From the NCBI RefSeq assembly GCF_023242475.1, contig NZ_JALJFG010000001.1, forward strand, positions 62,001 through 126,000: 64,000 nucleotides of DNA. Reading direction: 5' to 3'. Both the position numbers and the translations under genes were made by a program. The stretch's first letter is position 1. Each line of letters begins with the position of its first letter. Below the pieces are notes generated by a model that was given only the letters and a program-made list of their open reading frames with translations, searched no databases and had not been told where the DNA came from. Shown here one piece after another: positions 1 to 64,000 of this stretch. This DNA comes from Pseudomonas sp. MWU15-20650 (GTDB lineage: Bacteria; Pseudomonadota; Gammaproteobacteria; Pseudomonadales; Pseudomonadaceae).

Positions 1-41
1 AGCTCCCGCGGCAGTACAGTTTTCAATTGAGCAGCACGCAT
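1..41 (-). CDS. SulP-family inorganic anion transporter, 5' end only
   Basis: Only the first 13 codons and part of the 14th lie in the window. The translation MRAAQLKTVLPRE matches, from memory, the start of the Pseudomonas SulP transporters encoded next to carbonic anhydrase. A good ribosome site (GGGAGAG) lies about 8 bases upstream of the ATG at 41. The gene follows the beta-carbonic anhydrase in the same direction with an 85-base gap, so the pair probably forms an operon for bicarbonate handling. The function is inferred from this short stretch and the context. Confidence 0.55.
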   Translation of the reverse strand, partial: MRAAQLKTVLPRE

Positions 42-63
42 GATGGCTCTCCCGAGGCATTCG

Positions 64-114
64 CCGGGCGCGGTAAAGCCTGACTGCATCCATGGCAGCC
101 ACCGCTTTACCCGG
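64..114. repeat. Intercistronic hairpin between carbonic anhydrase and SulP gene
   Basis: An inverted repeat with arms GGTAAAGC (72-79) and GCTTTACC (104-111), extended by an outer CCGGG/CCCGG pair. It fills the gap between the two genes. No T-run follows on either strand, so it may be an mRNA-stabilising or attenuating hairpin rather than a simple terminator. Confidence 0.4.
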
Positions 115-126
115 CAGGGATATGTT

Positions 127-858
127 TTAGAAGCGCGCTTTAGGCGTCGCGCAGGGGATCGGTTCGGTGCCGTTCAACGGTCGAAATGCCGCCTTATCTG
201 CATCGTAGGCCCGGATTTCGCTGGTCTCGATGTTGTAGATCCAGCCGTGGATAAACAAATGACCATTGGCCATGCGCGAGGCCACGGAAGGATGGGTACG
301 CAAATGTTGAAGCTGGGCGATGACGTTTTCTTCGGTCAGTACTTTCATGCTCTCGCCTTCGTTGGCACAGTCGCAATTGTCCTCAACCATGGACTTGGCG
401 ACTTCAGCGTGGCGCAGCCAGGCCCTGACCGTCGGCATCTTTTCCAGGCTGTCGGGGTTGAGTACTGCACGCATGGCACCGCAATCGGAATGCCCGCACA
501 CAATGATGTGCTGTACGCCCAGCGCGAGCACTGCGTACTCGATAGCCGTGGAAACGCCGCCGTTCATCTGGCCGTAGGGCGGCACTACGTTGCCCACGTT
601 GCGTGTCACGAACAGGTCGCCGGGGGAGCTCTGCGTGATCAGCTCGGGCACGATGCGCGAATCGGCGCAGGTGATGAACATCGCTCGCGGGCTCTGGGCC
701 GTGGCGAGTTTCTTGAAGAGCTCTTCCTGCTGGGGGAAGACGTCGTGATGGAAATGCAAAAAGCCGTCAACGATGTGCTTTAGCGCTGCATCGGCGGACT
801 CTGCCACCTGAGGGGCTGAAGCCGACGCAGCCAACGGCTGTTTATCCTTGTCACTCAT
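127..858 (-). CDS. Beta-carbonic anhydrase
   Basis: A 243-residue beta-class carbonic anhydrase that interconverts CO2 and bicarbonate in the cytoplasm. The zinc-site motifs are intact: CADSR (C64, D66, R68) and GHSDCGA (H123, C126). The length is slightly above the usual 210-230 because of an extra N-terminal stretch of about 25 residues rich in Ala and Ser. The ATG at 858 has an AGGATGAA ribosome site. The downstream neighbour is a SulP transporter, a common pairing in Pseudomonas that suggests coupled bicarbonate transport and hydration. The family is secure; the specific paralogue is not named. Confidence 0.95.
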   Translation of the reverse strand: MSDKDKQPLAASASAPQVAESADAALKHIVDGFLHFHHDVFPQQEELFKKLATAQSPRAMFITCADSRIVPELITQSSPGDLFVTRNVGNVVPPYGQMNGGVSTAIEYAVLALGVQHIIVCGHSDCGAMRAVLNPDSLEKMPTVRAWLRHAEVAKSMVEDNCDCANEGESMKVLTEENVIAQLQHLRTHPSVASRMANGHLFIHGWIYNIETSEIRAYDADKAAFRPLNGTEPIPCATPKARF

Positions 859-1084
859 GATTCATCCTCTTGATTAATGCAGGGGAGTGTTCAGGTCAAT
901 TCGACGCTTGGCGAGTGGAATAGTTGGAAACGCCACACACCATCGTACCGACCCATCAGTCACTCGCTGAACAAGGTAGCCGCCGAAACTTAACTCAAAC
1001 TGAATGAACCGCTCTAGATCGCGGGTTTCAATGATGTCAAAACGCGATTATTCCTACAAATAAGGTGCGTTGGCCCTGGTGAGT

Positions 1085-2143
1085 CTACAACAACGCCATC
1101 TGCCTGCCAGGCGGACAGAACGCGGTGCAGTCCAGATTAAACCCGTCCCGGCGATTCAGCCCCAGGCGCTTGATCGCCTTGCTGAAGCGCTGCGCCAGCA
1201 GGTCGGCAAACGGCCCTTCGCCACGCATGCGCACACCGAAACGGCTGTCATAGACCTCACCGCCCCGTACCTGGCGCACCAGGCTCATCACATGGGCCGC
1301 ACGCTGCGGGTAATGCGCCGCCAACCATTCTTCGAACAGCGGCGCGACCTCCAGCGGCAAGCGCAGCATCATGTACGCCGCGCTTTGCGCGCCGGCCGCA
1401 TGGGCTTCGGCCAGCAGGCTTTCCAGTTCACTGTCGTTGATCATGGGAATCATCGGCGAGCACAGCACCCCCACCGGGATGCCCGCCTCACGCATCACCC
1501 GGATCGCCCGCAACCGCGCCTTGGGCGCCGCCGTGCGCGGTTCCAGGATGCGCTTGAGCTCATCGTCCAGGCTGGTGAGGCTGATCATCACCGCCACCAG
1601 GCGCTGGCGCGCCAACTCGGTGAGTAAATCGAGGTCGCGCAGGATCAGCGAGCCCTTGGTGATGATCGTCACCGGGTGCCGGTAGCGCAGCAGCACTTCG
1701 AGGGTCTGGCGGGTGATCTTGTACTCGCGCTCGATGGGTTGGTATGGGTCGGTATTGGAGCCCAGGTTAATCGGCGCGCACACATAACCCGGCTTCGACA
1801 GCTGCTGCTCCAGCACATCGGCGGCATTAGTCTTGGCAATCAGCCTGGTTTCGAAATCCAGCCCCGGGGACATGTCCCAATAAGCATGGCTGGGCCGCGC
1901 ATAGCAGTAGATGCAACCATGCTCGCAGCCGCGATAGGGGTTGATCGAGCGATCAAACGGCAAGTCCGGCGAGTTATTACGGGTGATGATGGTCTTGGCC
2001 GTTTCGATACGCACTTGAGTGCCCTGGGTCGGTGGCACTTCCTGATGCCAGCCGTCGTCTTCGGCCACGCTGACGGTGGGCGCAAAACGATTATGCAGGT
2101 TGGTGGCCGTACCCCGGCCACGGGGCGGCAATGCAGTCGTCAT
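1085..2143 (-). CDS. SPL-like radical SAM protein (PA0069 family), SOS-controlled
   Basis: A 352-residue radical SAM enzyme related to the spore photoproduct lyase group. The iron-sulfur motif is C73-x3-C77-x2-C80 (GCEHGCIYC). The biochemical reaction is unknown. A near-consensus LexA box lies 14 bases upstream of the ATG at 2143. The P. aeruginosa orthologue, PA0069, is a known member of the LexA regulon, so a DNA-damage role is likely. The gene is transcribed alone: the upstream neighbour, a cytochrome gene on the same strand, is separated by the LexA palindrome. The family call is firm; the repair role is inferred from regulation and the SPL relationship. Confidence 0.9.
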   Translation of the reverse strand: MTTALPPRGRGTATNLHNRFAPTVSVAEDDGWHQEVPPTQGTQVRIETAKTIITRNNSPDLPFDRSINPYRGCEHGCIYCYARPSHAYWDMSPGLDFETRLIAKTNAADVLEQQLSKPGYVCAPINLGSNTDPYQPIEREYKITRQTLEVLLRYRHPVTIITKGSLILRDLDLLTELARQRLVAVMISLTSLDDELKRILEPRTAAPKARLRAIRVMREAGIPVGVLCSPMIPMINDSELESLLAEAHAAGAQSAAYMMLRLPLEVAPLFEEWLAAHYPQRAAHVMSLVRQVRGGEVYDSRFGVRMRGEGPFADLLAQRFSKAIKRLGLNRRDGFNLDCTAFCPPGRQMALL

Positions 2144-2156
2144 AAAAACGCCTCGA

Positions 2157-2176
2157 TACTGTTTTTATATACAGTA
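2157..2176 (-). promoter_or_regulatory. LexA (SOS) operator
   Basis: On the minus strand it reads TACTGTATATAAAAACAGTA, which matches 18 of 20 bases of the E. coli LexA consensus and has the CTG-N10-CAG core at 2159-2174. It sits just upstream of the radical SAM start codon at 2143. The palindrome extends to 13-base arms (2149-2161 and 2172-2184), so it may also act as a hairpin at the end of the upstream cytochrome operon. Confidence 0.85.
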
Positions 2177-2224
2177 TCGAGGCGCGAGGTTTCTGACCAG
2201 TGCCGTTTGGCGGTCAGCGAGGGA

Positions 2225-3529
2225 TCAGTACTTCTGCGTGACTTGCCCCAGGTCATCGCCCGAGGTGGTGCGCCCATCGCTCTTGCGCAGGCCAGCCACA
2301 TCGCTGGCTTTCACCGGCGCACCTTTGTTGCCCCAGCTACCCCGTACGAATGTAACCACATCCGCCACTTCCTGGTCCGACAAGCGCCAGGCGAACGCCG
2401 GCATGGTGAAGGTCGACGGCGCCGTGTGGGTCGCCGGCAAGGTACCGCCGTTCAACACGATGTTGATCAACGACGTGGCATCCGCCGTCTGCAACACTGG
2501 GTTACCCGCGAGCGCCGGGAACACCCGCGTATAGCCATGGCCGTCGGTTCGGTGGCACGCCGCGCAGTTGTCGATGTACACCGAGGCGCCGGGCTTGCTG
2601 TCGTCGCCTTTCCACAACGCCTCAGCCACCTGTTTGTCGTACTGGTGCGGCTGATCCTTGGGGTCGACCGCCGGTAGGCTCTTGAGGTAACGGGCGATAG
2701 CCGTCAGGTCATCTTGCGACATGTACTGCATGCTGTGGACCACAACATCGCTCATGCCTCCGAACACCGCGCTGCGGTCACTACGGCCAGTCTTGAGGAA
2801 TTGCACCAGTTGCTCTTCGCTCCAGCCGCCGAGGCCATCCTGGTGATCGCCGCGCAAGCTTTTCGCGATCCAGCCTTCCAATGGTGCGCTACCCGACAGG
2901 AAGGCGTTGCCGTCAGTCGCACTCAGGGCTTTTTCCTGCATGGTCAGGGCTCGTGGCGTATGACACGCGCCACAGTGGCCGAGACCTTCAACCAGATACG
3001 CACCACGACTGATCACCGGGTCGGCAGCGGCCTGGGCCTGAGGGCCCTCGACGGCGGGTGCAAACATCCAACGCCAAGCAGCCAAAGGCCAGCGCATGCT
3101 CAACGGCCAGGGAATATCGCTGTCCTTGTTCGCCTGGGCGACCGGCTCAACACCCTTCATGAAGTACGCATACAACGCCTGCATATCGCTGTCGCTGACA
3201 CGCGCATAAGACGGGTAGGGCATCGCCGGGTAAAGCGTACTACCGTTCTTGGCGACACCATGGCGCACGGCCTTGTCGAAGTCCTCGAAGCTGTAGTCGC
3301 CCAGGCCAGTTTTGTCCGGGGTGATGTTGGTGGAATAGATCACACCGATGGGGGTTTCCATCGGTAGGCCACCAGCAAAGGGTTTACCGCCCTTGGCGGT
3401 GTGGCAGGCGACGCAGTCACCGGCGCGAGCCAGGTACTCCCCCTGCTTGATCAGGTCGGTTTCAGCGGCACTTATCGAGCAGCTGCTGAACAACGCCAGG
3501 GAGGCAATAACGAGTGCTTTCATGGTCAT
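2225..3529 (-). CDS. Gluconate 2-dehydrogenase, cytochrome c subunit
   Basis: A 434-residue membrane-associated triheme cytochrome c with a signal peptide at residues 1-22. Three heme motifs are visible: CVACH (C39), CGACH (C186) and CAACH (C322). It accepts electrons from the flavin subunit and passes them to the quinone pool in the cytoplasmic membrane. The ATG at 3529 has an AAGGAG site 5 bases upstream, located next to the stop of the GMC subunit gene. It is the third gene of the operon. Alcohol and aldehyde dehydrogenases use similar cytochromes; the neighbours favour gluconate dehydrogenase. Confidence 0.9.
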   Translation of the reverse strand: MTMKALVIASLALFSSCSISAAETDLIKQGEYLARAGDCVACHTAKGGKPFAGGLPMETPIGVIYSTNITPDKTGLGDYSFEDFDKAVRHGVAKNGSTLYPAMPYPSYARVSDSDMQALYAYFMKGVEPVAQANKDSDIPWPLSMRWPLAAWRWMFAPAVEGPQAQAAADPVISRGAYLVEGLGHCGACHTPRALTMQEKALSATDGNAFLSGSAPLEGWIAKSLRGDHQDGLGGWSEEQLVQFLKTGRSDRSAVFGGMSDVVVHSMQYMSQDDLTAIARYLKSLPAVDPKDQPHQYDKQVAEALWKGDDSKPGASVYIDNCAACHRTDGHGYTRVFPALAGNPVLQTADATSLINIVLNGGTLPATHTAPSTFTMPAFAWRLSDQEVADVVTFVRGSWGNKGAPVKASDVAGLRKSDGRTTSGDDLGQVTQKY

Positions 3530-3535
3530 CGCTCC

Positions 3536-5320
3536 TTATGCCTGAACCAGCGGGCCGGGGTTTTTCAGGTACTGCTCGCGAATCGCGCGAGCCGACCAAT
3601 AGGTCAACGCTGCCACCAAGCCGGTAGGGTTGTAGCCCAAACCTTGTGGGAAAGCAGATGCACCTGGGACAAACACGTTGTGTACATCCCAGGATTGCAG
3701 GTAACGGTTCAGCGCACTCGTTTTCGGGTCGGTGCCCATGATCGCGCCACCGTTGAGGTGGGTGGTCTGATAAGACGCCGTATTGAAATGCTCACCGACC
3801 TTTTTGCCGAGCACGGCAATGGCTTTCGGGTTCATCGCTTCGGCGACCTTGCCCATTTTCTCGACCATGAAGCGGTTCATCTTGATGTCATTTTCTTGCC
3901 AGTCGAACGTCATACGCAGTAGCGGCAAGCCGTAGGCATCGCGGTACACCGGATCCAGGTCCAGGTAGTTGCTCCGGTAGGATTGATGGGCGCCATGGGC
4001 ATCCATCGACACCTGGTGGGTGTAGTAGTCGGCAGTGGCGCGTTTCCAGGCGCTGCCCCAGGCCGGAGTGCCCGGTGGGTTTGACGTACCGGCAATCGGC
4101 CGGCTGCCTGCCTGGTTAACCCACATCGGCGAACCACCCACAAAGCCGTGCGGGCCATGGTCGAAGTTATCGGCGTTGAAGTCATCAATGGCCACGCCAT
4201 TGCCACCCGCACCAATAAAATTGTTGGTATGGGTGTCTTTGTCGAAGAAAGCTTTGATGGTGCCCATGTTCTGGTAGGCGAAGTTCCTGCCCACCACGCC
4301 TTCGTTGGTAATCGGGTCGTAGGGTTTACCGATACCCGAGAGCAACATGAGACGCACATTGTTGAACTGGAAGGAGCCGATGATCACCAGATCCGCCGGT
4401 TGCTCGCACTCCCGGCCCTGGGCGTCGATATAGGTCACACCGGTGGCTTTTTTCTTGGTGCTGTCGAGATTGACCTTCAGCACGTGGGAATTGGGCCGCA
4501 GCTCGAAGTTCGGCACCTGGCGCAGCGCCGGCAGGATGTTTACGTTCGGCGACGCCTTGGAATACATGTAGCACACATAACCACTGCAAAAACCGCAAAA
4601 GTTGCAGGGGCCCATCTGTGCACCGTAGGGGTTGGTATAAGGTCCCGAGGTGTTCGCCGACGGCAGGTTGTAGGGTTTGTAACCCACCTCAGCAGCAGCT
4701 TTCTGAAACAGCTGTGCGGAGACGGTGTTTTTCTGCGACTCCAACGGGAACGGATTGGAGCGATCCGGCGCGTACGGGTTGCCGCCGCGACCTTCACCGA
4801 CCAACTGACCTTTGACGGTCCAGGCCTGGCCGGAAGTGCCGAAGACTTTTTCCGCATAGTCGAAAAACGGCTCCAGCTCTTCATAGCTGACGCCGAAATC
4901 CTGGATAGTCATGTCCTTGGGAATGAAGTTCTTCCCATAACGTTCTTCGTAATGGCTACGCATGCGCAACTCGATAGGGTCGACACGAAAATGCACACCC
5001 GACCAGTGCAGCCCCGCCCCCCCCACACCATTACCCGGAAGGAACGCACCCAACTGACGGTTGGGCAGGGCGACGTCATTCACGCTATGGCGAATCGTCA
5101 CGGTCTCCTTGGAGATGTCTTGAAACAGCTTCTTACGCACGCTGTAGGTCAATTCGTCGATGACCTGAGGATAGTTGCCGTCCGGATAAGTGTCCTGCAT
5201 CGGGCCGCGCTCCAGCGCTACCACGTTGAGGCCCGCTTCCGTCAGCTCCTTGGCCATGATCGCGCCGGTCCAGCCGAAACCTACGATCACCGCATCCACT
5301 TTCTTCATGATGGTCGCCAC
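3536..5320 (-). CDS. Gluconate 2-dehydrogenase, FAD (GMC) subunit
   Basis: The catalytic flavoprotein of periplasmic gluconate oxidation to 2-ketogluconate, in the GMC oxidoreductase family. The N-terminal FAD loop is GFGWTG, a second motif is GNGVGGAG, and the C-terminal GYNPTG motif is present. The open frame extends back to 5386 inside the upstream gene. The GTG at 5320 is preferred: it gives MATIMKKVDAV, lies 2 bases after the upstream stop and has a GAGAGGG site. The length is then 594 residues, as usual for the family. It has no signal peptide of its own; export is expected to depend on the TAT-signal small subunit. Confidence 0.92.
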   Translation of the reverse strand: MATIMKKVDAVIVGFGWTGAIMAKELTEAGLNVVALERGPMQDTYPDGNYPQVIDELTYSVRKKLFQDISKETVTIRHSVNDVALPNRQLGAFLPGNGVGGAGLHWSGVHFRVDPIELRMRSHYEERYGKNFIPKDMTIQDFGVSYEELEPFFDYAEKVFGTSGQAWTVKGQLVGEGRGGNPYAPDRSNPFPLESQKNTVSAQLFQKAAAEVGYKPYNLPSANTSGPYTNPYGAQMGPCNFCGFCSGYVCYMYSKASPNVNILPALRQVPNFELRPNSHVLKVNLDSTKKKATGVTYIDAQGRECEQPADLVIIGSFQFNNVRLMLLSGIGKPYDPITNEGVVGRNFAYQNMGTIKAFFDKDTHTNNFIGAGGNGVAIDDFNADNFDHGPHGFVGGSPMWVNQAGSRPIAGTSNPPGTPAWGSAWKRATADYYTHQVSMDAHGAHQSYRSNYLDLDPVYRDAYGLPLLRMTFDWQENDIKMNRFMVEKMGKVAEAMNPKAIAVLGKKVGEHFNTASYQTTHLNGGAIMGTDPKTSALNRYLQSWDVHNVFVPGASAFPQGLGYNPTGLVAALTYWSARAIREQYLKNPGPLVQA

Positions 5321-5322
5321 GT

Positions 5323-6075
5323 TTACGCCCTCTCGCCGCGAATAGAAACAGCCGGGAAGGGGTACTGCTCGTTGCGCTCCACCCAATCCATAAAATCGGC
5401 GCGAGCGCCCGGGAAACCGATCATGGTCCAGCCGACCATGCCTTTGTTACCGCCATGGACCGGGTCGCAGAAGAAGCCTTCCTTGGTGTTTTGCAGCAGC
5501 AGGTTGAAAAACATCTGCGGCGGCACAGCCGCAAAATGCGCGGTCACTTCACTGCCGCCAGCCTCCAGACGTCGCAGCATGTCCTCCTGGGTAGCGCTGT
5601 CTTGCGCAGCAAAAGTCTTTCCGTTAAACGCCTTCGACCACGCATCCGTCGCGGCAATACCCAGGCGATAGATCTCCTTGGGCACCAATTTGCTCTGCCA
5701 GCCCATTTCCGGCACCGCATCGGCGTTGAACGGCCCTTGCATGAACCACAGCGCGCCACTGGCGTAAGGTGTATTCATCTGGCGATCGATGTATTCCGGC
5801 GCACCGGCTTCCAAGGCACCCGGGCCCTGGGCGTCGGCCGGGATCAGGCGGGCGACGGCCGCGTTGATAAACGCCCACTCTTCTGCGGTGAAGTAGCTCG
5901 GCTCATAAGGCTTGTCGTTGGCAGCCGGCTTGGCGGGAGCAGCCTGGGCGGGCTCCGGCGTGGCCATCAGCATCGAACCGCCAAGGCCCGTACTGGCAAC
6001 CGTGACCACCGGGATCAAGGTCAAGGATTTGCGCAGAAAATCACGCCGGGGGTTGTCTTGATCTTGATCAGACAT
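5323..6075 (-). CDS. Gluconate 2-dehydrogenase, subunit 3 (TAT-signal gamma subunit)
   Basis: A 250-residue small subunit, first gene of the three-gene operon. A twin-arginine signal, RRDFLRK, starts near residue 10 and is followed by a hydrophobic stretch and an AQA cleavage region at about 42-45. The rest matches the gluconate 2-dehydrogenase subunit 3 family (FTAEEWAFINA, LIPAD). Its TAT signal probably carries the folded flavoprotein through the membrane with it. The 276 bases upstream up to the divergent phosphatase gene should hold the operon promoter; no clear operator was recognised there. Confidence 0.92.
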   Translation of the reverse strand: MSDQDQDNPRRDFLRKSLTLIPVVTVASTGLGGSMLMATPEPAQAAPAKPAANDKPYEPSYFTAEEWAFINAAVARLIPADAQGPGALEAGAPEYIDRQMNTPYASGALWFMQGPFNADAVPEMGWQSKLVPKEIYRLGIAATDAWSKAFNGKTFAAQDSATQEDMLRRLEAGGSEVTAHFAAVPPQMFFNLLLQNTKEGFFCDPVHGGNKGMVGWTMIGFPGARADFMDWVERNEQYPFPAVSIRGERA

Positions 6076-6351
6076 GGGTGCACCTCATCATGTGGTCACG
6101 GGTTTATCAGCCGCTTCTAAGAGCAGCGTGAAGGTTTTCCAAGGCATGGAAGCCAAGGGCATAGAACACCCTGGCAACCAATAGTTACAAATGATAGCAG
6201 CCTAAGAATTGGGAAGAATCGGTTCAGCGGTAAAAAACAACAGATCAGACTCGCTGATTCACGATTCTTTGACGAGCACCTCACACGTTGTTGACCCCCC
6301 GTAAGCGAATCTGTGGCCCATCAGCCATTTCCCTATTCGGTCACAAAGCGC

Positions 6352-7038
6352 ATGTTCAAGATCCAATTGCTGCCTGCCCTCGGCCTGGCGTTCATGGCAC
6401 TGTTCAGCACGGTTCACGCCCACGCTGACGACGCCACCTCCATTCGCTCGCCGGAATGGGCCCAGCCTGTGGGTAACCAATTCAACCTGCACCAAATGAC
6501 GCCCACGCTCTATCGCAGCGCGCTGCCGGACAGCAGCGCTGTGCCTGTGCTGGAAAAGCTCAAGATCGGTACGGTGATCAACTTTCTGCCGGAATCGGAC
6601 GCCAACTGGCTGAAATCGACGGATATCAAACAGGTACAGCTGACTTATCGCACCAACCATGTCGACGATGCCGACGTGCTGGCGGGGCTGCGGGCGATTC
6701 AAGAGGCGCAAGCCAACGGCCCGGTGCTGATGCACTGCAAGCACGGCTCCGACCGCACCGGTCTGATGGCCGCGATGTATCGGGTGGTGATTCAGGGGTG
6801 GAGCAAGGAAGATGCGCTCAACGAGATGACCTTGGGCGGTTTCGGTACCAGTAACGGCTTCAAGGACGGCGTTCGCTACATGATGAAGGCCGATATCGAC
6901 AAGTTGCGTACAGCCTTGGCGAATGGCGACTGCAGCACCAGTGCCTTTGCACTGTGCTCGATGAAAAGCTGGCTGACCCCGGGAACGAAAGAACACGCGG
7001 CCACCGAAGAAAAAACTGCATTGGTTGTAACCCCCTGA
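6352..7038 (+). CDS. Exported dual-specificity/tyrosine phosphatase-like protein
   Basis: A 228-residue protein with a cleavable signal peptide (MFKIQLLPALGLAFMALF...HAHA) and a Cys-x5-Arg phosphatase loop, HCKHGSDRTG. This is the DSP/Siw14-like fold, so a phosphatase acting in the periplasm is likely; the substrate is unknown. The frame can extend to a GTG at 6313, but the ATG at 6352 puts the signal peptide at the very N-terminus and is preferred, though no strong ribosome site is visible. It stands alone, divergent from the gluconate dehydrogenase operon and convergent with yheV. Confidence 0.8.
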   Translation: MFKIQLLPALGLAFMALFSTVHAHADDATSIRSPEWAQPVGNQFNLHQMTPTLYRSALPDSSAVPVLEKLKIGTVINFLPESDANWLKSTDIKQVQLTYRTNHVDDADVLAGLRAIQEAQANGPVLMHCKHGSDRTGLMAAMYRVVIQGWSKEDALNEMTLGGFGTSNGFKDGVRYMMKADIDKLRTALANGDCSTSAFALCSMKSWLTPGTKEHAATEEKTALVVTP

Positions 7039-7063
7039 GAGGTAATCCCAGGGGGTGAGCGCA

Positions 7064-7336
7064 TCAGTCTTTTTTCAGCTTCGGGTTGGGGAAGAACTGC
7101 ACCGCTTGCACCTTCGGGTCCGGCGCTTTCAAAGCCGATGTATTGACCCGCGTGCCCAATTCCTTGGGCACCGACAACCCTTGATCATTCAGCGTGTCGG
7201 TATAACCGCAGGCCACGCATTCGCGGTGCGGCACGCTGTCCTCGGTCCACATCTTCAACTTGTCTGGCTCGCTGCACGCCGGGCAGACCGCCCCGGCGAT
7301 AAATTGCTTTTTAGTAATCACAGGCCCTTCACTCAT
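7064..7336 (-). CDS. yheV: YheV-family zinc-ribbon protein
   Basis: A 90-residue protein with two Cys pairs, CPAC and CVAC, about 20 residues apart, forming a zinc ribbon, followed by a basic tail ending PKLKKD. It matches the YheV (DUF2387) family, found next to prlC in many gamma-proteobacteria. Its start overlaps the prlC stop by 4 bases (ATGA), indicating translational coupling. The biochemical role is unknown. Confidence 0.88.
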   Translation of the reverse strand: MSEGPVITKKQFIAGAVCPACSEPDKLKMWTEDSVPHRECVACGYTDTLNDQGLSVPKELGTRVNTSALKAPDPKVQAVQFFPNPKLKKD

Positions 7337-9384
7337 GCTGCCGCGTCCTCACTCAGGCCGCTGTGGCGCAAGAGTGCGTCAATCGACGGCGCACGTCCGC
7401 GGAAGTCGACGAACAGCACCATCGGCTCCTGAGAGCCACCGCGAGCCAGGATCGCCTCACGGAACGCGCGACCCGTTTGAGCATTCAACACGCCGTCTTC
7501 TTCAAACTTGGAGAAAGCATCCGCCGACAGCACCTCCGCCCACTTATAGCTGTAGTAACCCGCGGCATAACCGCCGGCGAAGATGTGCGCAAAACTGTTC
7601 GGGAAGCGGTTGTAGGCCGGTGGACGCATCACCGAGACTTCATCGCGCACGCCTTCCAGCACCTGCGCCACGCTGCGGCCATCGCCATGGGTGGCGTGCA
7701 GCTCAAAGTCGAACAGCGAGAACTCCAACTGGCGCACCATCATCAGGCCGGACTGGAAGTTCTTCGCCGCGAGCATTTTTTCCAGCAGGTCCTGAGGCAG
7801 CGGTTCACCGGTCTCAAAGTGGCCGGAAATCAGCGCCAAGCCCTCAGGCTCCCAGCACCAGTTCTCCATGAATTGGCTCGGCAGCTCCACCGCATCCCAC
7901 GCCACGCCATTGATACCAGAGACGCCGGCATGTTCAACGCGGGTCAGCAGGTGATGCAGGCCGTGGCCGAACTCATGGAACAGGGTTGTCACTTCATCGT
8001 GAGTCAGCAGGGCAGGCTTGCCGCTGTCGGCCGGGGTGAAGTTGCACACCAGGTTGGCCACCGGGCTTTGCAGCACGCCGCCAAGGGTGCGGCGGCGATC
8101 GCGCGCGCCGTCCATCCAGGCGCCGCCACGCTTGTTGGCGCGGGCGTACAGGTCGAAGAAGAAGCGGCCGACGTGCTGGCCGTTTTCCTTGATTTCGAAC
8201 AGACGAACATCCGGGTGCCAGGTGTCGAAGCCTTTGAGCTCGGCAATCTCGATGCCGTACAGGCGCTGCACGATGGCGAACAGGCCGCCCAGCACCTTGT
8301 CGATCGGGAAGTAGGCGCGCAGGGCTTCCTGCGACACGCTGTAGCGCTGCTCGCGCAGTTTTTCGCCATAGAAACCGCTGTCCCAGCTTTGCAGGTCAGC
8401 GCAGCCTTGTTCAGCGGCGTAAGCCTTGAGCTGTTGCAGGTCGCGGGCAGCAAACGGTTTGCTGCGCTTGGCCAGGTCACGCAGGAAGCTCAGCACTTGG
8501 TCGCTGGATTCGGCCATTTTGGTGGCCAGGCTCAGCTCCGAGAAGGACGCGAAGCCCAATAGTTGAGCCAGCTCCTGACGCAGGTCGAGGATCTGTTCCA
8601 TCACCGGGCCGTTATCATTCTGGCCGGCATTCGGACCTTGGTCCGACGCGCGGGTGCAGTAGGCGGCGTAAACTTCTTCACGCAGGGCGCGGTCCTGAGC
8701 GTAGGTCATTACCGCGTAATAGCTCGGAAACTCTAGCGTGATCAGCCAGCCGTCAAGGCCCTTGGCCTGGGCGGCGGCAGCCATTTGCGCCTTGGCCGAA
8801 TCGGTCAGGCCGGCGAGGGTGGCTTCATCGGTAACGTGCTTGGTCCACGCCTGGGTGGCGTCCAGCAGTTGGTTGGAAAATTTGCTGCCCAGCTCCGAGA
8901 GCTTGCTCTGCACTTCGGCATACCGCTTTTGCTGCTCAGGCGGCAAATCGATACCCGACAGGCGGAAGTCACGCAGGGAGTGTTCCAGAATAGTTTTTTG
9001 CGCCACGTCGAAGCTGGCGGCTTCCGGGCTGTTGGCCAGGGCTTCGAACGCCTGGAACAGTTCGCGGTTCTGGCCCATCTCGGTGGAGTAGGCGCTCAAC
9101 GCCGGCAGACATGCCTCGTAGGCTTCGCGCAGCTCGGCGCTGTTGCACACGGCGTTGAGGTGGCTGACCGGGCTCCAGGCCGCGCCTAGGCGATCGTTGA
9201 GCTCATCCATGGCCAGAACCAGGCCCGCCCATGTCGGATTTTTACCCTGGCTTTGCAGGATGTCTGCGATAGCAGCACGGTTGTCGGCGAGGATCTGTTC
9301 GATCGCCGGCTGTACGTGCTCGGCACGGATCGCCGAGAACGGCGGCAGGTCGTAGGACTGCAAGAGAGGGTTGTTCGCGCTCAC
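7333..9384 (-). CDS. prlC: Oligopeptidase A
   Basis: A zinc metallopeptidase of family M3 that degrades short peptides, including cleaved signal peptides, in the cytoplasm. The zinc motif HEFGH is followed by GLHHLLTRVEH. The frame runs to a GTG at 9393, but the GTG at 9384 gives MSANNPLLQSYDLPPFS, the usual Pseudomonas start, and has an AAGGTG site 8 bases upstream. Length is 683 residues, normal for the family. It is co-transcribed with yheV through a 4-base overlap and divergent from the gamma-carbonic-anhydrase-like gene. Confidence 0.95.
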   Translation of the reverse strand: MSANNPLLQSYDLPPFSAIRAEHVQPAIEQILADNRAAIADILQSQGKNPTWAGLVLAMDELNDRLGAAWSPVSHLNAVCNSAELREAYEACLPALSAYSTEMGQNRELFQAFEALANSPEAASFDVAQKTILEHSLRDFRLSGIDLPPEQQKRYAEVQSKLSELGSKFSNQLLDATQAWTKHVTDEATLAGLTDSAKAQMAAAAQAKGLDGWLITLEFPSYYAVMTYAQDRALREEVYAAYCTRASDQGPNAGQNDNGPVMEQILDLRQELAQLLGFASFSELSLATKMAESSDQVLSFLRDLAKRSKPFAARDLQQLKAYAAEQGCADLQSWDSGFYGEKLREQRYSVSQEALRAYFPIDKVLGGLFAIVQRLYGIEIAELKGFDTWHPDVRLFEIKENGQHVGRFFFDLYARANKRGGAWMDGARDRRRTLGGVLQSPVANLVCNFTPADSGKPALLTHDEVTTLFHEFGHGLHHLLTRVEHAGVSGINGVAWDAVELPSQFMENWCWEPEGLALISGHFETGEPLPQDLLEKMLAAKNFQSGLMMVRQLEFSLFDFELHATHGDGRSVAQVLEGVRDEVSVMRPPAYNRFPNSFAHIFAGGYAAGYYSYKWAEVLSADAFSKFEEDGVLNAQTGRAFREAILARGGSQEPMVLFVDFRGRAPSIDALLRHSGLSEDAAA

Positions 9385-9485
9385 GGTTGGCACCTTGGCT
9401 GAAGAAACAGGTAAGACAAAGATGGGGCCATCTTAATTACAATCAACACCCACCGCAGCTATCAGCAGAAGAGAGAGAGGCTATC

Positions 9486-10028
9486 GTGACCCTTCGCACC
9501 TATCAGAACCACACGCCAACCCTGGGCGCCGGGGCTTTTGTCGATATTTCGGCGGTGGTGATCGGCGATGTCGAAATCGGCACCGACAGCTCCGTTTGGC
9601 CGCTGACCGTGATTCGCGGCGACATGCACCGCATCCGCATCGGTGCGCGCACCAGCGTGCAGGACGGCTGCGTGCTGCATATCACCCACGCCGGGCCTTT
9701 CAACCCGGACGGGTTCCCGTTGTTGATCGGCGATGACGTGACCATTGCCCACAAAGTCATGCTGCATGGCTGCACGGTGGGCAACCGCATCCTGATCGGC
9801 ATGGGCAGCATCGTAATGGACGGCGCCGTAGTGGAAGACGATGTGATCATCGGCGCCGGTAGCCTGGTGCCGCCCGGCAAGAAACTCGAGAGTGGCTTTT
9901 TGTATGTGGGCAGCCCGGTTAAACAAATTCGAGCGCTGACTGACAAGGAGCGCGCCTTTTTCACCTACAGCGCCGCGAACTACGTGAAGCTCAAAGACCT
10001 GCACCTGGCAGAAGGATTCGACCAGTGA
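9486..10028 (+). CDS. Gamma-carbonic anhydrase family protein (left-handed beta helix)
   Basis: A 180-residue hexapeptide-repeat protein of the gamma-carbonic anhydrase/YrdA type. Putative zinc histidines occur in VLHITH, IAHKV and MLHGC. The GTG at 9486 is chosen because it gives VTLRTYQNHTP, aligns with family starts, and has a GAGAGAGG site just upstream; the frame upstream of it has no family character. Many members lack measurable carbonic anhydrase activity, so the enzyme role is uncertain. The next gene overlaps its stop by 4 bases. Confidence 0.88.
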   Translation: MTLRTYQNHTPTLGAGAFVDISAVVIGDVEIGTDSSVWPLTVIRGDMHRIRIGARTSVQDGCVLHITHAGPFNPDGFPLLIGDDVTIAHKVMLHGCTVGNRILIGMGSIVMDGAVVEDDVIIGAGSLVPPGKKLESGFLYVGSPVKQIRALTDKERAFFTYSAANYVKLKDLHLAEGFDQ

Positions 10029-10684
10029 GCCTGCATTACCCAACGGTTTTATTCGATCTGGATGGCACCCTTACAGACCCGCGCGAGGGCATCACGCGCT
10101 CGATCCAGTACGCCCTCGGCAAACTCGGCATCGACGAGCCGGACCTGACCCAGCTGGAACACTTCATTGGCCCGCCCTTGCTACAGGCGTTCATGCAGTT
10201 CTACGGCTTCGACGAGGCCAGAGCCTGGGAGGCGGTGAATTTCTATCGCGAGCGCTTCAAGGTCACCGGGCTGTATGAGAATCGCGTATTCGACGGCGTC
10301 ATGCCGCTGCTGGAAGCACTCAATGGCCAGGGGCGCCAGCTGTATGTCGCCACCTCCAAGCCGTGGGTGTTCGCCCGCGAGATCGCCCGGCATTTCGACT
10401 TTGCCAAGCACTTCAAGGTGATCTACGGCAGTGAGCTGGACGGTACACGCACCAACAAGGTCGAACTGATCGCCCACTTGATGCAGGAAGAAGGGCTGGA
10501 CCCCGCCACTACCTTGATGATTGGTGATCGCAAGCATGACCTGATCGGAGCCCGCAGCAATGGGCTGGACTCAGCGGCGGTAGGGTATGGGTTTGGCAGC
10601 TTTGAAGAGCTGAATGCCGAGGCGCCGACCTGGCATTTCGAGACGTTGCCCGAGATGCACCAGGCGTTTTTGCAGCGCCTTTAA
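10025..10684 (+). CDS. HAD-superfamily hydrolase, phosphoglycolate phosphatase-like
   Basis: A 219-residue haloacid dehalogenase-type phosphatase. Motif I is DLDGT near residue 11, motif II lies in VATSKP, and motif IV is MIGDRKHD. The cap insertion is of the Gph/PGMB alpha-helical type. The start is a GTG overlapping the upstream stop (GTGA), so it is translationally coupled to the gamma-carbonic-anhydrase-like gene. The substrate cannot be read from sequence; phosphoglycolate or a similar small phosphoester is plausible. Confidence 0.88.
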   Translation: MSLHYPTVLFDLDGTLTDPREGITRSIQYALGKLGIDEPDLTQLEHFIGPPLLQAFMQFYGFDEARAWEAVNFYRERFKVTGLYENRVFDGVMPLLEALNGQGRQLYVATSKPWVFAREIARHFDFAKHFKVIYGSELDGTRTNKVELIAHLMQEEGLDPATTLMIGDRKHDLIGARSNGLDSAAVGYGFGSFEELNAEAPTWHFETLPEMHQAFLQRL

Positions 10685-10741
10685 GACCGCTATCGAGAGC
10701 AAGCCCTAATACCAGTCCGTTAAGAAAGGCTAAAAACAACC

Positions 10742-10787
10742 TGTGGCGAGCGGGCTTGTCGAATCGTCGCACCGCCCGCTCACCACT
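10742..10787. repeat. REP-like inverted repeat
   Basis: Two opposed copies of a Pseudomonas REP-like core, GTGGCGAGCGGGCTTG and CGCCCGCTCACCAC, separated by a short spacer, in the gap between two convergent genes. Confidence 0.65.
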
Positions 10788-10841
10788 GGGGAATATGACT
10801 GCCTTCAAAAGTTGTGTAGATACCTATGCCCGGATGGGGCT

Positions 10842-11885
10842 CTAACGCCCACCACCTTCCAACTGCTTGAGCGCCGCCTTGCGCTGCACCACCGGCAACC
10901 CTCCCAGTTGTTCCACTGCGGCATAAAACTTCACCCAGTCGCCACCTTCCTGGCGAAACAACGCGGCAAACGCCGGCACCCATTGGTCATACAGCCCGAA
11001 CGGTAACAGCCGCGCGTTATTCAACGGCTGGTTGACCCAGACGTCATATCGCTTGTCACCGCCCCATTGGTTATCCCGTAGCTGCCGGTACTCCGTGCGC
11101 AAACGCTCGAACTGCGCCGCCTTGGCCTGCCGCATCACATCAGCGACCAAGGGCTTCGCGTACAAGGTTTCCAGGCGTTTACGGGTATCGAGAATCAGCC
11201 GGATGAATTGATCACGCTGCTGCAACGCCGTATCGCTGACAGGTGCCAAGCCCCGCGCCGCACGCCATTGGCGGGTGCCTTCCTGCTCGACGAAGTTGGC
11301 GTATGACTCGTTGAACTCGGTATCGTCCTTCACGTAAAAACGCTGGTGCGCCAACTCATGAAAGATCAGCGTGGCAAGACGCTCATCACCCCAGTTCATC
11401 ATCGAACTCATGATCGGATCATTGAACCACCCCAAGGTGGAATACGCCTCGACGCCACCGATCGACACGTCCATGCCCTGTTGTTGCAACAGCGCCGCGG
11501 CCCCTCGCGCCGCCCCCTGGTTGTAGTAACCACGGTAAGCGACGCAACCGGCGATAGGGAAACAATGAGTCTGGGGGCTTAAGGAAAATTCCTGCGTGGC
11601 GAAGACATTCCAGACCACATAAGGGCGACCAATGTCGGCGTACAACCGGTAACTCTGGTTGTCGGGCAAGTGCAAGTGCTCACTGGCAAAAGCGCGCGCC
11701 TTCTGCGATTGCACCAGATGGTCACGCAGCCGCTGTGGCCGAGAAGGGTCGGCGATGACGTCGGCAACCGGCTCCCGGGCCCGCAACAATTGCCATTGGC
11801 CGCTGGCCAACTGGCTGTAATAGGTGACGCTGGAACAGCCGCTGAGCAGCACAATCATCAACCCTGGAAGAAAACGCCTGACCAT
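10842..11885 (-). CDS. Putative zinc aminopeptidase lipoprotein (COG4324 type)
   Basis: A 347-residue predicted lipoprotein: the signal peptide ends in the lipobox LLSGC, with the acylated Cys at residue 16. A zinc peptidase motif HELAH is followed by a downstream Glu in NESYANF, typical of gluzincin-type enzymes. It resembles the predicted aminopeptidase family COG4324. The frame extends to 11957, but the ATG at 11885 is preceded by AGGAG and places the signal peptide correctly. It is probably envelope-anchored; its substrate is unknown. Confidence 0.82.
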   Translation of the reverse strand: MVRRFLPGLMIVLLSGCSSVTYYSQLASGQWQLLRAREPVADVIADPSRPQRLRDHLVQSQKARAFASEHLHLPDNQSYRLYADIGRPYVVWNVFATQEFSLSPQTHCFPIAGCVAYRGYYNQGAARGAAALLQQQGMDVSIGGVEAYSTLGWFNDPIMSSMMNWGDERLATLIFHELAHQRFYVKDDTEFNESYANFVEQEGTRQWRAARGLAPVSDTALQQRDQFIRLILDTRKRLETLYAKPLVADVMRQAKAAQFERLRTEYRQLRDNQWGGDKRYDVWVNQPLNNARLLPFGLYDQWVPAFAALFRQEGGDWVKFYAAVEQLGGLPVVQRKAALKQLEGGGR

Positions 11886-12027
11886 GCCCCGATTGCTCCT
11901 GGGTGAATTGCTCGCCAGCCTAGCCTGCCTGCACAAAATTTTTCTACGGCGTGGCATGTTTATACTGAAAGGGAGTTTGCTGCCCTCGGCACCATGCTCG
12001 ACTCTTTCCTACCGTTGAGTGCCAGCC

Positions 12028-12450
12028 ATGCGCCAGCTCCTGCTACCCATTACCGTCCTGCTCCTCAGCGCCTGCGCTTCGAACCCTGTACCGCCGGCCG
12101 ATCCGCAGCAGGCCTGGGTCGATTTCGCCACGCCGACACCCGGCGCCAAACTGGTCATGGCCCAGCGCCTGGACGGCAAGAGCGTTGACGATGGGCGCTA
12201 CTTCCAAGTGCCCGCCGGCAGCCATGAGTTGATGGTGCGGTTTGATTTCGAGGTACCCACCGGCGGCAGCTTCGGCGGCTTTGGGCAAACCACCGACCGT
12301 ACCTGCTTCATCACCTTGCAGTACGATCACTTCGAAGCCGGCCAACGCTATCGCCTGGAAGGTCGCTCATTGGCCTATACGCCGAACATCCGTTTATATG
12401 ACGCCGCTCGCCAATTGCTGGCCGAAGAACGCAGCGTGAACTGCATCTGA
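12028..12450 (+). CDS. Small lipoprotein, function unknown
   Basis: A 140-residue protein with a clear lipobox (LLSAC) after MRQLLLPITVL. The mature part has a beta-rich composition with segments such as LDGKSVDDGRYF and AGSHELMVRFDF, resembling PEGA-like or DUF2846-like envelope proteins. The ATG at 12028 is chosen over the GTG at 12019 because it puts the signal peptide at the N-terminus. Its stop directly abuts the end of the convergent DUF1161 gene. No function is claimed. Confidence 0.75.
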   Translation: MRQLLLPITVLLLSACASNPVPPADPQQAWVDFATPTPGAKLVMAQRLDGKSVDDGRYFQVPAGSHELMVRFDFEVPTGGSFGGFGQTTDRTCFITLQYDHFEAGQRYRLEGRSLAYTPNIRLYDAARQLLAEERSVNCI

Positions 12451-12690
12451 TCAGTCGTTGTTTCTCTGATAGATGATGCGCTTGGTGCCGCTTTCGCAGG
12501 AGCCGACAATCATCGCGCTGTCATGATTCTTGGCTTCTTCGGCGGTGATGATCTCCAGGGTATAGGACGGAATCGCCTTGGCCTGGATCTTCACTTCAAT
12601 CTCTTTCCTGAGCGCTTCACAATCTTTTGGCTTGGCCACGGCCGAAGTGGCCAAAACACCGCAGATGATCGCCAAAGCAAAACGTTTCAT
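12451..12690 (-). CDS. DUF1161 family small exported protein
   Basis: A 79-residue protein with a signal peptide (MKRFALAIICGVLATSAVA) and two conserved cysteines in the mature part (DCEALRKEIE and GSCESGTKRIIY). It matches the DUF1161 family of small periplasmic proteins. A second copy lies at 14594-14818. Function unknown. A GGGAGCTTCACCC stretch precedes the ATG at 12690. Confidence 0.85.
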   Translation of the reverse strand: MKRFALAIICGVLATSAVAKPKDCEALRKEIEVKIQAKAIPSYTLEIITAEEAKNHDSAMIVGSCESGTKRIIYQRNND

Positions 12691-12783
12691 GGGTGAAGCT
12701 CCCTGAATGCACTGCGCACGGGTGTGCGCCTAAGGCTGCCTAGGTTATAGGACCAGCTAGGGGAAACACGAGTTCTGATTTAC

Positions 12784-12866
12784 GTGGGAGGGGGCTTGCT
12801 CCCGATTGCGATGTATCAGTCAACCTGGTGCTGGCTGACAGCAATCGGGAGCGAGCCCCCTCACAT
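12784..12866. repeat. REPIN (paired inverted REP)
   Basis: An outward pair of REP sequences: GTGGGAGGGGGCTTGC with CTCCCGAT at the left and its complement (ATCGGGAGCGAGCCCCCTCACA) at the right, separated by about 37 bases. This is typical of REPINs in the P. fluorescens group, which are mobilised by RAYT transposases. Confidence 0.85.
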
Positions 12867-12881
12867 TGGAGCTGCGTCGTG

Positions 12882-13313
12882 TCAGTTGACGAGCGTGGCA
12901 TCCAGGCTGATCTTCGCGTTCAGCACCTTGGAGACGGGGCACCCTTCCTTGGCCTTCTTGCTCAGTTCATCGAACTGCGCCTGGCTCGCGCCCGGGATCT
13001 TGGCCTTCAGAATCAGGTGCACGGCGGTAATCGCAAAGCCGCCGTCGACTGGGTCCAGGGTCACTTCAGCCTGGGTATCAATGCTGTCAGCCTTAAGCCC
13101 TGCGTCGCCAAGAATCATGGAAAACGCCATGGAGAAACAGCCGGCATGGGCCGCGCCGATCAGTTCTTCAGGGTTAGTACCCTTGCCGCCTTCGAAGCGG
13201 GCCTTGAAACCGTAGGGCGCTTCGCGCAGCACACCGGTTTGCGTGGAAATAGAACCCAGGCCAGTCTTCAGATCACCTTCCCAATGCGCGGATGCTTTTT
13301 TAACGATACTCAT
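12882..13313 (-). CDS. OsmC family peroxiredoxin
   Basis: A 143-residue OsmC-type thiol peroxidase that reduces organic hydroperoxides. The two redox cysteines are in HAGCFSMAF and EGCPVSK. The ATG at 13313 is supported by GAGGAG 6-7 bases upstream; the longer frame to 13382 is not supported. The C-terminus KVLNAKISLDATLV fits OsmC more closely than Ohr. It is transcribed alone, with a REPIN just downstream. Confidence 0.92.
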   Translation of the reverse strand: MSIVKKASAHWEGDLKTGLGSISTQTGVLREAPYGFKARFEGGKGTNPEELIGAAHAGCFSMAFSMILGDAGLKADSIDTQAEVTLDPVDGGFAITAVHLILKAKIPGASQAQFDELSKKAKEGCPVSKVLNAKISLDATLVN

Positions 13314-13529
13314 AGCGGTCTCCTCGAACGGTGGTTTTGCGTCAGTAAGGAGTCTGAGGATAGACGGCAGGGCAAAGTTCATCTTGTCGGAGAAACCTAG
13401 CTATTTAGTAGGAAATTTCACGATCACTATTGAATCTCGGGTATATGCCCTCATTGCATGAAGCATGCACATGAAGCGGCAGGTTTTGGTTCGTCTATAA
13501 GCCTGCGCACCCAATGGAGAAGCAGGCTT

Positions 13530-14531
13530 ATGAAATCGCTGTCCGATGTGAAGTTCTCGACCCTTGACCTGGTGCCCGTGCGTGCCAACGGCAGCCCGGC
13601 GCAGTCGTTGCGCAACTCCCTGGACCTCGCCCAGCATGTGGAAAAGTTCGGCTACAACCGCTTTTGGGTGGCTGAACACCACAACATGGACGGCATCGCC
13701 AGCTCCGCCACCTCGGTATTGCTCGGCTACCTCGCCGGTGGTACTTCGACGATCCGCGTCGGTTCCGGTGGGGTGATGCTACCCAACCACGCGCCACTGG
13801 TGATCGCCGAGCAATTCGGCACCCTCGAAAGCTTGTACCCCGGCCGAATCGACCTGGGCCTGGGCCGCGCGCCCGGTTCCGACCAGATGACCGCCCGCGC
13901 CCTGCGCCGAGAGCGCTCCGGCAGCGCGGATGATTTCCCCGAAGACGTGGCCGAGCTGATGGCCTACCTGGGCCCGCGCACGCCCGACCAACGCGTCATC
14001 GCCGTGCCAGGCACCGGCACCAACGTGCCGGTGTGGTTGCTGGGCTCCAGCCTGTTCAGCGCGCAGTTGGCCGGTGAACGCGGTTTGCCCTACGCCTTTG
14101 CCTCACATTTCGCACCGCGTTTGATGCACGAGGCGATTCGCGTATACCGCAATCATTTCAAGCCTTCAGCCGTGCTGGACAAGCCCTACGTGATGCTCGG
14201 CATTCCGTTGGTGGCGGCAGACACCGACGAGCAGGCCGACTACCTGGCCACCTCGGTGTACCAGCGCATCCTGGCGCTGATGCGTGGGCAAAGCCTGGTA
14301 CAGCGCCCGCCGGTGAAAACCATGGACGGCCTGTGGCTGCCCCATGAAAAAGACGCGGTCGGCAGCTTCCTCGGCCTGGCCATGGTGGGTAGCCCGGCGA
14401 AGATCCGCGCGAAACTGGAGGTCCTGATCGAACAGACCGGCGCCGATGAACTGATCTTTACCTGTGACCTGTACGAGCATGCTGACCGGATTCATTCCTA
14501 CGAACTGCTGGCAGAAGTGATGAAGGGCTGA
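13530..14531 (+). CDS. LLM-class flavin-dependent oxidoreductase (YhbW-like)
   Basis: A 333-residue member of the bacterial-luciferase-like monooxygenase family. Characteristic segments include VAEHHNM near residue 45, [15 protein letters not shown] and the GLGRAPGSD loop. It is predicted to use FMN or F420-like flavin chemistry; the substrate is unknown. The ATG at 13530 has GGAGA about 9 bases upstream and begins with the family start [17 protein letters not shown] strong terminator follows at 14545. Confidence 0.88.
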
Positions 14532-14544
14532 ATGCCTGCAGGCG

Positions 14545-14577
14545 AAAAAAAACCGACGCACTCGCGTCGGTTTTTTA
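14545..14577. terminator. Bidirectional rho-independent terminator
   Basis: A CCGACGC/GCGTCGG stem flanked by an A-run on the left and TTTTTT on the right, between the LLM oxidoreductase gene and the convergent DUF1161 gene. It can serve both strands. Confidence 0.88.
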
Positions 14578-14593
14578 TGTCTGGAACACGGGA

Positions 14594-14818
14594 TTAACCG
14601 CGCTTGTAGACGATTTCCTTGGTGCCGCCTTCGCAAGTGCCAATCACCTTGCCATCGGCTGAAGCACCTTTTTTGACAACATCCAGCGAGTAGTGCTGAA
14701 CACCTTTAGCATCAAGCTTCGCCGCGAGTTCGCTTTTCAGCTCTTCACAAGGCTTGCCCGCCGCCAGGGCCGTACCCGCAATGCTCAACAAACCTACCGC
14801 CAACAGGAACTTCTTCAT
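14594..14818 (-). CDS. DUF1161 family small exported protein (second copy)
   Basis: A 74-residue paralogue of the protein at 12451-12690. The signal peptide is MKKFLLAVGLLSIAGTALA. The conserved Cys pair is in PCEELKSEL and GTCEGGTKEIVYKRG. Both copies share the pattern CEeLK.E...K..AK......Ldv and G.CegGTK.I.Y. The two copies lie about 2 kb apart on the same strand with unrelated genes between them. Function unknown. Confidence 0.85.
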   Translation of the reverse strand: MKKFLLAVGLLSIAGTALAAGKPCEELKSELAAKLDAKGVQHYSLDVVKKGASADGKVIGTCEGGTKEIVYKRG

Positions 14819-14933
14819 CCGTTACTTTCCTTGCGCTGATCGAAAAGAGCGTGCCGACGCGCGTTGCGTCGGCACCCTAAGGTTGTAGCGCAGGTTATGG
14901 CAATCGGCCAGTCAGCAAGTTCCACTCACGGGC

Positions 14934-15149
14934 TCAACTACTGGCAATTCGGAATCCCACCTTGAGCGTGACCTGGAAATGCGCGGCCTTGCCGTCCTTG
15001 ATGTGACCACGGGTTTCGGTCACCTCAAACCATTCCAGGTGCTTGATGCTCTTGTTCGCCTCGGCGATTGCGTTGTTGATTGCGTCTTCGATGCTGGTCG
15101 TGGACGAACCCACCAGTTCGACTTTCTTGTAGGTGTGATGATCTGACAT
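14934..15149 (-). CDS. Dodecin (flavin-binding protein)
   Basis: A 71-residue dodecin that assembles into a hollow dodecamer storing flavins and, in bacteria, often CoA. The family signature is [22 protein letters not shown] and the flavin-stacking Trp lies in LEWFEV. The ATG at 15149 has AGGAGAAA upstream; the longer frame to 15188 is not supported. It is transcribed alone. Confidence 0.93.
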
Positions 15150-15303
15150 AGCGTTTCTCCTGAGGTCTCTACTGAGCGTAGCAGTCAATGCACGTACTGC
15201 TTCTGGCGACTGTTCCTACGTGAAAGTTCAGATTTACTGCACTTTCTGAAACCGTCGCAGTCGGTATCTACACACGCCACTCAATCACTTCAGGAGAGTC
15301 AAC

Positions 15304-15630
15304 ATGGCCAACACTTCTTTACGCAAAGCGTCGCTGGAAAGCATGGAAGCCGAGATTTCGAGCCTGCTCAAGTCCCTTGAGAGCCTCAAGGACGATGCGT
15401 CCGATGAGTCGCGCAAAACCCTGAAGGCCCTGAAAAGCAATGCCGAGAATGCCCTCAAGCACTCGCGCCACCTGATCAGCGATGCCTACGAAGAAAGCAA
15501 AGTCAAAATCCGCGAAACCAGTGCTGCAACCCGCGACTACGCACAAGAGCACCCATGGACGACTGCCGGTGTCGCCGTGGGCGCGCTGGGCCTGCTGGCG
15601 GCTTACCTGCTGTGCAAACGCGGTGACTGA
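15304..15630 (+). CDS. DUF883 (ElaB/YqjD-type) membrane-anchored protein
   Basis: A 108-residue protein with a long charged helical region (residues 10-80, coiled-coil-like) and a C-terminal membrane helix, VAVGALGLLAAYLLC, followed by KRGD. The HPWTTAGVAVG motif is typical of the ElaB/YqjD/DUF883 family, whose E. coli members bind ribosomes at the inner membrane in stationary phase. AGGAGAG precedes the ATG at 15304. The role here is inferred from the family. Confidence 0.9.
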   Translation: MANTSLRKASLESMEAEISSLLKSLESLKDDASDESRKTLKALKSNAENALKHSRHLISDAYEESKVKIRETSAATRDYAQEHPWTTAGVAVGALGLLAAYLLCKRGD

Positions 15631-15638
15631 TTTACCGG

Positions 15639-16535
15639 CTACAGCGGTTGGCGCAACAGCTCAGCCTTGAGCCACTGTGCCAACTGACCCGCGCGCCCGT
15701 CCGAGGCGCGCTTGGGTAGCCACAACGCCAGGTGCGCCGGGGTTTCACTGAAACCCCACGGTGCCACCAGGCGCCCCGCGCGCAGGTCCTCTGCCACCAG
15801 CGGTTCTGGCGCAATCGCCACGCCTAAACCAGCAACCGCCGCTTCCAGCAAATAATACAAATGCTCAAACCCCTGGCCGAGTTTCAACGCGCCGGGCTCG
15901 ATACCGTGCTGCCGCGCCCAACTGGGCCAGGCTTGCGGGCGTGACGTGGTATGCAGCAGCATTTCGCCACACAACGCCTCCGCGGGCGCCTGACGCAGCA
16001 GTGTGTAACCGGCATAACGCGGGCTCATGACCGGGCCGATGCGCTCGCTGGCCAGTTCATACACCTGCATATCCGCCGGCCACGGCGGCTCGGCGAATAC
16101 CAGCAGGGCGTCCAGCCCAGGGCGACGCGGATCAAGATCGCCTTCGCCCGCCGACAGGTGCAGGCGCAAGTCGGGTAAGTCGGCATTCAAACGCCCCAGG
16201 CGCGGGATAAACCAGCGCGCCAGCAAACTGCCCGAACAGCCCAGCACGAACGGTGCATCGGCGCTGCTTTGGGTGAGTTCGGCACACACGTCCCTTAAAC
16301 GCTCGAACGCCTCGGCGCTGGCATCCCGTAGCCTGGCGCCTGCATCTGTGAGTTTAAGGCCACGCCCTTCCTTAACGAACAGGCTGATACCCAAATGCTC
16401 TTCAAGCACTTTCAATTGGCGGCTCACCGCGCCGTGGGTCACATGCAATTGCTCGGCGGCTTGGCTGACACTGTTGAGCCGGGCAGTGGCTTCGAAAGCG
16501 CGCAAGGCATTAAGGGGGGGAAGGTCACGACTCAT
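15639..16535 (-). CDS. trpI: LysR-type activator of trpBA
   Basis: A 298-residue LysR regulator. The N-terminal winged helix is [20 protein letters not shown], with the recognition helix in [14 protein letters not shown]. It lies divergent from trpBA with 110 bases between, the arrangement of Pseudomonas trpI. TrpI is known to activate trpBA when indoleglycerol phosphate accumulates. Its effector domain (about 90-298) is complete. The ID rests on similarity and synteny. Confidence 0.95.
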
Positions 16536-17872
<1,337 letters not shown>

Positions 17873-18682
17873 ATGAGCCGCCTGCAAACACGTTTTGCGC
17901 AACTGAAAGAACAAAACCGCGCCGCCCTGGTGACCTTCGTCACCGCCGGCGACCCGGGCTATGACACCTCGCTGGCGATCCTCAAGGGCTTGCCAGCCGC
18001 TGGCGCCGACGTGATCGAACTGGGCATGCCCTTCACCGACCCGATGGCCGACGGCCCGGCCATCCAACTGGCCAACATCCGCGCACTGACCGCCAAGCAA
18101 AACCTGGCGAAAACCCTGCAGATGGTGCGCGAGTTTCGCAAGGACAACAGCGACACGCCGCTGGTGCTGATGGGCTATTTCAACCCGATCCACAAATACG
18201 GTGTGCCGCGGTTTATTGCCGACGCCAAGGAAGCCGGCGTTGACGGCCTGATCGTGGTCGACATGCCCCCAGAACATAACGCTGAGCTGTGCGACCCCGC
18301 CCAGGCGGCGGGCATCGACTTTATCCGCCTGACCACGCCGACCACCGATGACGTGCGCCTGCCCACGGTGCTCAACGGCAGCTCCGGGTTCGTGTATTAC
18401 GTCTCCGTGGCCGGTGTGACCGGTGCCGGTGCCGCCACCCTGGAGCACGTCGAGGAAGCCATGACCCGCTTGCGTCGCCATACCGACCTGCCGATCAGCA
18501 TCGGTTTTGGTATCCGCACGCCGGAGCAAGCGGCGGCCATCGCGCGCTTGGCGGACGGTGTCGTGGTGGGCTCGGCGCTGATCGATCACATCGCCACTGC
18601 CAAGAATGATCAGCAAGCCATTGATGGCGTGTTGAGCCTGTGCGCGGCATTGTCGGAAGGTGTGCGCAACGCCCGTAAGTAA
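17873..18682 (+). CDS. trpA: Tryptophan synthase alpha chain
   Basis: A 269-residue TIM-barrel lyase that cleaves indoleglycerol phosphate to indole. The catalytic Glu lies in [14 protein letters not shown], along with the Asp of the same motif; the phosphate loop is GFGIRTPEQ. It starts with no gap after trpB. The strong hairpin at 18760 ends the operon. Confidence 0.98.
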
Positions 18683-18759
18683 GCGGGCCGTCAGCGATAG
18701 GTAAAGTTCCTGATACAGAGGAATCATACGGGCAATTCAGTAACTAAACTGACAAGACC

Positions 18760-18794
18760 AAGGGATTTCGAACCCGGTTCGAAATCCCTTTTTG
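18760..18794 (+). terminator. Rho-independent terminator after trpA
   Basis: A 13-base stem, AGGGATTTCGAAC/GTTCGAAATCCCT, with a 3-base loop and a following TTTTG run, 78 bases after trpA. Confidence 0.88.
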
Positions 18795-18820
18795 CTGTTG
18801 GTGCCGTTGAGGAATTCCTG

Positions 18821-19264
18821 ATGAAAATGCCTAAATCCGTGATAGCCGGCGTCGGCGTGCTGGTCCTGGGTGCCAGCGCCCTGGTGCAGGCCGCGCCGCC
18901 CTATGACCAGGGCGGCCCTGGCCGTGGTGACCAGCACGATCAGCGCGACCAGCGCGGCGATGACCACCGAGGTCCACAGCACGATCACCGTGGCGGCCCA
19001 CCCGAAGACTTCGGCCCGGTGCGCCAAGTGATCCGCGATAACCACAACGACTTCCGTCGCGGGGCGCCACCGCCTCGCGGCATTCACTTGGTGCGTGGCC
19101 AACGCCTGCCGCCTAATTACTACGGTGAACGCCTGGACAGCCGCGCCTTGTCTCACCTGCCGGTCTACCCGGGCTACGAATGGCGTCGTTCCGGTGGCGA
19201 TATTGTGTTGATCGCCATCGGCACCAGCATCGTCTATCAGATTCTGGATGGCGCGTTGTACTAG
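18821..19264 (+). CDS. CigR/RcnB-like exported protein
   Basis: A 147-residue protein with a signal peptide (ending VQAAPP), a low-complexity stretch rich in Gly, Asp, His and Arg (residues 25-62), and a C-terminal RcnB-like region with LPPNYYG and a final hydrophobic segment, DIVLIAIGTSIVYQIL. It resembles the Pseudomonas proteins called CigR-family anti-virulence regulators; the name is by homology to Salmonella CigR and no such role is claimed. The His/Asp-rich stretch could bind metal. Confidence 0.75.
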   Translation: MKMPKSVIAGVGVLVLGASALVQAAPPYDQGGPGRGDQHDQRDQRGDDHRGPQHDHRGGPPEDFGPVRQVIRDNHNDFRRGAPPPRGIHLVRGQRLPPNYYGERLDSRALSHLPVYPGYEWRRSGGDIVLIAIGTSIVYQILDGALY

Positions 19265-19277
19265 AGCGCGATTCCTT

Positions 19278-19305
19278 GTGGAGAGGGAGCACGCTCCCTC
19301 TCCAC
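19278..19305. repeat. REP-like hairpin / possible terminator
   Basis: A tight inverted repeat, GTGGAGAGGGAGC and GCTCCCTCTCCAC, in the gap between the convergent CigR-like and dgoT genes. Confidence 0.6.
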
Positions 19306-19308
19306 CTG

Positions 19309-20619
19309 TTATTCATTCAGTTCGATACGTTCGACCTTGCCCACCAGCAACACGTAGGAAAGCGCCCCAAGCAACGCCAGCACCGCAATATAGGTAATCG
19401 CCGGCGCAAACGAATCCCCACTGGCCAAAAAGCCAATCACGATCGGCGTGGCAATCGCTGACAAATTACCGATGAAGTTAAACACCCCGCCCGTCAGCCC
19501 GAGCAAGCGCGCCGGGGCCAAGGTCGACACCAGCGACCAGGTGATAGACGCCAAGCCGTTGCCGAAAAACGCCACCGCCAGGAACGTGATCACCCACGCC
19601 GTGGAGTCCACGAAGTTGGCGCCAATGATCGCCGTGGAAATCAACAACCCGCCTATGATCGGCAATTTGCGCGCAAAGCCCACCGACGCTCCGCGACGAA
19701 TCAGCCAATCGGAAAACACCCCGGAACACAGCACGCCAACAAACGCCGCCAGGAAGGGCAACGAGGCCAGCAGGCCGGACTTGATGAAGTCCATGCCGCG
19801 ATATTTCACCAGGTAAGTCGGGAACCACGTCAGGAAGAACCACAGCGTGGAGTTCAGGCAGAACTGCCCCAGGTAGATACCCCAGAGTTTGCGCTTGCTC
19901 AGCACAACGCCCAAGTCGACCCAACTGAACGGCGCCTTGGCGGTTTGCGCTTGCATGTCCACCAGGCCGCCTCCGTCGCGGATCAATTGGATTTCAGCTG
20001 CGTTGGCACCGTTGAAATCCTTAGGCTCGCGGTACACCGCGTACCAGATCAACGCCCACAGAATGCCCACGCCACCGGTTGCGACAAACACCATGTGCCA
20101 GCCGAACGCGTGTTGCAGCCACGCCAGCACCGGCGTGAGAAACGCCAGCCCGACAAACTGCCCGGAGGTGTAGACGCCGATCGCGGTGGCGCGCTCGCGC
20201 TCGGGAAACCAGGTGGTAACCACCCGACTGTTGATCGGGTAGGCCGGCGCCTCCAACGCCCCCACCGCCATGCGCAGCACAAACAGGGCGATAAAGCTGG
20301 CGGCAAAACCCAGCATCACGGTGGCAATCGACCACAACAGCAGGGCTGCGGTATAGAGCACGCGCGGGGGGACGCGGTCCACCAACCAGCCGCCAGGAAT
20401 CTGCATGGCGGCGTAGGTCCAGCCGAAGGCGGAGAAGATCAGCCCGACATGCACCGGGTCGATCCCCAGCTCACTGGTCAGCGCCGGGGCGGCAATCGAG
20501 AGGTTGCTACGATCGAGGTAGTTGATCACCACGGTGATAAACAACAGCACCATGATGAAGAAGCGCTTTCGCGTAGGCGTGACTAAAGAAACCTGCCCGG
20601 TGAAGGATTCAGGATGCAT
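19309..20619 (-). CDS. dgoT: MFS transporter for D-galactonate (anion:cation symporter family)
   Basis: A 436-residue major facilitator with 12 predicted helices. The N-terminal signature VINYLDRSNLSIAAPAL is that of the sugar-acid (galactonate/glucarate) symporters. A long cytoplasmic loop lies near residues 205-235. It is the last gene of the dgoKADT cluster, which suggests D-galactonate as substrate. A 159-base gap holding a REPIN separates it from dgoD, so it may be expressed at a different level. The exact substrate is inferred from neighbours. Confidence 0.88.
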   Translation of the reverse strand: MHPESFTGQVSLVTPTRKRFFIMVLLFITVVINYLDRSNLSIAAPALTSELGIDPVHVGLIFSAFGWTYAAMQIPGGWLVDRVPPRVLYTAALLLWSIATVMLGFAASFIALFVLRMAVGALEAPAYPINSRVVTTWFPERERATAIGVYTSGQFVGLAFLTPVLAWLQHAFGWHMVFVATGGVGILWALIWYAVYREPKDFNGANAAEIQLIRDGGGLVDMQAQTAKAPFSWVDLGVVLSKRKLWGIYLGQFCLNSTLWFFLTWFPTYLVKYRGMDFIKSGLLASLPFLAAFVGVLCSGVFSDWLIRRGASVGFARKLPIIGGLLISTAIIGANFVDSTAWVITFLAVAFFGNGLASITWSLVSTLAPARLLGLTGGVFNFIGNLSAIATPIVIGFLASGDSFAPAITYIAVLALLGALSYVLLVGKVERIELNE

Positions 20620-20680
20620 GGAGGTTGCCTCTTCTTATGATTTATTAGGGACAAATCCTGCTGACGGAACCGGATCAACC

Positions 20681-20764
20681 TGTGGGAGGGGGCTTGCTCC
20701 GATGGCTGAGTGTCAGTCGACATCTTCGGCGGCTGGTACACCGTCATCGGGAGCAAGCCCCCAT
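20681..20764. repeat. REPIN between dgoD and dgoT
   Basis: Inverted REP pair: TGTGGGAGGGGGCTTGCTCC and, 40 bases on, CATCGGGAGCAAGCCCCCATG. Its place within the operon could affect mRNA decay between dgoD and dgoT. Confidence 0.85.
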
Positions 20765-20778
20765 GTCTTACCGCGTTC

Positions 20779-21927
20779 TCACCACTCGGCAAAACTGCCA
20801 TCGGCATGACGCCAGATCGGGTTGCGCCAACGGTGGCCAATGGCGGCACGCTCGATCACGTACTCCTCGTTAATCTCGATGCCCAGGCCCGGCCCGTTGG
20901 GAATCTTCACGAAGCCTTTGTCATAGTCGAACACGCCCGGGTCGCGCACATAGTCGAGCAGGTCGTTGCTCTCGTTGTAATGAATACCCAGGCTCTGCTC
21001 CTGGATAAACGCGTTGTAGCAAACCGCGTCCAGTTGCAGGCACGCCGCCAGTGCAATGGGGCCCAACGGACAGTGCAGGGCCAGGGCCACGTCGTAGGCT
21101 TCGGCCATGTTGGCGATCTTGCGGGTTTCGGTGATACCGCCGGCATGGGAGGCGTCCGGCTGGATGATGTCGACGTAACCTTCGCTGAGCACGCGCTTGA
21201 AGTCCCAACGCGAGAATAAGCGCTCGCCCAGGGCAATCGGCGTGCTGGTCAGCGGTGCCAGTTCTTTGAGCGCTTCGTAGTTTTCGCTGAGCACCGGCTC
21301 TTCGATAAACATGAGCTTGTAGGGGTCCAGCTCTTTCATCAGCACCTTGGCCATGGGCTTGTGCACGCGACCATGAAAGTCGACGCCGATACCCACGTTA
21401 GGGCCGACCGCATCGCGCACAGCCGCGACATTGGCCAGGGCCAAGTCGACTTTGTCGAAACTGTCGACGAACTGCAGTTCTTCGGTGCCGTTCATCTTCA
21501 CGGCGGTGAAGCCACGGGCCACCGCCTCTTGGGCGGCACGGGCAGTGTCGGCGGGGCGGTCACCACCGATCCACGAATACACGCGGATCTTGTCACGCAC
21601 CTGGCCGCCCAGCAGATCGCTGACCGACACACCCAGGGCCTTGCCCTTGATGTCCCACAATGCCTGGTCGATGCCGGCGAGGGCACTCATGTGCACCGCA
21701 CCGCCGCGATAGAAGCCGCCGCGATAGAGCACGGTCCAGATGTCTTCGATATTGCGCGGGTCTTTGCCGATCAGGTAGTCGGATAATTCTTCGACTGCGG
21801 CCGCCACGGTGTGAGCGCGGCCTTCAACCACAGGCTCACCCCACCCCGTCACACCCTGGTCGGTTTCGACCTTGAGGAAGCACCAGCGCGGCGGGACGAT
21901 AAAGGTCGTCAGTTTGGTGATTTTCAT
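20779..21927 (-). CDS. dgoD: D-galactonate dehydratase
   Basis: A 382-residue enolase-superfamily enzyme that turns D-galactonate into 2-keto-3-deoxygalactonate. Metal-ligand regions are visible: DFHGRVH, IEEPVL and LGERLFSR; the catalytic His lies in [10 protein letters not shown]. Length and N-terminus ([19 protein letters not shown]) match E. coli DgoD. It follows dgoA by 47 bases in the operon. Confidence 0.96.
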
Positions 21928-21974
21928 CTGTTATCTCTCTTATAGATGCAGCGCCTGTGGGCGCGGAACTTGAA

Positions 21975-22595
21975 TCAGTTCAAGGCATTCCAGGCCGCGA
22001 CATACGCCTGGGCGCGGCTCGCGACCTGATCCACTGTCATTCCCGGCTTGAACAGCCCGGAACCCAAGCCGAAGCCCTTGGCGCCGGCGTCGATAAACAC
22101 CTGCATGTTGCCCGGGGTGATACCGCCCACCGGCAGCAGCAACGTGCCCTGCGGCAAGACCGCCAGCCACGCCTTGATCACCGCCGGGCCCAGTTGCTCA
22201 GCCGGGAACAGCTTCAACACATCAGCGCCCTCGGCCAATGCGGCAAAAGCCTCGGTGGGCGTGGCAACGCCTGGCGACAGGTAAAGGCCCGCCGCTTTTG
22301 CTGCACGCAACACCTTGGCATCGCTGTGAGGCATGACGATCACCTGGCCACCGGCGGCTTTGACGTGCTCAACCTGCTCGGCGCTCAACACCGTGCCCGC
22401 ACCGATCAGGCAATCGGCGGGCAAGCTGTCGCGCAGGGTGCGGATGCTGGTGTAGGGGTCCGGTGAGTTCAGCGGGACTTCGAGCACACGAAAACCCGCC
22501 TCGTAGAGGACCTGGCCAACCGCTTCAACCTCATCCGGTCGTACGCCACGCAGGATTGCGATCAAACCGTTATGTGCGAGTGCTTGCTTGAGCAT
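21975..22595 (-). CDS. dgoA: 2-dehydro-3-deoxy-6-phosphogalactonate aldolase
   Basis: A 206-residue class I aldolase of the KDPG/KDPGal family, cleaving the phosphorylated keto-acid to pyruvate and glyceraldehyde 3-phosphate. Family motifs: GLIAILRGV, IGAGTVL, the Schiff-base Lys in DVLKLFPAEQ, and PVGGITPGNM. The frame extends upstream into dgoK, but the ATG at 22595 lies 1 base after the dgoK stop and gives the proper N-terminus. Confidence 0.95.
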   Translation of the reverse strand: MLKQALAHNGLIAILRGVRPDEVEAVGQVLYEAGFRVLEVPLNSPDPYTSIRTLRDSLPADCLIGAGTVLSAEQVEHVKAAGGQVIVMPHSDAKVLRAAKAAGLYLSPGVATPTEAFAALAEGADVLKLFPAEQLGPAVIKAWLAVLPQGTLLLPVGGITPGNMQVFIDAGAKGFGLGSGLFKPGMTVDQVASRAQAYVAAWNALN

Positions 22596-22596
22596 G

Positions 22597-23556
22597 TCAG
22601 GCCTCCAATACAGGTTGAGTGAGCCCGGCAGCCACCGCCAGTTGCCACAGGCCGCGTTCGGTGGCTTCTCGCGCCAGGCTGACATGGGCGAAACCGCACA
22701 GGGCCAGGGCGCGTTGATAGCGGGCGCAGAGTGGGGCGGCACCGACCAGGATGATCGGCTTATGGTGTGCGGTGCCGGGTAAGCCCGCGAGTTCGTGGCC
22801 GATCAACAGGCCGGACAGGTAATCGGGTTGTTGGTCAGGCGCGAGCTCGGCGGTCAGCCCAAGCGTGCGGGCACTGAACAACGTCGACAGCACGCCGCGC
22901 TGGCCATCTGCCGACAGCGCAACCCGTACGCCCCGGTCAAAAGCGTCCGCCTGGAAATGCTCGCCTATGTGTTGGGTTCGCCCCAGGATGCTGTGCTTGC
23001 TCAACACCGCGAACAATTCACCGGTCATGAAGGTGTCGAAGTGCGTGATGCAGCCATCGACCACCTCGACCCATTTGGAATGGCTGCCGGGCAGGCCAAT
23101 CAATACCTCGGCTGCGAGCCCTTGCAATACGCCGAGCACTTGGGTTTCTTCGCCGCGCATCACGTTGGGCAAACCCACCTGCTCAATCACGCCCGGCACG
23201 ATATGCACATCGACTCCGCGCACGCTGCGCACGGTATGCAGCGCCTGACCCAGGCTTGCGACATCAACGGGCGTGTTGCGGTAGGCCGCTTCGCTCCACC
23301 CCTGTGCACTGCCGACCATGCCGCAGGCGATCACCGGCAGGCCGGGCTGGGCGTCGAGCCAATCGCCACAGGCCGCATCGAACGCCAACTCGAAACCGTC
23401 ATGGCAGCGACTACCGGCAATCATCCGGGGCTCGCTGGGCAAATGCATGATCCCCGCGGCCAGCGAGCGCTGTTCGAGCACCACGCCGGCTGGGCCGAGT
23501 TTATAAGCACGAAGGGAGCTGGTCCCCCAGTCGAGCGCGATCAATTGCGCCTGCAT
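22597..23556 (-). CDS. dgoK: 2-dehydro-3-deoxygalactonokinase
   Basis: A 319-residue sugar kinase of the DgoK family that phosphorylates 2-keto-3-deoxygalactonate. The N-terminal ATPase loop is ALDWGTSSLRAY, and GLPGSHSKWV is a second family motif. The ATG at 23556 is chosen because it starts the fold directly; the preceding 22 codons lack family character. It is the first gene of the operon dgoK-A-D-T. No GntR-type DgoR lies next to it in this window. Confidence 0.94.
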   Translation of the reverse strand: MQAQLIALDWGTSSLRAYKLGPAGVVLEQRSLAAGIMHLPSEPRMIAGSRCHDGFELAFDAACGDWLDAQPGLPVIACGMVGSAQGWSEAAYRNTPVDVASLGQALHTVRSVRGVDVHIVPGVIEQVGLPNVMRGEETQVLGVLQGLAAEVLIGLPGSHSKWVEVVDGCITHFDTFMTGELFAVLSKHSILGRTQHIGEHFQADAFDRGVRVALSADGQRGVLSTLFSARTLGLTAELAPDQQPDYLSGLLIGHELAGLPGTAHHKPIILVGAAPLCARYQRALALCGFAHVSLAREATERGLWQLAVAAGLTQPVLEA

Positions 23557-23644
23557 CGCTTCACCTGAAATAAGTGGGTGCTGAAAAAAGCAGATGGGCG
23601 AATATAAACCTATGCGCGGCAATATCTCAATATATAAATAACAG

Positions 23645-23659
23645 TCCCATATAGTGGGA
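23645..23659. promoter_or_regulatory. Palindrome upstream of dgoK, candidate operator
   Basis: TCCCATATAGTGGGA is a dyad with 5-base arms in the AT-rich leader about 90 bases upstream of dgoK. It could be the operator for the galactonate regulator, which is not encoded here. Confidence 0.45.
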
Positions 23660-23667
23660 TGAAGTAA

Positions 23668-23703
23668 TAAAAAATCCTGTCACCTCTTCAAATGAAGTGA
23701 CAG
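23668..23703 (-). terminator. Rho-independent terminator after the dioxygenase gene
   Basis: On the minus strand a CTGTCAC/GTGACAG stem is followed by GATTTTTTA, a few bases after the stop at 23710. Confidence 0.78.
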
Positions 23704-23709
23704 AATTGA

Positions 23710-24036
23710 TTAAAAAACAGACAGATCCAATTCGCGCATCGCGCCCATCCAGACCGCGTAATCGGTGTGATCCTTCAGGTCGTCGCCGGTCTCGGGGTGC
23801 AGGAACACCACCAGGCCATTGCGGTGCAGCGCCAGCCACGGCAACACCACGCCGATGTATTCCGGCGCGAACGCCAGTTGGCAACTCCAGTCCGGATGCG
23901 GACCTACCGGGCGTTCATGCACGCGCCCCATGCGCAGCGGGAACAGTTGGGTCGCGTCTTCGCATAAGGTGCGCGCCTGGTCGATGGTGCTGGCGTCGAA
24001 GTAGATATGGGCGTGGTAGCCCTTGATACGTTGCAT
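23710..24036 (-). CDS. DOPA 4,5-dioxygenase family protein
   Basis: A 108-residue protein of the small aromatic-ring-opening dioxygenase family. Motifs are YHAHIYFD at the N-terminus and a second histidine pair in HERPVGPHPDW, likely metal ligands. The bacterial substrate is unknown. The ATG at 24036 replaces an upstream TTG. It lies 30 bases downstream of the LysR gene on the same strand and may be co-transcribed with it. Confidence 0.85.
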   Translation of the reverse strand: MQRIKGYHAHIYFDASTIDQARTLCEDATQLFPLRMGRVHERPVGPHPDWSCQLAFAPEYIGVVLPWLALHRNGLVVFLHPETGDDLKDHTDYAVWMGAMRELDLSVF

Positions 24037-24066
24037 GGCGAAATCCGGATCCAATATGCCCCGATC

Positions 24067-25017
24067 CTAGACCGCAATCGACGGCAGGGCCAGCCCGGTC
24101 AACGACTGCGCGCTGCTGGCTTGTTCCGCCACCAGCCAATCGACAAAGCGCTCGACCAACTGCCCCCGGCGTTTGCGCTGGGGCTGCACCACGTAATAGC
24201 CGAAACGCGAGATCACCGTGTCGCTGATCGGTCGGCACAGCCAATTCTGTTCCAGCAGGTTATCCACCAGGTGGCGCCAGCCGATGGCAACGCCCTGGCC
24301 AGCAATCGCGGCCTGGATCAGCAGGGTGTAGTTGTCGAAACGCAATTGGCCGGGTGTGGGCGCGGTGGTAATACCCAGCTCGCGAAACACACCACTCCAG
24401 TCGAACCACTGGCTGTTGTTTTCCTGACGCAAGTGCAGCAGCGGGCAGTCGTGCAAGGTGTGCAGAGTCAACGGCGCTGCCTGGGCCTTGAGCCATTGCG
24501 GGCTGCACACCGGGAACACTTCCTCGTTGAACAGCCACAGGCTGTCACCCTGTTTGAAACGACCATCACCGAATAACACCGCCACATCAATATCACTGCG
24601 CAGGGTGGCGTGGTTACGTTCGCTGGTCACCAAGCTGACATCGACCTGCGGGTTGGCCTGATGGAAGCGATGCAGGCGCGGCATCAACCAGTAGGCGGCG
24701 AAGGCAAAATCGGTGGCCACTTGCAGCACTTCGTGCTGATCCTGCTGGGTGATCACACTCAGGCCCTGGTTGATCGCCTGCAAGCCGCTTTGTACGTGCT
24801 CGAACAGCAGCGCACCGGCATCGGTCAGCTCAATACCACGGTAGATACGATCAAAAAGGCGGATCGCCAGTTGCTCTTCAAGGCGCTTGATCTGCTGGCT
24901 GACGGCTGGCTGGGTGGTGCCCAACTCCATCGCCGCAGCGGTGAAACTGCGGTGGCGTGCCGCCGCTTCAAAGGCACGTAACAGATCGAGAGATAAATCG
25001 CCGAGGGCTTTATACAT
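24067..25017 (-). CDS. LysR-type regulator, probable BetR of choline-sulfate genes
   Basis: A 316-residue LysR regulator of the GcvA-like branch. The HTH is RSFTAAAMELGTTQPAVSQQIKRLE. It is divergent from betC with about 100 bases between, so it probably controls betC-choX in response to choline-O-sulfate or choline, as BetR does in other Pseudomonas. The role is inferred from position; the family call is certain. Confidence 0.82.
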   Translation of the reverse strand: MYKALGDLSLDLLRAFEAAARHRSFTAAAMELGTTQPAVSQQIKRLEEQLAIRLFDRIYRGIELTDAGALLFEHVQSGLQAINQGLSVITQQDQHEVLQVATDFAFAAYWLMPRLHRFHQANPQVDVSLVTSERNHATLRSDIDVAVLFGDGRFKQGDSLWLFNEEVFPVCSPQWLKAQAAPLTLHTLHDCPLLHLRQENNSQWFDWSGVFRELGITTAPTPGQLRFDNYTLLIQAAIAGQGVAIGWRHLVDNLLEQNWLCRPISDTVISRFGYYVVQPQRKRRGQLVERFVDWLVAEQASSAQSLTGLALPSIAV

Positions 25018-25120
25018 AAGCTGTACTTATCCTAGACATTGCTTTTCATGGGCTTTACCCCACTTTACGAGGGCCGCATGCTCATTGGCATAAACACCGC
25101 CTATGGAATGCCGAAGACTC

Positions 25121-26635
25121 ATGAAGCGCAAGAACATTCTTTTCATCATGGCCGATCAAATGGCCGCGCCGATACTTCCGTTCTACGCACCTTCTGCGAT
25201 CAAGTTGCCGAATTTGAGCCGCCTCGCCGCACAGGGCGTGGTGTTCGACGCCGCCTATTGCAACAGCCCGCTGTGCGCGCCATCACGTTTCACGCTGGTC
25301 AGCGGCCAGTTGCCGAGCAAGATCGGCGCCTATGACAACGCCGCGGATTTCCCCGCCGATGTACCGACCTATGCCCACTATTTGCGCCGCCTGGGCTACC
25401 GCACCGCGCTGTCGGGCAAGATGCACTTCTGCGGGCCAGACCAACTGCATGGCTACGAAGAGCGCCTGACCAGCGATATCTACCCCGCCGACTATGGCTG
25501 GGCGGTGAACTGGGATGAGCCGCACGTGCGCCCCACCTGGTACCACAACATGTCCTCGGTGCTGCAAGCGGGCCCGTGCGTGCGCACCAACCAGTTGGAT
25601 TTCGACGAGGAGGTGATCTTCAAGGCCCAGCAGTACCTGTTCGACCATATCCGCGAGGACGGCGAGCAGCCGTTCTGCCTGACCGTATCGATGACCCACC
25701 CTCACGATCCGTACACCATTCCCAAGCCGTTCTGGGACCTGTACGCCGACAGCGACATCCCAATGCCAGCAACGCCGGCCCAAGCCGACCTCGACCCACA
25801 TTCCCAACGCCTGCTCAAGGTCTATGACCTGTGGGACAAACCGCTACCGCTGCATAAAATTCGCGATGCGCGCCGCGCCTACTTCGGCGCCTGCAGCTAC
25901 ATCGACAGCAATGTCGGCAAACTTTTGCAAACCCTGGAAGACACCGGCCTGGCCGACGACACGATCATCATCTTCTCCGGCGACCATGGCGACATGCTCG
26001 GCGAGCGCGGCCTCTGGTACAAAATGCACTGGTTTGAAATGGCCGCCCGCGTACCGCTGCTGGTCAGTGCGCCGGGGCAGTTTGCGGCGGGCCGCGTGAC
26101 CCAGGCCGTGTCCACCGCCGACCTGTTGCCAACGCTGGTGGAATTGGCCGGCGGCGAGTTGGACCCATGCCTGCCACTGGACGGCCGCTCACTGCTGCCA
26201 CACTTGCAGGGGCAGGGCGGGCACGACGAAGTCTTCGGCGAATACATGGCCGAAGGCACCCTCGGCCCACTGATGATGATTCGCCGGGGTGCCTACAAAT
26301 TCATCTACAGCGAAGACGACCCTTGCCTACTGTTCGATGTGCACAACGACCCGCACGAGCGCGAGGAGCTCAGCCAGTCACCGGAACACCGGCCATTGTT
26401 CGAGGCGTTTTTGAGTGAAGCGCGGGCCAAATGGGACATCCCGGCGATCCACCAGCAGGTGCTCGCCAGCCAACGCCGTCGGCGCCTGGTGTTTGAGGCG
26501 CTGACCCAAGGCAAGCTGAAGAGCTGGGATCACCAGCCCCTGGTGGACGCCAGTCAGCAATACATGCGCAACCATATCGACCTCGACGACTTGGAGCGCA
26601 AGGCGCGTTATCCACAACCCTGCCAAAACCAATAG
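25121..26635 (+). CDS. betC: Choline-sulfatase
   Basis: A 504-residue type I sulfatase that hydrolyses choline-O-sulfate to choline and sulfate. The sulfatase signature is C52-A-P-S-R56, in which Cys becomes formylglycine. Metal residues lie in IMADQM and SGDHGDMLGE. The C-terminal tail (RRRLVFEAL...SWDHQP) is the choline-sulfatase C-terminal extension. An ATG at 25103 is also in frame, but the one at 25121 gives MKRKNILFIMADQ, the usual start. No signal peptide, so it acts in the cytoplasm. choX follows by 15 bases. Confidence 0.95.
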   Translation: MKRKNILFIMADQMAAPILPFYAPSAIKLPNLSRLAAQGVVFDAAYCNSPLCAPSRFTLVSGQLPSKIGAYDNAADFPADVPTYAHYLRRLGYRTALSGKMHFCGPDQLHGYEERLTSDIYPADYGWAVNWDEPHVRPTWYHNMSSVLQAGPCVRTNQLDFDEEVIFKAQQYLFDHIREDGEQPFCLTVSMTHPHDPYTIPKPFWDLYADSDIPMPATPAQADLDPHSQRLLKVYDLWDKPLPLHKIRDARRAYFGACSYIDSNVGKLLQTLEDTGLADDTIIIFSGDHGDMLGERGLWYKMHWFEMAARVPLLVSAPGQFAAGRVTQAVSTADLLPTLVELAGGELDPCLPLDGRSLLPHLQGQGGHDEVFGEYMAEGTLGPLMMIRRGAYKFIYSEDDPCLLFDVHNDPHEREELSQSPEHRPLFEAFLSEARAKWDIPAIHQQVLASQRRRRLVFEALTQGKLKSWDHQPLVDASQQYMRNHIDLDDLERKARYPQPCQNQ

Positions 26636-26650
26636 AACAGAGGGAAGGCC

Positions 26651-27565
26651 ATGCAAAAGTTAGCTGCGGTAGTGGGAATCTTGGCGCTGAGCAGCGCCAA
26701 TGTGTACGCGGACACCCGTTGTGACACGGTGAAGATGGCCGACCCGGGCTGGAGCGATATTGCCGCCACCAATGCCATCACCGGTTTTTTGCTGACGAGC
26801 ATGGGCTACAAAGCCAAGGTCGACACCCTGGCGGTGCCGATCACGTTTGGCGGGCTCAAGGACGGCCAAGTGGACGTATTCCTGGGTAACTGGATGCCGG
26901 CGCAGCAAGGCTTTTACGACAAGTTCGTGGCCAATGGCGATGTGGTGCAACTGGCGAAGAACCTGGACGGAACTGAGTTCACCCTCGCCGTACCGGACTA
27001 TGTGTGGGACGCCGGGGTGCATGACTTTGCCGACCTGAACAGGTTTGCAGACAAGTTCGACAAGAAGATCTACGGCATCGGTTCCGGCGCACCGGCCAAT
27101 ATCTCGCTGCAGGAAATCATCAAGAAAAATGACTTTGAGCTGGGCCAATGGAAACTGATCGAGTCAAGTGAACAGGCGATGCTCGCCGAAGTGTCGCGGG
27201 CGGTAAAGAGACAGCGGTTCGTCACCTTCCTCGGCTGGACGCCGCACCCGATGAACGTGCAGTTGAACATGCATTACCTCAAAGGCGGGGAAAAATACTT
27301 TGGTGACACCGGCAGCGTGTATACCCTGACCCGCAAGGGTTATGCACAAGCCTGCCCGAATGTCGCAAAACTGCTGACCAACCTGAGCTTCACCCAAGCG
27401 ATGGAGAACAGCATCATGGCTGAAGTCGCCAACAACAAGGTCAGCAATGGGGATGCGGCGAAGGCGTGGATCAAGGCGAACCCGGTGGTGCTGGATAAGT
27501 GGCTGGAGGGGGTGAAAACCGTGGATGGCCAGGACGCGCTTGCGGCAGTCAAAGCCAAACTCTAA
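26651..27565 (+). CDS. choX: Choline ABC transporter substrate-binding protein
   Basis: A 304-residue periplasmic binding protein of the ChoX/OpuAC type with a signal peptide ending VYA. Aromatic residues that may cage the quaternary amine are seen in ADPGWSD, GNWMPAQ and LGWTPHP. It is co-transcribed with betC. The permease and ATPase genes (choV, choW) are not nearby, so it presumably feeds a permease encoded elsewhere. GGGAAGG lies upstream of the ATG. Confidence 0.9.
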   Translation: MQKLAAVVGILALSSANVYADTRCDTVKMADPGWSDIAATNAITGFLLTSMGYKAKVDTLAVPITFGGLKDGQVDVFLGNWMPAQQGFYDKFVANGDVVQLAKNLDGTEFTLAVPDYVWDAGVHDFADLNRFADKFDKKIYGIGSGAPANISLQEIIKKNDFELGQWKLIESSEQAMLAEVSRAVKRQRFVTFLGWTPHPMNVQLNMHYLKGGEKYFGDTGSVYTLTRKGYAQACPNVAKLLTNLSFTQAMENSIMAEVANNKVSNGDAAKAWIKANPVVLDKWLEGVKTVDGQDALAAVKAKL

Positions 27566-27583
27566 AGCACGCCATAATCCAAA

Positions 27584-27612
27584 TGTGGGAGAGGGGCTTG
27601 CCCCCTCCCACA
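27584..27612. repeat. REP hairpin after choX
   Basis: A compact inverted repeat, TGTGGGAGAGGGGC and GCCCCCTCCCACA-like arms, 20 bases after choX; it may also stop transcription. Confidence 0.75.
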
Positions 27613-27664
27613 CGAACCGGTGGGTACTGATACCCTGAATCAAACCTTTCTACCCGAGCCTTCG

Positions 27665-29233
27665 ATGCCCCGGCCCAACCGCCATACGCTCTTCCCCTTC
27701 CTCGCCTGGCTCCCGCGCCAAACCCGCGCCAGCGTCGGCCGGGATGCCATCGTCGGCCTCAGCGGCGCGGTGCTTGCACTGCCGCAGTCGATTGCCTACG
27801 CATTGATCGCCGGGCTCCCACCGGAATATGGGCTCTACGCAGCCATCATCCCGGTGCTGATCGCCTGCTTGTGGGGCTCTTCCTGGCACCTGATCTGCGG
27901 GCCCACGGCGGCGATTTCCATCGTGCTCTACGCCAGCGTCAGCCCATTGGCCATGCCGGGGTCGCAGGACTACATCACGCTGATTCTGCTGCTGACATTC
28001 CTGGCCGGCGTGTTCCAGTGGCTGCTGGGTCTGCTGCGTTTTGGCGCGTTGGTGAATTTTGTCTCGCATTCGGTGGTGCTCGGTTTCACCCTGGGCGCCG
28101 CGGTGGTGATTGCCCTGGGGCAGTTGCCCAATCTGCTGGGGCTGGATTTGCCGAGCCAGGCCACGGCCATCAACAGCCTGCTGGCGCTGATCGAGCATGG
28201 GGGTGAATGGGACTCTGCATCTCTGGCTCTGGGGCTGGGTACTTTGGGAGTGGGTGCCCTGCTCAAGTACCTGGCGCCACGCTGGCCGACGCTGTTGATC
28301 GCCCTGGCGTTGGGTAGCCTGACCGCTTGGCTGTGGCCGGGGATGTTCGGGCATGTGGCACTGGTCAGTTCCTTTATCGGCACACTGCCGCCGTTCAGCC
28401 CGCTACCAATGGATATCGATATGATGCTGCGCCTGCTGCCCAGCGCCGTAGCCGTGGGCATGCTGGGGCTGGTGACCAGCCTGTCGATTGCGCGTTCCCT
28501 ATCCGCCCGTTCGCAACAGTTGCTCGACGCCAACCGGGAAGTCCGCGCCCAGGGCTTGTCCAACATCGTTGGAGGATTTTTCTCCGGGTACTTGTCGGCC
28601 GGTTCCTTTACCCGCTCAGGGCTCAGCTACGAGGCCGGCGCGTGCTCACCGTTGGCTGGCGTTTTTTCCGCACTCTGGGTCGCCCTGTTTGCGTTATTTG
28701 GCGCGGTGTTGATCGCTCATATTCCGATCCCAAGCATGGCGGCGAGCATCCTGCTGATTTGCTGGGGCCTGGTGGACCATCGCAGCATTCGTGCGCTGTA
28801 CCGGGTCAGCCGCGCCGAATTCGTGGTGATGAGCCTGACGTGCGTCGCCACCTTACTGCTGGAGCTGCAAACGGCGATTTATGCGGGGGTACTGGCGTCA
28901 CTGTTTTTCTACCTCAAACGCACCTCGCAACCACGGGTTCAGCAATGGCGCGATGGCGACGAAGATATATTACGGGTGGGCGGCTCGATCTTTTTTGGCG
29001 CCAGCCATTACCTGCAAGTGCGCCTGCAACGGTTGCAGGGCAAGCGGGTGGTCATCGAAGCGCAGCAGATCAACTTTATCGACTATTCGGGCGTGGAGAT
29101 GCTGCACCAGGAAGCGCGGCGGTTGGCAGGGTTGGGGCGCAGCCTGACGTTGCGCCGGGCCAGGCCGCAGGTGGTGGATGAGTTGAAGAAGCTGGAAGGG
29201 GCCGATAGCTGCCCCATCCACTTCGAAGACTGA
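27665..29233 (+). CDS. SulP-family transporter with STAS domain
   Basis: A 522-residue SulP/SLC26 transporter: about 12 membrane segments (residues 20-410), with signature PQSIAYALIAGLPPEYGLYA, and a C-terminal STAS domain (about 430-522) with the phosphoacceptor-like region FIDYSGVEML. The ATG at 27665 is chosen; the frame also opens at a GTG at 27620. Its place after betC-choX suggests transport of choline-O-sulfate or of the released sulfate, but this is inference; SulP members also carry bicarbonate and dicarboxylates. Confidence 0.88.
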   Translation: MPRPNRHTLFPFLAWLPRQTRASVGRDAIVGLSGAVLALPQSIAYALIAGLPPEYGLYAAIIPVLIACLWGSSWHLICGPTAAISIVLYASVSPLAMPGSQDYITLILLLTFLAGVFQWLLGLLRFGALVNFVSHSVVLGFTLGAAVVIALGQLPNLLGLDLPSQATAINSLLALIEHGGEWDSASLALGLGTLGVGALLKYLAPRWPTLLIALALGSLTAWLWPGMFGHVALVSSFIGTLPPFSPLPMDIDMMLRLLPSAVAVGMLGLVTSLSIARSLSARSQQLLDANREVRAQGLSNIVGGFFSGYLSAGSFTRSGLSYEAGACSPLAGVFSALWVALFALFGAVLIAHIPIPSMAASILLICWGLVDHRSIRALYRVSRAEFVVMSLTCVATLLLELQTAIYAGVLASLFFYLKRTSQPRVQQWRDGDEDILRVGGSIFFGASHYLQVRLQRLQGKRVVIEAQQINFIDYSGVEMLHQEARRLAGLGRSLTLRRARPQVVDELKKLEGADSCPIHFED

Positions 29234-29248
29234 ACGCGATCAAACACT

Positions 29249-29264
29249 GTGGGAGGGGCTTGGC
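29249..29264 (+). repeat. Single REP half-site
   Basis: TGTGGGAGGGGCTTGG, one arm of the REP type seen elsewhere in the window, lying between the convergent SulP and aroE genes. Confidence 0.6.
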
Positions 29265-29265
29265 G

Positions 29266-31040
<1,775 letters not shown>

Positions 31041-31175
31041 CTACACGAGGCCATTGGGCGTCGGCGGCAAATGGGCGCACAGGATACCACCGCACTCCGG
31101 TGCGCCACAGTTGACGAAGATCAAGCTTAGGAGTCCGATAAGGGCCTTCGCGAATTCGACCCAAGGAGAAGGCAG

Positions 31176-32153
31176 ATGGCTAAACGTATCCAGTTCCGTG
31201 CCCATGGTGGCCCCGAAGTACTTGAGTATGTGGACTACACGCCAGCGGAACCAGGCCCACAACAGGTTCGCGTGCGTAACGAGGCCATTGGCCTGAACTT
31301 CATCGACACCTATTTCCGCAGCGGCCTCTACGCGCCGCCGACCCTACCGTCGGGCCTGGGTGCGGAAGGTGCCGGCGTGGTCGATGCGATCGGCAGTGAC
31401 GTCACCCAGTTCAAGGTCGGCGACCGCGTGGCCTACGGCAGCGGTCCATTGGGTGCCTACAGCGAACTGCATGTGCTGCCCGCCGCCAATCTGGTGCACC
31501 TGCCGCACGACATCAGCTTCGAACAAGCGGCCGGAGCCATGCTCAAGGGCCTGACCGTGCAGTATCTGCTGCGCCAGACCTATGACTTGAAAGGTGGCGA
31601 AACCATTCTGTTCCATGCGGCTGCCGGTGGTGTCGGTTCCCTGGCCTGCCAATGGGCCAAGGCGCTGGGCGTGAAACTGATCGGTACGGTGAGTTCGCCG
31701 GAAAAAGCCGCTTTGGCCAAATCCCTCGGTGCGTGGGAAACCATCGACTACAGCAAGGAAAATGTTGCACAACGCGTGCTGGAATTGACTGACGGCAAAA
31801 AGGTGCCGGTGGTGTACGACGGCGTCGGCAAGGACACCTGGCTGACGTCGTTGGACAGCGTGGCCCCACGTGGGCTGGTGGTGAGTTTCGGCAACGCGTC
31901 AGGCGCGGTAGATGGGGTGAACCTGGGTATTTTGGCAGCCAAGGGCTCGCTGTACGTCACCCGGCCGACCCTGGCGACTTACGCCAATAACCCGAAAAAC
32001 TTGCAAGCGATGGCCGATGACCTGTTCTCGATGATCAAGAGCGGCAAGGTGCGTATTGATATCAACCAGCGGTTTTCGTTGGCGGATGCGGCGAAGGCGC
32101 AGACGGCGTTATCGGGGCGGCGCACCACCGGGTCGACCATCCTTCTGCCATAA
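31176..32153 (+). CDS. qor: NADPH:quinone oxidoreductase
   Basis: A 325-residue zinc-free MDR-superfamily enzyme reducing quinones with NADPH. The nucleotide loop is AAAGGVGSLACQWAKALG, and the N-terminal MAKRIQFRAHGGPEVLEYV matches bacterial Qor. AAGGAGAA precedes the ATG. Divergent from hemF; 159 bases lie between them. Confidence 0.95.
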   Translation: MAKRIQFRAHGGPEVLEYVDYTPAEPGPQQVRVRNEAIGLNFIDTYFRSGLYAPPTLPSGLGAEGAGVVDAIGSDVTQFKVGDRVAYGSGPLGAYSELHVLPAANLVHLPHDISFEQAAGAMLKGLTVQYLLRQTYDLKGGETILFHAAAGGVGSLACQWAKALGVKLIGTVSSPEKAALAKSLGAWETIDYSKENVAQRVLELTDGKKVPVVYDGVGKDTWLTSLDSVAPRGLVVSFGNASGAVDGVNLGILAAKGSLYVTRPTLATYANNPKNLQAMADDLFSMIKSGKVRIDINQRFSLADAAKAQTALSGRRTTGSTILLP

Positions 32154-32182
32154 AGGCTTAAGACAGTGGTTTGAAGGGCCTC

Positions 32183-32262
32183 TTCGCGAGCAAGCCCCCC
32201 ACATTCGACCGCATTCTTACTGAAGGAGCACGGTCAAATGTGGAAGCGGGCTTGCTCGCGAT
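32183..32262. repeat. REPIN between qor and tsaC
   Basis: Inverted pair: TTCGCGAGCAAGCCCCCCACA and TGTGGAAGCGGGCTTGCTCGCGA separated by about 35 bases, in the gap between convergent genes. Confidence 0.85.
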
Positions 32263-32277
32263 AGCCGCGACGCGGTC

Positions 32278-32835
32278 TCAGGACGGCCGCACCACCTCAC
32301 CCGTCGCCAAATCACGAATCAGGCTTGGGTTCTTGCGCCCACCCAGCGCGCCGCCCAATACCAAGTCCACCTGGCCACGGAAATACTGCTCCACACGAAT
32401 TCGCGTGCGGGCGGCCGGGCGGCCCTGAGGGTTGGCTGATGTGGAGATCAACGGCCCCACCAGTGAGCATAAATCCCGCACCAGCGGATGATCGCTCACC
32501 CGCAGCGCCACGGTGTCATGCACACCCGTCACCCATTCCGGCAGCAAGTCTTGATGGGGCACCAACCAGGTGTTGGGACCCGGCCAAGTGCTGGCCATGC
32601 GTTCGATCCAGGTGTCCGGGAAGTCTTCAAACAGAAAGTCGAACTGACGAATATTGTCCGCCACCAGGATCAGGCCCTTGTCCACCGACCGATTCTTGAT
32701 CGCCAGCAACCGGTCCACCGCTTCTTCGTTCCACGGGTCGCAGCCCAGCCCCCACACCGCTTCGGTCGGATAGGCAATTACCGCGCCTGCGCGCACTTCT
32801 CGTGCGGCTTCCAGCACACGCCACCTGTTGACCAT
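32278..32835 (-). CDS. tsaC: Threonylcarbamoyl-AMP synthase
   Basis: A 185-residue YrdC-type enzyme that makes threonylcarbamoyl-AMP for the t6A modification of tRNAs. The ATP-binding segment is [14 protein letters not shown], with [11 protein letters not shown], and the C-terminal [11 protein letters not shown] is present. It follows dprA on the same strand with 54 bases between. Confidence 0.95.
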
Positions 32836-32889
32836 CGTTTACTCTCCGGACTAAAGCTCTGCGCAGTTTACCGATCTTCATTACAAATC

Positions 32890-33984
32890 CTAGCAGCGTG
32901 CAAGCCAGCGCCCGCTTTCGCAGATCACCTGGCCTTCAAGCTCCAGCTCCGTGAGGGTCGCCAGCACTTGAGCCAACGGTCGCCCGCTGGCAATCGCCAG
33001 GGCTTCGCTGGTGTGAGGCGCGGCATGCAGCAATGCCACCAGAGGGTGGATGACGGGCGCCGGCGCAGGGCGCGACAACGCCTGCCAGCCACGCAAGCCT
33101 TCAAGGATGTGTTCGATAGTCTCCACCAGCGTCGCACCATCGCGAATCAGCTGATGACAGCCCTTGGCCCCGGGATGATGAATGGAGCCCGGGATCGCAT
33201 ACACCTCGCGCCCTTGCTCAGCCGCCAACCGTGCGGTAATCAGCGAACCACTGGCCATGCTGGCTTCCACCACCAAAACGCCCAGGGACAAGCCGCTGAT
33301 AATTCGATTACGCCGTGGAAAGTTACCGGCCTGAGGCGCGGCATCCAACGGAAACTCGGAAACCACGGCACTGCCCCGGGCAATCATGGCGGCCGCAAGC
33401 GTCCTGTGGCGCTGTGGATAAAAATTTTCCAGGCCCGTGCCGAGCACGCCGATTGTGTGCCCGCCCACATCCAGGGCCGCCTGATGCGCAGCACCGTCAA
33501 TGCCCAGCGCGAGGCCGCTGGTGATGACAAAACCGGCGCCCGCCAAGTTGCGGGCAAAGGCGGCGGCAGTGTCCATGCCCGGGCGGGACGCGCGACGGCT
33601 ACCGACCATGGCCAACTGCGGTTTTTCCAGAATACCCGGGTCGCCAGCGACAAATAAAAGCGGCGGCGCATCGTCGATTTGAGCGAGCAGTGCCGGGTAC
33701 TCAGGTTGGTCCCACATCAGCAAATGCTGGGCTGGGCGGCCAAGCCAGGCCAATGCGGCACTGGCACCGTCACGGATTTCATGACTGCGTCGGGCCTGCG
33801 CACTCACAGGCGACAACCCCAGGGAGCACCAGGCGCTGGCAGGGGCGCTGATGGCCTTTGAAGCGCTGCCAAACGCCTCCATCAACAAGCGAAAACGCTT
33901 GGGACCCAGTTCCGGCAGCCTGTGCAAGCGTAGTCGGGCTTCCAGCTCTGACGGGGAAATTTCACTGCTGTTTATCGGATACAT
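32890..33984 (-). CDS. dprA: DNA-processing protein DprA
   Basis: A 364-residue Rossmann-fold protein that loads RecA onto incoming single-stranded DNA. The family core is VGSRRASRPGM and GFVITSGLALGIDGAAHQAAL (about residues 125-165). A C-terminal winged-helix DML1-like domain is present from about 300. It is full length and precedes tsaC. Confidence 0.95.
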   Translation of the reverse strand: MYPINSSEISPSELEARLRLHRLPELGPKRFRLLMEAFGSASKAISAPASAWCSLGLSPVSAQARRSHEIRDGASAALAWLGRPAQHLLMWDQPEYPALLAQIDDAPPLLFVAGDPGILEKPQLAMVGSRRASRPGMDTAAAFARNLAGAGFVITSGLALGIDGAAHQAALDVGGHTIGVLGTGLENFYPQRHRTLAAAMIARGSAVVSEFPLDAAPQAGNFPRRNRIISGLSLGVLVVEASMASGSLITARLAAEQGREVYAIPGSIHHPGAKGCHQLIRDGATLVETIEHILEGLRGWQALSRPAPAPVIHPLVALLHAAPHTSEALAIASGRPLAQVLATLTELELEGQVICESGRWLARC

Positions 33985-34047
33985 TTGATCATCCTTGATC
34001 GGAACAAGCTGTGGATAACTCTGTTGGTAACTTATTTAGCAGGCTAT

Positions 34048-34824
34048 TTATTGCGTTTGATGGGCAGTCTCGAAACGGTCCATGACCGCCAACGACCGTG
34101 AGGCGCTGAGAACCAGGCCGTAACTGAGCTTTTCATAGGTGCGAAACACCAGCAGCGTGGCAGCGCGTTCATCGGGGAGTTTCGTGGATGCGCCAGTGAG
34201 CGCGTCGCGTACGGTGGCGCCCGTCTTGATCACCGTCAGTAATTGGCCTTCGGCCAGCCCATCACGACGCCCTTTGTTCAGGGTCACGGCATCCAGTACA
34301 CCGACCTGCGTGACCCCCTTGGGGATGTCCAGAATGTGCCCTTCGATGAAAGGTGCCGGCTTGGGGACTTCCAGCTTGGCCTGCTCGATGGGCGGTTCGG
34401 CGCGTAGCAGGCGATCACCAGGGCGGACTTCCTGGGTGACCCGCTGTACAGCCAGGGTAGTGAGGTCACCGGCCAGTAAAAAGCGGGCGGTGCCAATGTC
34501 GTCGGCGTTAATGCCCAGCAGCTCTTGGGTCTCAGGGTCGGTGTAGGCTTTGCCTCGACGAAAGATCCCGTAACTCGGTTGGGCCGGATCCAGGTGGCCC
34601 CTGGCATGTACACGTTCGCCATTGGCGCCTAATACGCGCCCCGCTTCGGCGGCAACGATGTAGGGCGCGGTATCCAGTTCCTGGGGCGAGTCGAGAATGC
34701 GGTTGTGCAGTAAAAAGTGCCGGATGGCCTGTTGCATCGTGGGATCCAGGCGCTGGCCGGGCTGCGGAATCAGCGCCATGGCGAACGGGGCCCACAGCAG
34801 CAAGACGAGTAGCGATTTCCTCAT
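34048..34824 (-). CDS. TsaP-like protein lacking its LysM domain
   Basis: A 258-residue exported protein: signal peptide MRKSLLVLLLWAPFAMA, then a region matching the C-terminal two thirds of TsaP (the PA0020 family), with LLHNRILDSPQEL, YGIFRRGKAYTDPE, GVTQVGVLDAVTLNKG and KLSYGLVLSASRSLAVMD. The usual family length is about 340; the LysM peptidoglycan-binding domain normally found right after the signal peptide is absent. GGAG lies 8 bases before the ATG, so the signal peptide start is genuine and the missing piece is internal. TsaP links the type IV pilus secretin to peptidoglycan; without LysM this copy may do something else. Confidence 0.85.
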   Translation of the reverse strand: MRKSLLVLLLWAPFAMALIPQPGQRLDPTMQQAIRHFLLHNRILDSPQELDTAPYIVAAEAGRVLGANGERVHARGHLDPAQPSYGIFRRGKAYTDPETQELLGINADDIGTARFLLAGDLTTLAVQRVTQEVRPGDRLLRAEPPIEQAKLEVPKPAPFIEGHILDIPKGVTQVGVLDAVTLNKGRRDGLAEGQLLTVIKTGATVRDALTGASTKLPDERAATLLVFRTYEKLSYGLVLSASRSLAVMDRFETAHQTQ

Positions 34825-34959
34825 GGGGTCAATCTCCTTTATTATGTGCGTTCGCGTGAAATGCCATAGCCTTCGCGGCTTTCGAACGTTTCACACCGGC
34901 TGTCTGGGTCCATCCCAACGCCGATTTGCCTCTACCTCACATGTGCAGCAATTACGCTT

Positions 34960-35466
34960 ATGGCTATTTTGAACATCCTCGAATTTCCCGACTCGCGCCT
35001 GCGCACGATCGCCAAACCGGTGGCCGTAGTGGACGACAAGGTTCGTCAGTTGGTCGATGACATGTTTGAAACAATGTATGAAGCCCCGGGCATTGGCCTC
35101 GCCGCCACCCAGGTCAACGTGCATCAGCGTGTCGTGGTCATGGACCTGTCGGAAGATCGCAGCGAGCCGCGGGTGTTTATCAACCCCGAGTTCGAACCGC
35201 TGACCGAAGAGAAGGGCGAATACCAGGAAGGCTGCCTGTCGGTGCCGGAGTTCTACGAGAACGTCGAACGCCCGCTGCGCGTGAAGATCAAGGCACTGGA
35301 CCGTGACGGCAAGCCGTACGAGCTGATCGCCGAGGGCCTGCTGGCGGTGTGCATCCAGCACGAATGTGACCACCTCAACGGCAAGCTGTTTGTCGACTAC
35401 CTGTCCACGCTTAAACGCGACCGGATCAAGAAGAAGCTGGAAAAAAAGCATCGCCAGCAAGCTTGA
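34960..35466 (+). CDS. def: Peptide deformylase
   Basis: A 168-residue metalloenzyme that removes the formyl group from nascent proteins. The three motifs are [17 protein letters not shown] (Cys metal ligand) and QHECDHLNG (two His ligands and Glu). It is divergent from the TsaP-like gene and followed by fmt, which adds the formyl group to initiator tRNA. Confidence 0.98.
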
Positions 35467-35477
35467 TGCCCTTCTTC

Positions 35478-35508
35478 CAAAGGCTTGCTGCGGCAAGCCT
35501 TTTTCTTT
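35478..35508 (+). terminator. Rho-independent terminator between def and fmt
   Basis: AAAGGCTTGC/GCAAGCCTTT stem with TGCG loop, followed by TTCTTTT. It would stop or attenuate transcription between def and fmt. Confidence 0.78.
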
Positions 35509-35535
35509 TGTGACTGCTTTTAACCGAGAATTCCC

Positions 35536-36489
35536 ATGACCGAGCCATTGCGCATTGTTTTTGCCGGCACCCCCGAATTTGCCGCCGAACACCTCAAGGC
35601 GCTGCTCACCAGCCCTTATGACATCGTCGCGGTGTACACCCAACCGGATCGCCCGGCCGGTCGCGGGCAAAAACTGATGCCGAGCCCGGTCAAGCAATTG
35701 GCGCTTGAACACAACATCCCCGTGCTGCAACCGCCGACCCTGCGTAACGCCGACGCCCAGGCCGAGCTGGCCGCCTTGAAGCCGGACCTGTTGGTGGTCG
35801 TGGCCTATGGCTTGATCCTGCCCCAAGCGGTGCTGGATATCCCGCGCCTGGGCTGCATCAACAGCCATGCGTCGCTGTTGCCACGCTGGCGTGGTGCGGC
35901 GCCGATCCAGCGCGCCGTGGAAGCCGGTGACCACGAAAGCGGTGTGACCGTAATGCGCATGGAAGCGGGCCTGGATACCGGTCCGATGCTGCTCAAGGTC
36001 ACCACCCCGATCAGCGCCGACGATACCGGAGGCAGCCTGCACGACCGCCTGGCTGAAATGGGCCCGCCCGCCGTCGTACAGGCCATCGCCGGCCTCGCTG
36101 CCGGCACCCTTGACGGTGAAGTGCAGGACGACAGCCTGGCCACCTACGCGCACAAACTGAATAAAGACGAAGCCCGCATCGATTGGAGCCGCCCAGCGGT
36201 GGAGCTGGAACGCCTGGTGCGCGCCTTCAACCCGTGGCCGATCTGCCACAGCACCCTGAATGGCGAAGCCTTGAAAGTGTTGGCGGCAGCCCTGGCGGAC
36301 GGCAAAGGCGCCCCCGGAGAAATCATCGGTGCGAGTAAAGACGGACTGTTGGTCGCCTGTGGTGAACAAGCGCTGTGCCTGACGCGTCTGCAATTGCCTG
36401 GCGGCAAGGCGCTTAATTTCAGCGATGTGTTCAACAGCCGTCGTGAGAAGTTTGCCGTAGGCACGCGCCTTGGGGTGACCGCTCAATGA
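35536..36489 (+). CDS. fmt: Methionyl-tRNA formyltransferase
   Basis: A 317-residue enzyme transferring a formyl group to Met-tRNA. The folate-binding motif [15 protein letters not shown] is present, and the N-terminus [16 protein letters not shown] is canonical. The rsmB start overlaps its stop by 4 bases. Confidence 0.98.
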
Positions 36490-37796
36490 ACCCTCGTCTG
36501 GCTGCCGCCAAGGCTCTCGCTGCCGTACTCAACGGTAAGGCTTCGCTGAACAGTTCGCTGCCTACGCAGTTGGATAAGGTAGAAGACCGCGACCGCGGTT
36601 TCACCCAGGACCTGGCCTTTGGCACCGCCCGTTGGCAGCCGCGCTTGTCGGCGTTAGCCGCCAAGCTGCTGCAAAAACCCTTCAAGGCGGCGGATGCTGA
36701 CGTCGAGGCGCTGCTGCTGGTCGGCCTCTATCAGTTGCTCTATACCCGCGTGCCCGCTCACGCAGCCATCGGTGAAACGGTGGGTTGCGCCGACAAGCTG
36801 AAAAAAACCTGGGCCAAAGCCCTGCTTAACGCCGTACTGCGCCGCGCCCAGCGTGAAAGCGAAGCGCTGCTGGCCGAGCTGGAACATGATCCGGTGGTAC
36901 GCACCGCCCACCCGCGCTGGCTGCAAAAATCCCTGAAAGCCTTCTGGCCTGAGCAATGGGAAGCTATTTGCGCAGCCAACAACGCACACCCGCCGATGAT
37001 CTTGCGCGTCAACCGCCGCCATCACAGCCGCGACGCTTACCTGCAACTGCTCACCAATGCTGGCATCAATGCCACAGCGTGCATCTACAGCGTCGATGGC
37101 ATCGTGCTGGAAGCGGCCACCGACGTGCGCGCCTTGCCGGGCTTTGCCGAAGGCTGGATCAGCGTGCAGGACGAAGCCGCACAGTTGGCTGCCGACCTGC
37201 TCGACCTGGCGCCCGGCCAGCGCGTACTCGATGCCTGTTGCGCGCCGGGCGGTAAAACCTGCCACATCCTGGAGGTCGAAAAAGACCTGGCTGGTGTAGT
37301 CGCCGTCGACCTGGAAGCCAAACGTCTGGTGCGCGTACGCGAAAACCTCGCACGCCTTGGCCTGAACGCCGACCTGATCGCCGCCGACGGCCGCGATACC
37401 ACCACCTGGTGGGACGGCAAGCCGTTCCAGCGCATCCTGCTGGACGCCCCCTGTTCCGCCACCGGCGTGATCCGCCGTCACCCAGACATCAAGCTGACCC
37501 GCCAACCGGACGACATCGCCGCCCTGGCGCTGCTGCAAGGTGAGCTGCTCGATGCGCTGTGGCCGACCCTGGAAGTCGGCGGCATCCTGCTTTACGCCAC
37601 GTGCTCGACCTTGCCCACCGAAAACACCGAGGTCATCGCAGCCTTCCTGGCCCGCACCAGCGGCGCACGGGAGCTTGATCTCGCGACCACGGCCGGGATC
37701 AAGCAGCCCCACGGCCGCCAGTTGCTCGCGCAGGAAGGCGGACACGATGGCTTCTACTACGCCAAACTGATCAAGATTGCCGCCGCACGCGGCTGA
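36486..37796 (+). CDS. rsmB: 16S rRNA (cytosine-967-C5)-methyltransferase
   Basis: A 436-residue SAM-dependent RNA methyltransferase. An N-terminal NusB-like domain (about 1-130) is followed by the catalytic domain with [13 protein letters not shown] (SAM loop), [15 protein letters not shown] (catalytic Cys region) and [13 protein letters not shown] (second Cys). Translation is coupled to fmt. Confidence 0.97.
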
Positions 37797-37818
37797 ACGG
37801 TTTTAAGGGAGTGACCGG

Positions 37819-39192
37819 ATGAAAATCATCATCCTTGGGGCAGGGCAGGTCGGTGGCACGCTGGCCGAACATTTGGCCAGCGAAGCCAACGACATCACCG
37901 TGGTCGATACCGATGCCGAGCGCCTGCGCAACCTGGGCGACCGTCTGGATATCCGCACCGTGCAAGGCCGTGCGTCGTTTCCTACGGTGCTGCGCCAGGC
38001 AGGCGCCGACGATGCCGACATGCTCGTCGCCGTCACCAATAGCGACGAGACCAATATGGTGGCCTGCCAAGTCGCCCACACCCTGTTTCACACCCCGACC
38101 AAGATCGCCCGCGTCCGCGAAGCGGCGTACCTGACCCGCGCCGGCCTGTTCGATAACGACGCGATTCCCGTGGACGTGCTGATCAGCCCGGAACAGGTGG
38201 TCACCCACTACATCAAGCGCCTGATCGAGATTCCAGGCGCCTTGCAGGTGATCGACTTTGCCGAAGGCAAGGCGCAGCTGGTGGCGGTGAAAGCCTATTA
38301 CGGTGGGCCTCTGGTGGGCCAGCAACTGCGCCAACTGCGCGAACACATGCCGAATGTGGAAACCCGCGTGGCGGCAATTTTCCGCCGCGACCGGCCGATC
38401 CTGCCCCAGGGCGACACGGTGATCGAGGCTGACGACGAAGTATTTTTCATCGCTGCCAAGGCAAATATTCGTGCCGTCATGAGCGAAATGCGCCGGCTTG
38501 ATGAGAGCTATAAACGCATCGTCATCGCCGGCGGCGGGCAGATCGGCGAGCGCTTGGCGGAGGCGATCGAGAGCCGCTACCAAGTGAAGATCATTGAGAT
38601 GAACCCGGCGCGCTGCCGGTATTTGTCCGACACCCTCGACAGCACCGTCGTACTGCAAGGCAGCGCCTCGGACCGTGACTTGCTGATGGAAGAAAACATC
38701 GCCGACGCCGATATCTTCCTGGCCCTGACCAACGATGACGAAGCCAACATCATGTCGTCGCTGCTGGCCAAACGGCTGGGGGCGAAGAAGGTGATGACCA
38801 TCATCAACAACCCCGCCTATGTGGACCTGATTCAGGGCGGCGATATCGACATCGCCATCAGCCCTCAATTGGCTACTATCGGCACGTTGCTCGCCCACGT
38901 GCGCCGGGGCGATATCGTCAGCGTGCATTCCCTGCGTCGAGGCGCGGCGGAAGCCATCGAGGCGATTGCCCATGGCGATTCGAAGTCGAGCAAAGTGATT
39001 GGCAGGGCCATCCGCGATATCGGCCTGCCGCCGGGGACGACCATTGGCGCGATCATTCGGGATGAGGAAGTGATCATCGCCCATGACGACACCGTCATCG
39101 CCACGGGCGACCATGTGATCCTGTTCCTTGTGGATAAAAAACATATCCGCGATGTGGAGAAGTTGTTCCACGTGGGATTGAGCTTTTTCTGA
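37819..39192 (+). CDS. trkA: Trk potassium uptake regulator TrkA
   Basis: A 457-residue cytoplasmic gating subunit of the Trk K+ transporter. Two NAD-binding RCK repeats are visible: [13 protein letters not shown] near residue 7 and [13 protein letters not shown] near residue 237, each followed by a TrkA-C domain. It starts 22 bases after rsmB. Full length. Confidence 0.97.
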
Positions 39193-39211
39193 CACAACGG
39201 AGTACATCGGC

Positions 39212-39523
39212 ATGCTCGAATCCCTGGAAAAAATGCTCGCCAAGGGTGTGGATAATGCTTTGCTGCGCTTCGGGCTAGGCAAGGGTTACCTGGACTTGAA
39301 AGACAACGCCAAGGCGGTCGAGCATTTGCACAAATGCGTCGAGTTCGATCCGAAGTATTCGGCGGCGTGGAAGCTGTTGGGCAAGGCGCACCAAGCGCAG
39401 GGTGACAGCGCCGCGGCGCGACAGGCGTGGGAGAAGGGCATTGAAGCGGCCCAGGCCCATGGTGACAAACAGGCCGAAAAAGAGATGACCGTGTTTTTGA
39501 AGAAACTCGATCGCCAGGCTTGA
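39212..39523 (+). CDS. Small TPR protein
   Basis: A 103-residue protein with about two tetratricopeptide repeats (LLRFGLGKGYLDLKDNAKAVEHL and AAWKLLGKAHQAQGDSAAARQAW). It is the counterpart of the small protein found beside trkA in other Pseudomonas. Probably a protein-protein adaptor; no partner is known. It starts 19 bases after trkA, and a REP hairpin follows. Confidence 0.85.
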   Translation: MLESLEKMLAKGVDNALLRFGLGKGYLDLKDNAKAVEHLHKCVEFDPKYSAAWKLLGKAHQAQGDSAAARQAWEKGIEAAQAHGDKQAEKEMTVFLKKLDRQA

Positions 39524-39537
39524 TACAGGACCCAAAT

Positions 39538-39564
39538 ATGGGAGGGAGCAAGCCCCCTCCCACA
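39538..39564. repeat. REP hairpin
   Basis: A compact inverted repeat, TGGGAGGGAGC-AAGC-CCCCTCCCACA, between the TPR gene and convergent lpxL. Confidence 0.7.
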
Positions 39565-39597
39565 TTAGTTTTGCATCGACTTTAAGTCAGTCGTAAA

Positions 39598-40485
39598 TCA
39601 GTACCACCGTGCCTCACCCGGTGGGCGCTTCTTGAAGCGCTTCATGCTCCACATGTACTGGCTCGGGTAGGCGCCGACATAACGCTCCACCACCTTGCTC
39701 ATCGCCGCGCAGGACGTGGCAGTGTCGGTGCTGTACATGTCTTCCGGCGCCGCTTCCAGGATCACCTTGTAGCCCGAACCGTCCGGCAGGCGCAGGGCAT
39801 GCAGGAACACGCCGACGGCCTTGTGACCCGCGAGCATGTTCGGCACGAACTTGCTGGTGAGTGCCTGGGTGGCGAAGAACGGCACGAAGATCCCGGCGGA
39901 CTCCGCCGGCTCCGGGTCGGCGGGGATCCCCACCTGGCCCCCTTTGCGCACCTCCTTGATCACGCTGAGGATGCCTTCCTTGGTCGACGCCGCCACGCGG
40001 TTACCCAGTTGCACACGCTGTTTGCGCAGCAACTCGTCCACCGCCTTGAGCTTGGGCGGCCGATAGAAAATGATCGGTTTGCACTGGTTGCAATAGAAGT
40101 GGTTCAACACTTCCCAGTTGCCCAGGTGACTGGTGATACCCACCACACCTTTGCCCGAAGCCAGGGCCTCGTGCAGCACGTCCAAGCCTTCGACTTCACG
40201 CACCAGATCGATGGAACGCTGGGCCGGCCAGATCCACGCGCAGGCGCTTTCGGTCAGGGACTTGCCAATGTCCATCAGGCTGCGACCTACCAGGCGCTCG
40301 CGCTCGGCCGGGTCCATGTCCGGGAAACATTTGGAGAGGTTGATCCGCACCGTGTCGCGGGAACGGTTGGGGGTTTTCCACATGATCCAGCCGATGGCCG
40401 AACCCACCGCTTGCACCGCGCGCCAGGGCAGCAGGGCAAACAACCGAAGAGCACCTACCAGCAAGGCGCCTTTAAACTTTTCCAC
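39598..40485 (-). CDS. lpxL: Lipid A lauroyl-type acyltransferase (LpxL/HtrB)
   Basis: A 295-residue inner-membrane acyltransferase adding a secondary acyl chain to lipid A. The catalytic H-x4-E is in SHLGNWE, and an N-terminal membrane helix covers residues 5-35. It corresponds in place to the PA0011 family. The exact acyl chain and position cannot be read from sequence; Pseudomonas has more than one LpxL paralogue. Confidence 0.88.
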   Translation of the reverse strand: MEKFKGALLVGALRLFALLPWRAVQAVGSAIGWIMWKTPNRSRDTVRINLSKCFPDMDPAERERLVGRSLMDIGKSLTESACAWIWPAQRSIDLVREVEGLDVLHEALASGKGVVGITSHLGNWEVLNHFYCNQCKPIIFYRPPKLKAVDELLRKQRVQLGNRVAASTKEGILSVIKEVRKGGQVGIPADPEPAESAGIFVPFFATQALTSKFVPNMLAGHKAVGVFLHALRLPDGSGYKVILEAAPEDMYSTDTATSCAAMSKVVERYVGAYPSQYMWSMKRFKKRPPGEARWY

Positions 40486-40525
40486 AGGTCACTCCTGATC
40501 GTGTGTGGTGCGCAAAGCCGGCATT

Positions 40526-41083
40526 CTAACCGGCGTTGACCAAGTCCGCGTAACGGTCGCAGTCCTGGGTGTGGTCCATGACCATGCCCGAAGCCTGCAT
40601 GAAGGCGTAGCAAATGGTCGGCCCGACGAACGTGAAGCCGGCTTTTTTCAAGGCTTTGCTCATCGCCTCAGCCTCGGGAGTGGTCGCCGGGACTTCGCTG
40701 CGGTCCTTGAAATGATTGACCTTGGGCATACCGCCGACAAATGACCAAAGCAACCCCACCGGGTCTTCCAGCGCCAGCCAGGCGGCGGCATTGCGTCGAG
40801 TGGCGTTGAGTTTCAACCGATTGCGCACAATGCCGGGGTCGAGCATCAGTACGTTGATTTCGTCATCGCTCAACCGCGCCAGCCGCTGTGCATCAAACCC
40901 GAACAAAACCTTTCGATAATGCTCGCGTTTGCGTAAAACGGTGATCCAGGACAGGCCCGCCTGGAACCCTTCGAGCAAAAGCAACTCGAACAAGCCCTGC
41001 GCATCGCGTAGCGGCGTTCCCCACTCCTGATCGTGATAAGCCATGTACAGCGGATCTTCAGAACACCAAAAGCAGCGTGGCAT
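40526..41083 (-). CDS. tag: 3-methyladenine DNA glycosylase I
   Basis: A 185-residue base-excision enzyme removing 3-methyladenine. Zinc-binding residues lie in MPRCFWC at the N-terminus and in the C-terminal DHTQDCDRY. FELLLLEGFQAGLSW and FVGPTICYAFMQASGMVMDH are family blocks. The ATG at 41083 gives the family start; the frame continues far upstream as an antisense of glyQ and is not coding. Divergent from glyQ. Confidence 0.96.
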   Translation of the reverse strand: MPRCFWCSEDPLYMAYHDQEWGTPLRDAQGLFELLLLEGFQAGLSWITVLRKREHYRKVLFGFDAQRLARLSDDEINVLMLDPGIVRNRLKLNATRRNAAAWLALEDPVGLLWSFVGGMPKVNHFKDRSEVPATTPEAEAMSKALKKAGFTFVGPTICYAFMQASGMVMDHTQDCDRYADLVNAG

Positions 41084-41164
41084 AAGGCTCCAGGGGATGG
41101 TGGCGCGGCCGAATCGGGTATACTCCCGCTCTTTAAATCGCAGCCCAAGTAACAGGTGAATTTC

Positions 41165-42118
41165 GTGAGCCAGCCTACGCCAGCCGTGCGTACCTTCCAA
41201 GACTTGATCCTCGCCCTCCAGCAGTACTGGGCCGAGCAAGGTTGTGTGGTACTTCAGCCCTACGATATGGAAGTAGGCGCCGGCACTTTCCACACCGCTA
41301 CATTCCTGCGGGCCATTGGCCCGGAAACCTGGAACGCCGCTTATGTGCAGCCCAGTCGTCGCCCGACTGACGGCCGCTACGGCGAAAACCCGAACCGTCT
41401 GCAGCACTACTACCAGTTCCAGGTGGTATTGAAGCCGAACCCGGACAACTTCCAGGAACTGTACCTGGGCTCGCTGAAACATGTCGGCCTGGACCCACTG
41501 GTCCACGATATCCGTTTCGTCGAAGACAACTGGGAATCGCCAACCCTGGGCGCCTGGGGCCTGGGCTGGGAAGTCTGGCTCAATGGCATGGAAGTGACGC
41601 AGTTCACCTACTTCCAGCAAGCCGGCGGCATCGAATGCTACCCGGTGACCGGCGAGATCACTTACGGTCTCGAGCGCCTGGCCATGTACCTGCAAGGCGT
41701 GGACTCGGTCTACGACCTGGTGTGGGCTGATGGCCCGTTCGGCAAGGTCACATACGGCGACGTGTTCCACCAGAACGAGGTGGAGCAATCCACTTACAAC
41801 TTTGAACATGCCAACGTCGAGAAGCTGTTCGAGCTGTTCGACTTCTATGAAAGCGAAGCCAAGCGCCTGATCGAGCTGGATCAGCCGCTGCCGTTGCCGA
41901 GCTATGAAATGGTCCTGAAGGCATCCCACACCTTCAACCTGCTGGACGCCCGCCGCGCCATTTCGGTAACCGCGCGCCAGCAATACATCCTGCGTGTACG
42001 CACCCTGGCGCGTTCCGTCGCCCAAGCCTACCTGCTGGCTCGCGCCAAGCTGGGCTTCCCGATGGCAACCCCGGATTTGCGTGATGAAGTGTTGGCTAAG
42101 CTGGAGGCTGCACAATGA
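41165..42118 (+). CDS. glyQ: Glycyl-tRNA synthetase alpha subunit
   Basis: A 317-residue catalytic subunit of the bacterial alpha2beta2 glycyl-tRNA synthetase, with class II motifs ([17 protein letters not shown] and [11 protein letters not shown]). The GTG at 41165 gives [16 protein letters not shown], the usual start, with AGGTGA 8 bases before; a GTG at 41156 is also in frame. It overlaps glyS by 4 bases. Confidence 0.98.
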
Positions 42119-44169
42119 GTGCTCAAGATTTCCTGGTTGAACTGGGCACCGAAGAGCTGCCTCCCAAGGCACTGAACACCCTGGCCGACGCGTTCCTGGC
42201 CGGTATCGAAAAAGGCCTGCAGACCGCTGGCCTGAAATTCGCCGCAAAGAAAGTCTACGCCGCGCCACGTCGCCTGGCTGTGCTGCTGACCGCGCTGGAA
42301 ACCCAGCAGCCGGACCGCAGCATCAACCTCGATGGCCCGCCCCGCCAGGCTGCCTTCGACGCTGAAGGTAACCCGACCCAGGCGGCCCTTGGCTTCGCCA
42401 AGAAGTGTGGCGTTGAGCTGGGCGAAATCGACCAGAGCGGCCCGAAACTGCGTTTCAGCCAGGTCATCACCGGCAAGCCGACCGCTAGCCTGTTGCCGAC
42501 CATCGTTGAAGACTCCCTGAACGACCTGCCGATCCCTAAGCGCATGCGCTGGGGTGCACGCAAGGAAGAATTCGTACGCCCGACCCAATGGCTGGTGATG
42601 CTGCTCGGTGACCAGGTCATCGACTGCACCATCCTCGCCCAGAAGGCCGGTCGTGATTCCCGTGGTCACCGCTTCCATCATCCGCAAAGCGTGCGCATCA
42701 CTTCGCCGGCCAACTACCTCAACGACCTGCGCGCCGCTTATGTGCTGGCCGACGCCAATGAGCGTCGTGAGCTGATCAGCAAGCGTACCGAAGAGCTGGC
42801 CCGCCTGCAGGAAGGCACCGCCATCGTGCCGCCAAGCCTGCTGGACGAAGTGACGGCCCTGGTGGAATGGCCTGTGCCGCTGGTGTGCTCATTCGAAGAG
42901 CGTTTCCTCGACGTGCCGCAAGAAGCGTTGATCACCACCATGCAGGACAACCAGAAGTACTTCTGCCTGCTGGACGTGGACGGCAAATTGCTGCCGCGCT
43001 TCATCACCGTCGCCAACATCGAGAGCAAGGACCCGCAGCAGATCATCGCCGGTAACGAAAAAGTCGTTCGCCCGCGCCTGACCGACGCCGAGTTCTTCTT
43101 CAAGCAAGACAAGAAGCAGAAGCTCGAAGACTTCAACCTGCGCCTGCAAAACGTGGTGTTCCAGGAGAAACTCGGCAGTGTCTACGACAAAGCCGTGCGC
43201 GTTTCCAAACTGGCGGCCTACATTGCCCCACGCATTGGTGGTGATGCAGCCTGGGCCGCACGTGCCGGCCTGCTGTCCAAGTGCGACCTGGCCACCGAGA
43301 TGGTCGGCGAGTTCCCGGAAATGCAAGGCGTTGCCGGTTACTACTACGCTCTGAACGACGGCGAGCCAAACGATGTGGCCCTGGCGCTGAACGAGCAATA
43401 CATGCCGCGCGGCGCCGGCGCTGAATTGCCGACCACCCTGACCGGCGCGGCCGTGGCAATCGCCGACAAGCTGGACACGCTCGTGGGCATCTTCGGTATC
43501 GGCATGCTGCCTACCGGCAGCAAAGACCCCTACGCCTTGCGCCGTGCGGCCCTGGGCGTGCTGCGGATCCTGATCGACAAGAAGCTCGACCTCGACCTGA
43601 CCCAGGCCGTGGTGTTTGCGGTCGGCCAGTTCGGCACCAAGGTCAAGCAAGCCGGCCTGGCCGAGCAAGTGCTGGAATTCGTATTCGACCGCCTGCGGGC
43701 GCGTTATGAAGACGAAGGCGTGGACGTTTCGGTGTACCTGTCGGTCCGTGCCCTGCAGCCGGGTTCGGCGCTGGACTTCGACCAACGCGTACAAGCCGTG
43801 CAAGCGTTCCGCAAGCTGCCGGAAGCCGGGGCTTTGGCCGCCGTGAACAAACGCGTATCGAACCTGCTGAGCAAAGCCGACAACCTTGGCAATGCCGACG
43901 TCGACCCGAGCCTGTTCGCCGATGCCAAGGAGTTCTCGCTGAACTCGGCCATCGCCAAGGCCGAAAATGCCGTGAAGCCGCTGATCGCCGAGCGCAACTA
44001 TGCCGAAGCGTTGGCGCGCCTGGCGTCGTTGCGTGAGCCGGTGGATGCGTTCTTCGAAGCGGTGATGATCAATGCCGAAGAGGCGGGCGTGCGTAAAAAC
44101 CGCTACGCCATGCTGGCGCGCCTGCGCGGCCTGTTCATCAATATCGCTGACATTTCCGTACTGGGCTGA
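42115..44169 (+). CDS. glyS: Glycyl-tRNA synthetase beta subunit
   Basis: A 684-residue tRNA-binding subunit partner of GlyQ. The N-terminus [20 protein letters not shown] is canonical and the C-terminal anticodon-binding helical region (about 560-684) is complete. Translation is coupled to glyQ. Confidence 0.98.
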
Positions 44170-44171
44170 CC

Positions 44172-44708
44172 ATGTTGAAACTGCTGATTCTCGATCGGGA
44201 CGGGGTGATCAATTACGACTCCGACGCTTACATCAAGTCGGTGGAGGAGTGGGTTCCACTGCCAGGTTCGATCGAGGCCATCGCGCAGTTGAGCAAAGCC
44301 GGCTGGACGGTGGCCATCGCCACCAACCAGTCCGGCATCGCCCGTGGTTACTACGACATCGCAACCCTGGACGCCATGCATGCGCGCTTGCGCACGTTGG
44401 TGGCCGAGCAGGGCGGCGAGGTAGGGCTGGTGGTGTATTGCCCCCATGGGCCGGATGAAGGCTGCGATTGCCGCAAACCCAAGCCTGGCATGTTGAAAGC
44501 TATTGCAGCACATTACAACGTGCCCTTGGCTGGGCTATGGTTTGTCGGGGACAGCCTCGGTGACCTGGAAGCGGCCAAAGCCGTCGACTCTCAGCCAGTT
44601 TTGGTTAAGACCGGAAAAGGCGAAAAGACCCAGGCGAAAAACCTGCCGGTAGGCACCTTGATTTTTGACGATCTGGCGGCGGTTGCCGCAGAACTTATCA
44701 ACAACTAG
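44172..44708 (+). CDS. gmhB: D-glycero-beta-D-manno-heptose 1,7-bisphosphate 7-phosphatase
   Basis: A 178-residue HAD phosphatase of the heptose pathway for LPS core. Catalytic residues are D8 and D10 (LDRDGVI), and a zinc site is formed by CPHGPDEGCDCRKPKPG. It starts 2 bases after glyS and is followed by plsC. Confidence 0.95.
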   Translation: MLKLLILDRDGVINYDSDAYIKSVEEWVPLPGSIEAIAQLSKAGWTVAIATNQSGIARGYYDIATLDAMHARLRTLVAEQGGEVGLVVYCPHGPDEGCDCRKPKPGMLKAIAAHYNVPLAGLWFVGDSLGDLEAAKAVDSQPVLVKTGKGEKTQAKNLPVGTLIFDDLAAVAAELINN

Positions 44709-44790
44709 CCGCCCTCGACTTCCTGACCAAGGATTGTTCGGGAGTGCGCTTTTAACAGGCGGGCCGCGTCCCGCAACGGTAAATGCCGCC

Positions 44791-45561
44791 ATGTCGATTT
44801 TGCAGGCCATCAGAACCTTTTTCTTTTACCTGCTGCTGGGCACCAGTTCGTTTCTCTGGTGCACCCTGAGCTTTTTTATTGCACCGTTCCTGCCGTTCAA
44901 GGCGCGCTATCGCTTCATCAACGTTTATTGGTGCCGCTGCGCGTTGTGGCTGACCAAGGTGTTCCTGAATATTCGTTTCGAGATCAAGGGCGCTGAAAAC
45001 GTCCCGGACCAACCCTGCGTGATTCTGTCGAACCACCAGAGCACCTGGGAGACGTTCTTCCTCTCGGCATACTTCTCGCCATTGAGCCAAGTGCTCAAAC
45101 GAGAGCTGTTGTATGTGCCGTTCTTCGGTTGGGCCATGGCGATGCTTCGTCCGATCGCGATCGACCGTGACAACCCCAAGGCGGCGCTCAAGCACGTAGC
45201 CAAGAAGGGCGACGAGCTGCTCAAGGATGGCGTATGGGTGCTGATCTTCCCGGAAGGCACGCGGGTGCCGTATGGCACTGTGGGCAAGTTCTCACGGGGC
45301 GGGACGGCACTGGCGGTCAATGCCAACCTGCCTGTACTGCCGATTGCGCATAACGCCGGCAAGTTCTGGCCAAAAACCGGTTGGGCCAAACGTGAAGGCA
45401 CCATCACCGTGGTAATCGGCGAACCAATGTACGCCGAGGGTGAAGGGCCGCGCGCCATTGCAGCGCTGAATGACCGCGCTGCAGCGTGGAATGAAGCACA
45501 GCAACGGGCCATGGGGTCCTTGCCACCGTTGCCCGCTGAAGGGGATTCGACCGCCGTTTGA
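44791..45561 (+). CDS. 1-acyl-glycerol-3-phosphate acyltransferase family protein
   Basis: A 256-residue membrane acyltransferase of the PlsC type, making phosphatidic acid from lysophosphatidic acid. An N-terminal membrane segment spans residues 5-35. The catalytic motif is H-QSTW-E (NHQSTWET), with Glu in place of the usual Asp; the FPEGTR substrate motif is intact. It corresponds to the PA0005 (lptA) gene near gyrB. The ATG at 44791 is preferred; the frame extends into gmhB. Confidence 0.92.
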   Translation: MSILQAIRTFFFYLLLGTSSFLWCTLSFFIAPFLPFKARYRFINVYWCRCALWLTKVFLNIRFEIKGAENVPDQPCVILSNHQSTWETFFLSAYFSPLSQVLKRELLYVPFFGWAMAMLRPIAIDRDNPKAALKHVAKKGDELLKDGVWVLIFPEGTRVPYGTVGKFSRGGTALAVNANLPVLPIAHNAGKFWPKTGWAKREGTITVVIGEPMYAEGEGPRAIAALNDRAAAWNEAQQRAMGSLPPLPAEGDSTAV

Positions 45562-45690
45562 GTTTCTGTGGATAACCTGTGTACGGTTTGTTGGCAAATT
45601 GGCGTTTTTACGAAATAACCGACTGATTTTATTACATATTTCTGAAGCTCATAAAACAACGGAAAAGGTGCATAAGTTTTTTCCCGCCTT

Positions 45691-45719
45691 AAAAAACCGG
45701 CGCTTGTAGCCGGTTTTTT
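45691..45719. terminator. Bidirectional rho-independent terminator
   Basis: AAAAAACCGGC/GCCGGTTTTTT stem with a 7-base loop between plsC and the convergent histidine kinase gene. Confidence 0.88.
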
Positions 45720-45744
45720 ATGCACAGGTATAAAGCCAGCCCGC

Positions 45745-48048
45745 TCACTCATTCCACAGCGGTAATTGCAGGCTGAATGTGGTGCCTTTCCCGAGTTCAC
45801 TCTCACATTCAATACGCCCGCCATGGCGATCCACTACCGCCTTGACCATGGTCAGCCCCAAGCCCAACCCTTCGATCCCCTGGGCCGACGCAAGACGCCG
45901 GTATTGGCCGAACAGGTCAGGCAAGTCTTCGGCGGCAATGCCCAGCCCCTGATCGCTGACCCGGCATTCCAGCCACTCGCCGCTGCTGTGTAAACTCAAA
46001 GTGACCGTGGTCCCGCAAGGGCTGTATTTGATCGCATTCTCCAGCAGGTTAAACAACGCGCGAGTCAGTAGCGCTTGATCTGCCGAAACCATTTCCTCAC
46101 CGGTCTCATCCAAGTCGTGAACCAGATGAATACCTTTTAGTTGCGCAATCAGCGCCACTTGGTCAAACGCATCGAGCACCAGCATGGCGAACAGGCTGGG
46201 CTGGAATTGGTAGCCGTCAGATTCAGCCTTGGCTAACTGAACGAATGACTCCGTCAGGGTCAGGGCGCGGCGCACCTGCTGTTCTATCTGAGTGAATACC
46301 GGCGTATCCCTTGAGGACTCGTGACGCTGAACATCCAACAGGGCCAGGATCGCCGAATGAGGCGCACGCAGGTCATGGGACAGAAAGCGCAGCAGGGTTT
46401 CCCGTTGCTGCTGGGCCTCACGTTCAACGCTCAGGTCCGTCAAGCTCAGCAGCCAACCCAAGGCCACGTCGCTATCGGCCGGCCGCAGGGGAGCCAGGTC
46501 CAGGCGCAAGCTTCGCTGTTGGGTGTCGCGAAACTCGACGATTTCCAACCTCAACAATGACGGGCGCCTGCCATCCTGCAACGGTGGATACCCCAATTGA
46601 GCCAGCTGCTCGAGCAGGTTTTCGCTCACCAACTCATTCCCAAATACGTCCCGGGCAATTCGGTTGGCCAGCAGGATGTTGCCCATTGGGTCGGTGATCA
46701 AGGTGGCCACCGGCAAGCACTCCAAGCCATCTGCCATAAAGCGCCGGGTATCGCGGGTACGGCTGACGACCTGTTCCAGGGCAAAGATCCGCTCTTGCAA
46801 CCTGTCACCCTTGCTGGCGGGCGCACGACGGCGTTCCGGTAACACCTTGGGTTCGTCGTCCAGGCGCGCCAGCTCCCAGCCGAAATAGGCCAGGATCACG
46901 CTCAAACGGCGCCAGTTCCAGATCAGGTAGGCCAGCAGCAAGCCGATCAGGCACGCTGCAGGCGACCACCAGCCCCCCAAGTACAACAAGCCCCAAGAGC
47001 TGAGCAAGGCAGCGCTCATACAGCCTAAGGTCAACCACAGTGCGTACCTCGGGCGGAACAGCAATAACCCCAGGAGCAGGGCCACCATGGTGGTCGCCAT
47101 TAACGCAGCCAACCAATCGGGCAACACCACGATGCTGCGTTCCTGAAGTAAGCCGTTGAGGATATTCGCCTGAATCTCGACGCCGGCGGTGGTGCCTACG
47201 CTGGCCGATAGGGGAGTGACATAACGATCGCCCATGCCGGGCGCGGTGGCACCCACCAGAATCAGACGATCACGCAAAATCTCGGGGGGCACTTCTCCGC
47301 GCAAGACGCTGACATAAGGGACGCTGGCAAAACCGGCATGGGCATCAATGAAGGGGATCCGAATGGCGTGGTCTCGCTGCCAATCGGTACGCTGCGACGG
47401 CTCGGACAAGCCTGGCATGGCCGTAGCCTGGCCAGCCAGCTCGAACGCCAGCCACGCCAGTTGCGGTGTCATTTGGCCAGGAGGGCCTTCACGCAAATAG
47501 AGGCTGCGCACAATGCCGTCGCTGTCGGCCTCGACATTGATATGACCCACTCCACGGGCACATTCAAACAAGGGTCGCACCGGTTGGATCAGGGCCACGG
47601 GTTGGCCATAACGGGGCGCACCCTCGCGAATCGTCGGCAGCAACACGTTTCCTGCATTGCAAATAGCCTCGGCTAGGCGCTGATCATTGGCAGGCTCACG
47701 GGCTGGCTCGCTGAAAATCACATCAAACAGAATACCTGCAGGCTTGGCAGCACTCAGGTGGTCAATCAGGTCGGCATGCACACCCCGCGACCAAGGCCAT
47801 TGCCCCAACTGTTTAAGGCTACGGTCATCAATGGTCACCAGCAGGATACGTGGATCGACCGGCAAAGGGCTCAGACGGCGCAGGCTGTCATACAGCAGGT
47901 TATTGATTGCCAGGCCATGGCTGAGAGAGAGAAACGCCGTTATCGGCAATAGCAGGAGGCTGACCCATAGCCACTCGCGAACCAGACCATTAAATAGCCG
48001 CTGGGCCTGGGTCGGCTGGCGCTTTTCAGCCCTGCGCCACAGCCTCAC
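45745..48048 (-). CDS. CHASE2-domain sensor histidine kinase
   Basis: A 767-residue hybrid-free sensor kinase. One N-terminal membrane helix (about 25-50) is followed by a large extracytoplasmic CHASE2 domain (to about 310, with FDVIFSEPA and VPYVSVL), then three clustered membrane helices (about 315-385), a PAS-like segment, and the kinase core: H558 in FLSHDLRAP, N box NLLENAIKY, G1 VSDQGLGI and G2 GLGLGLT. The start is a GTG 3 bases after the fecR-like stop. The likely partner is the divergent response regulator at 49874. The signal sensed is unknown. Confidence 0.93.
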   Translation of the reverse strand: MRLWRRAEKRQPTQAQRLFNGLVREWLWVSLLLLPITAFLSLSHGLAINNLLYDSLRRLSPLPVDPRILLVTIDDRSLKQLGQWPWSRGVHADLIDHLSAAKPAGILFDVIFSEPAREPANDQRLAEAICNAGNVLLPTIREGAPRYGQPVALIQPVRPLFECARGVGHINVEADSDGIVRSLYLREGPPGQMTPQLAWLAFELAGQATAMPGLSEPSQRTDWQRDHAIRIPFIDAHAGFASVPYVSVLRGEVPPEILRDRLILVGATAPGMGDRYVTPLSASVGTTAGVEIQANILNGLLQERSIVVLPDWLAALMATTMVALLLGLLLFRPRYALWLTLGCMSAALLSSWGLLYLGGWWSPAACLIGLLLAYLIWNWRRLSVILAYFGWELARLDDEPKVLPERRRAPASKGDRLQERIFALEQVVSRTRDTRRFMADGLECLPVATLITDPMGNILLANRIARDVFGNELVSENLLEQLAQLGYPPLQDGRRPSLLRLEIVEFRDTQQRSLRLDLAPLRPADSDVALGWLLSLTDLSVEREAQQQRETLLRFLSHDLRAPHSAILALLDVQRHESSRDTPVFTQIEQQVRRALTLTESFVQLAKAESDGYQFQPSLFAMLVLDAFDQVALIAQLKGIHLVHDLDETGEEMVSADQALLTRALFNLLENAIKYSPCGTTVTLSLHSSGEWLECRVSDQGLGIAAEDLPDLFGQYRRLASAQGIEGLGLGLTMVKAVVDRHGGRIECESELGKGTTFSLQLPLWNE

Positions 48049-48051
48049 CGG

Positions 48052-49053
48052 TCAACCGCCGGATATCTGCGACACGCGCGTCGAGGGCGGATAGTAGAAG
48101 ATGTCATAGATCCCGGTGGCGCCCTCCAGACCCTGTTCATCATAAGCAGACAAGCGCACGTGGTAGAACGACGCTTTCAACCCAGTGAAGCTTACTTGTG
48201 GCTTGCTGGAAAAGTTTTCCTGCTTGATGTTCATGAACGCTTTATCGGTAGCGACCTGTGCCCGATAGCGCTGGGCACCCGGCAGTGGCCGCAGGAACAG
48301 GGTCCAGATAGGCGCATCCCCTTTCTGGCCATCCTGGCCCACCAGCGTAGGTGGATCCAGCAGCTCCATCGGCTTGAGATCTCCCTGTTTCTTGAACACC
48401 AACCCTTGGCGAGTCCCCACCTTCACTTCGCCCTCTACCGGGCCGACCACTGGTTTCTTTTTAACCGGCTTAGCGTTGGGCGGCGTTTCGTCTCGATTGA
48501 CCGCCACTTGCCCATTGAGCACTTCGACCACCGATTGTTCGCCATCGTTACGCACACGGAAGTGCGTACCGCGGACACCCAGCACACCCACAGGCGTCAC
48601 GATCTGAAAACGGTCATAGCTGCTGGCACGCTTGATCACATAAGCCTCGACTTGGCCCTGCTCAAGAATAACCTGAGGGATCGCTTGTTCCTCCACCAGG
48701 TGCAAGCGCACCTGGGAACTGGAAGGCAGCACGATCCGCGAGCCATCTCCCAGCAGCAGGCTGACAAATGCCCCAGGGGAGGTTTTCACACTCTCCTGCT
48801 CATCGATCGCCATGCCCTCTATCAAAACGGTTGGCACGCCTTTGTCGTCCAGCTTCCAGGCTTCACCCGTCAGATGCTGGACGACCGCCGGCAATGGCTG
48901 AGCACGGCATAGCAGGTTGTCATCAACGTAGGGAGCACGGGGAAGGGCAGGGCGAGCAACCGCAGGTAAACTGACGGCACCCAGCGTAACGATCAGGCCA
49001 GAACCCAACAGGGCAGAAAAGAAGGGGCGGTGGGGGCGGAAAAAGAAGGTCAT
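48052..49053 (-). CDS. FecR-domain exported protein
   Basis: A 333-residue protein with a signal peptide (MTFFFRPHRPFF...LPAVARP), a FecR domain (about 60-190, with VSLLLGDGSRIVL, VTPVGVLGVRGTHFRV and EVLNGQVAV) and a C-terminal fibronectin-like region. ATGs at 49062 and 49053 are both possible. It is co-transcribed with the CHASE2 kinase, a frequent partnership in which FecR is expected to sense or modulate in the periplasm. Confidence 0.88.
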   Translation of the reverse strand: MTFFFRPHRPFFSALLGSGLIVTLGAVSLPAVARPALPRAPYVDDNLLCRAQPLPAVVQHLTGEAWKLDDKGVPTVLIEGMAIDEQESVKTSPGAFVSLLLGDGSRIVLPSSSQVRLHLVEEQAIPQVILEQGQVEAYVIKRASSYDRFQIVTPVGVLGVRGTHFRVRNDGEQSVVEVLNGQVAVNRDETPPNAKPVKKKPVVGPVEGEVKVGTRQGLVFKKQGDLKPMELLDPPTLVGQDGQKGDAPIWTLFLRPLPGAQRYRAQVATDKAFMNIKQENFSSKPQVSFTGLKASFYHVRLSAYDEQGLEGATGIYDIFYYPPSTRVSQISGG

Positions 49054-49192
49054 GGCGCTCATCAAGATTCTAGTTCTAATGGTCGTCAGAAAGCGCCTTG
49101 CAGCGGAAGACCTCGGATACCGCCTACGATACCCGATGATGCGTCGCACTCGATAGGCGTAATGTCGGGGTATGGCATCCGCGGAAAAGGAT

Positions 49193-49322
49193 GACACATC
49201 CCTGTGTCGGACCCGTCCACCTGTTCTGGTCCGGGGTAATACATCGAAGCAATATCGTCCTTCTCATCCCTTCGACAACAGTCCGTAGCGAGCCTCGGAC
49301 TGCGGTTGACACATCCTGTGTC
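49193..49322. repeat. Two GACACA-TGTGTC inverted repeats in the divergent leader
   Basis: GACACATCCCTGTGTC at 49193-49208 and GACACATCCTGTGTC at 49308-49322, 115 bases apart. Both are 6-base-arm dyads in the 820-base region between the fecR-like and response-regulator genes. They are candidate operators; no protein can be assigned. Confidence 0.6.
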
Positions 49323-49428
49323 GGAGCGCCTCCCGCGCTCCAATCTGTATGTCACTCAGCGGCTAAGATTTTACCTACAGCCCAGGTGCATCAGAAAAAT
49401 CTGCGACATTTGTTCAGAATCAGCGCGA

Positions 49429-49614
49429 CTAAAACACCCAGCGCTGGTTCTGCTGATTCATGCTGCCAGACTCGAAGGGCGAGCTCGCGAACCCCATTCC
49501 ATCGCCTGGTTCGCTTAATGTCTGTCGCTCGGCAAATGGGACAGGCACCACTGGAGGGCTAGAGGCACCGCTCGTTTCCGCTCCCAAACCTGTCGCAATT
49601 ATCAACAGAATCAT
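49429..49614 (-). CDS. Possible small exported protein
   Basis: A 61-residue reading frame starting MILLIIATGLGAETSGA, with a signal-peptide-like N-terminus and GGGGA about 5 bases before the ATG at 49614. The C-terminus ends GSMNQQNQRWVF. It lies upstream of and in the same direction as the fecR-like and kinase genes. A longer start at 49683 is possible. Not recognised; it could be chance. The rest of this 820-base region holds only the repeats described and presumed promoters. Confidence 0.35.
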   Translation of the reverse strand: MILLIIATGLGAETSGASSPPVVPVPFAERQTLSEPGDGMGFASSPFESGSMNQQNQRWVF

Positions 49615-49873
49615 CCGTCCCCACAGATTGATCTGCTCCACGACGATCGCTCGTCCTGGCACAGCATAAAGCCTGATTGCCATTGATACTTTTCCTGACG
49701 GTCTCGAGCCGGTATCTTCCCAGCTTGGGTAGTGATGACTTCCAACGGCTTAACGGCCATTTGATATCAGCGTACCTCCGGATCCAGGGGAGTTGAGAAT
49801 TTGGCGATAATTGTTCAGATTCATAGCTGGCCAGGCACAACAGCCGCACTCATCAAGAAGAAAGGACCCTCCC

Positions 49874-50593
49874 ATGCGTGTCGCAATACTGGATGACGAA
49901 CCTGCAGAACTACGGCGGGTAGAACAGACACTGCGACAAATCCCCACCGCCTCGGAACAGCCATGGACGCTGCATTGCTTTGAGAACGGTGAAAGCCTGC
50001 TGCGCCAACTGCGGCGCGAAACATTCGACCTGCTGATCCTCGACTGGCAATTACCCGATCTGAGCGGCCTGGCGCTATTGCGCTGGACCCGTGAGCATAT
50101 GGAAGTACCACCTGCCGCCATCATGCTCACCAGCCGTGATGCCGAGAGCGATATCGTCCAGGCATTGAATAGCGGCGCAGATGACTACGTCAGCAAACCC
50201 TTTCGCCCCAACGAGCTCAAGGCCCGGGTGATAGCGGTCCTACGACGTCATGGCTTGCACAAATCTGCCGCCAGCGAAGTACTTACCTTTAATGACCTGA
50301 CATTCGACGACGCCGAGCTGACCGTCACTCGGGCCGGCAAGCCGATCAGCCTGACCGAACGCGAGTACCGCCTGGCCCGTTGCCTGTTCGCCAACCTGGC
50401 ACGACCGCTGTCCCGTGAATACCTCTATGAGCGGTTCTGGACCCACGAAGAGATGGTCTCATCGCGCCCACTGGATACCCATATCTATCGCCTGCGTAAC
50501 AAGCTGGGGCTAACCGCAGATAGGGGTTGGCAGTTGCTGACGATCTACGGGTATGGGTATCGACTGGAGAGCGTGGCGACACCTGAAAGCTGA
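49874..50593 (+). CDS. OmpR-type response regulator
   Basis: A 239-residue response regulator. The receiver domain has D8/D7 acidic residues, phosphoacceptor D57 (LILDWQLP), Ser/Thr in MLTS and Lys in YVSKPFRP. A C-terminal winged helix (about 130-235) has SLTEREYRLA and LDTHIYRLRNKLGL. The ATG at 49874 is chosen for its AAGGA site. It is the presumed partner of the CHASE2 kinase encoded divergently. A terminator follows at 50655. Confidence 0.92.
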   Translation: MRVAILDDEPAELRRVEQTLRQIPTASEQPWTLHCFENGESLLRQLRRETFDLLILDWQLPDLSGLALLRWTREHMEVPPAAIMLTSRDAESDIVQALNSGADDYVSKPFRPNELKARVIAVLRRHGLHKSAASEVLTFNDLTFDDAELTVTRAGKPISLTEREYRLARCLFANLARPLSREYLYERFWTHEEMVSSRPLDTHIYRLRNKLGLTADRGWQLLTIYGYGYRLESVATPES

Positions 50594-50605
50594 AGACAGC
50601 TTGGA

Positions 50606-50621
50606 TGTTCCACGTGGAGCA
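50606..50621. other. parS centromere-like site 1
   Basis: TGTTCCACGTGGAGCA, one mismatch from the Pseudomonas parS consensus TGTTCCACGTGGAACA bound by ParB. It lies just after the response regulator gene. Confidence 0.85.
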
Positions 50622-50654
50622 TTTCTAAAATCGCTCATTTCAGCCCCAAATAAA

Positions 50655-50683
50655 AAAGGCCAACGCTAAGCGTTGGCCTTTTA
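50655..50683 (+). terminator. Rho-independent terminator after the response regulator
   Basis: GGCCAACGC/GCGTTGGCC stem with TAA loop flanked by A- and T-runs; good on both strands. Confidence 0.9.
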
Positions 50684-50700
50684 TTTTACTAGCGGGGAAC

Positions 50701-50850
50701 CTGATGTCGATGGGCATATTAAGTGTCATGGCTACCCTAGGTGGAATCAGGGTTCCACGTGGAACATGAGCACGATAACTGTCACATCTGAGCAACAATT
50801 AGTGTCGTACTGCGGACTATTGACCTTATTAAATGTCGTTTTCATAACCA
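50701..50850 (+). repeat. Cluster of TGTCR direct repeats, candidate transposon end
   Basis: Five same-direction copies of TGTCG/TGTCA at 50705, 50724, 50780, 50803 and 50834. Four share the longer form T(A/T)A-N-TGTC(A/G). Such arrays of short direct repeats mark the ends of Tn7/Tn5053-type elements, where they bind the transposase. The true terminus could be any outer copy. Confidence 0.5.
50751..50766. other. parS centromere-like site 2
   Basis: GGTTCCACGTGGAACA, one mismatch from the parS consensus, with a perfect 14-base palindrome at 50752-50765. It lies 145 bases from site 1 and within the TGTCR repeat cluster, so it may be inside the transposon end. Confidence 0.87.
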
Positions 50851-50905
50851 GCATCCTCACCTAATGAAGGAGCTTGCTGGCGGCATCCAAAAAGGAACCG
50901 TTCTG

Positions 50906-53275
50906 CTAGAGCAAGTCCATCGTGGCTAGGGAGTCAGCCATTCGGTAACCCATCGCTTTGTACCCCGCCTGCCGTTTATCCCACATCCTCATCAATGCAG
51001 CATTGCCCGCGTCAACGAAGTCGATCACTCGCACGTCGACCTTATCGGCATGTGATCGATGCAACCGCCCCGCATATTGCTGAAGGATGCCCTTCCATGA
51101 AATGGGCATTGCCAGCACCAGCGTGTCCAACGGCGGATGATCGAAGCCTTCACCTACTAGTTTTCCTGTTGCGAGCAGCACTCGTGGAGCATCAGGGGGA
51201 AGGGACTCAAGCTCATGCATACTGGAAATCCGCTGTTTCTTAGGCACTCGCCCATGAAGCGCGAAAAGGTTATGCACGCGCTGCTTCAATTCTAATTCAA
51301 GGGCATCCACATGTTCCGTCCGCTCCGTTAGCACTAGAATTTTTCGGCCCTCGTTGTACGCCAGCTCAATCTCCGAGACGATTTTAGCTGTCCGCTCAGA
51401 GTCGTCGGCTAGACGCCGAAAAACGTCCTGAATGCCAAAGCCCTCGGGGACCACTATTGGTTTGGGCATCAATCGAGGCACGACAGATAGGTCATGGGGC
51501 GCACTCGCTGGTCGAGCAGCAGAATGTCGGATCGGTCCGCACTGCATGAAAATAATGGGCTGCTGCCCATCTCGGCGCACTGGGGTTGCTGTGAGTCCCA
51601 GTACGTACCGCGCAGTCGCGCTCCTCAGTAGCGCCTCGAATGACACTGCTGATAGGTGATGACACTCATCAACGATGATCTGGCCGTAGTTTTTCACCTG
51701 ATCGCTGATCTCGCCTTTTCGCGATAACGACTGCATTACGGCAATGTCGATGATGCCTGTAAGCTTCGCTTTTCCGCCCCCAAGAGTTCCAACGACACCA
51801 TTCCCGACTCCCAAGAACACCTGCAAGCGCTCTTGCCACTGCCTTAACAGTTCCGTCCGATGCACAAGCACCAACGTGTTAATGCCACGTGCGGCAATCA
51901 ACGCAGCAGCACTCACCGTTTTACCGAAAGCTGTCGGTGCGCAGAGGATACCGGTGTCATGACTTAGCATTGCGCTGACAGCAGCCTCTTGGTCAGAACG
52001 CAGGGTCCCGAGAAAGCTCACGTAGATGGGGTCGCCCGCGAAGCGTTCGTCTTTAAGAATAGGGGTAACCCCGTTTTCCTCTAAAAGCTCCAGCGCAGCA
52101 TCCAAACAGCCACGTGGTAACGCAATATGTTTGGGGAAGTTCTGGGCACAGCCGATAATCCTTGGCTTGTTCCACACTGACATGCGCATGGCCTGAGCTT
52201 TGTAGAACTCAGGATTTTGAAAGGCAGCGAGCCGGACAAGCTGGTTTGCCAATGGCTGTGGCAATTCCGACTTTTCAAAGTAAATTAAGTTAGCCAGCGT
52301 GATGTTGACAGCAGCAGGCAACGGGCATGTCAATTTACGTGATCTCGATTCACGATCTTTCCAAGGTTCTGCATCACCTTCGTCATCGACATAGGCGACC
52401 CCTAGAGGGTCCCGATTACCCATCGCCTGGATAATAACGGGCTGGATATCTTCTGGACTCATGCGCTGAATCGATGCCAGGAAGGCCCATTGATCAGGAT
52501 GAGGCTCAAGCGAGTCGTCTACAAAAACGCTATTGTTTTGGGCCCTGGCCCGCTTTTGTAAAGGGAGCGCGATGAGATTTCCAAAGCCGCCTTTGGGCAT
52601 ATAGTCCTGGTTTGGAAACAGTCGATCATAGGAGCTGAGCGCCAACTGGCGGGTGCGCTCACAGGCATGACTGATGATTGCAGCACCGAGGCGGCGCGCA
52701 TCGCAGGCAGGAACATTACGCTTAAAGAAAATCCAGCCATGAGCCCCTTGGCCTGAGCGCGATATTTCCAGCGCCACCGGGACGTTCAGCTCATGGCATG
52801 ACTGCACAAAAGCTTTGGAATCATCACGCCATTCGGCCTCATCGAAGTCGACTGCCAAAAAATAACAAGTGTCATCAGAGAGTAGGGGGTAGATACCAAC
52901 GACCACTTCGCCCGCCAGATGGCGATAGACCACCTCATCGGTCAGCGGAAGCAGCTGGCGGTTACCGCAGTCGCCACATTTAATTCGTGGCTTCTCACAA
53001 ACGCCAGGCCTCCATTCGTTTGCGCAAGCGGGTGCGTATCCTGATTTGCCTGCCTTGCTTTCCCAGCGGATGGGATAAACGTCCGTCCTACCACGAAACA
53101 AGCTTCGGAATAGGGCAAGCTTTCCATCAGTATCGAGTTGTTGCGAGCGCTCAAGTGGAGCCGCTGGTAGCTTGACCAGCTCATTAGGCAGCCGCCATTC
53201 GATGCCATGAGCATCCAACAAGGCAATCAGCCGTGTATTTTCAGCCTGTAGCTTCGCCACCAGATTTGGGTCCAT
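50906..53275 (-). CDS. AEP primase-SF2 helicase fusion (TOTE-type conflict protein)
   Basis: A 789-residue protein with two enzymatic parts. Residues about 50-290 resemble the archaeo-eukaryotic primase domain of TOTE conflict systems: a Cys-containing segment (IKCGDCGNRQ), FLAVDFDEAEW with the metal Asp residues, and SRSGQGAHGWIFF. Residues about 400-780 are a DEAD/DEAH helicase: Walker A CAPTAFGKTV, DECHH, LTATPVRRDG and QYAGRLHRS. No nuclease domain is visible. The ATG at 53275 follows an in-frame GTG. It is the outermost cargo gene. The defence role is inferred from the family. Confidence 0.85.
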   Translation of the reverse strand: MDPNLVAKLQAENTRLIALLDAHGIEWRLPNELVKLPAAPLERSQQLDTDGKLALFRSLFRGRTDVYPIRWESKAGKSGYAPACANEWRPGVCEKPRIKCGDCGNRQLLPLTDEVVYRHLAGEVVVGIYPLLSDDTCYFLAVDFDEAEWRDDSKAFVQSCHELNVPVALEISRSGQGAHGWIFFKRNVPACDARRLGAAIISHACERTRQLALSSYDRLFPNQDYMPKGGFGNLIALPLQKRARAQNNSVFVDDSLEPHPDQWAFLASIQRMSPEDIQPVIIQAMGNRDPLGVAYVDDEGDAEPWKDRESRSRKLTCPLPAAVNITLANLIYFEKSELPQPLANQLVRLAAFQNPEFYKAQAMRMSVWNKPRIIGCAQNFPKHIALPRGCLDAALELLEENGVTPILKDERFAGDPIYVSFLGTLRSDQEAAVSAMLSHDTGILCAPTAFGKTVSAAALIAARGINTLVLVHRTELLRQWQERLQVFLGVGNGVVGTLGGGKAKLTGIIDIAVMQSLSRKGEISDQVKNYGQIIVDECHHLSAVSFEALLRSATARYVLGLTATPVRRDGQQPIIFMQCGPIRHSAARPASAPHDLSVVPRLMPKPIVVPEGFGIQDVFRRLADDSERTAKIVSEIELAYNEGRKILVLTERTEHVDALELELKQRVHNLFALHGRVPKKQRISSMHELESLPPDAPRVLLATGKLVGEGFDHPPLDTLVLAMPISWKGILQQYAGRLHRSHADKVDVRVIDFVDAGNAALMRMWDKRQAGYKAMGYRMADSLATMDLL

Positions 53276-53482
53276 CACCCGCTTTCAGCCTCTACATCTC
53301 AGGAGAAGACTATAGCCTAACGCTACAATCCTCAGCCCATCAGAAAAATATCGAGACTATCGAACGACTGAGGTTCGGTCATTAAGAACCTCAGGCTGCA
53401 TGGTGATTGGCTTTAAAATTACGGCAGAATCCATATTCGCTGAAGCAGGTAGTGACACACAAGTTATGAGACACGACTGACG

Positions 53483-54295
53483 TTAAGACTCATCATAAAT
53501 AGCCGTGTATTCAGTACCCTTCGGCTTGATCCACAATTTGTTATTTGTCCGCCCCCGGTTCAACCGTCCAAAAACCAAGAAATGCATGCCCTCAAGCTCC
53601 GTCCACTTGGCACGGTGATAGTCTAGAAAAGCCTTGCAGACCTCCTTGCCGACGATCACGCTGACGTTTTCTTTATCTCCGGTATTGATCCATCGAGATC
53701 CATCCTTGGACTCGCGGGTATCCTGAATATCACCCCAAAAACCTCTGAGCTGACCCACGTGCTCTTCCGTGATGTCAGAAAAATTCACGAACAAATCACG
53801 CGCTCGAAACTCACCTACTTCGGGCAACTCAATGGTTTGATCTGAATGTCTGAACGCTTCGGAATATATTAAATTCTTCAAAATTGGTCGGAGTCGGCGC
53901 TTAGATATTGCTCGCTTGCTCCCCCCAAGGCCAACGTACCTGCCACCAGAACCACCGCCTGTCCCACCCAACACTGGGTCACCGTTCACGTTCTCCGCCG
54001 CACCGTAACGGAGGTCTAGAACGATGCGATCACCAGGGTTACGTAACATGTCCTGATCATCGCCGCCGCCCTCACCGCGTTCAGACTCAGGTGCAGCGAA
54101 TGTGCAATTCAGATGAGGACGAGCCCGGAAATGCGGTCCTTGTCCGCTTCGCGCCTCTTTGACAAAAATTGCTCGGGTACCACACTTGATACAAACGAGG
54201 TGTCGCCGTTTATTCGCTAGTTCAGAAGGGGGAAGTTTGGCGAACTTTGCAGCGGGATATTCAGCGCCGTCCACGATACATCTTGCTATGTCCAT
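53483..54295 (-). CDS. CoiA-like zinc-finger protein, function unknown
   Basis: A 270-residue protein. The N-terminal 65 residues (HLVCIKCGTRAIFVKE...HFRARPHLNCTF) resemble the zinc-binding N-terminus of CoiA-like proteins. A Gly-rich linker (about 108-122, GGTGGGSGGRYVGLGG) leads to an unrecognised C-terminal domain (about 130-270). GAAGG lies 8 bases before the ATG. It is 200 bases upstream of the helicase gene on the same strand, so the two may act together; this is inference only. Confidence 0.7.
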   Translation of the reverse strand: MDIARCIVDGAEYPAAKFAKLPPSELANKRRHLVCIKCGTRAIFVKEARSGQGPHFRARPHLNCTFAAPESERGEGGGDDQDMLRNPGDRIVLDLRYGAAENVNGDPVLGGTGGGSGGRYVGLGGSKRAISKRRLRPILKNLIYSEAFRHSDQTIELPEVGEFRARDLFVNFSDITEEHVGQLRGFWGDIQDTRESKDGSRWINTGDKENVSVIVGKEVCKAFLDYHRAKWTELEGMHFLVFGRLNRGRTNNKLWIKPKGTEYTAIYDES

Positions 54296-54380
54296 AACAA
54301 TGCCTTCAGCTAGAGCCCTATATGCAGACGCATCAGGACAATAATGTGTCCTCAGATTTGCTCGTCTGAATCCGTCACAC

Positions 54381-54411
54381 TAAAAAAGCCCCTAAATCCA
54401 GGGGCCCTAAT
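54381..54411 (-). terminator. Rho-independent terminator after yegP-like gene
   Basis: On the minus strand a CCCCTGG-ATTT-AGGGG hairpin is followed by GCTTTTTTAG, 17 bases after the YegP-like stop. Confidence 0.85.
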
Positions 54412-54427
54412 GAGAACCCGACTGGGT

Positions 54428-54760
54428 TCAGGTCAAATCTACTACCGGCGCCGTTGGCGCATATGCCTTCACCGCAGTAATGCCGGCATCACGCGATTGA
54501 GTTGTTGTGTAGGTTTCGCTTACTCCTATCACCTGGTTATTGCTCGCAGTTAACGTGAAGTAGTACTGGTAATTCGTGGAGATTAGTTTTTTATAGTAAT
54601 TGTCATAAGGCGAGTGAATTTTTACTGACTGGATACCGTTCTGGCAGTTGGCTTTAGTCGTATACCCCTCACTGGCAAGGATTTTTTCTCCATTCGGAGC
54701 CTTGAGGTGGAAGTAATATTGTCGATTGCTACCCAGAAAAATCTCAAATTTTGCACTCAT
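54428..54760 (-). CDS. YegP family protein (tandem DUF1508)
   Basis: A 110-residue protein made of two copies of the DUF1508 unit: first FEIFLGSNRQYYFHLKAPNGEKILASEGYT, second KLISTNYQYYFTLTASNNQVIGVSETYT. The family includes E. coli YegP; function unknown. AAGGAG precedes the ATG at 54760, which lies 11 bases after the stop of the small upstream gene. Confidence 0.9.
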   Translation of the reverse strand: MSAKFEIFLGSNRQYYFHLKAPNGEKILASEGYTTKANCQNGIQSVKIHSPYDNYYKKLISTNYQYYFTLTASNNQVIGVSETYTTTQSRDAGITAVKAYAPTAPVVDLT

Positions 54761-54771
54761 TTTCGTACTCC

Positions 54772-54945
54772 TTATTTCTCTTTGCGGACGCCCTTGAACG
54801 GCGTTTTGTCCGAGGTTTTTACGTCCATGAACTGGCCAGTTTCCGAATCTCGTTTCACCCAATGCCCTGAAGGCGTCTGAGTTTGAGAGCGATCCCGGAC
54901 AGCGCCTTTACGGTGCCCATCACCTGCTGGAGGGTTTGTAGCCAT
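54772..54945 (-). CDS. Small basic conserved-looking protein
   Basis: A 57-residue, highly charged protein with the pattern GDGHRKGAVRDRSQ and KTPFKGVRKE. It resembles small uncharacterised proteins that recur beside yegP-like genes, recalled from general knowledge. The ATG at 54945 or an upstream one at 54957 could be the start. Probably co-transcribed with the YegP-like gene. Function unknown. Confidence 0.65.
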   Translation of the reverse strand: MATNPPAGDGHRKGAVRDRSQTQTPSGHWVKRDSETGQFMDVKTSDKTPFKGVRKEK

Positions 54946-55051
54946 GTCGATCACCATTCTGATTAATTGATCCAGTTTAACCAGGTATTAAACGAACAAC
55001 CCCCTGGCTTATGGGAAAGACTACTCGCTGATTCTGATTGTGTAAAGCTGT

Positions 55052-55612
55052 TTAAGCAGATTCGCCTATCGCGTGGTACACGTACTCGATACCGCCTGAC
55101 TCAGCGGTTTCTTCTGCTCTAAGAATGTAGCCCTGATCCAGCAATTTTTTTAACTTGGTACTGGCGTTAGGCACTGAAATTTCGAGTGTTTCAGCCACCT
55201 TAGCCGCAGTGACGGAGCGTTTGGAAAGCACGTAATGTAAAAGCTCTTTCGCGGAGGAACTGATCTCAGGACCAATGACCTCGAAATTATCCCCATCCCA
55301 GACGGTGAGAGGCTGGTCTTTTGCGTGGGCCGCATAGCTCCAGTTATCGAGTAAATCCCGATTTTTTACATCTTTTAGAAAAAAACCGCGCTCCCCTTTA
55401 AAATGCTTGGCAACAGCAACCACACTTTCCCTAGGAAAGGATGCATCCGTCGCCTCTATGTCAGCCAGAGAGATACCAAACAAGGCGTACTGAGGATGAG
55501 CCTCAACGACGTCAAGGAGTTTACGAAAGGTGGCTTTCCCTTGGACGTTGCCAAAGGGATGGTCATCGTCGGTGAGTCCACCGAGATTGACGATATAAGA
55601 TTTCTGATTCAT
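55052..55612 (-). CDS. STAS-like (DUF4325-type) protein with C-terminal winged helix
   Basis: A 186-residue protein. The N-terminal half (about 1-110: ATDASFPRESVVAVAKHF, DLLDNWSYAAHAKDQPLTVWDG) resembles STAS-like DUF4325 domains. The C-terminal half (about 118-180: SVTAAKVAETLEISVPNASTKLKKLLDQGYI) is a winged helix of the ArsR/MarR type. Its ATG overlaps the stop of the GHKL ATPase gene by 4 bases, so the two are made together. A regulator or switch is likely; no function is established. Confidence 0.75.
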   Translation of the reverse strand: MNQKSYIVNLGGLTDDDHPFGNVQGKATFRKLLDVVEAHPQYALFGISLADIEATDASFPRESVVAVAKHFKGERGFFLKDVKNRDLLDNWSYAAHAKDQPLTVWDGDNFEVIGPEISSSAKELLHYVLSKRSVTAAKVAETLEISVPNASTKLKKLLDQGYILRAEETAESGGIEYVYHAIGESA

Positions 55613-56718
55613 TTTTTCAGTTTAACCAGAGTCGCCTGACTGTCAATCAAGAATTCAAAGCAGATGTGCGTTCCGAGCAAGGAGGGCATACCTACGCGAT
55701 AGCTACTCGTCAGCTTGCCTTCTGTATAAACCATGATTAGCTCGAAATTCTGTTGTCGGATAGAGACCGTCGCGTTGTAGTTCGCTGCCACATCGCCACT
55801 GCGCTTAAGGCCTAGGCCACGACCATCATCACTTGAGCTGGAGATCTGACCCTGCTGGAACACCTGTAGCACAAGCTCGGGACCCGCTTCGGGCTGGGAA
55901 AAATCGAGCTTTCCAAAAATAGCTGGATACTTTTCCGCCAGTACCGGCTGGAGACTCCCAACGATACCAACCCCACTGTCGGATATTACCGTCTGGATTT
56001 TTCCACCCTTTGGGTAGTGCTGGAGTGCTGCGAAGCCTGGGATTTGAGACCGCGCATGGTCTCGCACGTTGCCAAATAGCTCAGAAATAACGGTGAATGC
56101 GGATTGTGAGTAACGCTCACCTGCACAGCTGACAAGGCTATTCTTCAAACGTTTGGGGATAGTCTCATCGGGTAACAGGTGGTCAATCGACGCCAGCTCA
56201 ACCACACCATTATTATTACCATGATGTGCTTTGGCTGCCGACCACTTCGGCCTGTTTGGAAGAACGTTTACTTTGCCATCCAAATGATCAAAGAACCCGA
56301 GCCGATTAAAGTAGGTCAGCGTTGTTTTGCACGCGCTGAAATCAATCGATACCGACTTATTCAACATTACCAACTGATTGCACAACGCTAAAATACGTGC
56401 GGCTGCGTCAATCATGATTTTGCAGCCCAAGGGCACAACAAATTCGACCACCGAGCACTCAAGATCCAATGGTGAACCGGTGGCCGCCAGCGACTCCTCG
56501 AAGGAAGCGCTCCCAACCCAGGCACCCGATTTAAGAGCGATTGTCAGCTTTCCAGAGTTCACCAATGACCAGCAACTGTTTTCATCCTGAATAAAAACCT
56601 CACGTTGTCCATAGAGGATAGGGTTCACCACAGACTTCTGCGTGCCGAGATGGCGGGCAATTTCTTTTGCCATGGCGCCTGGGTTCAATCTCAGAAACGT
56701 CTCAATATCAGCAATCAT
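55609..56718 (-). CDS. GHKL ATPase with N-terminal winged helix
   Basis: A 369-residue protein. An N-terminal winged-helix segment (about 1-50, LRLNPGAMAKEIARHLGTQKS) is followed by a STAS-like middle region (VSIDFSAC...LTYFNRLGFFDHL) and a C-terminal GHKL ATPase: N box SELFGNVRDHA, G1 ISDSGVGI, G2 DDGRGLGLKRS. No histidine-kinase phosphoacceptor helix is seen. The ATG at 56718 is chosen; a TTG lies at 56730. It forms a two-gene unit with the STAS-like/winged-helix gene. Such units could act as a signalling switch in defence; this is inference. Confidence 0.8.
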   Translation of the reverse strand: MIADIETFLRLNPGAMAKEIARHLGTQKSVVNPILYGQREVFIQDENSCWSLVNSGKLTIALKSGAWVGSASFEESLAATGSPLDLECSVVEFVVPLGCKIMIDAAARILALCNQLVMLNKSVSIDFSACKTTLTYFNRLGFFDHLDGKVNVLPNRPKWSAAKAHHGNNNGVVELASIDHLLPDETIPKRLKNSLVSCAGERYSQSAFTVISELFGNVRDHARSQIPGFAALQHYPKGGKIQTVISDSGVGIVGSLQPVLAEKYPAIFGKLDFSQPEAGPELVLQVFQQGQISSSSDDGRGLGLKRSGDVAANYNATVSIRQQNFELIMVYTEGKLTSSYRVGMPSLLGTHICFEFLIDSQATLVKLKK

Positions 56719-56904
56719 CAATAGACTCAATCACCTAATTTCCTTGGCTCTCAGCCTTCCTAGCCGAGTTGTACGGCGAGCACGGGCAGACACTATTCAT
56801 GCGTCACCAGACACCGTCCGCGTACTATAGTGGCCTATCGACACCAAGACAAAGAATTAACCGAGCGACCCTCGCCCCTCATCCACCGACCTTGGAAATC
56901 CAGC

Positions 56905-57408
56905 ATGCTTTCAGAACAATTTGATCTTAGCCCACACGAGAACCGTTGGTTTACTTGGGCAGAAGTCGAGGAATGTTTCTGGCCAGGTCAAGGAGGTCGA
57001 TCTCACGCCGTCAATCCAAGCCTGGCGAACGTCAGAAATGCAGGAGGTATTTACTGTATTGCTTGGGGCACTACCAGCAAGATGCCCACTCCAGATGAAC
57101 AGCAGGTGCAATACATCGGACAAACAAAAAATTTTAAAGCGCGTATGGCTCAGTTTGCGTCGTCAGCGGGTATTTTTTGGGATGACCGTTACGACGGGCA
57201 TTCGGCTGCGTGGCGCTGGCCACAAGGAGCGACTGCAAAAATGATGATCGCGTTTTTTCCATTGTCAGCGACTGAACCTGATCACATGAATACTGGACGC
57301 TTATTTTGGTACGAGGCATTGGCGATCAATTTGTACTTCATTAAACATGACAACCGTCTGCCCCCACTCAATGTTGTGAAGAGCCCTATCGCAGTCGAAC
57401 TCAGTTAG
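56905..57408 (+). CDS. GIY-YIG nuclease
   Basis: A 167-residue protein with all family catalytic landmarks: GIYCIAW, VQYIGQTKNFKARM (the conserved Arg in KAR), a Glu in FWYEALAIN and an Asn in PPLNVV. It is a single-domain endonuclease without a recognisable DNA-binding module. A GTG at 56830 is in frame, but the ATG at 56905 has a TTGGAAA site. It is divergent from the GHKL pair with 186 bases between, so the three genes could form one locus. Confidence 0.82.
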   Translation: MLSEQFDLSPHENRWFTWAEVEECFWPGQGGRSHAVNPSLANVRNAGGIYCIAWGTTSKMPTPDEQQVQYIGQTKNFKARMAQFASSAGIFWDDRYDGHSAAWRWPQGATAKMMIAFFPLSATEPDHMNTGRLFWYEALAINLYFIKHDNRLPPLNVVKSPIAVELS

Positions 57409-57487
57409 AGACTGATTTTATGAGATTCAGGGCCCCTTGCTGCAATCGAGTCGTGGCCCACAGACAAAGCGGCTGCCTTCGCCGCAT

Positions 57488-58624
57488 CTATTTAGGAATT
57501 ACAATTTCCTCATCTAATACATCCACCACACCCAGTTTGAGCGGATCAATCCAGTCCGCTTTGGCACGCCCCCAACGGAGTAGTTCTCGCTGCTCCACAG
57601 TCAGCTCGTACTGTTCGACACCTTGTTCCAGTGCATTGAGGTACTCACGGATGGCCTGCGCACGCCGCCAGTTCTGCGCATCGATTTCAAGCTTCGCCAG
57701 CCGCTGCTCTTCCGCGTCGTATTGGTGTTTTCGCTCCAGCGCAATTTCGCGAACTCGCTGACGTTCGGCATCCTCAATCGCCTGACGCTCATTACGGACC
57801 AGTAAGCCGATCGCTCTGGTGGCCATCAGGCCAATAAGTTTGTTGAGCTGTTGCTCCACCGAGCGACGATCCGAATCCGTGATTTTCCCCCCAAAACCTT
57901 CGTCTGCCATAACCTGTAGCCGCCCGGACGGCGTGAACTGCCATTTTGGCCAGTAACTCCATCCGCCCTTGGCCTTTGCAGTTAACTGGGCAGCTGAGGG
58001 CACGTAATCCGAACGCAACGACGGTTCGTAAAGGCGTAAACGCAATGCATCGCCAAACATCACGACCTCGATCGGCTGTTTCCCTTGTTGAACGGAATAC
58101 CCGCGCTTCTCTAATGCTTTCAACAGCGTGTCCGCTACTCTTAATGCGCGACTTTGCAGCGCGGCAGATACCGAAATATTCAGCCCATTACCGTGCGTCT
58201 GCGGCATTCCGCGCTTATCAATAATCGGTCGAACTAAAGCTTCGCGAGCAGCCGCGACAACGGGATGCCACACCTTGATGCGCTCCGGTACCACAATCTG
58301 GTTTTCGGGCTGCTGCTCAAAGGTCAGTACTTGCTGAAGACGGCTGTCCACCACTTCAGTGGCCTGAGCCTGAGGAGAGGGCTGCCCGACAGGGCGATAC
58401 AAATAACCGGGGTGGCCAGTGTATTCGCGCAGCTTGGGGCGCGGGGACACGCGCTTACCCACCTTGACCTTGGCCCAATGACCCCGTGGCGGCGTGGGGA
58501 TTTGCAGGCGTGAGCAGAGCTTTTTCAGCCCGACGTCGGACAGGCCGTAGCGCGGCGCGACCGCCTGCACCGGCTCGGACCAGACTTCATCCAGCAGCTT
58601 TGCCCGGTCATAGCGTTCCACCAT
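57488..58624 (-). CDS. Uncharacterised mobile-element protein with charged coiled coil
   Basis: A 378-residue protein. The N-terminal segment (YDRAKLLDEVWSEPVQAVAPRYGLSDVGLKKLCSRLQIP) looks like a small helix-turn-helix followed by PRGHWAKVKVGKR. A charged helical region lies near residues 260-340 (RNERQAIEDAERQRVREIALERKHQYDAEEQRLAKLE). GAGGATGAG precedes the ATG. The family was not recognised; from memory similar proteins are carried on mobile elements. It is the last gene of the row that follows tniQ. Confidence 0.65.
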   Translation of the reverse strand: MVERYDRAKLLDEVWSEPVQAVAPRYGLSDVGLKKLCSRLQIPTPPRGHWAKVKVGKRVSPRPKLREYTGHPGYLYRPVGQPSPQAQATEVVDSRLQQVLTFEQQPENQIVVPERIKVWHPVVAAAREALVRPIIDKRGMPQTHGNGLNISVSAALQSRALRVADTLLKALEKRGYSVQQGKQPIEVVMFGDALRLRLYEPSLRSDYVPSAAQLTAKAKGGWSYWPKWQFTPSGRLQVMADEGFGGKITDSDRRSVEQQLNKLIGLMATRAIGLLVRNERQAIEDAERQRVREIALERKHQYDAEEQRLAKLEIDAQNWRRAQAIREYLNALEQGVEQYELTVEQRELLRWGRAKADWIDPLKLGVVDVLDEEIVIPK

Positions 58625-58716
58625 TTAACTCATCCTCGATTATGCGCAGCGCGGTTCGACTCCCTATAGGTCTGCGCTGAGCACCACTCAACAAGCCCCC
58701 GGTGCCCACACGGCCA

Positions 58717-58941
58717 TCAACCCAGCGATTCCCAGCCCTTTACCCGCGAGTCTTCTGGTGTATCGGCGAGCAGTTGCTCCAGACTCAGCTTGTTGCGACC
58801 CGGCCGCACGATGAGCATGTCCTGACCGACCCTGATGCATTCCACCACAGAACCCGTCTTCAGGTGGTTCTGCGCCACAAATTCATCCGGTAAGCTGAGG
58901 ACCAGGGCCCCCTTGAAGCGACGCAGTACCAGCGTATTCAT
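58717..58941 (-). CDS. AbrB/MazE-fold antitoxin-like protein
   Basis: A 74-residue swapped-hairpin AbrB-type protein (LRRFKGALVLSLPDEFVAQNHLKTGSVVECIRVGQDMLIV) with the antitoxin-like tail KLSLEQLLAD. It resembles PemI/ChpS antitoxins, yet no PemK/MazF toxin is adjacent. GAGG lies 9 bases upstream of the ATG at 58941. It may be an orphan antitoxin or a repressor of the element. Confidence 0.78.
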   Translation of the reverse strand: MNTLVLRRFKGALVLSLPDEFVAQNHLKTGSVVECIRVGQDMLIVRPGRNKLSLEQLLADTPEDSRVKGWESLG

Positions 58942-59055
58942 CAGGATGTCCTCAGGTTCATTACAACTGTTCGGTGGCAGAAGGGGCAGATCGACCCACA
59001 GCTGAACCCAGTGCAATTCGCAGTAGGCCGTTTGAAGGACGATCCGAATTCGCTG

Positions 59056-59493
59056 TCAACTCAGGACGCCATGTTCGACTTGTCCAATCAACGTTAGCAG
59101 CGCCTGTCTCTCGACGGCCGTGGCCAGCATGTCCTTTGGACGACGCCCGCCGAGTCCATACTGCGGCGTGTCCATCCACCCATTGGCCATGCCGGTATCA
59201 CCCTCGAAGAGACAGCTCGCGTGCACCAGCACCAAAGCAATTTGAAACAGTTGATCGCTTTCACGGCTATTAAAGCGCCCATGCTGGCGTCGGCGCCGCA
59301 ACGTTGAGGGGGACATCGACAGCCATGCTCTCAGTGCAGGGGACGTCAGCTGAAACACACTGATCAGGTGATCCCACACAGCAAAGGGGAAGCCGAGGCG
59401 AACCAAGCCCAGCAGGTGCTCACCTTGCGAAGGAAGGCCCAAACGCTGCCAATAGGCATCCTTCATCTGGCCGTCATGGGCTAACAGGCTCAT
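59056..59493 (-). CDS. MbcA/ParS/Xre-type antitoxin-like protein
   Basis: A 145-residue protein: an N-terminal helical region with Xre-like LSMSPSTLRRRRQHGRF (about 75-95), and the C-terminal toxin-binding domain of MbcA/ParS antitoxins (GMANGWMDTPQYGLGGRRPKDMLATAVERQALLTLIGQVEHGVLS). A RES toxin normally follows; none is present. GGAGG precedes the ATG at 59493. It follows the 112-residue protein by 31 bases, which could be an unconventional partner. Confidence 0.85.
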   Translation of the reverse strand: MSLLAHDGQMKDAYWQRLGLPSQGEHLLGLVRLGFPFAVWDHLISVFQLTSPALRAWLSMSPSTLRRRRQHGRFNSRESDQLFQIALVLVHASCLFEGDTGMANGWMDTPQYGLGGRRPKDMLATAVERQALLTLIGQVEHGVLS

Positions 59494-59524
59494 CGCGTTC
59501 CTCCGAGCGGTAGAACACCTCAAT

Positions 59525-59863
59525 TCAATGCAGGCAGTATCGCGAGCCCAGCCGCGCAGCGGTGCTGAATAAGCTCAGCAAATGCGTCAGGGATTTGCGT
59601 CCTCCGTGAGTGTGAAAATTCACGATGAGAAAGCGCTCGCGGTCGCTTGTTTCAATCAAATACCGATGCTGATACTCCAGCACTTGGCTAATTGGCTCCG
59701 AAAGGATCAATGCCCCATCACGGTACTCCAAGCTCTTGTAAACCGTACCTATCACGCAATAACTGCTGATATAGGCATCGAGGAGGTAGCCGGTGATCCA
59801 CTGCTCGGGGTAACTTTCCAGCAGGGCGCTGAGCAACATTCGCACTTTTCGGTCGGTCAGCAT
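59525..59863 (-). CDS. Small paralogous protein A, function unknown
   Basis: A 112-residue protein. It shares with the protein at 60011-60367 the pattern TGYL....CVG.VY, followed by a W/Y-rich stretch and F.IV.F..GGR.SL. GGAGGTGA lies before the ATG at 59863. It lies directly upstream of the MbcA-like gene and could be its partner. Not recognised. Confidence 0.6.
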   Translation of the reverse strand: MLTDRKVRMLLSALLESYPEQWITGYLLDAYISSYCVIGTVYKSLEYRDGALILSEPISQVLEYQHRYLIETSDRERFLIVNFHTHGGRKSLTHLLSLFSTAARLGSRYCLH

Positions 59864-59940
59864 TGATTCACCTCCACCTCGGGATGGACGCATCGATGGA
59901 TGCCGAGTCAGCCAACGGAATGCACCTGACAGTCTCGACT

Positions 59941-60011
59941 GAGGCTGCGTAAACCTGTTTTTTTGCGTAAACCGGTGCGGTTTACGTAAAACAAAAGGTT
60001 TACGCGGCCTC
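59941..60011. repeat. 71-bp nested palindrome with four GCGTAAACC motifs
   Basis: Two GCGTAAACC copies (59947-59955, 59965-59973) face two complements (GGTTTACGT at 59979-59987, GGTTTACGC at 59997-60005). Both pairs and an outer GAGGC/GCCTC centre on 59976, giving an almost fully paired 33-bp-arm hairpin. Within each arm the copies are 18 bases apart. It fills the gap between the two paralogous genes. No known element was recognised. Confidence 0.85.
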
Positions 60012-60367
60012 TACTGGCAGTGGCGTGCCGTGGGATGAACCCCTTTCAGCGAAATCTTGAGAAATGCGTCCAATGATCGACGGCCACCCTCTCGGGCAAA
60101 ACTGACGATCACATAAAAGCTGCCGCTCGCTGTAATGCAGATCCAATGACGTTCCCGCTCTTCGACGCGATAAATGTCCGACGTTCGAATCGTGTGTCCG
60201 TCACGCAGCCAACCATCCGGTCTCGCTTTCGCATGACCGTACACTTGCCCGACACAACAACAGGCAACCATCCGCACGTTGATCAGATAACCCGTCACGG
60301 GAGCCTCAAACTCCGTGCGCCTGGCGCGCGCCAGCTGGCGTAAAGCGTAATGACTGACAGGAGCCAT
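60011..60367 (-). CDS. Small paralogous protein B, function unknown
   Basis: A 118-residue protein, paralogue of the one at 59525-59863: VTGYLINVRMVACCCVGQVYG and FYVIVSFAREGGRRSLDAFLKI match its conserved blocks. GGAGGTAA precedes the ATG at 60367. Its stop codon lies at the edge of the 71-bp palindrome. It follows tniQ on the same strand with a 137-base gap. Not recognised. Confidence 0.6.
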   Translation of the reverse strand: MAPVSHYALRQLARARRTEFEAPVTGYLINVRMVACCCVGQVYGHAKARPDGWLRDGHTIRTSDIYRVEERERHWICITASGSFYVIVSFAREGGRRSLDAFLKISLKGVHPTARHCQ

Positions 60368-60504
60368 TGCTTACCTCCAGAACCCGATTGAAGCAGTGCC
60401 TCGCCAGCCATCACACTCACTGCGAAGGCGGGCACACTTAGGATCGATAGGCGCACATGGCTCAGTTACTTCGCCACTCAACGCTCGCGCCGTACAACCA
60501 GCTC

Positions 60505-62349
60505 TTATTGCAAAACAGGAGAGGTACTGAAACGCTCTCGTTTGCTGGGCTGGGCTGCCCTGACCAAATCGTCGATGCGCAGCAATACGCCGCGTCGAGT
60601 ACCCTGGCCGGTTCTTGGTGCGAGTGCAGGTTCAACCCCGCCGGGTACCAATCCTCGCAACATCCAAATGGATTTCGTATCGTTGCGGCGCGCCAAGTCG
60701 GCTAGCACGGCAAACTCAGAGGTGAACTCCAACAACCCGGACAGCGGAATCACCCAATGCAATTTGCCATTGACTGACTCTCTATGCGCCTTCAAAAAAC
60801 CGGTCTCAATCCATTCCTTAATCGACTCATGCTTCCAGCCGCGAAGACGCGCGAGCTGGGTAATGCTCAACACCGGTTCGAGCTGTTCCTCTTCAAAACA
60901 GCCTTTGATTTCAGCCATGTCGTAGCGCAGACCCGCGATGCCCGGCACTTCAGCAATAACCGCCACAGGAAGAATTTCCTGGTGCAGAATTTTTTGCAGG
61001 ACCTGACAAATGTGCGTATCCGGGATGCCGTTTTTGCTTGAGATGCCTTGCAGTCCCACCCAGGCTGACTCGTCAACCGCTCGTGATTGAACGCCCTTAT
61101 GCAGGCGTTTCACCAATGTATCGACATCGACAGCCAGAAATTCGGCGGATACCAGCGAGGGACGTTGGGCCTTGGTCTTTCTATCCAATGCACCGGATTG
61201 CATGAGCTTTTCAAATACCACTTTGCTAACACCTAGTCGACGTCGAACCTCGGTCGCGGTCAGGTAATGCAAGCGATCTTGGCGCACTTTCTCGACGACG
61301 TCCCGGTGAATGGAAACGAATCGATTTTTGCCGTTAACAGTGACTTTACCCCGGATTTCGCCAGTGGTCACCGCGCTACGAATCAATTGCGAGCCAATTC
61401 CAATCAGACGTCCAGCTTCTTCCGAAGTCAGCCAACACTTGTCTTTTAGGTGTTGCGGATCGATGGTGCTGAGCCGCAGGTTAAGGTGGCCGTCAAAGTT
61501 ATGGGTCAGATGCTGGACCAGCGCTTGCCGAATACAGTCATACGCCGGATCGGTGTAGCGCTGATGCAACTCGCGGTACCAGCCCCCCAATCGTTTGGCC
61601 AAACCTGGCCCTTCAGTGCTGGCCAGGCGGCTGCGCAGAGCCTCATCGAAACGCGTCGGCCATTGCAACAGCAGGCCAAAACCGGTGTGCGCCTCTACCA
61701 TCATTTCATCGGCCGTCGACTTGCCCCGTGAACGACTCTGACCGGTGAACTGCTTGCCGAGCAAACACAACAAATCGACCAGATCGGCAGGAGGCAGACC
61801 ACTGCGCCAAGCCGGTGGCAGCGAGTGTCGAGCCTGATGCTCTACACCCAGCATGAGCGCTGAAAGGGCCAGCGTCTGCTCGCTGGCTGTGACGCCAGTA
61901 TTTTGCGCGTAAGGCTGGCCACAATCGCAGCGTTCAAGCTGACCGAGCGCATTGAAGCCTTGGCCACAGGCGACGCAGCTCGACACCAACTGAATGTCGT
62001 GATGAGGGCAGGCTGTCATCAGCACATGGCCCCAACCGATGCGTTGATAAGGATGCTGTGCAATACACCGGGGGCATACCTTGTGACCCTCACGGATCTG
62101 ATATTTGGGGCGAAGCATGACGTTGCAACTGTCTGGAGCAGGTTGGCGAACGGCCAACTGGGCAGCATCGAGGTGCAACATCTCCGCCAGCCGGGCAAGC
62201 TCCGTGTCACTGTAGGCCAACCGGGATTTCACCCCGAAGCTGGCCAAGAAGGCTTTAAGGCTTGGGGCCAGGTTACGCTCACTGACCCGTCGCAGAAAAC
62301 CGTGCAGAGACTCATCGGAATACGGTTGCAGACGCACGATCAAGCTCAT
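60505..62349 (-). CDS. TniQ/TnsD-family target-selection protein
   Basis: A 614-residue protein. The N-terminal TniQ domain carries a zinc finger, CPRCIAQHPYQRIGWGHVL...CPHHDIQLVSSCVACG (about residues 90-140). The C-terminal half has three helix-turn-helix segments: WLTSEEAGRLIGIG, YLTATEVRRRLGVSK and SITQLARLRGWKHES. Such long TniQ proteins (TnsD type) bind a specific chromosomal target. The start overlaps the upstream TnsC stop (ATGA). It selects the insertion site by analogy with Tn7 TnsD. Confidence 0.88.
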   Translation of the reverse strand: MSLIVRLQPYSDESLHGFLRRVSERNLAPSLKAFLASFGVKSRLAYSDTELARLAEMLHLDAAQLAVRQPAPDSCNVMLRPKYQIREGHKVCPRCIAQHPYQRIGWGHVLMTACPHHDIQLVSSCVACGQGFNALGQLERCDCGQPYAQNTGVTASEQTLALSALMLGVEHQARHSLPPAWRSGLPPADLVDLLCLLGKQFTGQSRSRGKSTADEMMVEAHTGFGLLLQWPTRFDEALRSRLASTEGPGLAKRLGGWYRELHQRYTDPAYDCIRQALVQHLTHNFDGHLNLRLSTIDPQHLKDKCWLTSEEAGRLIGIGSQLIRSAVTTGEIRGKVTVNGKNRFVSIHRDVVEKVRQDRLHYLTATEVRRRLGVSKVVFEKLMQSGALDRKTKAQRPSLVSAEFLAVDVDTLVKRLHKGVQSRAVDESAWVGLQGISSKNGIPDTHICQVLQKILHQEILPVAVIAEVPGIAGLRYDMAEIKGCFEEEQLEPVLSITQLARLRGWKHESIKEWIETGFLKAHRESVNGKLHWVIPLSGLLEFTSEFAVLADLARRNDTKSIWMLRGLVPGGVEPALAPRTGQGTRRGVLLRIDDLVRAAQPSKRERFSTSPVLQ

Positions 62350-63290
62350 GACGCCACTCCCTTTGCGACGGACCGGGGCACAGACATGTGTGCCTCGGTC
62401 AACATTCTGGCGAACCCTTGCCCCAGTAGACTTTCTACAGGGGGGTTGCCTTCAAAGGGATTAAATTCGAGAAAGCGGGTGTTGATTGCTTCCGCGTAGG
62501 CGCGGACCAAGGTCTGCTCCGTGATGCGCTGATTCGTTGCCAAATGCTCTACGGCATGGAGCAGCTTCACCAGCATGCCAATGCGCCCCAAGCAGGCGGC
62601 ATAGACGCGTCTGGCATAGTCCAAGTCTGTCGCATCAGGAATGACCCAGCCAGCATCACTAAATGCTTCAGTCAATGACAACAGGGCACGGCGAAACTCC
62701 AATTGCTCGCCTTCGTGATTCCAGTTGTAGGGACGAAACTCGAACACGGCTTCAGCGCGGTCGCGCAGTTGTTCATTGCGGATCAAGACCTCGTTTGCCA
62801 AAGGCAATCCAGTGAGCACCAAGGTCAGCCCCATCTCTTCGCCGAGCACCTTCAACCAGTCCGCCGCTTCCCGGGCAGCAGTGCGAGAACCACGCTCGGC
62901 AAAATGTTGCATTTCATCGAAGACCAGGACTCTCGTCCCGGTAATCTTGATCAACTCGCAAGCCATGCGAGTCAGCTCTTCAGAGCTTGAACGGTTATAG
63001 CGCGGGGAACCCAAACCCTCTAGCAAGGCAATAGGCAAGGAGCGACGCGTTGGATTTACCGGCGTTACGACGCGCACAATGGGCATACGTCGAATGCCGT
63101 CGACCACTTTTGGCACGTTGTCGGCCATAACCGTTTTCACCAGTTCGCTCTTGCCGACCCGGGTCGGTCCAAAGATCGGCAGGATCAAGGATTCGCCGGC
63201 CAGACCACGCTTGACCGTAGACTCCAAACGGCTCAGTGCCTGGCTGAAGGTTGCGTGCTCGATCAACTCGTATTTCACCAGAGCACTCAT
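62346..63290 (-). CDS. TnsC/TniB-family AAA+ transposition ATPase
   Basis: A 314-residue AAA+ regulator that links target choice to the transposase. Walker A is GPTRVGKSEL near residue 45 and Walker B is LVFDEMQHF near residue 130. The length is short compared with Tn7 TnsC and closer to TniB of Tn5053. It overlaps both neighbours by 4 bases (ATGA), forming a coupled unit TnsB-TnsC-TniQ. Confidence 0.92.
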   Translation of the reverse strand: MSALVKYELIEHATFSQALSRLESTVKRGLAGESLILPIFGPTRVGKSELVKTVMADNVPKVVDGIRRMPIVRVVTPVNPTRRSLPIALLEGLGSPRYNRSSSEELTRMACELIKITGTRVLVFDEMQHFAERGSRTAAREAADWLKVLGEEMGLTLVLTGLPLANEVLIRNEQLRDRAEAVFEFRPYNWNHEGEQLEFRRALLSLTEAFSDAGWVIPDATDLDYARRVYAACLGRIGMLVKLLHAVEHLATNQRITEQTLVRAYAEAINTRFLEFNPFEGNPPVESLLGQGFARMLTEAHMSVPRSVAKGVAS

Positions 63291-64000
63291 TGTGCGTCTC
63301 CTTTAACGGATTTCTTGCGACGCGGCGCGGCTGAGAGCACTGCTGTCGTAGACGGAGTGTCAAGAATCGTCTCGACTGCCGGACGAGACGTCTCTTGGCG
63401 CAAGGTCTTGAACCGCTCTTCTTCACGCTCCCGCCCTCGCGCAGCATGATTCTTATCTTTCATACTTCCACCGACCGCCCGGTCACGACCTTCTTTCAGC
63501 ATCTGCATATCAGCGATTTGGTAGTCCTCGCCGGACAACTGGGCATCGCTTTTCCCGAGGGCGCGGCGAATAGTGCGCGCCTCTTCAAAGCCGATCAAAG
63601 GCATCCCAGGCCGCTTGTTGTACGCTTCGATCAACACATCGGCATCGTCGGGATCAACCACAAAAATCGAGCGACAATCGAGCGGATTGAGCCGTACCTT
63701 AACCTTGGTTTTTTGCCCCCGGCGCTGATACAGCTTGCTCAACTCGAAACTGTTGTATTTCATGGTGTCGTGACACACACCCTCCCGACCCAACGTTTTT
63801 TCACAGGTGTGATAACGCAGACAAGCATTCCTGAACTCCACAGGATCTGGCGGTGGCATCACTGGATGTTGCCTCTTCAACAACTCCATGGCCCGTGCCG
63901 GCGAGCAGCCAGGTTCAAAGCGGTGCTCCAACCGTTGAAGTGGGGTTTGCATGTACACGTCCGCTACCCACTTGATGATCAAAGCCTCAAGCTCCACGAC
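63287..64000 (-). CDS. Mu/TnsB-type transposase, C-terminal part
   Basis: A partial gene whose frame runs off the window; about 237 residues are visible. The Mu-transposase C-terminal domain is clear: EKTLGREGVCHDTMKYNSFELSKL, then VRLNPLDCRSIFVVDPDD. A basic tail rich in Lys and Arg ends the protein and is expected to contact TnsC. The DDE catalytic residues lie outside the window. It reads leftwards into TnsC with a 4-base overlap. Confidence 0.9.
   Translation of the reverse strand, partial: VVELEALIIKWVADVYMQTPLQRLEHRFEPGCSPARAMELLKRQHPVMPPPDPVEFRNACLRYHTCEKTLGREGVCHDTMKYNSFELSKLYQRRGQKTKVKVRLNPLDCRSIFVVDPDDADVLIEAYNKRPGMPLIGFEEARTIRRALGKSDAQLSGEDYQIADMQMLKEGRDRAVGGSMKDKNHAARGREREEERFKTLRQETSRPAVETILDTPSTTAVLSAAPRRKKSVKGDAQ

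Follow-up and report, generated by a model that had tools for sequence, protein, structure and literature searches.

The window analysed here, a 64,000-nucleotide stretch of Pseudomonas sp. MWU15-20650 DNA, ends inside a Tn7-like element that spans window position 50705 to full position 84743 and measures 34,039 bp ('full' coordinates carry the window numbering on past 64000), with its right end 20.7 kb past the window edge (Table 1). The ends are of the TGT...ACA type and match at 21 of 22 terminal bases. Four TnsB-type repeats occupy the left end and two the right end, and in a regular-expression scan 15 of the 21 overlapping matches to such repeats in the element fell within 400 bp of its ends. 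The element is flanked by a 5-bp target duplication, the right copy of which directly adjoins the stop codon of gyrB, and its GC content is 0.520 vs 0.580 in 5 kb of the left flank. These paired ends and the duplication, together with a tns core, support the original prediction of a Tn7-like transposon near gyrB. The start that it proposed coincides to the base with that of the left end, the terminal repeats that it called for are found at both ends, and the target that it placed near the gyrB 3' end is borne out, gyrB being the far-end neighbour with its stop adjoining the duplication. Extending the sequence past 64 kb, as it had suggested, revealed tnsA and the whole of tnsB, then the right end with its copy of the 5-bp duplication and, beside it, the neighbouring gene. 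Its extent of 50705-64000 (13 kb) was, however, too short for an element of 34 kb. On the left flank, the backbone beside the response regulator (45745-49197) encodes a host CHASE2 histidine kinase and a FecR-type protein.

Table 1. Features of the element and its flanks, in window numbering ('full' where this is carried past the window edge).
Feature	Position	Strand	Remarks
Host response regulator, left flank	49811-50593	+	Pfam Response_reg, Trans_reg_C; gene next to gyrB in six relatives with an empty site
Native gyrB terminator hairpin, parted from gyrB by the element	50658-50678	.	GGCCAACG-type stem
Target duplication CCTGA, left copy	50700-50704	.	Right copy full 84744-84748
Left terminal repeat	50705-50727	+	TGTCGATGGGCATATTAAGTGTC
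TnsB-type repeats, left end (four)	50718-50840	+	Starts 50718, 50775, 50798, 50828
AEP-TOTE primase + superfamily 2 helicase	50906-53278	-	Adjoins left end; Pfam AEP-TOTE E 7e-103
Cargo gene	53483-54295	-	No Pfam, PADLOC or NCBIfam match
DUF1508 cargo, two stretches	54428-54862	-	Pfam E 7e-37
Winged-HTH protein	55052-55612	-	Paired with GHKL-like gene; weak MarR/HTH matches
GHKL-like ATPase (suggestive)	55609-56730	-	HATPase_c E 1e-4, under Pfam cut-off
Possible GIY-YIG protein (suggestive)	56830-57408	+	Pfam E 0.03, under cut-off
Recurrent cargo gene	57488-58624	-	Five further group A elements have it, one of them with a match to just 31% of its length
MazE-like antitoxin (suggestive)	58717-59016	-	Pfam E 0.005, under cut-off
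Xre/ParS antitoxin	59056-59523	-	Pfam E 2e-9; NF049845 91.4 bits vs cut-off 90
smA, paralogue of smB	59525-59893	-	
smB, small conserved protein after tniQ	60011-60367	-	In 9/10 group A elements, own included
tniQ, TnsD type, predicted gyrB selector	60505-62349	-	Pfam TniQ E 5e-14
tnsC, TniB-type AAA+ ATPase	62346-63290	-	Pfam TniB E 3e-23
tnsB	63287-64000, on to full 65254	-	C-terminal part inside the window; D, D, E motifs; Pfam Mu-transpos_C E 1e-4
tnsA	full 65251-65979		Beyond the window
Right terminal repeat	full 84721-84743		Reverse complement TGTCGATGGGCACATTAAGTGTC
gyrB, host gene at right flank	full 84749-87166	-	

The core comprises tnsA (242 aa), tnsB (655 aa), tnsC (314 aa) and tniQ (614 aa), joined by successive 4-bp overlaps. 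The TnsB-TnsC-TniQ run on the minus strand had been correctly recognised in the window and is backed by Pfam matches, but the core does not head the cargo from one end, as had been thought: it sits mid-element. TnsB has the DDE residues, TnsA a PD..DAK-type motif and TnsC Walker motifs, which we take to have a catalytic meaning in each protein. TnsA matched its model at E 1e-12, under the curated cut-off of that model, and gave no PDB match at E<=0.01. The nearest PDB matches of TnsB (E 5e-24) and TnsC (E 1e-16) were the corresponding proteins of Tn6677, both from type I-F3 CRISPR-associated transposons (CASTs), and the TniQ profile matched CAST TniQ proteins in the PDB over its N-terminal part. 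TniQ also has conserved cysteines and C-terminal HTH domains, with a Pfam HTH_17 match in the C-terminal part. Its whole-protein structural model is moderate (pLDDT 68) and scores better in the C-terminal part, where small-domain matches to BldC and Xis had E-values that were not significant. Long, HTH-rich C-termini are described as a mark of TnsD proteins in protein-guided insertion in the accessible part of Faure et al. (PMC10293859). Among the proteins scanned, none was recognised as TnsE. The smB gene follows tniQ within 2 kb in the nine group A elements (see below) that carry it, and its product, modelled with confidence (pLDDT 87.5) and without a PDB match at E<=0.001 in a fold search, is a candidate transposition factor.

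That a site-specific recombinase moved the whole region as a genomic island, with the tns cluster as a passenger, would suit the two cargo arms that flank the tns genes, but is scarcely conceivable in view of the 5-bp duplications, the TGT..ACA ends and the TnsB-type repeats clustered at these ends; moreover, no integrase was found among the proteins scanned (window side with Pfam, PADLOC and NCBIfam, right arm with PADLOC and NCBIfam). Direction by a guide RNA as in CASTs, through a hidden guide against gyrB, is very improbable as well. Type I-F3 CAST proteins are indeed the closest solved structures to the core, but PADLOC found no Cas effector in 19 of the 23 called element proteins, exact matches to the terminal 0.3 kb of gyrB did not exceed 12 nt, and the 614-aa TniQ with its C-terminal HTH domains compares with 155-432 aa for the matched CAST TniQ chains.

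We then consider the gyrB site across the genus, where TniQ matches (E<=1e-5) were found in 29 of 398 genomes, own included. In 25 of the 28 other genomes gyrB and tniQ had contig and strand in common, tniQ lying 4.2 to 39.7 kb downstream, and in the remaining three the two genes were on separate contigs. A TGT end was present 4-12 nt past the gyrB stop in all 29, including the three with split contigs. Among the 25 genomes fetched, both ends with exact (5/5) duplications were found in 18, which we call delimited; six had no left end in the stretch fetched and one was unscored. The left-end search ranked terminal-repeat and duplication matches jointly, and this makes the 18 duplications dependent on the search itself; they vary in sequence between elements. 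A pattern made of the gyrB stop and an element-type end matched 58 of the 398 genomes (reversed control, 0/398); 47 of the 58 have 5 or 6 nt between the stop and the end. Because four occupied genomes (G004, G040, G126 and G317) were missed by this pattern, at least 62 of the 398 genomes have such an end; 18 of these 62 occupied sites were delimited and 47 were read for a terminator. Altogether, the gyrB 3' end is a general target of these elements in many species, with a fixed orientation and a position past the stop that is precise almost to the base.

A TniQ alignment gave 13 named loci, 12 from Pseudomonas and the last a distant match in Kiloniella, with no recognisable target gene within reach of its contig. 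A TniQ profile search of 369 class-level genomes had matches in nine, own included: in G504, from another gammaproteobacterial family, tniQ was found on the gyrB contig, downstream of gyrB and on its strand; in G621 it was ~0.6 Mb from gyrB; and in the six others the two genes were on different contigs, where nearness is still possible. G504 (L164, L172, L179) has two adjacent TniQ matches ~17.6 kb downstream of gyrB. As judged from the gyrB-side end only, both G504 and G848 (another genus of the same family as our genome) have an element-like end 3 nt past the gyrB stop. A separate, within-family pattern matched 1 of 99, an undercount since it misses our own genome. A plasmid search returned seven records, all under 60% identity and none a close TniQ, and a second, plasmid-targeting pathway is therefore unsupported.

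To read empty sites, we used the 30 gyrB loci most like our own gyrB, drawn from 59 genomes; six had an element-type end and 24 did not. In all 24 empty sites a terminator begins 17-41 nt past the gyrB stop, in most of them with the GGCCAACG-type stem. When the flanks of our element were joined, they aligned across the junction in 19 of 29 relative loci (24 empty, 5 occupied). Six of these alignments, of ~1.46 kb, run from gyrB into the response regulator, as foreseen in the original prediction for relatives, and the other 13 stop ~50-65 nt past the junction. Insertion thus parts gyrB from its native terminator, which is left beyond the far end of the element.

We read the locus, with a probability of roughly 0.88, as a cut-and-paste Tn7-like transposon (TnsA, TnsB, TnsC, TniQ) with the gyrB 3' end as its attachment site, a putative TniQ selector and a presumed repair of the gyrB terminator. 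The 614-aa TniQ would act as a TnsD-type selector on the conserved DNA that encodes the GyrB C-terminal motif, about RRDFIESNALAV, and TnsC would couple it to TnsA/TnsB. The part proposed for TniQ at the 3' coding end of gyrB is the one that TnsD plays at glmS. Tn7 TnsD binds +23 to +58 from the insertion point, that is, the last 36 bp of glmS (PMC2918618, in the part accessible). Here, the equivalent span is found ~20-55 nt upstream of the last base of the gyrB stop codon, over the codons for roughly RRDFIESNALAV. In these codons, the first two positions are invariant save three (0.98, 0.53 and 0.88) across 58 gyrB tails from 53 genomes, and the G504 host retains RRDFIE.NAL; such conservation, expected at the end of any essential gene, only fits reading by TniQ. 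The geometry of the insertions and the near-identical copies in diverged hosts (see below) suggest both selector binding and active transposition.

Alternatively, the selector or TnsC could recognise the gyrB terminator hairpin, or a local DNA structure past the stop, in place of the coding end. We consider this unlikely: the hairpin does lie near the insertion point in 24/24 empty sites, but insertion occurs at 4-12 nt while the hairpin starts at 17-41 nt, a position that varies by species (across, not within, genomes), and the duplications differ in sequence. Besides, two genomes (G128 and G119) seem to have received a second element after the native hairpin had moved away, the order of events being deduced and the hairpin of the resident element being near.

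The elements can be sorted into two groups, defined by layout and end sequence and not by a tree. Group A comprises 10 delimited elements, own included, with cargo on either side of the core and tnsA 10.0-36.1 kb from the right end. In group B (eight elements), 1.7-2.0 kb separate the right end from the start of the tnsB match. Movement is suggested by six genomes (G045, G072, G077, G217, G236 and G245) that share a 6.9-kb right-end stretch at 99.9-100% identity, when identity between their gyrB genes is 84-96%; not all six have the same bases between stop and element end. Of these six, G236 is the one whose fetched stretch included a left end, and this had an exact duplication. In G128 (L076-L078) and G119 (L112-L113), an apparent further element end lies at, or 2 nt past, the left duplication, suggestive of elements stacked behind a single gyrB stop; the second elements of both genomes are known from these apparent right ends only. 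Tentatively, and with less than even confidence, we picture a large and spreading guild of Tn7-like elements that home to the gyrB stop, with at least two deeply diverged TniQ groups, stacking and terminators evolved for repair, and with smB as a hitherto unrecognised transposition or target-selection factor in group A.

The gyrB-facing end of these elements itself carries a hairpin followed by a T run in 45 of the 47 sites read, and the calls include 25 different 5' arms; the right ends of G099 and G076 fail the terminator detector. In a non-redundant set, 20 of 22 right ends scored, whereas 40 dinucleotide-shuffled rounds gave 1.8 on average and never more than 5, and random internal stretches scored as a terminator in 68 of 1140 cases. 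The best control comes from the far (left) end: the 18 delimited elements have 17 right ends that scored, vs one left end in the gyrB direction and none in the other direction. The right-end stretches often score on the other strand too (14/22 in the non-redundant set, 10/18 in the delimited one), and the hairpins therefore look bidirectional, their direction of use being unproven. By eye, the G848 end shows a hairpin with a T run, and in the G504 end a clear terminator was not seen.

The right-end terminator would replace the displaced native one, such that gyrB mRNA ends stay normal, and it would also keep gyrB transcription out of the element. Such a terminator offers a testable answer to how an element can insert at the stop of an essential gene without harm to its expression. 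It may be, though we lean against it, that the terminator is of use to the element alone, as insulation against gyrB transcription, and brings gyrB no benefit. Indeed, Tn7, whose target gene adjoins its right end, shows there by eye a bulged and weaker hairpin, then TTTTGTT, directly before tnsA, and the tnsB match of group B starts less than 2 kb from the terminator end in 8/8 elements. In group A, however, tnsA is 10.0 kb or more away in 10/10 elements, yet 9 of the 10 right ends score (G099 excepted); the two roles, insulation and gyrB repair, are in any case compatible. The Tn7 hairpin, which was not called by the terminator detector, means that the insulation idea may be general; it weakens the notion, which we had entertained, that right-end terminators are peculiar to the gyrB family. 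According to the title of a reference in PMC2918618, Tn7 inserts into the glmS terminator.

Our preferred reading, a transposon that homes to the gyrB coding end and brings its own terminator, makes the element a close parallel of Tn7, with a cut-and-paste core, a 5-bp duplication, insertion just past an essential gene and a hairpin at the right end; the Tn7 selector is known to read the coding end, which is presumed here. It differs in its short TniB-type TnsC, its mid-element core and the absence of an identified TnsE among the proteins scanned, as well as in its target, gyrB as opposed to glmS, with insertion 4-12 nt past the stop vs ~20 bp in Tn7 (accessible part of PMC2918618). Type I-F3 CASTs such as Tn6677 provide the nearest TnsB, TnsC and TniQ in the PDB, but the gyrB element has a single long TniQ, a gyrB attachment site and no Cas effector in 19 of its 23 proteins. 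GyrB and ParE are paralogues; parE being a TnsD target, a comparison of selectors could show how new target specificities originate. The targeting of parE is known from PMC11406308, in its accessible part.

Defence cargo decoupled from the core, as seen here, is also a property of the Tn7-like transposons of Benler et al. 2021 (PMC8649781), a paper in whose accessible text 'gyrB' occurs 0 times, and 'gyrase' and 'terminator' 0 times in the main text. In P. putida HB3267, a Tn7-like transposon (B479_00025-00140) is reported as strain-specific cargo in the accessible part of PMC4731212, where its target is not discussed; judging from the tag numbers, its first gene would directly follow gene four of the genome, probably gyrB, which would make the site the same. 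The accessible parts of PMC8649781, PMC11406308, PMC10293859, PMC8473136, PMC3056050 and PMC4731212 do not name gyrB as a target, and gyrB serves as a phylogenetic marker in that of PMC12452197. More broadly, the full-text literature searched, with subscription papers and supplementary tables outside it, yielded no description of gyrB as a Tn7-family attachment site, and an earlier mention is possible; within these bounds, the gyrB-homing element is a variant on a known Tn7-like theme at a site for which we found no description. With at least 62 of 398 genomes of the genus concerned, gyrB would stand as a second essential-gene homing site comparable to attTn7, and the element as a candidate protein-guided insertion system for Pseudomonas.

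Among the accessory genes that had been labelled from the window, the primase-helicase and the Xre/ParS antitoxin are solid, but the GHKL, GIY-YIG and MazE labels are only suggestive, their matches being under Pfam cut-offs. The primase-helicase is present in seven of the ten group A elements, own included, and lies within 350 bp of the left end in four of these seven carriers. It matches PADLOC models of CRISPR-associated PrimPol. As regards a TOTE conflict system, a set of TPR, OB, TBP and effector genes (the name is expanded in the accessible part of PMC12458937), the AEP-TOTE domain was matched, and TPR, OB and TBP neighbours were not among the Pfam/NCBIfam matches. In the left arm of six of the nine other group A elements, the primase-helicase is 70-87% identical to ours. 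The GHKL, winged-HTH and DUF1508 block (54428-56730) recurs near the left end of the G099 element at 63-85% identity. Beside the tandem MazE-like and Xre/ParS genes (58717-59523), no toxin was recognised among the window proteins scanned with Pfam and NCBIfam.

The right arm, past the window between tnsA and gyrB, encodes a fused type I methylase-specificity protein, an HTH protein and an antiviral defence locus of the DISARM type, in which PADLOC called drmD, drmMI, drmC, drmB and drmA plus a cytosine methylase; NCBIfam scores for DrmC, DrmB and DrmA are above cut-off. By gene content, this is a class 1 DISARM with an added methylase, class 1 being defined by drmA, drmB and drmC plus drmD and drmMI. 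A truncated DrmA was considered and dropped, the frame being open over 1143 aa. The defence cargo announced in the original prediction thus holds in so far as DISARM is present, but its strongest part lies outside the window and several labels inside it stand on weak matches. With such cargo, the gyrB stop becomes a mapped hot spot for defence genes. The cargo, here the DISARM locus and the primase-helicase, varies from element to element: DrmMI, DrmC, DrmB, DrmA (C-terminal part) and the methylase are found in our element alone among the 18 delimited (E<=1e-8), and a DrmD-like protein, 29% identical, occurs in one other of the 18.
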